Shown one piece after another: positions 1 to 33,314 of a stretch of DNA of 33,314 nucleotides. Below the pieces are notes generated by a model. That model did no database searches and was not told the DNA's origin. It was given only the letters and a program-made list of their open reading frames with translations. Every line of letters begins with the position of its first letter. Positions within the stretch are counted from its first letter, which is position 1. The translations under genes were made by a program, and so were the position numbers. Source of the stretch: an uncultured Alphaproteobacteria bacterium (GTDB lineage: Bacteria; Pseudomonadota; Alphaproteobacteria; Methylaequorales; Methylaequoraceae); NCBI GenBank assembly GCA_902526175.1, contig CABZJY010000013.1, positions 1 through 33,314 of the forward strand, given 5' to 3'.

Positions 1-1001
1 CATTAAGTAAGATTACAGATTTTAAGTTTAAGGTTTTCGGATTAGATATAAGAAAGGTCAAATCTATAAATAAAGATTTTTTTTATAAAGTTTCTGTATG
101 TCCAGATCCATATTTTCATATGAATCAATATGTAAGCTTTATTAAAACCTACTGTTTAAAAAATAATATTGATGTTTTTTTTCCAATGTCAGATACAGAA
201 ATTGAAGTTCTTTCAAATTCTGATCTGTCTCAACTTGACACAAAAATACTAATACCATCAAAAAAGCATATTAAAATTCTTACTGATAAATTTGAATTTT
301 TGTCTTTTCTCAACAAAAAAAAAATTACTGATGAAGAAATACATCAAATAGACTCATTAAAAGATCTTATAAGACTACAAGAGAGTAGAAAAGAATTTAG
401 AAATGAAGTTGTTATAAAACCACGTCAATCCCGTGGTTCCAGAGGAGTAATGATTATAAATAATAAGAGAAAATTTACTGAACCTATCTTAAATAGAAAC
501 TGTGTTATTGGACCATGTAAAGATGTATACAACTATGTAAAGCAAAAAAACATAAAGCTAAAGAATTTTTTTTTAATGAAATATTACTCTAATACAAACT
601 TTGATATTGATTGTTATGCATCAAAAAGTGAAATAAAATATCTAGTTGTTAGAAGAAGAAATTGGGTTAATCACCTATCTTCTGTTAATGAGGCTTGTAC
701 TATTGAAAGAAATTTGAAAATTGAAAAACTAGTAAAAAAAATAATTGAAACATTAAATTTCTCAGGTGTATTGGATTTGGATATCTCTTTGGATAAAAAT
801 AGTAATCCACGTATTATTGATATGTCAGGAAGGTTGAGTGGATCTGTGAGCTCTGCATTAACAGCAAATTTGAACATATTTGAGGCAATACTTAAAGATG
901 TATTTAGTATTCCTTATAAAAAAAAAATCATAAAAAATAATGTTTATGTTAGATTATCAAATATTTTCGTTGATCTAAATGCAACAAATAAATTGTATTA
1001 A
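1..1001 (+). CDS. ATP-grasp family ligase, 5' end cut by window edge
   Basis: The reading frame is open from base 3 to the TAA at 999-1001, so the ATG at 120 is probably internal. The codons before it give a typical pre-ATP-grasp stretch (VCPDPYFHMNQYVSF) leading into FFPMSDTEIE. Other ATP-grasp signs are VVIKPRQSRGSRGV (ATP-binding lysine and glycine-rich loop), FDIDCYA, and a C-terminal GVLDLDISLD...PRIIDMSGRLSG like the metal-binding end of carbamoyl-phosphate-synthase-type ATP-grasp enzymes. Such enzymes join a carboxylate to an amine or thiol using ATP. In glycan clusters they may add amino-acid-like groups to sugars, but the substrate here is unknown. The stop overlaps the convergent dioxygenase gene by 4 bases. 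Family call is fairly sure; role is inferred from context. Confidence 0.8.
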   Translation, partial: LSKITDFKFKVFGLDIRKVKSINKDFFYKVSVCPDPYFHMNQYVSFIKTYCLKNNIDVFFPMSDTEIEVLSNSDLSQLDTKILIPSKKHIKILTDKFEFLSFLNKKKITDEEIHQIDSLKDLIRLQESRKEFRNEVVIKPRQSRGSRGVMIINNKRKFTEPILNRNCVIGPCKDVYNYVKQKNIKLKNFFLMKYYSNTNFDIDCYASKSEIKYLVVRRRNWVNHLSSVNEACTIERNLKIEKLVKKIIETLNFSGVLDLDISLDKNSNPRIIDMSGRLSGSVSSALTANLNIFEAILKDVFSIPYKKKIIKNNVYVRLSNIFVDLNATNKLY

Positions 1002-1774
1002 AGACCAACCCTTTTTAGCGTCGCTAGCCTTTCATTTTGATTCAAAGGAGGGTTTGAACCAAAATGGAGTAACTTGTGGAGGAGTCGAGAAAATTTCATT
1101 ATTTTTTTTTCTTCAAACATATCATAATACCTAAAGTATGGTTTTACAAACCAAGGTCCATACATATTAAAAACTGACCACCTACTTTTTTTACTTGGTG
1201 GGCCTGCGGTATGCCAAAGTGATGTATCCATTATAGCAATTGATCCTGCACTCATTTCAAGTGTTGAAAAATCATAATTTTTATTTCTCTTAGGCCTATA
1301 GTTTTTATTATGAGATTTGATAATGTATCTAGTTGATCCATTATGTTCTGTAAAATCCTCAAGTGCTATGATAACGGTATAACATAGACTGGGTTTCAAT
1401 TGATCCTTCCCTACAAATCTTCCATCAGTATGCCAGCCAATTCCATTGGATTTATTATTTACATTGAAGTGTTGAGAATTCGTTCTGTTTTTTGCTTGAT
1501 TGGAAATTAGCACATAGTCTTCATCAATTAAGCTTTCCATAATTTCGTTAATTAAAGGTAGTGTAATCAAACTAGATAAATTGAGATTTTCTTCAAAAAA
1601 ATTATATAAAACCAAATTTTTTTGATCACCCACATAATCTCCTTTACTTTTTCTTAGCTCAAGTATTTTTTCCAATTCTGAAACATGACTTTTACAAGTA
1701 TTCTTATCTAAGATGTCCGGAAAAATTTCTATTCCAGTTTTTTTGAATTGTTTTATTTTATTAGAGATATCCAT
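998..1774 (-). CDS. PhyH-family Fe(II)/2-oxoglutarate dioxygenase (first copy)
   Basis: A protein of about 258 residues of the phytanoyl-CoA dioxygenase family, soluble, with no signal peptide. The iron-binding facial triad is visible: GWHTDGRF supplies His and Asp near residues 115-117 and SLWHTAGP the distal His near 188, followed by an Arg (KSRWSVFN) likely to hold 2-oxoglutarate. The ATG at 1774 is preferred to a TTG one codon upstream. The gene is last in the minus-strand run behind the GNAT gene, 67 bases downstream of it, and ends tail to tail with the ATP-grasp gene. It probably hydroxylates a sugar, an acyl group or another part of the surface glycan; the substrate is not evident. 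Confidence 0.82.
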   Translation of the reverse strand: MDISNKIKQFKKTGIEIFPDILDKNTCKSHVSELEKILELRKSKGDYVGDQKNLVLYNFFEENLNLSSLITLPLINEIMESLIDEDYVLISNQAKNRTNSQHFNVNNKSNGIGWHTDGRFVGKDQLKPSLCYTVIIALEDFTEHNGSTRYIIKSHNKNYRPKRNKNYDFSTLEMSAGSIAIMDTSLWHTAGPPSKKSRWSVFNMYGPWFVKPYFRYYDMFEEKKIMKFSRLLHKLLHFGSNPPLNQNERLATLKRVGL

Positions 1775-1844
1775 CAATATTACATAATTTTAAGATAAAA
1801 TAACATCAAAAAGCTTTATTACAACTAAATAGTTTCCTAAGCGA

Positions 1845-2966
1845 TCAAACTTTATATTTTTCATTATAATTTGATTTTAAAAACCCTATTGAAGGCCTGT
1901 CTAAGTCCAAGTCAGATTTATTTATATAAAGTTTTGAAAAGTTATAAAAACTTTCATTTTTGTGCTTACTCCATAAAATTAGTGAGGTAGTTGCAGGTTC
2001 AACCCACTTAGGAGGATATAGTCTATTCATGAATTTTATATGATCATGATCTATTACTGATACCCAATTATTTTTTATAAAAATTGAATTTATCATTCCG
2101 GAAGTACTATAAAATTCAATAACATTAATTTTTTTTTCTTTAGCTAATTGATCTACGATTCTAGGTATGAGTTTTATTATTTTATAGTTTCCAAAAATAT
2201 CAACTACATATCCTATTTTCATTTTTGATACTTCATCAAATCGCATAACAAAAAATGCTTTATTGTTATTTGTTCTAATACAATAAATAAAATATTTAAA
2301 ATAAGGATGTTTTAGATATCTCCAAATTAGCCATTTTTTACTTTTAGAAAATAGATTTGAAGTTTTTTTTAATGCACTGTCTGTAATTATAGAGTTAATA
2401 TTTGATACATTCTCAAATTTAAGTGATCTTATTGATTCAATTTCTTTTATTTTTTGATGATCTAAGAAATTATTTGCATAATTTTTAATTTTAATAAAAT
2501 TATCCATATTTTTTTTTTTATAAATTTTAAAAAATCTTGGAATATTTTTTACAAAAGAAAATCCATTTAAAAGATAAACTTTTTTTGCTTCATCTGTGAT
2601 TCCAGAACCAATAAGTACATCAAAGTTTATTTTTAAAAAAATCAACATTTTTTTACCAAGCCCTTTACCTCTAAAATTCTTATCTATAACCCAGGTAGTA
2701 AGTTCCGCTCCATTTATTTTTTTTTTATCTAAAAAAAAATCTCTTTTTGAAAGACCCATGATTCCTAAAATTTTGTTTGACTGACTTACTGCAAGACAAT
2801 TGAAATCCTTTTTTGAATTAAAAGGATTTTCAATAAAATTCCATTTATAATAATTTTTATTTCCAAGAATAATATCATTAGACCAGTTTTTCTTATAAAA
2901 ATTACATATTTCATCAGAATCTAAGTGGAAATTGAATGCAAAATCTATTTTTATTTTATTTTTCAT
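1845..2966 (-). CDS. GNAT-family N-acyltransferase, probably two GNAT domains
   Basis: A 373-residue protein. The N-terminal part has a GNAT acetyl-CoA-binding signature, WVIDKNFRGKGLGKKM near residues 92-107, then IGSGITDEAKKVYLLNGF, the usual GNAT end. The C-terminal half (VVDIFGNYKIIKLIPRIVDQ ... IEFYSTSGMINSIFIKNNW) looks like a second, degenerate GNAT fold. Single-domain PseH N-acetyltransferases are about half this length, so this is not a plain PseH, although it could fill the same step by acylating an amino group on the nonulosonate precursor. It overlaps the preceding aminotransferase gene by 11 bases, which suggests translational coupling and action on the amine that enzyme makes. 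Confidence 0.75.
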   Translation of the reverse strand: MKNKIKIDFAFNFHLDSDEICNFYKKNWSNDIILGNKNYYKWNFIENPFNSKKDFNCLAVSQSNKILGIMGLSKRDFFLDKKKINGAELTTWVIDKNFRGKGLGKKMLIFLKINFDVLIGSGITDEAKKVYLLNGFSFVKNIPRFFKIYKKKNMDNFIKIKNYANNFLDHQKIKEIESIRSLKFENVSNINSIITDSALKKTSNLFSKSKKWLIWRYLKHPYFKYFIYCIRTNNNKAFFVMRFDEVSKMKIGYVVDIFGNYKIIKLIPRIVDQLAKEKKINVIEFYSTSGMINSIFIKNNWVSVIDHDHIKFMNRLYPPKWVEPATTSLILWSKHKNESFYNFSKLYINKSDLDLDRPSIGFLKSNYNEKYKV

Positions 2967-4266
2967 TTTTCTTTGGTATCGTCTTCCTTACTTCAAAAAT
3001 TGGTTTTATAAGTTCACCTTTTAGAAATTTTTTGGGATTAGGGCTATGTAAAATTTTGTTCATTTCATGGAAAACCTTTTCAAACGAAATCTGAAATTTT
3101 TTCTTTACTTCTGGTTTTATGTGCGAATATGAAAGATTAAAACCACTACAGATTAAGATACCGTGCTTTACACAAGTTTGTCTAAATAATGTTGTCACTA
3201 AAATATCCATGTTTTTTATTATAAAATATGGGCGCCAATTCTCACCAGTTATTTGGATGAATTCTTCTAATTTATATTTACTAATTAAAATTTTTATTTC
3301 TTGCTTAAGAAATCTTCCATGTTCTATTATTTCATTTGTAACATCTAACCTTTTTAATTTCTTTAAAGTTGCAATCCCGGCTGCAATTGATAATGCCTCA
3401 CCATTAAATGTACCTGAAAAAAAAATATCATCCATTAATTTCATTATATTTTTTTTACCTGTTATAACTGATAAGGGCATTCCGTTAGCTAATGATTTTC
3501 CATAACAAGCTAAGTCAGGTATAATCTTATATTTTGCTTGAGCACCTGAAAAGTGTACTCTAAATCCAGTAACAATTTCATCAAATATTAAAATAATATT
3601 TTTTTTTTTTGTTATATTTCTTAACTCTTTTAAGAATCTTTTATTTGCTGGTACACCTGATTCAGGCTCAATCATTACTCCTGCTACGTTATTTTTGTTA
3701 TCAGATAGTAACTTTTTAAATGATTCAATATTATTAAATTCAAAAGATTTTGTAAATTGTGTCACTTTTTTTGGTACACCTAAACTTCTTGAAGTAGTAC
3801 CAATGTACCAATCATGCCAACCATGATAACCTGAAACTGCAATAACATCCTTTCCAGTATATGCTCTAGCTAATCTTATAGCGGCACTTGTTGCATCTGA
3901 TCCATTTTTTGCAAATCTAACCATTTCAGCACAAGGAATATAATCTACAATTAGCTGTGCTAGATCTAATTCTAATGTGGTTGGTAACGAAAAACTTATG
4001 CCTTTTTTGAGTTGTTTAATTATTGCATTATTTACATCTTTGTCGTTATAACCCAAAATAATAGGTAACAATGCTCCAACATAATCTATGTATTTATTTC
4101 CGTCAACATCCCAAACAAAGGCACCTTTACCTTTATCTAAAAATAGTGGAGAAGCACCTTTAGAGTACTGAATTGCTGATTTTGAAAAAGTTTGAGATGC
4201 TGTTGGGATTAGTTTTAAAACTTTTTTGTAAAATGCATCGCTTTTGGTAAATTTGATATTTTTCAT
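2956..4266 (-). CDS. class III PLP aminotransferase (glutamate-1-semialdehyde aminomutase-like)
   Basis: A 436-residue fold-type I PLP enzyme. Visible motifs are NGSDATSAAIRLARAYTGK near 121-139, GYHGWHDW near 146-153, the cofactor-binding Asp in LIFDEIVTGFR near 226-233, and the Schiff-base lysine in CYGKSLANGMP (Lys about 257). Class III enzymes of this branch move an amino group to or within keto compounds. The genome's heme enzyme HemL would not be expected inside a sugar cluster, so this copy more likely aminates a sugar or a side chain. Its ATG overlaps the stop of the SpsF gene by 4 bases and its end overlaps the GNAT gene, giving a coupled SpsF-aminotransferase-acyltransferase trio. 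Confidence 0.85.
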   Translation of the reverse strand: MKNIKFTKSDAFYKKVLKLIPTASQTFSKSAIQYSKGASPLFLDKGKGAFVWDVDGNKYIDYVGALLPIILGYNDKDVNNAIIKQLKKGISFSLPTTLELDLAQLIVDYIPCAEMVRFAKNGSDATSAAIRLARAYTGKDVIAVSGYHGWHDWYIGTTSRSLGVPKKVTQFTKSFEFNNIESFKKLLSDNKNNVAGVMIEPESGVPANKRFLKELRNITKKKNIILIFDEIVTGFRVHFSGAQAKYKIIPDLACYGKSLANGMPLSVITGKKNIMKLMDDIFFSGTFNGEALSIAAGIATLKKLKRLDVTNEIIEHGRFLKQEIKILISKYKLEEFIQITGENWRPYFIIKNMDILVTTLFRQTCVKHGILICSGFNLSYSHIKPEVKKKFQISFEKVFHEMNKILHSPNPKKFLKGELIKPIFEVRKTIPKKNEK

Positions 4267-4973
4267 GTGAGTCCTAATAATTTAGGTTTTGTTATCGCTA
4301 CAGACAAAGCATCTAACCACGAAAAATTTTCTGGTAAAAGCTTATATAACGATCTGATTCTTTCTAAATCTTCAATATAATCTAAAGTCCATCTTATTTT
4401 TGAAAAATCTGATGAAAATGATATATTCCCTATCTTAATTTTTTTTTTAAATTTTTCATTTGATACACCTCTTACAAATGCAGTAACATGCTCTTTTGAA
4501 AATTCTGTCTTTGCATTAAGAAACGAATATTCTAAAACCTTGAAAGAAAATATTTCACAATCTAGTCCATCTGGAAAGGTTCTAGGTAAAGAATTTGAGA
4601 CATAGTCAAATTTTTTTGTTTTAAAAAGATCTATTACTTGTTCAACAACAGATGGATCTATCATGGGGCAATCTCCGGTTATTCTAATAATATTTTTTGA
4701 TCTATATTGTAATGCTGCCTTATAATACCTTTCCAGTACATTTTGTTCTGATCCTCTAAAAAATTTTATATTACTGATATTTTTGCAATGCTTAATAATT
4801 TCATCATCACTTTTATTATCTGAAGTTGCAATAATTAAATTTCTGATATTACTTATTTTCTTCAATCTGGAAATTATGTGACTAAGAACTGACTTACCGC
4901 CTAATTTCATTAAAACTTTTTTGGGTAACCTTTTTGATCCAACTCTTGCTTGTAAAATAATATCTATAGACAT
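4263..4973 (-). CDS. SpsF-type cytidylyltransferase family protein
   Basis: A 236-residue nucleotidyltransferase. The N terminus IILQARVGSKRLPKKVLMKL carries the CTP-binding loop of the SpsF/acylneuraminate cytidylyltransferase family, and IRITGDCPMIDP near residues 96-107 gives the metal-binding acidic residues. In this locus it is the only candidate for the CMP-activation step that PseF or NeuA does elsewhere: CTP plus nonulosonate to CMP-nonulosonate. That assignment is inferred from the neighbours, since SpsF-type proteins have several roles. It lies 33 bases after the dioxygenase gene and overlaps the aminotransferase start by 4 bases. Confidence 0.82.
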   Translation of the reverse strand: MSIDIILQARVGSKRLPKKVLMKLGGKSVLSHIISRLKKISNIRNLIIATSDNKSDDEIIKHCKNISNIKFFRGSEQNVLERYYKAALQYRSKNIIRITGDCPMIDPSVVEQVIDLFKTKKFDYVSNSLPRTFPDGLDCEIFSFKVLEYSFLNAKTEFSKEHVTAFVRGVSNEKFKKKIKIGNISFSSDFSKIRWTLDYIEDLERIRSLYKLLPENFSWLDALSVAITKPKLLGLT

Positions 4974-5006
4974 ATGAAAATGAAATTTAATATACTAATA
5001 TCCGAT

Positions 5007-5894
5007 TTATGATGTAATAGCTTTTTCGTAATCATCAGACAATTTGGATATATCGAGAATCGTTTTTAATCTACCTGATGTAGGTGAGGGACTTCGTGAT
5101 GTAAATCCCAGTAAAATTTTTTGCGTATCATTTAATTTTTTGAAAATATTTTTACCACATTTTGTATAATCCATACTCGGTTTAATCCACCACCTTTTGT
5201 AATGAGAAAGAATACCCCATCTTCTTTTGTTATTTCTATTTTCTCCAATTTGATGCCAAGTCTGACCAGTAAAAAAAAAAATATCGCCTTTTGAACATAT
5301 GAGATCAATCGCACCTGAAGGAATTTTATTTTTGTATTTAGGATCTTTATGAACCAAAACACCGCTTTTATGACTTTTAGGCCAAACTTTTGTGGCACCA
5401 TTATATTTAGTAAAATCATCTAGACAAATACAAGCTACTATATCTAAAATATGATTTTTGTTGGGTGAAACAATATGCGAGTCAACATGTGGAGGTGTTA
5501 TGGTGAATTTTCTTTTAGTTATTTTTTGACTCTTACTTATTCCAAGACCATCTAAAATAAAAATATCTTTAAAAATTTTCTCCAGAACTAACATGATAGG
5601 TTTTAAATCAATCAGTGGCATAAATAATTCTGGTTTATCTAGGATCACATTTCTGATAAAAATCTGTCCATTTTTTATCGATTTTGAGAGTGTTTTAGTT
5701 ATTAAACTCTTTTGTTCTATTAATTTAAGTTTGTCTTTTTCAATATCATCTGCAGCATTCGCTAAATCTTCACATAGAGTTTTCGAGAGAACAGACTCAA
5801 GTTTTCCATATCCTGATTCATGGATATCATTTACAACTTTTACAATGTCATCATCTGTGTAATTTAGGTTATTTAAAATTTTGAACTTTTTCAT
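5007..5894 (-). CDS. PhyH-family Fe(II)/2-oxoglutarate dioxygenase (second copy)
   Basis: A 295-residue phytanoyl-CoA dioxygenase-like protein. The iron triad is seen in PPHVDSHIV (His about 136, Asp about 138) and GQTWHQIGE (His about 214), with KRRWGILSHYKRWWIKPS after it supplying the 2-oxoglutarate-binding Arg. KYNGATKVWPKSH is the usual conserved strand of the family. It is clearly related to, but diverged from, the copy at 998-1774; both end in a W-(F/W)-(V/I)-KP motif. It is the first gene of the minus-strand run that continues into SpsF, and diverges from the NeuB-type gene across 99 bases. Substrate unknown; modification of the nonulosonate or another glycan part is inferred. Confidence 0.82.
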   Translation of the reverse strand: MKKFKILNNLNYTDDDIVKVVNDIHESGYGKLESVLSKTLCEDLANAADDIEKDKLKLIEQKSLITKTLSKSIKNGQIFIRNVILDKPELFMPLIDLKPIMLVLEKIFKDIFILDGLGISKSQKITKRKFTITPPHVDSHIVSPNKNHILDIVACICLDDFTKYNGATKVWPKSHKSGVLVHKDPKYKNKIPSGAIDLICSKGDIFFFTGQTWHQIGENRNNKRRWGILSHYKRWWIKPSMDYTKCGKNIFKKLNDTQKILLGFTSRSPSPTSGRLKTILDISKLSDDYEKAITS

Positions 5895-5939
5895 AATTTA
5901 AAAATTAATACATTTATATAATTTACTACCTAACTTTAT

Positions 5940-5967
5940 TTGTACAACTTAATTTTTGTGATATTCT
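5940..5967 (+). promoter_or_regulatory. candidate promoter for the NeuB-type gene
   Basis: TTGTAC at 5940-5945 and TATTCT at 5962-5967 are separated by 16 bases, about 26 bases before the ATG at 5994. TTGTACAA (5940-5947) is a perfect 8-base palindrome, so it could also serve the divergent dioxygenase gene. AT-rich intergenic DNA gives many chance matches. Confidence 0.3.
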
Positions 5968-5993
5968 TAAATTAACCCTCCAAATAATTTAAA

Positions 5994-7004
5994 ATGAAAT
6001 ATTTCAAAATTAAAAAAAAAAAAATTGGTTTTGATCAACCTTCATTTATTATTGCCGAATTAGGTATCAATCACATGGGTAATTATAATACAGCGAGAAA
6101 AATAATTGGAGAGGCATTCAAATCTGGAGCAGACGCTGTAAAGTTTCAAATAGTGAATCCTGAAGAGTCTTATGAAAACGGGAGTGAATCATATGAAATT
6201 TTTTCAAAATATAAACTGAGATTGGAAGATTATCAAAAGCTTTTTAAAGAATTTAAGGAAAGAATTTTATTTGCAACACCTGGAGACTTTTCAAGTCTTC
6301 GATTATGCCAAAAAATTGGTATGGAGGCGTACAAAATCTCCTCAGGACTCATAACAAATACTCCTCTTGTACAAGCAATTGCAAAATTAAAAAAACCTAC
6401 ATTCATATCTAGAGGTATGGCAGATGAGAAGATCATTAAAAAAACAATTGGTATATTTAACAAGATTAATTTTTCAAAAATTGCTTTACTTCATTGCGTA
6501 TCAATTTATCCAGCAGATATTAAAGAACTTAATTTACGAAGTATCACAGAAATGAAGAGAAAATTTAAAACCTTTATTGGTTATTCTGATCATTCTAATG
6601 GAATAGATTCAATACTATCTTCCATTTCTCTAGGGGCCTGTGTAGTTGAAAAACATATTGCGCTAAATAAAAAAGATAACCCACCTGATGCAAAAGTTTC
6701 TATTGAGCCAAAAGAGTTTAAACATATGGTAAAAAAAATTAGGGAAATTGAAAAAATGCTTGGTGAAGAAAAAATTTCTGTTAGTGAAAAAGAAATCAGA
6801 CAAAAATATAAGATGCAAAGATATTGTGTTGCTAAGGTAGATTTATCTGAAAATGAAAAAATTACTTTAGAAAAAATTGTGTTTAAAAGATTAAAAAATA
6901 GTAAAAATGCTGTTGCCGCATTAAATTTTAAAAAAATAAATCATAAAAGATGTAAGACTGCAATTCTGCGGAATAAAATAGTATCCTTTAAAAATTTAGA
7001 ATAG
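5994..7004 (+). CDS. pseI: NeuB-family nonulosonic acid synthase (pseudaminate/legionaminate type)
   Basis: A 336-residue enzyme that condenses phosphoenolpyruvate with a six-carbon amino sugar to make a nine-carbon nonulosonic acid. The TIM-barrel domain (about 15-255) shows IIAELGINHMGN (Glu 21, His 27), ADAVKFQ (Lys 50, Gln 52), HCVSIYP, GYSDHSNG, EKHIAL and PPDAKVSIEP, all family hallmarks. A C-terminal SAF/antifreeze-like domain follows (about 270-336, RYCVAKVDLSENEKI...). Neighbouring pseB, pseC and pseG favour the pseudaminic route; sequence alone does not separate PseI from LegI or NeuB. It is the only plus-strand gene among minus-strand pathway genes, ends 1 base from the convergent pseG, and must have its own promoter. 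Confidence 0.85.
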   Translation: MKYFKIKKKKIGFDQPSFIIAELGINHMGNYNTARKIIGEAFKSGADAVKFQIVNPEESYENGSESYEIFSKYKLRLEDYQKLFKEFKERILFATPGDFSSLRLCQKIGMEAYKISSGLITNTPLVQAIAKLKKPTFISRGMADEKIIKKTIGIFNKINFSKIALLHCVSIYPADIKELNLRSITEMKRKFKTFIGYSDHSNGIDSILSSISLGACVVEKHIALNKKDNPPDAKVSIEPKEFKHMVKKIREIEKMLGEEKISVSEKEIRQKYKMQRYCVAKVDLSENEKITLEKIVFKRLKNSKNAVAALNFKKINHKRCKTAILRNKIVSFKNLE

Positions 7005-7005
7005 A

Positions 7006-7983
7006 TCAAGTATTTATTTCTAATAATCTGGCTATCCTTTTTATTCCCAAACCGTCAAAATACTTATTGCATTGGTGATTCATTAATTCTCTGCTATCAA
7101 AATCGTCTATTAATTTTTTTATTTGATTTATTAAAGAAATATTAAAGTTTTCTTTTACAAAAAATGTACAACCGTAATCATTTAATTTTTCTTTCAGCTT
7201 TATTTGATTTTTACTTATTGAAAATGTTAGTGAAGGAATACCAATCGTTAATCTTTCTAATAAGGCTAACCCTCCTGACCCAATAGCAAAATCTATTTTA
7301 CTTAATTTTTTTATAGCATGAAAATCGTCAATGTTTAAATTAATATTGAGTTTAGAGACCCTACAAAAATCTTTTATTACTTTAAAATCTCTAAACAAAG
7401 AACTAATAAAAACTTCGAATCTAAACCGATTAAAATAAATGTAATTTTTATCCAATAATTTTAATATTTTTAAAGTACACGACTTACTATCCGATAAACC
7501 AAAACTTACAAGAATCTTTTTTACTTTTTTTTTTACTTTGTATTGCTCAGAGATTTTTATATATAAAGGATCAACCATTGAATATTTAAGTTCTGTTATT
7601 AACCTATATTTTGATTTTGTTGTATCTTGTAATGTAATATTATAAAAAATATCAGCAAATTTACTTTTTGTTATTTGCTCATTTATTATCATAATTTTTT
7701 TAGAATAGGATTTTAGAGATTTTATTTCTTTTTCAGTAATCAAATAATCATCAACTATTGTCAAGTCAAAATTATAGGTCTTATCCTTTGTATTATAAAT
7801 TTTAATAGAATTACTTCCTTTGCTTTTTAGAATTTTTTTTACTAAATTTGGGTCTGAATTTTGATGAGATAAAAATACATGGTTTTTTTTTCCAAAAAAC
7901 TTAGCTAGGGATATACATCTCATCAGATGACCTCCGCCTGTTTTGAAGGAGCAACATGTTCTGATTAATATTTTTTTTTTCAT
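7006..7983 (-). CDS. pseG: PseG-like nucleotide-sugar hydrolase
   Basis: A 325-residue GT-B-like protein. It starts with ILIRTCCSFKTGGGHLMRC, the G-x-GH-x2-R/RC loop of PseG, whose His (about 19 here) is catalytic in the family. The second half has ILVSFGLSDS, FHAIKKLSKIDFAIGSGGLALLERLTIGIPS and ISKNQ, the UDP-binding end. PseG removes UDP from UDP-2,4-diacetamido-2,4,6-trideoxy-altrose, freeing the sugar for the synthase. It is fourth in the pseB-pseC-AKR run, 18 bases after the reductase gene, and its tail meets the convergent synthase gene. Confidence 0.85.
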   Translation of the reverse strand: MKKKILIRTCCSFKTGGGHLMRCISLAKFFGKKNHVFLSHQNSDPNLVKKILKSKGSNSIKIYNTKDKTYNFDLTIVDDYLITEKEIKSLKSYSKKIMIINEQITKSKFADIFYNITLQDTTKSKYRLITELKYSMVDPLYIKISEQYKVKKKVKKILVSFGLSDSKSCTLKILKLLDKNYIYFNRFRFEVFISSLFRDFKVIKDFCRVSKLNINLNIDDFHAIKKLSKIDFAIGSGGLALLERLTIGIPSLTFSISKNQIKLKEKLNDYGCTFFVKENFNISLINQIKKLIDDFDSRELMNHQCNKYFDGLGIKRIARLLEINT

Positions 7984-8001
7984 TAAATTTTTTACTATTA
8001 T

Positions 8002-8847
8002 TTACAAGTTTATATTTCTAAAATTTAAATCTAAACTATCTAATTTAAAATACGACTTATGAATCATTTGAAGCTGATCCAGATTATGTACGCCAAAAAT
8101 AGCTACATCAATTTCTTTTGTTTGTTTGATGAACCAAATTGCTGCTTCAAATAAAGAGTATTTTTTCTTGTTTAAAACAATTAGTAAATTTTCTATTTTC
8201 TTTTTTTTTTCTTCTTCGATATCCAAATTTAGTGCATTGTCATTTTCAGCTAAAATTCCTTGATCAAAAATCGAACGTGCATGAATTTCAATTTTTTTCT
8301 TTCTAAATACTTTTAAAATATTTTTTTGTAAAAAAGACTGATTAAGAATATTTAAAGGTACTTGGACAATATCTAAATTTATTTCTTTTAAAATTTTTTC
8401 AGCAATTTCGGGTTCATAACTTGAAAATCCAATTTTTTTTACAGTTCCATTCATTTTAAGTTCTAGTAGGTGATTATATAATTCTTCAAAACCAGGTTTA
8501 AGAATATCGTTTTCACGATGAATTAATAATGCGTATATGCTCTTTCTTTTTAAAGATTCTAATGATTCTTGAATTTTATGTTTAAAATTTACTAGATCAC
8601 TTTTTGTTACCTCTTTACCAGAAACTTTGATAGTTTTTGTTATAATTTTAAATTTATTTTGTGGCGGTGAAAGCTCACCTATTTTTCTCTCACTTAATCC
8701 ATAAAGAAAAGCTGTATCAATATAATCTATATTTTTTTCATGAAGAAAATATAATATTTTTTTTATTTCTTTTTTATTTGGTATTTCTAGATTATTAGAA
8801 ATTCCGTATTTTTGACCAAATTGAACAGTTCCAATCCCTAATTTCAT
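8002..8847 (-). CDS. aldo/keto reductase family protein
   Basis: A 281-residue NAD(P)H-dependent oxidoreductase fold. The catalytic tetrad of the family is visible: Asp and Tyr in YIDTAFLYGLSE (about 44 and 49), Lys in KIITKT (about 71) and His in ALLIHRE (about 110). VKKIGFSSYEPE and the late IDVAIFGVHNLDQL fit the rest of the barrel. Such reductases are not part of the textbook six-enzyme pseudaminate route, so it may set a stereocentre or reduce a keto group on a variant. It sits 6 bases after pseC and 18 before pseG. Family sure; substrate unknown. Confidence 0.85.
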   Translation of the reverse strand: MKLGIGTVQFGQKYGISNNLEIPNKKEIKKILYFLHEKNIDYIDTAFLYGLSERKIGELSPPQNKFKIITKTIKVSGKEVTKSDLVNFKHKIQESLESLKRKSIYALLIHRENDILKPGFEELYNHLLELKMNGTVKKIGFSSYEPEIAEKILKEINLDIVQVPLNILNQSFLQKNILKVFRKKKIEIHARSIFDQGILAENDNALNLDIEEEKKKKIENLLIVLNKKKYSLFEAAIWFIKQTKEIDVAIFGVHNLDQLQMIHKSYFKLDSLDLNFRNINL

Positions 8848-8853
8848 TTACTT

Positions 8854-10053
8854 TTAAGTTTTTTTTATTAGATTCTTAACTTGCTTCACAACATAGTCAA
8901 CATCATTAAAAGTTAATTGAGGGAATAAAGGTAATGATAAACACTTTTTATAATACTCTTCCGACCCTTCAAGTTTTTTTGAAAATCCATATATTTTTTG
9001 CAAATGTAAAGGAGGGTAATGAACTTGAACTCCAATATTTCTATTCTTTAACTGGTTGATAATATGAGCTCTTGTTAAACCTATCTTTTCAAAATCAATT
9101 AATACAACATACAAATGGTAGGAAGTATTACAAAACTTAAATTTTTTTACTGGTTTCAAAAAATCTGATAAATCCGAAAATTTTTTGTCATACCTTTGCA
9201 CAATTTTTTTTCTTTTAATTATAAATTTTTCTATTTTATTCAATTGGTTGGTACCTAATGCACAATTTAGATCACTTGCTCTAAAATTCAGACCAATCGA
9301 TTGAATCTCATAATAATTAGGATTTAAAATATTATTTTTATCATACGCGCCTTTACTTAAAAAAAACTTTGGATCTCTTTGGATGCCATTATTTCTAAGA
9401 AGAATAATTTTTTCATATAGTGTTTTATCATTAGTGGTGATAGCCCCACCTTCTCCCATTGTTATATTTTTTACTGGATGAAATGAAAAAGTAGTCATTT
9501 TACTATAATCACATGAGCCAATTTTTGACATTTTTTGTCTTTTCATTATCTTTGTGCCAAGTGCATGAGAAGCATCTTCAATTATGCTTATTCCATATTT
9601 ATTACAGACTTTTGATATTTCCGGTAGATCAACAGATTGACCGTTTAGATGAACCGGTAAAAATAACCCTTTTTTGATTTTATTCTCAATAATGGTATCT
9701 TCTAAAATATTTTTGGTAACTAAACCAGATGTAGATTCAACATCACAAAATATAATTTTAAAATTCAACATTTTAGCTACATTTGCAGCAGCCGCAAAAG
9801 TTATCGAAGGTATTATGATTTTTGTTCCTTTTGGAAGATTTAAAGATAGGCAAGCCAAGTAAAGAGCTACTGAACCATTAGAACAAACAACAGCGTATTT
9901 TGAACCTACATAATTTGATAATTTTTTCTCAAATTTTTTTACTTCAGGACCAGTTGTTAGAAAATCACTTTTCAGTACCTTTTCAATACACTTTAGGTCA
10001 GTATGATCAATATATTGCTTGCTATAATGCAGAAATTCTTTTTTTTTTAACAC
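8854..10053 (-). CDS. pseC: PseC-like UDP-4-keto-sugar aminotransferase (DegT/DnrJ/EryC1)
   Basis: A 399-residue PLP enzyme of the DegT/DnrJ/EryC1/StrS family. DFLTTGPEVKKFE starts the fold. VCSNGSVALYLACLSL, IPSITFAAAANVA, IIEDASHALG and the Schiff-base lysine in FSFHPVKNITMGEGGA (Lys about 195) are all present. It should transfer an amino group from glutamate to C4 of the UDP-4-keto-altrosamine made by PseB. The start is GTG at 10053; no in-frame ATG fits. It lies 2 bases after the pseB stop and 6 before the reductase, as in a tight operon. Strong family call; PseC rather than another sugar aminotransferase rests on adjacency to pseB and pseG. Confidence 0.88.
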   Translation of the reverse strand: MLKKKEFLHYSKQYIDHTDLKCIEKVLKSDFLTTGPEVKKFEKKLSNYVGSKYAVVCSNGSVALYLACLSLNLPKGTKIIIPSITFAAAANVAKMLNFKIIFCDVESTSGLVTKNILEDTIIENKIKKGLFLPVHLNGQSVDLPEISKVCNKYGISIIEDASHALGTKIMKRQKMSKIGSCDYSKMTTFSFHPVKNITMGEGGAITTNDKTLYEKIILLRNNGIQRDPKFFLSKGAYDKNNILNPNYYEIQSIGLNFRASDLNCALGTNQLNKIEKFIIKRKKIVQRYDKKFSDLSDFLKPVKKFKFCNTSYHLYVVLIDFEKIGLTRAHIINQLKNRNIGVQVHYPPLHLQKIYGFSKKLEGSEEYYKKCLSLPLFPQLTFNDVDYVVKQVKNLIKKT

Positions 10054-10055
10054 AT

Positions 10056-11084
10056 CTAAATATTATTATTTAATAAATTAAGTAGCTGATTTTCATTCAA
10101 CCATACTTCATTGCTATCACTTGAATACTTGAAGTTATCCTTAAGATCAAAATTTACAACATTTTTTTTAAAAATTTTTTTTTTATTAAAATGCAATTTT
10201 GGAGGTAAGATAATATATCTATCTATCAATTCAATTGTATACCTAGCGTCATCTTTTGAAATCATTGTTTCATGTAATTTCTCTCCTGGTCTGATACCTA
10301 TAATTTCAAATGGTATATTAGGCGCAATGATTTTTGCTACCTCAGTTACTTTCATACTCGGCAACTTAGGAACGAAAATTTCTCCTCCACTCATATTACC
10401 AAGACAAGAAATTACAAATTCAACACCTTGATTAATATTTACCCAGAATCTTGTCATCCTTTTGTCTGTGATTGGGATAGTCTTTGATTTTTTTTCATAC
10501 AAATTTTTAAATAATGGAATTACACTTCCTCTGGAATTTACAACATTACCATATCTACAAATAGAAAATATGGTTCCATCTTTTCCAGAATAATTATTTG
10601 CAGCGATAAAAATCTTATCAGATGCTAATTTTGAAGCTCCATAAATATTTAAAGGATTAGATGCTTTATCAGTTGACAAAGCTATTACCCTATTAACTCC
10701 GCAAAAGATACTAGCTTCAACTATATTTTGAGCTCCCACAACATTTGTTTTTATACATTCAAATGGATTATACTCCGCAAGAGGCACATGTTTCAAAGCA
10801 GCAGTATGAATTACAAAATCAACATCTTTAAATGCTATTTTAAGTCTTTGAACGTCCCTTACATCACCAAGAAAAAATCGCAATTTTTCACTACCTTGAG
10901 ACCTGAATTTTTTCTCCATTTCATACTGTTTAAATTCATCTCTTGATAGGATAATTATTTTTTTAGGTTCAAAGTATTTCAGGAGTTTTAAAACGAAGGC
11001 CTGTCCAAAAGTTCCTGTACCACCAGTAATCAGTATTACTTTATTTTTGAAGCTTATATTAGACTTAAAATATTTATTTTTCAT
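10056..11084 (-). CDS. pseB: UDP-N-acetylglucosamine 4,6-dehydratase (inverting)
   Basis: A 342-residue short-chain dehydrogenase/reductase of the short FlaA1/PseB type. The NAD(P)-binding loop is ILITGGTGTFGQAF (about 17-30); catalytic residues lie in ALSTDKASNPLNIYGASK (Asp 139, Lys 140, Tyr 148, Lys 152). AALKHVPLAEYNPFECIKTN and MTRFWV are typical of PseB. The enzyme dehydrates UDP-GlcNAc and inverts C5, the committed step to pseudaminic acid. It is first of the minus-strand pseB-pseC-AKR-pseG run. A GAGAAG-like ribosome site lies just before the ATG, and the promoter must lie in the gene-poor stretch above 11084. Confidence 0.9.
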   Translation of the reverse strand: MKNKYFKSNISFKNKVILITGGTGTFGQAFVLKLLKYFEPKKIIILSRDEFKQYEMEKKFRSQGSEKLRFFLGDVRDVQRLKIAFKDVDFVIHTAALKHVPLAEYNPFECIKTNVVGAQNIVEASIFCGVNRVIALSTDKASNPLNIYGASKLASDKIFIAANNYSGKDGTIFSICRYGNVVNSRGSVIPLFKNLYEKKSKTIPITDKRMTRFWVNINQGVEFVISCLGNMSGGEIFVPKLPSMKVTEVAKIIAPNIPFEIIGIRPGEKLHETMISKDDARYTIELIDRYIILPPKLHFNKKKIFKKNVVNFDLKDNFKYSSDSNEVWLNENQLLNLLNNNI

Positions 11085-11158
11085 TACTTCTCAACCTCTT
11101 ATTATATAAAAAAGATCTATATTATTTCATATCAAGTTATAACACATTTGATTGAAAC

Positions 11159-11178
11159 TTAACTAAAGATTTAGTTAA
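11159..11178. repeat. perfect palindrome upstream of pseB
   Basis: Nine-base arms (TTAACTAAA and TTTAGTTAA) are separated by GA, 75 bases above the pseB ATG. The spacer is too short for an RNA hairpin, so if functional it would be a protein-binding operator. In DNA this AT-rich it could be chance. Confidence 0.3.
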
Positions 11179-11417
11179 TTTAAAATATTATTAGATATCT
11201 TTATTATAAATTAGTATTAGTTTTTTTTAAAAAAGTAAGAAACTGATAACACATAAACATGGATTTCCAATCCCGTGAAAGTTTAAGACATTACTCCCTT
11301 TGAATTAAGTCATTTTTTTTATCAATATTTTGTGCAAAAATGGGGGTAAGATATCACAATGTGGGTAAAGTATATCGGTTATATCAAAACCGTAATATTT
11401 TGCTTTATCTTTGTATG

Positions 11418-11838
11418 TCAATGGATTTTCTGAAGACACAACACATCACAACTTCCAGAGAAACTATGTCCTTTTCTCTTTCTTATTGGAGTCAATATAC
11501 TTATTTGTAGCTTATCTAAAAGATCATCTTTTTTTTGAATAGGGGTTAAGTCAAAGTAACTTGATATAAGATTATTCCAAAAAATAATACTTTCATTATT
11601 TAATGCAAACATTTCATATAGATTGTTCTGATTATCAACTATTAAGATTCCATAAGGCTTTAAAATTCTTCGTACATTTTTGTAAACAAAATCTTGTGCA
11701 TCTTTATTTAAATATCTGAGGGGTAAAAATAAAGCAAACTTTTTTAGTCTTAAAATATTATTGAAACAAGTTTTAGTTTTATTAAATCTATTGCTTAATA
11801 TACTGACGCTAGGAACTAATATCTTGATTTTTTTTCAT
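11418..11838 (-). pseudogene. SAM-dependent methyltransferase remnant
   Basis: Reading the minus strand from about 11834 down to the TGA at 11418 gives an unbroken frame without a usable start. It contains FALFLPLRYLNKDAQ, DFVYKNVRRILKPYGILIVDN and ends SGSCDVLCLQKIH. The 'RILKPYGILIVDN' part matches the post-motif III region of class I methyltransferases (R-L-K-P-G-G-x-L). The glycine-rich SAM loop (motif I) is missing, so this is the back half of a gene. An ATG at 11838-11836 is followed by eight As; with seven it would open straight into this frame (MKKIKILVPS), but with eight it stops after nine codons. Further broken coding-like text lies upstream. Most likely a decayed gene. Confidence 0.6.
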
Positions 11839-12046
11839 TCTGCCAATAATCTTTCAATTTGAAAAAAAAACTTCAAGTTGTTATTCTAATAATTTGACTT
11901 CATAAAAAGAGTTATAACTTTTATTCAAGAAGTTAAAATCTTTTTTTAAGAAAAAAGTTTGTGTTTATATCTATTGTATTTTAAAAAAATGAATGCTTAT
12001 TTCGAAGTAAAAAACTCTCCTTTAATACATTAATTAAAAAGAATAT

Positions 12047-12940
12047 ATGAATAAAAATATGAAAAATTATATAGCGATTACCGGAGCTTCAGGATATGTA
12101 GGAATTAATCTTTTAAAATATTGTATTGAAAAAAAAATAAATGTTAAAGCCTTTTGCAGAGATGTGACAAAATTAAATCATCTGAAATCTAAATATTTAG
12201 ATATATATAGCTATCAGTTAAACAAACCAATGGAAAATCTGAGAGGAGTGTATGCAATAATTCACCTTGCTCACCAAAGATTTTCAGGAGCAAGAAGAAA
12301 TCAGTTAGATGATATAAATTTGATTGGTACTACACAAATTTTGAAAGAAGTGAAAAAAAGAAATATAAAAAAAGTTATATATCTTTCAAGTATACTAGCT
12401 AATAAAGAAACAATATCTGATTATGGTAAAAGTAAATTATGTTGTGAAAACTTATTTAAAAAATCAAATTTTACGGTCATCAAAGCAAGTTTTATTTTTG
12501 GAGGTCAACCAAGTGGATTTTACCGCGATCTAGTCGATAACTTATCCACAAAAAAAGTTATGCCAATTGTTTTTCCAAGTGTTAAAATTCAACCGATTCA
12601 TATTGAAGATTTATGTATATACATGGTCAAAAAATTACAAAAACGTTCTACAGACAAAAAGCCGATAATATTCCAACATACAAAAAAAATTTCAATTAAA
12701 GACTTCTTTTGTTTCTTAGCTGCATTTTTATTTAATCGTAAAATTATTTTCTTCAATTTGCCTTCAAAACTATTGCTCAAACTTTTTTATTTTCTAGGAT
12801 ATTTTAATGGTTTTTTTAATAGAATTTATGAGAGAATTTCTGGACTTTACAGCCTCGAAATAATATCTAAAGAAAATGTTATTGAAATAAACGAAAGTGA
12901 TTTGAGAAAAACAAATATATTTTTAAGTAAATTTAAATGA
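12047..12940 (+). CDS. NAD-dependent epimerase/dehydratase (extended SDR)
   Basis: A 297-residue Rossmann-fold protein. YIAITGASGYVGINLL near the N terminus is the NAD(P)-binding loop, AIIHLAHQ the second conserved strand, and VIYLSSILAN followed by DYGKSKLCCE gives the Ser and YxxxK catalytic residues. IQPIHIEDLC is the usual late SDR motif. Start is ATG 12047; ATG 12059 (just before KNYIAITGAS) is a possible alternative. Its stop overlaps the start of the GMC oxidoreductase gene (ATGA), so the two are coupled and may work in sequence on one sugar. Product specificity cannot be read from the sequence. Confidence 0.82.
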   Translation: MNKNMKNYIAITGASGYVGINLLKYCIEKKINVKAFCRDVTKLNHLKSKYLDIYSYQLNKPMENLRGVYAIIHLAHQRFSGARRNQLDDINLIGTTQILKEVKKRNIKKVIYLSSILANKETISDYGKSKLCCENLFKKSNFTVIKASFIFGGQPSGFYRDLVDNLSTKKVMPIVFPSVKIQPIHIEDLCIYMVKKLQKRSTDKKPIIFQHTKKISIKDFFCFLAAFLFNRKIIFFNLPSKLLLKLFYFLGYFNGFFNRIYERISGLYSLEIISKENVIEINESDLRKTNIFLSKFK

Positions 12941-14454
12941 AAATTTTTGACGTAATAATAATTGGAAGTGGGCCAGCTGGTGTTTCAGCTGCATGGCCAT
13001 TAGTTAAATCAAAAAAAAGTGTACTCATGATAGATGTTGGATTTGATAAAGATAATAAAAAAGAAAATAATATAAATAAAGAAAACACAAGTCCTAAAAT
13101 TCTATCAAAAGAATTATCATATGCTTTTAGAGATTTTAAAAAATATTATAAATTAAAAACTCAAAATTTTTCAGCACATGGATCATTAGCTAAAGGGGGG
13201 TTGTCGAATGCATGGTCAGCTTTAACCAGTTCATTTTCGGATGATGAATTTGCTGATTTTCCATTTACAAGAAAAACCTTATTACCTCATTATATATCAG
13301 TTGGGAAACGAATTGGAGTGAGTGGATCAAAGGAAAGTAATTTATCGTCATGGATTGGTAATGAGTATGTTACACAATCCAGTTTACCAATTCATCCACT
13401 AACTCAGATATTGTTAGATAATTATAATTCTAATAGATTAGTTAATCAAAATCATAAATTTATACTTGGTAAACATAATCAAGCTATACTTAGTGAACCC
13501 CTAAATAATAGAGTCCCTTTCAATCAAAAAAATATGGTTGGTTTTTGGGATTCAAGTAATTCGGTTTATAATTCTGGGCATGAAATTGGAAATTTAAAAA
13601 AGAATAAAAACTTTAAATATATTACAGGCTTTTTTGTGGAGGAGATAATTGACGTTAAAGAAAAATGTGTAATTGAGGCGAATGAAACAACAACAAAGAA
13701 AAATCAAAAATTCTACTCAAAACTCATTGTTCTAGCTGCCGGTACAATAGGATCTACAAAACTTGCTCTTAAGGCAAATAAGTGTTTTGATAAATATTTA
13801 AAAATTCAAAATACTCCGATGTTTCCATTTGTACTTTTGTTTCCATTACAACTTAATAGACAAAAATCATTTAATTATTTTAGTTTTTGGCACCTATCTT
13901 ATTATTTACAAATAAAAAATCTAAAACCCCATCATAAAATATTTGGTCATATAGCGCCTACAGACGGTATTTCATCTATTGAATTGATAAATAGAATAAA
14001 ACTTCCCAGACCAATAAATAGTATTTTAGGAAATTTTTTTTGGCCTAAAATGTTACTTGGTACATGTGTATTTCCAGGAATATACTCAGATAACAAAATT
14101 AAATTATCTAAAAATGATCAGCTTAATATTTTAGGAAATGTTTCCTGTGATTTAGCAATTCTTATAAAACAATCAAAGTTTCTTTTGACAAAAATTTTTA
14201 AAAGATTGGGTGCTTTTTTATTAGTAAAAAATTTAAATATTGTCCCTGGGGAAGACGTTCACTATGCGTGTACTCTTCCAATGAAAACAAATCCCAAATT
14301 TATGCAAACTGACCAAAATGGTCTTTTGAATGGTAAAGGAAATATCTACATCGTTGATGGATCAGTGTTGTCATCCTTACCAGCAAAAAGTCATACTTTT
14401 ACGATAATGGCTAATTCTGAAAGAATCAGTAAGAAGATAGTGCAACGTCTATAA
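12937..14454 (+). CDS. GMC-type FAD-dependent oxidoreductase
   Basis: A 505-residue flavoprotein. The FAD-binding Rossmann loop is IIIGSGPAGVSAAW (about 7-20); ALKAGG-like HGSLAKGGLSNAW (about 81-93) and VLAAGTIGSTKLAL (about 265-278) follow. The C-terminal GMC block has VHYACTLPM (His about 442) and IYIVDGSVLSSLPAKSHTFTIMAN (split motif, His about 486), the usual active-site histidines. GMC enzymes oxidise alcohols or sugars. It overlaps the epimerase gene by 4 bases, implying that both act on the same surface sugar, and overlaps the convergent broken methyltransferase by 6 bases. No signal peptide; probably cytoplasmic. Confidence 0.82.
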   Translation: MKIFDVIIIGSGPAGVSAAWPLVKSKKSVLMIDVGFDKDNKKENNINKENTSPKILSKELSYAFRDFKKYYKLKTQNFSAHGSLAKGGLSNAWSALTSSFSDDEFADFPFTRKTLLPHYISVGKRIGVSGSKESNLSSWIGNEYVTQSSLPIHPLTQILLDNYNSNRLVNQNHKFILGKHNQAILSEPLNNRVPFNQKNMVGFWDSSNSVYNSGHEIGNLKKNKNFKYITGFFVEEIIDVKEKCVIEANETTTKKNQKFYSKLIVLAAGTIGSTKLALKANKCFDKYLKIQNTPMFPFVLLFPLQLNRQKSFNYFSFWHLSYYLQIKNLKPHHKIFGHIAPTDGISSIELINRIKLPRPINSILGNFFWPKMLLGTCVFPGIYSDNKIKLSKNDQLNILGNVSCDLAILIKQSKFLLTKIFKRLGAFLLVKNLNIVPGEDVHYACTLPMKTNPKFMQTDQNGLLNGKGNIYIVDGSVLSSLPAKSHTFTIMANSERISKKIVQRL

Positions 14455-15232
14455 AACTTTAACCATTAGAGCATGTCCATTTAGATTATGAAATACAATT
14501 CTATCTTTTTTTACATACTCATCGTCAACCAACCTACTTATTCCATTTGTTAGTAATCCTCCATAGTCATCAAATATAACAACACCTCCTATAACCATTC
14601 TACCCCATACCCAGTTAAAAACATCTTTTCCAGATTTATATACATCAACATCAATATGACAAAATTTAAATTTTAAATTTTCTATTTCTTTTCCTGTATC
14701 ATCAGGAAATACTCCGTTTAAAATTATAGTATTGTCAAGTTCCATTTTTCTGGTTAAATTTTTTATTATGTCAACAGATGTATCAGCATGTTCACCGCCA
14801 GTGTAAGTACCATCTTTAGGACTTGTTTTTACTAAACCTTTAAATGTATCTGCAATAAAAACCTTATTCTTAAGGCCCTCTATTTTACACTTTTTTTGCA
14901 ATTAAACAAGCACTTCCTCCTCTCCATGCACCAACTTCAAGTATATGACCATTCTTATCTTTTACTTGTTCAACAATTTTCCATAATTCGTATAATTTAT
15001 AAATATCAAGAAATGTATTGTATTTTACTGACTTATAGGTCTGATTAAAGATATTGTCGTTAATCCATGGGCTATAAAAATTCTCAGGAATTTGCATAGA
15101 ATATTTTTTCTTGTCAGGTTTCACAGAAAAAAACAGTTTTAAACTTTCAAACAAAATTCTTTCTACAAATTTTAAAATACTTTTTGCAAAAAGAAGTTTT
15201 TTTATATTTACATTTTTTGTATTTGAAGCCAT
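14449..15232 (-). pseudogene. TylF/macrocin-like O-methyltransferase split by one-base frameshift
   Basis: Two adjoining frames make one protein of about 260 residues, the normal TylF length. The first (15232 down) ends ILEVGAWRGGSACLIAKKV then stops. The second, out of phase, continues KKCKIEGLKNKVFIADTFKGL ... FKFCHIDVDVYKSGKDVF ... GGVVIFDDYGG. GAWRGGS is the SAM loop, IADTFKGL and CHIDVDVY are TylF hallmarks, and the aspartates that bind metal are present. The break is at a run of seven As (bases 14891-14897 on the complement); six As would restore the frame exactly. It may be a real pseudogene, a sequencing error, or slippage that still yields some product. It starts 95 bases from the divergent glycosyltransferase. 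Confidence 0.8.
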
Positions 15233-15327
15233 CTCATATCAAAATTAATTTTATTCTATAGTAATTATAACTATAAATAGATAATATTTTAGAAATTCTT
15301 GAAATAACTTTGTTTATCTAATTTTTC

Positions 15328-16050
15328 ATGCCCATCAAACCAAGATATAGTTTAATAATTCCGTGTTACAATGAAGAAGGTAATATAGAAAAACTTGTTC
15401 AAAAATGTAAGAAAATATTCAAAAAGAATATTTTTGAAGTTATTTTAGTAGAAAATGGCTCCACAGATAATTCTTTAGATATTTTGAAAAAAAATCTTAA
15501 AGGTATTGAAAACTTTAAACTTTTAAGAGTTAAAAAAAATAAAGGAATTGGTTATGGGATAGTTCAAGGGCTAAAAAGTTCCAATGGAGAAATCATTGGG
15601 TGGACTCATGGTGATCTACAGACTGATCCAAGCGATGTAAAAAAAGCATTTGATCTAGCAAAAAACATTCATGGTGATTTTCTAATCAAAGGAAAAAGAT
15701 TACCTAAAAACCGAAGTGCTCTTGAAATTTTCTTTACTCTAGGATTAACTTTTTTTGAAAGTATTTTATTTTTAAAACTTTTCTGGGAAATAAATGCTCA
15801 ACCAAATGTTTTTACAAAACAATTTTTTACTAAATGGAAGAATCCTCCTTTAGATTATAATATTGATCTCTACTGTTACTATAAGGCTTTACAAAATAGA
15901 GTTCATATAAAAAGATTTGACGTGGAATTTAAAAAAAGATTTTCTGGTAAGTCAAAATGGAATAAAAATATTTTTGTTAGATTTATCTTTATATTAAAAA
16001 CAATTATTTATAGTCTTAAACTAAAATTTATGAAAAATGCTAATAATTAA
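15328..16050 (+). CDS. family 2 glycosyltransferase (dolichol-phosphate-sugar synthase-like)
   Basis: A 240-residue GT-A enzyme. YSLIIPCYNEEGNI opens the fold, VILVENGSTDNS binds the nucleotide, and GWTHGDLQTDP (about 91-101) supplies the acidic metal ligands in the place of the usual D-x-D. KNKGIGYGIVQGL is typical of the DPM1/polyprenyl-phosphate branch. A hydrophobic stretch near the C terminus (FVRFIFILKTIIYSL) may touch the membrane; there is no multi-span tail. It likely moves an activated sugar to a lipid carrier or glycan. The end overlaps the following GDPD-like gene by 14 bases. Confidence 0.85.
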   Translation: MPIKPRYSLIIPCYNEEGNIEKLVQKCKKIFKKNIFEVILVENGSTDNSLDILKKNLKGIENFKLLRVKKNKGIGYGIVQGLKSSNGEIIGWTHGDLQTDPSDVKKAFDLAKNIHGDFLIKGKRLPKNRSALEIFFTLGLTFFESILFLKLFWEINAQPNVFTKQFFTKWKNPPLDYNIDLYCYYKALQNRVHIKRFDVEFKKRFSGKSKWNKNIFVRFIFILKTIIYSLKLKFMKNANN

Positions 16051-16627
16051 ACATAGACTAAATACAATTAAGAAACTTGAAAACCTTAGGCACGACTATG
16101 GTGCTGAAATTGATATTCGATCCTATAATCGTGAAATAATAATTAGTCACGATCCTTTCAAAAAAGGAGAAAAGCTGAAAAAATGGCTTAAAAAATTTAA
16201 ACACAAATTCATTATATTTAATATTAAGGAAGAGGGTTTAGAGTTTCAGCTCCAAAAACTTTTAAAAAAATTTAAAATCAAAGAATTTTTTCTTCTAGAT
16301 CAATCATTCCCATTTTATATAAAAAATATAAAAACTTTTGGAAAAAACTCTTCTATAAGAGTTTCGGAATTTGAAGGAATTGAACGAGCAATTAAACTCA
16401 GAAAATTTACGAATTGGTTATGGGTTGATCATTTTTCAAAATTTCCTTTGTCTAAAGAAAATATTAAAATATTAAATTCTTTAAAATTTAAATTTTGTAT
16501 TGTGTCACCTGAATTGGTTAGTGAGATTGATTTATTAAAAAAAGTTTCGATTATTAAGAATATTTTTAGAAGTGCTAAAGTAAAAATTGATGCTGTTTGT
16601 ACAAAAAAACCTAGTTATTGGATTTAG
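16037..16627 (+). CDS. small GDPD-like conserved protein of polysaccharide loci
   Basis: A 196-residue protein resembling the front half of glycerophosphodiester phosphodiesterase barrels. His 6 and Arg 7 (IIKHRLN), Glu 24 and Asp 26 (GAEIDIR) and His 38 (ISHDPF) line up with GDPD active-site residues. It then has FIIFNIKEEGLE, EFFLLDQSFPFY and RVSEFEGIE. It is shorter than usual GDPDs and ends without the later barrel strands I would expect, so it may be a trimmed family or have another substrate. It overlaps the glycosyltransferase by 14 bases (likely coupled) and the convergent nucleotidyltransferase by 17. Phosphodiester cleavage during glycan assembly is inference. Confidence 0.65.
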   Translation: MLIIKHRLNTIKKLENLRHDYGAEIDIRSYNREIIISHDPFKKGEKLKKWLKKFKHKFIIFNIKEEGLEFQLQKLLKKFKIKEFFLLDQSFPFYIKNIKTFGKNSSIRVSEFEGIERAIKLRKFTNWLWVDHFSKFPLSKENIKILNSLKFKFCIVSPELVSEIDLLKKVSIIKNIFRSAKVKIDAVCTKKPSYWI

Positions 16628-18119
16628 AATTAAAATAATTTTTTTTAAAAATAATATTCCAAAACTTAAATTCATTTAGCTCATCAATCGTCCCCAAATG
16701 GAAGTAGTGATCAAGCTTTATTGCCTTTATACTGATATTGTTTTCCAATAATAGTTGGATAAAGTGATCTACAACAATTTCTTGACCTTGAATCAAATTA
16801 ATTTTCTTAATTTTACTAAAAATTTCACCATTCTTAAACCAAAAAAATCCTGCCAATCCAAGATCATCTTTTCTAATCCTTTTTTTAATATTTATTGAAC
16901 TAATGGTACCACGTTTAAAACTTACATAGGTATGAGAATCCTTTTGGCTTTTTTGAATTAATGATGGATCAAAAACAAAAATTATTACATCTACACCTGT
17001 CTCTTCTGTAAGCATTTTAAATGTTTTAAGATTAAAAAAACCAAAGGCATCACAAGATAATAAAAAAAAATTTTTTCTCTTTTCTAAATGTTTAATTGAT
17101 TTTTTTAATGTTTCAATTTGAGAATTAGTTTGTTTGTTTAGTATTACTTTTTCATAATTTTTAAAATACTTGCTGTTCTCTTTGAATATTCTTAAGGTTG
17201 AAATTACTACATTTCTTTTATTATTTGGAAAAAAATCAGATACAAATTTAAACATTGGTTTATAATTTATTTTTATAAATGCTTTATTACCTAAATTTAA
17301 TTTTTTAATCCTCTTACTTTTCCCAGCCATGCAAACTATAAGAGTATTTTTAAAATCATTGATAAATTTAAATTTTCTAATTTTTAGTATTTTTTTATAC
17401 CAGCTTAGATAATCTTCTAGATAATCTGGAATTCCCCAATGAATAAAATATTCTAAACGATATATTACAATTTTCTTTTTTTCATTTAAAAGCTCATTAA
17501 AAATTAAAGATGGAAAATATTCATTTGATACAGTAATTTTTTTTTTCATTAAGCTCTCAATTGATCCAATCATGTCATATCCATTTTTTATATAAAATAC
17601 TCCAACAGATAAATCTTCCTCAATCCAATTTGTTGTAAAGGATTCTTTTTCTTTTATTTTAATAAGTTGATTTTTTTTAGTACGACAAAATGCTGAATAG
17701 TTATTTATAAGCTTATGTGGGTGAAACCCTTTATTAGTAAATACTATACCATCATTAAACAAATATTTTTTGATTTGACTAAAATTCCATGACCAATCAA
17801 TATCACAATATGAGATAAAGAAGCTTTCATTAAGCGGCAAATGATTCTTACAACACCAAATAGTGTAGGCAGGACCTAATTTATGTGGAGAAATATATAA
17901 AATATTTATTTTTTTTTTTTTTAAATTGTTTATATGCTCACTTTTTAAATATTCTTTACAGGTAATTACCCAAATTTTTACTTCTTTTGGAAATTTATTT
18001 GTTACATACTCATACATATTATGTTGATTAATTTTAATAAACGGTTTAAAAGTCTCATATTTTGCTTCTTTAAACCTCGAACCTTTCCCAGCCATTGGAA
18101 TTAATAAATTTAAATTCAT
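16611..18119 (-). CDS. tandem sugar-phosphate nucleotidyltransferase (two NTP_transferase domains)
   Basis: About 502 residues with two related halves. The first opens LNLLIPMAGKGSRFKEA...FKPFIKI, has FISYCDIDW (metal Asp), and ends WGIPDYLEDYLSW. The second opens NTLIVCMAGKSKRIKKL...NKAFIKI, has LLSCDAFGFF and ends HLGTIDELNEFKFW. Both keep the MAGK-R nucleotide loop and an acidic C-D pair, so both may be active; the second loop is less canonical (GKSKR for GKGSR). I prefer ATG 18119, one base after the stop of the large fusion gene, over a GTG at 18131. The tight coupling suggests it activates the product of the fusion enzyme as an NDP derivative. Which nucleotide and sugar is unknown. Confidence 0.78.
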   Translation of the reverse strand: MNLNLLIPMAGKGSRFKEAKYETFKPFIKINQHNMYEYVTNKFPKEVKIWVITCKEYLKSEHINNLKKKKINILYISPHKLGPAYTIWCCKNHLPLNESFFISYCDIDWSWNFSQIKKYLFNDGIVFTNKGFHPHKLINNYSAFCRTKKNQLIKIKEKESFTTNWIEEDLSVGVFYIKNGYDMIGSIESLMKKKITVSNEYFPSLIFNELLNEKKKIVIYRLEYFIHWGIPDYLEDYLSWYKKILKIRKFKFINDFKNTLIVCMAGKSKRIKKLNLGNKAFIKINYKPMFKFVSDFFPNNKRNVVISTLRIFKENSKYFKNYEKVILNKQTNSQIETLKKSIKHLEKRKNFFLLSCDAFGFFNLKTFKMLTEETGVDVIIFVFDPSLIQKSQKDSHTYVSFKRGTISSINIKKRIRKDDLGLAGFFWFKNGEIFSKIKKINLIQGQEIVVDHFIQLLLENNISIKAIKLDHYFHLGTIDELNEFKFWNIIFKKNYFNSKSNN

Positions 18120-18120
18120 T

Positions 18121-21100
18121 TTATTTGCCACATATCTTATTAATTCTTCGTACTTTTTCTAAAATTCCTTTCACAGAAGAACTTTTGACAATTGACCATC
18201 CTGACAAAATATTTGCTCCTGCATCTATACACATGTTTATATTATCTTCGGTCAGACCTCCATCAACTTCTACGATGATATTTCTATTCATACTCTCAAA
18301 ATATGACTTTATGGAATTTATTTTTGAAATTATTTTATTATCAAATATCTGTCCTCCATAACCAACCACTACTCCCATAATTACAACCCATTCGATTTTA
18401 TTTTCTATTAATAATTTAATTAAACTTTCGTCAATACTTCTATAAGTCTCAATAATTATTCCAGGTTGAGCATTATATTTTTTTATCATGTTAATACCTG
18501 AAACTAGTTGACTATTATCCTCAAATGATCTTTCATGCAACGCAATTTTATCACATCCTGCTTGAATATATTCTTCAATATAAGATTTTCTATTTGTCTT
18601 CAACCTGTGCGGTGATTCAACCATTAGATGACAATGAATATTTAATTTTTTGAATTTTTTTCTAAGGTATTCAACTTTTTTAATAGCATTAATTTTCCTA
18701 GTAATGAACTTTCCGTCACCCACATCAATATGGAAATTAAAAATACCTTCTTGATATATAGATTTTACAACATTTTTATAAAAATCATTGAAAGGTACCT
18801 CAATCATTGAAGCAGAAAAGTCTAATCCTAATTTATTTTTTTTTGATTTATTGATAACTTTTTTTTTTAATCTTTTAAATATCTCATCAACAATTTCTTT
18901 GGCCTGTCTTTTCGTATACTTGTAAGGTCTATATTTAAAATAAGAAATATCATTATGAGAAAGCTTTGGTGAATTAATATTTTTCTGTATTGAACTACAG
19001 TGATTTTCTAAAGCAGAAATAATTTTATTCCTTTCAATTTTCTCTAGTTTTTTTAACTTAGGATATATAAGGTGTAAGGCTTTTTTTATTTCTTTTTTAG
19101 ATTTTAATAAAGTTTCATAAAGATCCGCGGGTAAAGATTTTACTAGGGTATCTAAAAAGTCTCCAGCAACATTAACCTTATGACAACCACTTGTTGATCG
19201 CTTTAAATAATCTGAATGTGTTTTAGTTGTTCCGTGTAAAACTGCAGATATAAAGTTATATCTTTGTATTTTTTTTTTCCATTTTTCAGCTAATTCTACT
19301 TTTGGTATACTTATATCATTTCCATGATGGGTGGTACCAAGGTTACCTATAAACAACATAGGTCTTTTTAACAATGAATATATTCTTTTCTCATCAATTT
19401 TCTTTCTATACACATCTGCAAATATTTTAAATTGTTCGGGAGAAGGTAATAGAGCTTTAGTCTTATTTTCTAAATAATTTAGTTCACCTGCACAAATCTC
19501 TTTGTCAAAAATATAATGTTTCTTTTCTGGAACCTTATCTATTAAAGATAATGCATAATCAATAACAGGATCAAATGCTTTTTTATATGATTCATCATCC
19601 TCTTTTTTAATTTTAAATTTCTTTGATCCATCAATAACATAATGAGTTACTAATCCACTATTAATCGAACTTAAAACAAATCTTCCAGCTCTTCCAGATG
19701 GTTTGTCATTTTCGTAATTTATATGATCAAGTCCAATTCCATAAAGTATTGATGTTATCCCTGTATCTAAAAAAAAATCTCTTGCTGATCGTGTGGCAGC
19801 AGAAACAAAATCTAGGACTCCATTTTTGGGCATCAGATAACCCTGAATATTACTTCCGTTATAATTTTCGCTCTGACCTATGGCATTTAATGAAGCTTGT
19901 AATACTATTGGTGTTTTATTTTTAAACGAGCTTGATAAAAAAGCATAACAATCTAGCGAAGTACCTTTGATATCATATATATTTGAAGCTAAAATAGCTG
20001 AGTTATCGCCTCGAATATTTGTCCATAAATAAATTTCGGCAAGTATACTTGGTTGCAATTCCAATATTTCTGAATAATTCACTAATTTATTATCTTTTAC
20101 TTTGATATCCTCCCAATACTTAGAAGTATTAAGTTTAAGATTAGGAAAAGTTTCATCAATTAATTTACTTACTTTTTTCCTTAAAAGTCTATTATGACTT
20201 AAAAGCATCTTTTGAATTTGATTTTTTATTTTCTTAAAATTTTCAGATTGCATATTTCTTTTGCAATATAACTTTTCATCAAGATATACAAAATCACTAC
20301 AATTTTTTTCAACAAATTTTTTTACATATTCTCTCTCATTTTCACAAATTTTGTCATAAGATTTAGAACCTTTTTTATCAAGTGTCTGACTTTGAAATGA
20401 AGTATCCCAATAAAAACAGAATTGTTTAAATTTTTTCTTTAAAATTGATTTTGGAAGTCTGCATGCAATCAAATAATTACCAATATTTATACAATCTATA
20501 CCTACTTTAACTAAAATAGTTTGGAAGAAATATAGTTCCTTAAATGTTGCAAATCTTCTTATCCAAATACCAAAATTATTTATCAAATCATTTATACACG
20601 ACACAGAGGAAACATTTTCTTCCTCATGATCAGTCAGGATTACATTATACTTATTATCTTTTAAAAAAGATGGAATCAAATAATGGGTAGGAGTAAATAC
20701 ATTAATTTTGCTAGTTTTCTGAAATTTGTGATTATCGTAAACTAATTTTATAGGCATAGTCTGATAATTAATTTCAGCTCCTAATTCTCTATCTATTTTA
20801 ATTTTACTTGACCCCCCATCCCAAACCAGTCTGAAATTAATTGAATTATTTTTAACTTCCATTAATAACTGAACTTGTTTTTCGGTTTTTTTGAATTCAA
20901 TATTTACACCCAAGGTTACTGGAAGTTTTCTTTTATAGATATTATGAATAGCATTTGTATGAATAACCTCAAATTGTATACCTTTCTTTTTATTTATTTT
21001 GTTTAGGTTATTAATAATTTGTTTTGCATAAGCAGTTAGATCCTCACGGATATGATCAATGCTTATAGTCAGATATTCACATATTTTTTTATCCCAATCC

Positions 21101-21948
21101 ATTAGTTCATTGATACATTTAATTAATACATTTCTAGAAACATTACTTTGTAATGAGCAAGAAAAAATACATTTCATAATATCATGAAGTTTTAATCCAA
21201 TTTTTGTTTGTCCTTTAACTTTATATTTTTTTATCCAAGACAGTAAATAGTCATGGTTTTTAATTATTGGATTTAAGTGATCAGTATTATCAACTACTAT
21301 ATCAGAACCAAAGGAAAAATTACTCAGGTGTTTTCTGAATGATGGTAAGTCAATTCTATTAAAATAATCCTCAACATCATTTGATTTTCTATAGTCTTTT
21401 ACTCTATTTTTTTTTCTATTGATCAAAACTTCACATTCGCCTAAAAGCATAATATTAAAATCTATATATCTAGATAATCTTGTTTCGGATGTATAATGAC
21501 CTTCTAAAATAATTATAGCTTTTGGATCAAATTTAAATTTACTTTTTCCAATTGTTCTTCCTTTATCTTCCCTAGAGTATAAATTTTTTAAAGAAATAGT
21601 TTTTCTTTTCTTTAAATATTCAGCATTTCTTATCTCTTTTAAAAAATCCTCTACCATATGCAGTCTCATATGAAGGGCATTTTCATATTCCATTATTGAT
21701 TTCGTATTATTTATTTCTTCAAGGTCTAATAATCTTTGTTTTCTTGAAATAAGAGCCCAATCTAATCTGTATATGAAACAACTTTTACCATTTTTTTCAA
21801 TTTCATTTTTTAGGTTATCAGCTAAAATCGTCTTGCCTGATGCTGTGGGTCCATCTATCCCAATTATTAAATTACTCGACTGTCGTTCTTTTAATTGTAT
21901 TTGTATAAAATTCTTATATATCTTTTTTGCAAAGGAATTTTCAATCAT
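18121..21948 (-). CDS. 1275-residue multidomain enzyme: kinase-like, unknown, class II aldolase-like, RPE-like
   Basis: One uninterrupted frame holds four parts. Residues about 25-240 are a uridine-kinase-like P-loop domain (IGIDGPTASGKT, IIILEGHY). Residues about 245-620 are not recognised. Residues about 625-1010 resemble class II (zinc) fructose/tagatose-bisphosphate aldolases: ILASNIYDIKG, IVLQASLNAIGQ, GIGLDHINYE, FIGNLGTTHHGN, SAVLHGTTKTH and GCHKVNVAGDF keep likely metal-binding histidines. Residues about 1038-1275 match ribulose-phosphate 3-epimerase: FSASMIEVP, FHIDVGDGKF, HCHLMVESP, GVVVGYGGQIF, VEVDGGLTEDN. No membrane segment; cytoplasmic. It starts 20 bases after the membrane-protein gene and leads directly into the tandem nucleotidyltransferase. 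Inference: it builds and phosphorylates an unusual sugar or polyol. Domain calls good except the second; overall reaction unknown. Confidence 0.8.
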   Translation of the reverse strand: MIENSFAKKIYKNFIQIQLKERQSSNLIIGIDGPTASGKTILADNLKNEIEKNGKSCFIYRLDWALISRKQRLLDLEEINNTKSIMEYENALHMRLHMVEDFLKEIRNAEYLKKRKTISLKNLYSREDKGRTIGKSKFKFDPKAIIILEGHYTSETRLSRYIDFNIMLLGECEVLINRKKNRVKDYRKSNDVEDYFNRIDLPSFRKHLSNFSFGSDIVVDNTDHLNPIIKNHDYLLSWIKKYKVKGQTKIGLKLHDIMKCIFSCSLQSNVSRNVLIKCINELMDWDKKICEYLTISIDHIREDLTAYAKQIINNLNKINKKKGIQFEVIHTNAIHNIYKRKLPVTLGVNIEFKKTEKQVQLLMEVKNNSINFRLVWDGGSSKIKIDRELGAEINYQTMPIKLVYDNHKFQKTSKINVFTPTHYLIPSFLKDNKYNVILTDHEEENVSSVSCINDLINNFGIWIRRFATFKELYFFQTILVKVGIDCINIGNYLIACRLPKSILKKKFKQFCFYWDTSFQSQTLDKKGSKSYDKICENEREYVKKFVEKNCSDFVYLDEKLYCKRNMQSENFKKIKNQIQKMLLSHNRLLRKKVSKLIDETFPNLKLNTSKYWEDIKVKDNKLVNYSEILELQPSILAEIYLWTNIRGDNSAILASNIYDIKGTSLDCYAFLSSSFKNKTPIVLQASLNAIGQSENYNGSNIQGYLMPKNGVLDFVSAATRSARDFFLDTGITSILYGIGLDHINYENDKPSGRAGRFVLSSINSGLVTHYVIDGSKKFKIKKEDDESYKKAFDPVIDYALSLIDKVPEKKHYIFDKEICAGELNYLENKTKALLPSPEQFKIFADVYRKKIDEKRIYSLLKRPMLFIGNLGTTHHGNDISIPKVELAEKWKKKIQRYNFISAVLHGTTKTHSDYLKRSTSGCHKVNVAGDFLDTLVKSLPADLYETLLKSKKEIKKALHLIYPKLKKLEKIERNKIISALENHCSSIQKNINSPKLSHNDISYFKYRPYKYTKRQAKEIVDEIFKRLKKKVINKSKKNKLGLDFSASMIEVPFNDFYKNVVKSIYQEGIFNFHIDVGDGKFITRKINAIKKVEYLRKKFKKLNIHCHLMVESPHRLKTNRKSYIEEYIQAGCDKIALHERSFEDNSQLVSGINMIKKYNAQPGIIIETYRSIDESLIKLLIENKIEWVVIMGVVVGYGGQIFDNKIISKINSIKSYFESMNRNIIVEVDGGLTEDNINMCIDAGANILSGWSIVKSSSVKGILEKVRRINKICGK

Positions 21949-21968
21949 ACTAATTAATTGTTAAACCA

Positions 21969-23036
21969 TTAATCCGAAATTTTCTCATAACTAAAAACAA
22001 ATAGGATTGTAATACTTGGTACAATCAAAAGCAATGAAAAGACATTTGTTAAATTTGTTCCAAAAATTGCAATCATAAAATAAAGAAAACTTATTGTTAT
22101 TAACTCAAAAAATTTTTCATTAGAGTTTTTTTTTTGAATTATAAAAAATAATACAATTAAAAAGATTAATAAAAATAATAATAAAAAAATAATTTCTGTT
22201 GTAGAAGTTTCATTTTTTATGAATTTCTCATCAATTGGGAAATATGTAGAAAATGAGTACAAGTTTTGATTTTGGATCAAGTCAAAATTTACCGTCAATA
22301 GGCTCAACACAGCAAATAAAGGCAAAAAATATGAATATAATTTTCTAAAATTAAAAATGATGTAAACAAAACTTAACGCTATGCCCGATTCTCTATTAAT
22401 TACCGCAAAAAATAATGGTATTAAAAACAAAAAAAAGTTTGATTTTAAAGAAAAATAGATACCCATGGAGATATAAAACATCTCTGGAAGAGTAAAAATT
22501 GATTGGTAACCAGTACAAAATATTAAAAAAGTAAAGAAACTAAAAAAAAATCCACATAATAATAATTTTTTTTGACTATATTTTTTGCTTATTTGAGATA
22601 TTGTCAAAAATATAAAAAAAAACGAAAAGAAACAATATGTTGTGTTAAGCAATGTATAAAATGTTAATGGTTTTTCAGGGAAAAATAAAAAAATTTTTTT
22701 AAAAACTTTTGCTTGCAAGTCTCTATATAGCCATCGTAATTTATGTCTACCATGACCTCCTTCAAAACCATCTAATTCCCTTTGTGAACTTAAAGACTCA
22801 GAGTTGTCAAAAATATGTACATCATAAAATAGTTGATTGAAATCTATTTTTTCGAATTTTGTTGAAGATTTATAATCTTGATTAATTCTAATATTGTCAT
22901 AATTCAAAATTGTTGTTATGTGATTAAAGAAAAAAAAAATAGATAAGAAGAAAAAAAAGATAAATAATAAGTTTATGTAATTGTTAGATTTTATAAACTT
23001 ATAAAAGTCTAGCTCTTTAGATCCGTTTTTCTTCAT
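21969..23036 (-). CDS. multispanning membrane protein, possible GT-C-like glycosyltransferase
   Basis: A 355-residue, very Phe/Ile-rich protein that I do not recognise. It has about eight or nine likely membrane helices (near 20-44, 122-147, 156-178, 185-212, 218-250, 280-301, 309-326, 330-349). After the first helix is a polar loop of about 75 residues with DGFEGGHGRHKLRWLYRDLQ. VINRESG near 213 recalls the R-E-x-G/T seen in some membrane glycosyltransferases and polymerases. It lies between the methyltransferase and the multidomain enzyme on the same strand, so a role in moving or polymerising the glycan is plausible but only from context. Confidence 0.6.
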   Translation of the reverse strand: MKKNGSKELDFYKFIKSNNYINLLFIFFFFLSIFFFFNHITTILNYDNIRINQDYKSSTKFEKIDFNQLFYDVHIFDNSESLSSQRELDGFEGGHGRHKLRWLYRDLQAKVFKKIFLFFPEKPLTFYTLLNTTYCFFSFFFIFLTISQISKKYSQKKLLLCGFFFSFFTFLIFCTGYQSIFTLPEMFYISMGIYFSLKSNFFLFLIPLFFAVINRESGIALSFVYIIFNFRKLYSYFLPLFAVLSLLTVNFDLIQNQNLYSFSTYFPIDEKFIKNETSTTEIIFLLLFLLIFLIVLFFIIQKKNSNEKFFELITISFLYFMIAIFGTNLTNVFSLLLIVPSITILFVFSYEKISD

Positions 23037-23103
23037 TTTTATTTTTATTGATTAAAATATTACATTATTTAAATCAAAAAAACTTAATGAATTAATAAAA
23101 ATT

Positions 23104-23907
23104 CTATCTCTTTCTTATCACAACTTTTTTTCCTAATGCAAAAATTGATGGAAAAATTGATACCAATGCTTTGTCAAATATATCTACAAGTTTTAGCAGA
23201 AATAATGGTAACTCAATCATTCTTATTTTAGAAACCACCCCTCCTGATAAGGGAAATATTAGAAACTCTTCAAATTTTTGTTTTTCAATCTGTAAATCTT
23301 TAAAAAAATTATTAAATTTTTTTTTATTATCAAAAAGTAGCTCAGGTATGGCACAATTTGCCGACCATGGATCTTTTTTGTCATTACAGACAGTTTCATA
23401 ATCAAAAACATTCACATCATAGCTATAACCTTCATGTTTCATCAAATTAAGTATCAGTCTCATCATTAAGCTTGTATAGGTTTCCGAAACAAGAATAACC
23501 CCTCCTTTTTTGAGAACCCTAGAACATTCTCTTAAAAAAATAGCTGGGTTGTAAAAATGATGGATAGCATGTGATGCAATAATGACGTCAATAGAAGAAT
23601 CGTTGAAATTTATGTTTGTTGCATCAACAACTTTATCAATCCATGGCTTACTTTCCATATCTGAGAGTATGATTGGATGATTTATATAAAGTCTCGAAAA
23701 ACCGGAGCCGCTTCCAACTTCTAAAACTTTCATACCTGGTTTAATATAATCATTCATCCAGGTAAATCTCTTTTTCAGAAGATAATCTAAATTGGCAAAC
23801 CTTTTTTTTAAAAAGATGCCTCTCGAGCTTTCTAGATCTCCTTCACCTTTCATCTTGTTTTCCATATGATCTGGAAAAAAAGGCTTAGAAAAAAAAATTT
23901 TTTTCAT
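23104..23907 (-). CDS. class I SAM-dependent methyltransferase
   Basis: A 267-residue protein with a Methyltransf_11-type core: the SAM loop VLEVGSGSGFSRLY near 60-73, LSDMES (acidic after strand 2), IIASHAIHHFYNP (motif II region) and RVLKKGGVILVSET (post-motif III). The N terminus (FSKPFFPDHMENK) and the C-terminal hydrophobic LPLFLLKLVDIFDKALVSIF may bind substrate or membrane. The ATG lies only 20 bases below the 3' end of the initiator tRNA, with no hairpin between, so it may be transcribed from the rRNA promoter. It heads the four-gene run down to 16611. Substrate unknown; a glycan or lipid carrier is likely from context. Confidence 0.8.
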   Translation of the reverse strand: MKKIFFSKPFFPDHMENKMKGEGDLESSRGIFLKKRFANLDYLLKKRFTWMNDYIKPGMKVLEVGSGSGFSRLYINHPIILSDMESKPWIDKVVDATNINFNDSSIDVIIASHAIHHFYNPAIFLRECSRVLKKGGVILVSETYTSLMMRLILNLMKHEGYSYDVNVFDYETVCNDKKDPWSANCAIPELLFDNKKKFNNFFKDLQIEKQKFEEFLIFPLSGGVVSKIRMIELPLFLLKLVDIFDKALVSIFPSIFALGKKVVIRKR

Positions 23908-23927
23908 AAATTAATCTAAAAATCTAT

Positions 23928-24004
<77 letters not shown>

Positions 24005-24012
24005 TCAATTAC

Positions 24013-24156
24013 ACTGTGTTTTTAGGGCCTGGCAGCGACCTACTCTCCCGCACCTTAAGATGAAGTACCATCGGCGCTGAGGGTTTTCACGGCCGAGTTC
24101 GGAATGGAATCGGGTGTTCTCCCCTCGCCATAACCACCAGACCATAAAAACACAGT
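24013..24156 (-). other. 5S rRNA flanking inverted repeat (processing stem)
   Basis: Arms ACTGTGTTTTT at 24013-24023 and AAAAACACAGT at 24146-24156 are perfect 11-base complements just outside 5S rRNA. They would extend the 5S terminal helix in the precursor and mark an RNase cleavage site. Confidence 0.75.
24026..24143 (-). rRNA. rrf: 5S ribosomal RNA
   Basis: About 118 bases. The 5' end GGTCTGGTGG pairs with the 3' CCAGGCC; the centre has CCGAACTCGG and GGGAGAGTAGG as expected. Ends are placed by helix I pairing and could be off by a few bases. Confidence 0.95.
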
Positions 24157-24160
24157 TAAG

Positions 24161-26956
<2,796 letters not shown>

Positions 26957-27084
26957 TCATGTAAAAAAAATTATACGGATGTTTGTATAAAGTAAACAAA
27001 CAACATTTAATTAATTTTAGTTAAATAACTTTTAAATATTTACGATTTCAAAAAACAAAACTTATCGGGTAAACTTTCAAGGGT

Positions 27085-27160
27085 TGGTGGAGGCAGACGG
27101 GATCGAACCGACGACCTGTTGCTTGCAAAGCAACCGCTCTCCCAACTGAGCTATGCCCCC
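27085..27160 (-). tRNA. tRNA-Ala (UGC)
   Basis: A 76-base cloverleaf in the 16S-23S spacer: acceptor GGGGGCA/TGCCTCC with encoded ACCA, anticodon loop TTTGCAA giving UGC. Confidence 0.95.
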
Positions 27161-27172
27161 ATTAGTAGAAAA

Positions 27173-27249
<77 letters not shown>

Positions 27250-27331
27250 GGTGGAAAGTTTACAAAATTAAGGGATATGTAGGTGGTGACTTCTATTCGT
27301 GAATTTTGAAATAATCCAAAATTTCTCTTAG

Positions 27332-28836
<1,505 letters not shown>

Positions 28837-28839
28837 TAA

Positions 28840-28858
28840 AAGTTACAAATTGTAACTT
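28840..28858 (-). repeat. short inverted repeat at the 16S precursor 5' side
   Basis: AAGTTACAA, one A, TTGTAACTT: perfect nine-base arms right before the mature 16S 5' end. Probably a leader RNA fold or operator-like palindrome; function unknown. Confidence 0.4.
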
Positions 28859-28861
28859 GAC

Positions 28862-28912
28862 CCAACACAACGAAATAGTTTAAGTAAATTACTTAATTAA
28901 ATGATGTGTTGG
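28862..28912 (-). repeat. nested hairpin in the rRNA leader
   Basis: CCAACACA (28862-28869) pairs with TGTGTTGG (28905-28912). Inside lies a perfect palindrome TTAAGTAA-A-TTACTTAA (28880-28896). The two can stack as one leader hairpin between the processing stem and 16S rRNA, probably helping rRNA folding or antitermination. Confidence 0.5.
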
Positions 28913-28990
28913 CAGTAAAAATTGTCACCACCTACACATCCCTTAAATCATATTTAATTTTCAAATAGCATTGCCCAAATATAATAACAT

Positions 28991-29039
28991 ATTATACTAA
29001 GCGTGAATTTGTTATAAGCGCATATCTTAAAATGTTCAA
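28991..29039 (-). promoter_or_regulatory. candidate rRNA operon promoter
   Basis: On the minus strand TTGAAC (29039-29034) and TATAAC (29016-29011) are spaced by exactly 17 bases. A further TATAAT (28996-28991) preceded by TAG, like an extended -10, lies 14 bases downstream and could be a second start. Transcription from here gives a leader of about 160-170 bases before 16S, containing the 5' arm of the processing stem. This is the only good match between 16S and the divergent peptidase gene. Confidence 0.55.
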
Positions 29040-29096
29040 CACTTTTTTAACAATAACTCAATATTTTTACATTTTTACACCAAACTTGCAATTTTA

Positions 29097-30614
29097 ATGC
29101 TCAAAATTATCAAAAAAAATCTGAATTTAATTATTTTAGTAATATTATTAAAAATATTTTCATCATCCTTAAACGATTTTATTGCGACAAGCGATGAAAT
29201 AAAAATTTCAATGGATAATAGATTAATAGAAACTGAAGATGTAAAAATTCCTGTAGAAAATTTTAATGATAAAAAAAAATTTTTATTAGTTAAAAGATCA
29301 CAAAACAAGCCAAAAATTGAAATTAAAGAAGAAAAAAAAGATGTTAAAGTTGCTAAATTCAGAAATCCTGAATTTACATCTGATTATTTTGAGGATGAAA
29401 CCAAAATTGACTATAAATTAGTACCAGTATATGACAAAATTTTGTTTTCAGGAGTACCAATTCCGGAATCGAAACCTCATCCAACCCAGAAACTATCTAC
29501 AAGGTTTGAAGTAATAACTGTAAAAAACAAAAAAGAGCTAAAAAGTATTTTAAATGATAGAATTAAATTTATTGTAAACTATCAAGAGCTTCTAGATTTG
29601 ATTCTTAAAGAAATAAACTTTGAAGCAAGAAAAAATCTTAAATTTTTTTTCTCAAACGAAGGATTTTATTCAGAGACATTAGCAGAAGTATCTATCTTTA
29701 AAAATAAACTATACGAAGTTAATGCAAAATTAAACAACTATGACAGGTTTGTTAGTCAATATGTTGCAGCACAAACTGAAAGAAAAATACTTAGAAATAA
29801 AGTAAGAGTTATTAACAGTATTCACTCTTCTTTAAAAGGCGAAGAAATTCCAAAAGAGATAGTAAAGGAATTTATAAATCAATTTAGTTTTAGTGTTGAT
29901 TTTCAAAGAGATATTTCTGAAAATGATTTAATCGAAATATTATATGAAGCAAATTTCGTGGGGAATGACGAGATGGTTGGTGATCCCAAGTTGCTTTATG
30001 CATCTTTAGATATGAAAAAAAATCAAAAAATTGAACTTTTTAGATATAAGATGAAGAATGGAAAGATTGATTACTTTGACTCTGAAGGTAAAAGCATAAG
30101 AAAATCAATTATGAGAACTCCAATAAACGGTGCTAGATTATCTTCGAGATTTGGGCTTAGAAAACACCCAATCTTGGGTTTCAGTAAAATGCACAGAGGA
30201 GTGGATTTTGCCGCAAAGCGTGGTACTCCAATTATGTCAGCAGGTGATGGTAAAGTATCATTTGCGGGTAGAAATGGGTCTTATGGTAAATTCATTGAAA
30301 TCAGACATTTAAATGGTTTTAGTACTAGATATGGGCACTTACAGAAATTTGCTAAGAATTTAAAAAAAGGGAAAAATGTTAAACAAGGTGAAGTTATTGG
30401 TTATGTTGGTAATACCGGAAGAAGTACGGGTCCACATCTTCATTATGAAGTTAAACATAAAAGAAGAATAATAAACCCCATGACATTAAAATTACCTTCA
30501 AAGGTTCAAGTTGACAGTAAGGAAATATCAAATTTTTATGCTAACATTTCACTCACAAGAGACAGACTTGCAACAACACCTGTAAAATTTAAAAATAAGC
30601 TAGTTAACTATTAA
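29097..30614 (+). CDS. M23 (LytM-type) peptidoglycan endopeptidase
   Basis: A 505-residue envelope protein. One hydrophobic segment (about 7-24, LNLIILVILLKIF) anchors or exports it. A charged linker follows, then an OapA/Csd3-like intermediate region (about 135-340). The M23 domain (about 340-460) has RLSSRFGLRKHPI, HRGVDFAAKRGTP (zinc His 366, Asp 370), RYGHLQ (His 414) and GPHLHYE (His 447, His 449), so all zinc and catalytic residues are intact. It resembles MepM/ShyA-type enzymes that cut cross-linked peptidoglycan in the periplasm. It diverges from the rRNA operon; its own promoter in the 57 bases between was not clear. Confidence 0.9.
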   Translation: MLKIIKKNLNLIILVILLKIFSSSLNDFIATSDEIKISMDNRLIETEDVKIPVENFNDKKKFLLVKRSQNKPKIEIKEEKKDVKVAKFRNPEFTSDYFEDETKIDYKLVPVYDKILFSGVPIPESKPHPTQKLSTRFEVITVKNKKELKSILNDRIKFIVNYQELLDLILKEINFEARKNLKFFFSNEGFYSETLAEVSIFKNKLYEVNAKLNNYDRFVSQYVAAQTERKILRNKVRVINSIHSSLKGEEIPKEIVKEFINQFSFSVDFQRDISENDLIEILYEANFVGNDEMVGDPKLLYASLDMKKNQKIELFRYKMKNGKIDYFDSEGKSIRKSIMRTPINGARLSSRFGLRKHPILGFSKMHRGVDFAAKRGTPIMSAGDGKVSFAGRNGSYGKFIEIRHLNGFSTRYGHLQKFAKNLKKGKNVKQGEVIGYVGNTGRSTGPHLHYEVKHKRRIINPMTLKLPSKVQVDSKEISNFYANISLTRDRLATTPVKFKNKLVNY

Positions 30615-30909
30615 AAGATCAAAAAAGATTTGTTAGCTGATGATAGCAGAAGGGGTAAAAAGATTACTTTTTTTGTGGTATTAAAAAATTTGCAATAAAG
30701 TGTCTGTACAAGCATATCTAAAGTATTAATCAGATATATGGTTTTTACTTACAATGTTGAATTATTTGCCCGAGCGATCAACCAAAATTGTAATTTTTTA
30801 ATGAGCTCAGATAAATATGTAAAACAATTGTTTAGTTACACATTACTTACAAAGATACTTTTGAGAACAAACAAGTAAATGATATTAAAGTAAGAATCAT
30901 TAAAAATTA
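30615..30909. other. gene-free gap between convergent genes
   Basis: About 295 bases with no supported gene, long for this compact genome. A weak hairpin AAAAAG-ATTA-CTTTTT followed by Ts (30657-30674) could stop transcription of the peptidase gene. A small RNA is possible but nothing specific was recognised. Confidence 0.4.
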
Positions 30910-31404
30910 CTATTGAGGATCAATGTTCGTGGCAAACGCTTTTAATGCCTCAACACCATCTGAAGTTTTCTCATTTTTATTTGTATTGTCAGGCTTTGTT
31001 ACCTCATTAGAATAATTTTCTTGATCAGAAACTTTCTTTAGTCTTTTGAGCTTTGCATTAATTGCTCTTTCAGTCCTAGAAGGATTATTGTTATTTTTTG
31101 ACAAATCAGTACCGTGTGAACTATTTTCAGAATTGTTCTTTGTTACATTGTTATCTTTTATACCATTAGAATTTATTACTCTCTGGTAATGTTCTGCATA
31201 TTGATAGTAACCCTCAGCTTTGATTTTATCTCCATTTGAATTAGCATCCTGTGCTAAAACCAAGTATTTTTCAAGAACTTGAAAAGCATTACCCCGTGGT
31301 TTAACAGTTTTTGAAGAATCAAATGAGTTTCCTCTATTAAAACTTGCCCTTCTTGGGTTTGAACGATTTTTACGTTTAGTATTTAAATTTTTTCTTATGT
31401 TCAA
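30910..31404 (-). CDS. DUF4167 domain protein
   Basis: A 164-residue basic protein. The N terminus is Arg/Lys/Asn-rich (NTKRKNRSNPRRASFNRG). The conserved DUF4167 core follows: AFQVLEKYLVLAQDA, then GDKIKAEGYYQYAEHYQRVI. The remainder is low-complexity Asn/Ser/Lys. This family is common in alphaproteobacteria and of unknown role; the basic N terminus suggests RNA or ribosome contact. The start seems to be TTG at 31404, as no in-frame ATG lies nearby. It is downstream of prmC by 68 bases on the same strand, a known neighbourhood. Confidence 0.82.
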   Translation of the reverse strand: MNIRKNLNTKRKNRSNPRRASFNRGNSFDSSKTVKPRGNAFQVLEKYLVLAQDANSNGDKIKAEGYYQYAEHYQRVINSNGIKDNNVTKNNSENSSHGTDLSKNNNNPSRTERAINAKLKRLKKVSDQENYSNEVTKPDNTNKNEKTSDGVEALKAFATNIDPQ

Positions 31405-31472
31405 TTTTTTAAATTTTGTTAAAAATAACGATTAAAGGAGAATATAAAAACTTATCATAAATCAGAGTTATA

Positions 31473-32360
31473 TCAAACTTTTTTTTTTTTATGAAAAACT
31501 AGACATCTCTCCCTTCTTCCCAAATCATTATAAGAACCATATAAATTTAAATTAATGCCCTCGAAAATCTTTTTTACTTCTAGTCCCTGATTGAATCCTA
31601 TCTCAGTACAAAAATAACCATTTGGTAATAAAAATGATGATAATTTTTTTGAAATTTGCTTATAGCAAAATAACCCATCCTTACCTCCATTAAGAGCGAT
31701 TTTTGGATCATAATTTAGTTCTTCACCTAAATCTGAGATATCTTGGGATCTAACATATGGTGGGTTAGCATAAATTATATCAAATCTCTCATTAATATTT
31801 GAAAACCAATTGCTTTTTAAAATTTTAGTATTGGATGTAACTCTATGATTAATCAAATTTTTACATGCTAGCTTATTTGCATTTTTGCAAATATCAACCC
31901 CAACCACAATAAAGTCATTCCTTAATTTTTTCAACTCACAAGCTACCGAAGATAAGACACATCCCGAACCTGAACCGAGCTCAAGAATGGTCAAATTTTT
32001 TTTTTTTTTCAATTTTTTGGATAATGTTAATACAACTTCTACAAGAAGTTCAGTATCTTGTCTTGGGTCTAATGTATATTTATTAATTAAATATTCCTTT
32101 GAAAAGAACTCTCTTTTACCCAAAATTCGTGATACTGGCTTATTATTTATCAAAAGAAAAAATTTTTTTAAAAATTCCTTCTTTTTAAGAAAACTTATTT
32201 TTATCTCGGGGTTCAATAGTAGCTTTAATTTATCAATTTTTAAAATTTCTGATAGGAGATGGTCTATCTGAGACCTAGAAATTGAAACATTTTTTGATTG
32301 CTTAACTTCAAAACAATATTCTAATATTTCCGAGTATGTTTTACTCAAATTATTGTGCAT
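31473..32360 (-). CDS. prmC: peptide chain release factor N5-glutamine methyltransferase
   Basis: Methylates the Gln of the GGQ motif in release factors using SAM. The C-terminal catalytic domain has [15 protein letters not shown] (SAM loop) and [12 protein letters not shown], the NPPY that binds the target glutamine, then [14 protein letters not shown]. An N-terminal helical domain has [13 protein letters not shown] and [17 protein letters not shown] chose ATG 32360 (295 residues), with AAAAGG seven bases upstream and 11 bases overlap with prfA, rather than a TTG at 32390. Direct coupling with its substrate gene prfA is standard. Confidence 0.92.
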
Positions 32361-33314
32361 CTGCAAGCCTTTTTGCTTGATCATCTGCAAGTAGGACAGA
32401 AATTATTTCATCTAAAGATTCCCCATTTAAAATTTGTTCTAATTTATATAATGTTAATGAAATCCTATGGTCTGTTACCCTCCCTTGGGGAAAATTGTAA
32501 GTTCTTATTCTTTCAGACCTGTCACCTGTACCAACTTGATTCTTTCTCTCTAATGCTCTTTCCTGTTCTTTTTTTAATCTTTCTGCTTCATAAATTCTAG
32601 CTCTAAGAACAGTCATGGCTTTTGCTTTATTTTTATGTTGAGATTTCTCATCTTGGCATTGAGCAATTGTACCAGTCGGCAAATGAGTTATTCTTACCGC
32701 ACTATCAGTTGTATTTACTGATTGACCACCTGGACCACTTGATCTAAAAATATCTATTCTAAGATCTTTTTCTTCGATAAGTACGTCCACCTCTGTTGCT
32801 TCAGGTAAAACTGCAACTGTAGCTGCAGATGTATGTATTCTTCCACCTGATTCTGTCTCAGGAACTCTTTGTACTCTGTGTGTTCCTGATTCAAATTTTA
32901 ATTTTCCAAAAACATCTTTTCCAGAAATATTTATTGTAACTTCTTTAATTCCATCATGTGAAGAATGACTTATATCAATAATTTCTGTTTTCCATTGTTT
33001 AATTTCAGAATATTTTACATACATCCTAAAGATGTCAGAGGCAAAAAGTGCTGCTTCTTCACCTCCTGTTCCTGCTCTAATCTCCACAATTGCATTTTTT
33101 TGATCTGAATCATCTTTTGGTAGTAGTAAGATTTTGATTTCATTATCCAAATTTTCTATGTTATTTTCTAACGTCTTTTTTTCTGTAATTGCAATTTCTT
33201 TTATTTCTCCTTCTTCAGAATTTATTAGATCTTCGGTATCGGCTAGTTCCTTTCTAAATTTTTCATACTTTTTTATTTTTTCAACCAAGGGAGTCATTTC
33301 TGAAAATTTTTTCG
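32350..33314 (-). CDS. prfA: peptide chain release factor 1, 5' end cut by window edge
   Basis: Reads UAG and UAA stop codons and triggers peptide release. The frame is open to the window edge ([13 protein letters not shown]), so the ATG at 33297 is internal and roughly 35-40 N-terminal residues lie outside. [19 protein letters not shown] holds the catalytic [18 protein letters not shown] holds the P-x-T stop-codon motif (PET) that marks RF1 rather than RF2. [15 protein letters not shown] and [21 protein letters not shown] are also typical. It is followed by prmC with an 11-base overlap. Confidence 0.95.

Follow-up and report, generated by a model that had tools for sequence, protein, structure and literature searches.

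A four-part fusion protein with kinase-, aldolase- and epimerase-type domains among glycan genes of an uncultured alphaproteobacterium

Introduction

Enzymes of the class II fructose-bisphosphate aldolase (FBA) type act on D-xylulose 1-phosphate and FucA acts on D-ribulose 1-phosphate, and both yield dihydroxyacetone phosphate (DHAP) and glycolaldehyde (PMC6443609). In the non-carboxylating pentose bisphosphate pathway of haloarchaea, a HAD-type ribulose 1,5-bisphosphate (RuBP) phosphatase and a FucA-type aldolase take RuBP via ribulose 1-phosphate to DHAP and glycolaldehyde (PMC9700705). The surface polysaccharides of some bacteria, marine ones among them, contain D-xylulose (PMC8707391).

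In this study, we analysed a window of 33,314 nucleotides (the whole stretch of DNA examined here) from an uncultured marine alphaproteobacterium. One of its genes joins a PRK/uridine-kinase-type P-loop kinase domain, a middle part, a class II FBA-type domain and a ribulose-phosphate 3-epimerase (RPE)-type domain, in this order (Table 1). No characterised homologue of the fusion was found in the PDB, NCBIfam or the open-licence literature searched, and literature searches on the fusion or on xylulose gene clusters gave no direct result.

Table 1. Location of the fusion gene, its parts and neighbouring genes in the window
Feature	Position	Strand	Basis or remark
Four-part fusion gene	18121-21948	minus	open frame, 1275 aa, ATG start
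PRK/uridine-kinase-type P-loop kinase domain, residues 1-235	21244..21948	minus	PF00485 and conserved motifs
Middle part, residues 236-628 (~390 residues)	20065..21243	minus	no profile match
Class II FBA-type aldolase domain, residues 629-1036	18841..20064	minus	PF01116 in homologue, hhalign, catalytic residues
RPE-type epimerase domain with altered pocket, residues 1037-1275	18124..18840	minus	PF00834
355-aa protein	21969..23036	minus	20 bases upstream of fusion; 46% identical relative in L039; no Pfam match
Tandem nucleotidyltransferase	16611..18131	minus	PF12804, two stretches; likely ATG 18119
GDPD-like 196-aa protein	16037..16627	plus	motifs HRxNT, ExD, HD, KEEGLE
Family 2 glycosyltransferase (GT2)	15328..16050	plus	PF00535, E 9.5e-23
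TylF-type methyltransferase, split over two overlapping frames	14449..15232	minus	frames match two parts of one intact L039 gene (257 aa)
SDR and GMC-type FAD oxidoreductase genes	12047..14454	plus	Pfam; same pair in L039, 52-65% identical

Results and Discussion

Architecture and recurrence of the fusion

In the window protein, Pfam placed the PRK/uridine kinase family at residues 28-206, F_bP_aldolase at 871-949 and Ribul_P_3_epim at 1056-1248. NCBIfam also recognises the kinase and RPE parts, and the FBA piece is recognised by Pfam only. A sequence-only reading of the window had described a single frame with four parts; this is confirmed, with Pfam and profile support for three domains, and the boundaries that it gave were right.

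The genome search for the same domain order, which that reading had suggested, located the architecture in three other genomes. A full-length fusion in G001, of the same family, is 57% identical (L004), and a C-terminal 836-residue piece in G004, also of this family, is cut by the contig end and is 72% identical (L001/L005). The fusion in G422, which belongs to another class, is 36% identical (L036/L038). Within the order, the fusion is present in 3 of 32 genomes. No further fusion was found in samples of 385 genomes of the class, 120 relatives of G422, 258 genomes of the class of G432 and 48 of that of G422, nor in a 399-genome sample of the phylum, where G432 gave a weak kinase-only match; these samples overlap, and an empty result at this sensitivity does not prove absence. 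Scans of viral contigs found no relative.

Because the same architecture occurs in two more genomes of the family and in one of another class, the fusion gene is real and not an assembly accident. Codon third positions are the least conserved in each fusion domain, and together with the homologues in three other genomes this puts the fusion far beyond chance. Near its end, the fusion of G422 carries a TAG in frame at the Trp position of an SGW motif (L038:13654-13656), with homologous sequence continuing behind it; this is either a nonsense change or an assembly error.

Kinase domain and middle part

PF00485 matches the kinase domain above its cut-off of 22 (25.3 bits, E 1.6e-5). The Walker A segment GPTASGKT of the P-loop and the segment IILEGHY are also conserved in L004. 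Compared with the PRK/uridine kinase family, the fusion has these motifs but lies far below the uridine-kinase equivalog cut-off (TIGR00235, 32.6 against 220.3 bits).

The middle part, called unrecognised before and given as 370 residues, matches nothing in Pfam or NCBIfam, and its PDB profile match is at chance level only. It is 50-72% identical between members of the family, and the G422 copy shares 28%, again with third codon positions least conserved. The mean pLDDT in AlphaFold2 was 39 for the middle part and 33 for the aldolase domain. TTM1, a weak match to the kinase part, carries a CYTH domain, which suggested such a domain as a candidate for the middle part. This candidate was rejected, as neither a CYTH match nor the ExExK motif was seen.

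Class II aldolase-type domain

The PF01116 match of the window protein (20.9 bits, E 2.9e-4) is under the cut-off of 25.5, which the G422 homologue exceeds (32.5 bits, E 8.7e-8). We aligned a profile of the four fusion homologues by hhalign with a profile of FbaA, KbaY, GatY and four further FBAs. The score was 33.9 over 254 columns, against 27.0 for the best of 100 column shuffles, with fusion-side profiles that rest on four sequences. Eight residues, Asp741, His742, Asp773, Ser775, His874, His905, Lys924 and Asn926, are invariant in E. coli KbaY, GatY and FbaA and in all four fusions, and correspond to Asp82, His83, Asp104, Ser106, His180, His208, Lys228 and Asn230 of KbaY. Among them, Asp741, His742, His874 and His905 align with the catalytic Asp and the metal-ligating His residues. 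The class II aldolase-like domain with likely metal-binding histidines that had been noted is thus borne out by these residues and by a profile score above the shuffles.

The domain shares the whole-domain alignment and the Asp/His metal site with FbaA, KbaY and GatY, but it has long inserts and reads GTTHH instead of the GTAHG of KbaY, so that a second His replaces the Gly adjoining the metal His. A GatZ/KbaZ identity, considered because of a motif resemblance, was rejected, with an hhalign score of 18.5 (E 0.16) within the shuffle range. A PDB profile search with the aldolase part gave chance-level matches only, and no match to another class II FBA was found in the window genome.

Epimerase-type domain

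The C-terminal domain matches PF00834 strongly (100.4 bits, E 1.2e-28, cut-off 21.1). Its score with the rpe equivalog TIGR01163 is below the cut-off (105.2 against 212.6 bits), and we class it as a member of the RPE family without calling it an orthologous Rpe. A second RPE match in the window genome is located at C4:74059-74793. The metal and acid-base residues His1073, Asp1075, His1107 and Asp1229 are present in all four fusions wherever the sequence covers them, as in ordinary RPE.

The pocket motifs differ from those of ordinary RPE. We compared the four fusion domains with 27 RPE sequences from the searched genomes (L025 begins at MDG). All 27 have MDG, which is GDG or CDG in the fusions, and PGFGGQ or PGYGGQ, which is VGYGGQ, IGYGGQ or IGFGGQ in the fusions with loss of the proline. 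Where the 27 sequences have (A/S)G(S/T/A), the fusions have SGW, with the stop codon at this place in G422. The complete RPE-like domain described earlier is therefore present, but its pocket is not that of an ordinary RPE. Because the metal and acid-base residues are kept while the MDG, PGFGGQ and vaGs motifs are altered, our own reading is that the mechanism is probably retained and the substrate has probably changed.

Gene neighbourhood

The fusion gene had been placed between a membrane protein and a tandem nucleotidyltransferase. The nucleotidyltransferase is indeed downstream, and its likely ATG falls one base after the fusion stop; the upstream neighbour is the 355-aa protein. In L039, L001 and L038, the fusion is likewise followed by a nucleotidyltransferase relative, so that the pair is kept in four genomes of two classes. 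The GDPD-like and GT2 genes are convergent to the nucleotidyltransferase in the window and are followed by the TylF, GMC oxidoreductase and SDR genes. Both are present in all three fusion genomes where the contig continues, and a GT2 relative occurs at every fusion or core locus except truncated L001, whose contig ends within the GDPD-like gene. The neighbourhood in G001 has the same gene set as the window, and that of G422 reads HAD, TylF, fusion, nucleotidyltransferase, GT2 and GDPD-like in line. The surroundings of the fusion gene in the window gave no HAD phosphatase.

The GDPD-like protein is 39-66% identical to five relatives with invariant motif residues, and its plasmid relatives are annotated as PI-PLC/GDPD family, but it gave no Pfam GDPD match despite the conserved GDPD-type motifs.

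Positions 1001-11084 of the window hold a nonulosonic-acid-like set with NeuB family, CTP_transf_3, DegT aminotransferase, Polysacc_synt_2, aldo/keto reductase, class III aminotransferase and two PhyH genes. An rRNA operon (16S, tRNA-Ile, tRNA-Ala, 23S, 5S) and a tRNA-Met lie beside the glycan island at 23928-28834.

Related clusters with separate genes

A plasmid search with the GDPD-like and nucleotidyltransferase proteins led to A. brasilense p5, E. coli p5-S1-CAM-01-A and Hirschia pHbal01, and a genome search led to G212, G184 and G053. In the three plasmids, G212 and G184, the core of nucleotidyltransferase, GT2 and GDPD-like genes is accompanied by a PRK-family kinase, as at the fusion loci, but the aldolase is of the FucA type (PF00596). 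No FBA-like or RPE match was found in the stretches examined of these five clusters (tblastn, 1e-4). All of them except G184, which gave neither match, also contain GtrA and a HAD phosphatase. A. lipoferum, Rhizobium and Scandinavium have more distant sets of GDPD-like and nucleotidyltransferase genes.

Unlike in the fusion, a GT87-like part is found on the kinase in the separate-gene clusters; in A. brasilense it forms the N-terminal half (Pfam E 9e-4, under cut-off). At L041:9576-11693, L042:9456-11438 and L043:12587-14686, one gene encodes both a GT87-like part and a PRK-family kinase. The closest model to the HAD of A. brasilense is ribulose-1,5-bisphosphate 5-phosphatase (181.8 bits, E 1.5e-53, under the equivalog cut-off of 330), and the aldolase of this cluster matches ribulose-1-phosphate aldolase weakly. 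Both proteins resemble the HAD and ribulose 1-phosphate aldolase of the haloarchaeal pathway, but that pathway serves nucleoside degradation with separate enzymes, and the available part of the report describes no sugar activation or transfer (PMC9700705).

G053 is different: an FGGY kinase gene, an ASRT-domain gene and a relative of rhamnose isomerase take the place beside the core, between GT2 and nucleotidyltransferase (L058:3660-6701), and the sugar may therefore vary between clusters. Other bacteria have the core with unfused genes and an aldolase that is not homologous, which makes the pathway of the fusion interpretable.

Proposed pathway and alternatives

There is good support for a role in surface glycosylation from the conserved linkage to the nucleotidyltransferase, GT2 and GDPD-like genes, from GtrA and the GT87-like part in related clusters, and from the adjoining nonulosonic-acid-like set; the earlier suggestion of use on the cell surface agrees with this. 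We propose, with a probability of roughly 0.4, that the fusion combines several enzymes to produce a ketose phosphate for this purpose, and that this is most likely a pentulose phosphate. The pentulose is suggested by analogy and by gene replacement, from the FucA-type aldolase in related clusters and the RuBP-phosphatase-like HAD of A. brasilense. The presence of D-xylulose in bacterial surface polysaccharides also speaks for it (PMC8707391). The FBA-type domain would join DHAP to a short aldehyde, giving D-xylulose 1-phosphate if this is glycolaldehyde, and the RPE-type domain would invert C3. The kinase may add or relocate a phosphate, like phosphoribulokinase on ribulose 5-phosphate. The tandem nucleotidyltransferase would then form an NDP derivative, GT2 would transfer the sugar to a lipid carrier for delivery to the outside by membrane proteins of the GtrA and GT-C types, and the GDPD-like protein may hydrolyse or recycle a phosphodiester. 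We infer every reaction, the order of the steps, the pentulose and the carrier. Since FBA takes D-xylulose 1-phosphate and FucA D-ribulose 1-phosphate, an FBA with a C3 epimerase would be stereochemically equivalent to FucA, and reaching the FucA configuration in this way would fit the two kinds of cluster.

Several observations count against the pentulose scheme. Ordinary RPE uses ketose 5-phosphates, and we know of no RPE reaction that inverts C3 of a 1-phosphate. The failure to find a HAD gene beside the window gene, the change to GTTHH and the neighbours in G053 also speak against it. In addition, the middle part could alter the chemistry altogether. The description as a one-protein assembly line claims more than the data show, as the middle part matches nothing, the RPE pocket is not the ordinary one and the activities are predictions from sequence.

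It is quite possible, although we do not favour it, that the fusion has the same surface-glycan role but yields a different ketose or polyol phosphate (of tetrulose, hexulose or heptulose type), with a different aldehyde acceptor and phosphate position. The chemistry of the domains points to an aldol step of the DHAP type and C3 epimerisation and leaves the chain length undefined, the loss of the MDG Met and of the PGFGGQ proline points to a non-standard substrate, and there is a match, well under the cut-off, to the allulose-6-phosphate epimerase model PRK09722. The relatives of ribulose-phosphate enzymes in the A. brasilense cluster argue for the pentulose instead. Class II aldolase folds include retro-aldol epimerases, and the aldolase-type domain might open and reclose a sugar phosphate so that it and the RPE-type domain remodel C3 and C4 of one precursor. 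The retained metal and catalytic residues with an altered neighbour of the metal His are consistent with this, but the closest measurable family is FBA and the GatZ/KbaZ-type score lies within the shuffles, and we consider it unlikely.

A kinase, an aldolase and an epimerase are also typical catabolic parts, with DHAP as a product, and the fusion could be a catabolic or salvage enzyme that lies in the glycan island by chance. Across classes, the fusion stays linked to the genes for the nucleotidyltransferase, GT2 and the GDPD-like protein, and nonulosonic-acid-like genes adjoin it in the window; both make this improbable. A chimeric contig or a decayed gene might be suspected from the draft assemblies of the window and its homologues and from the TAG in G422; this is already contradicted by the independent occurrences, and with 1275 open codons and the third-position pattern in each domain it has hardly any chance of being right.

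Biological implications

Ketoses such as xylulose are rare components of bacterial surface glycans (PMC8707391). Term searches in two papers on xylulose-containing glycans returned no genes for making activated xylulose. It may be, although this is less likely than not, that the core is fed by interchangeable makers of sugar phosphates, with FBA and C3 epimerase replacing FucA and the middle part as a new fold or activity, in an undescribed route to nucleotide-activated ketoses for surface glycans. One core with variable sugar-phosphate makers would provide candidate genes in Azospirillum brasilense and Hirschia baltica. The middle part is conserved among the fusions, and no relative of it was found in Pfam, NCBIfam or the PDB. 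The type of aldolase present in a cluster may predict the stereochemistry of its product.
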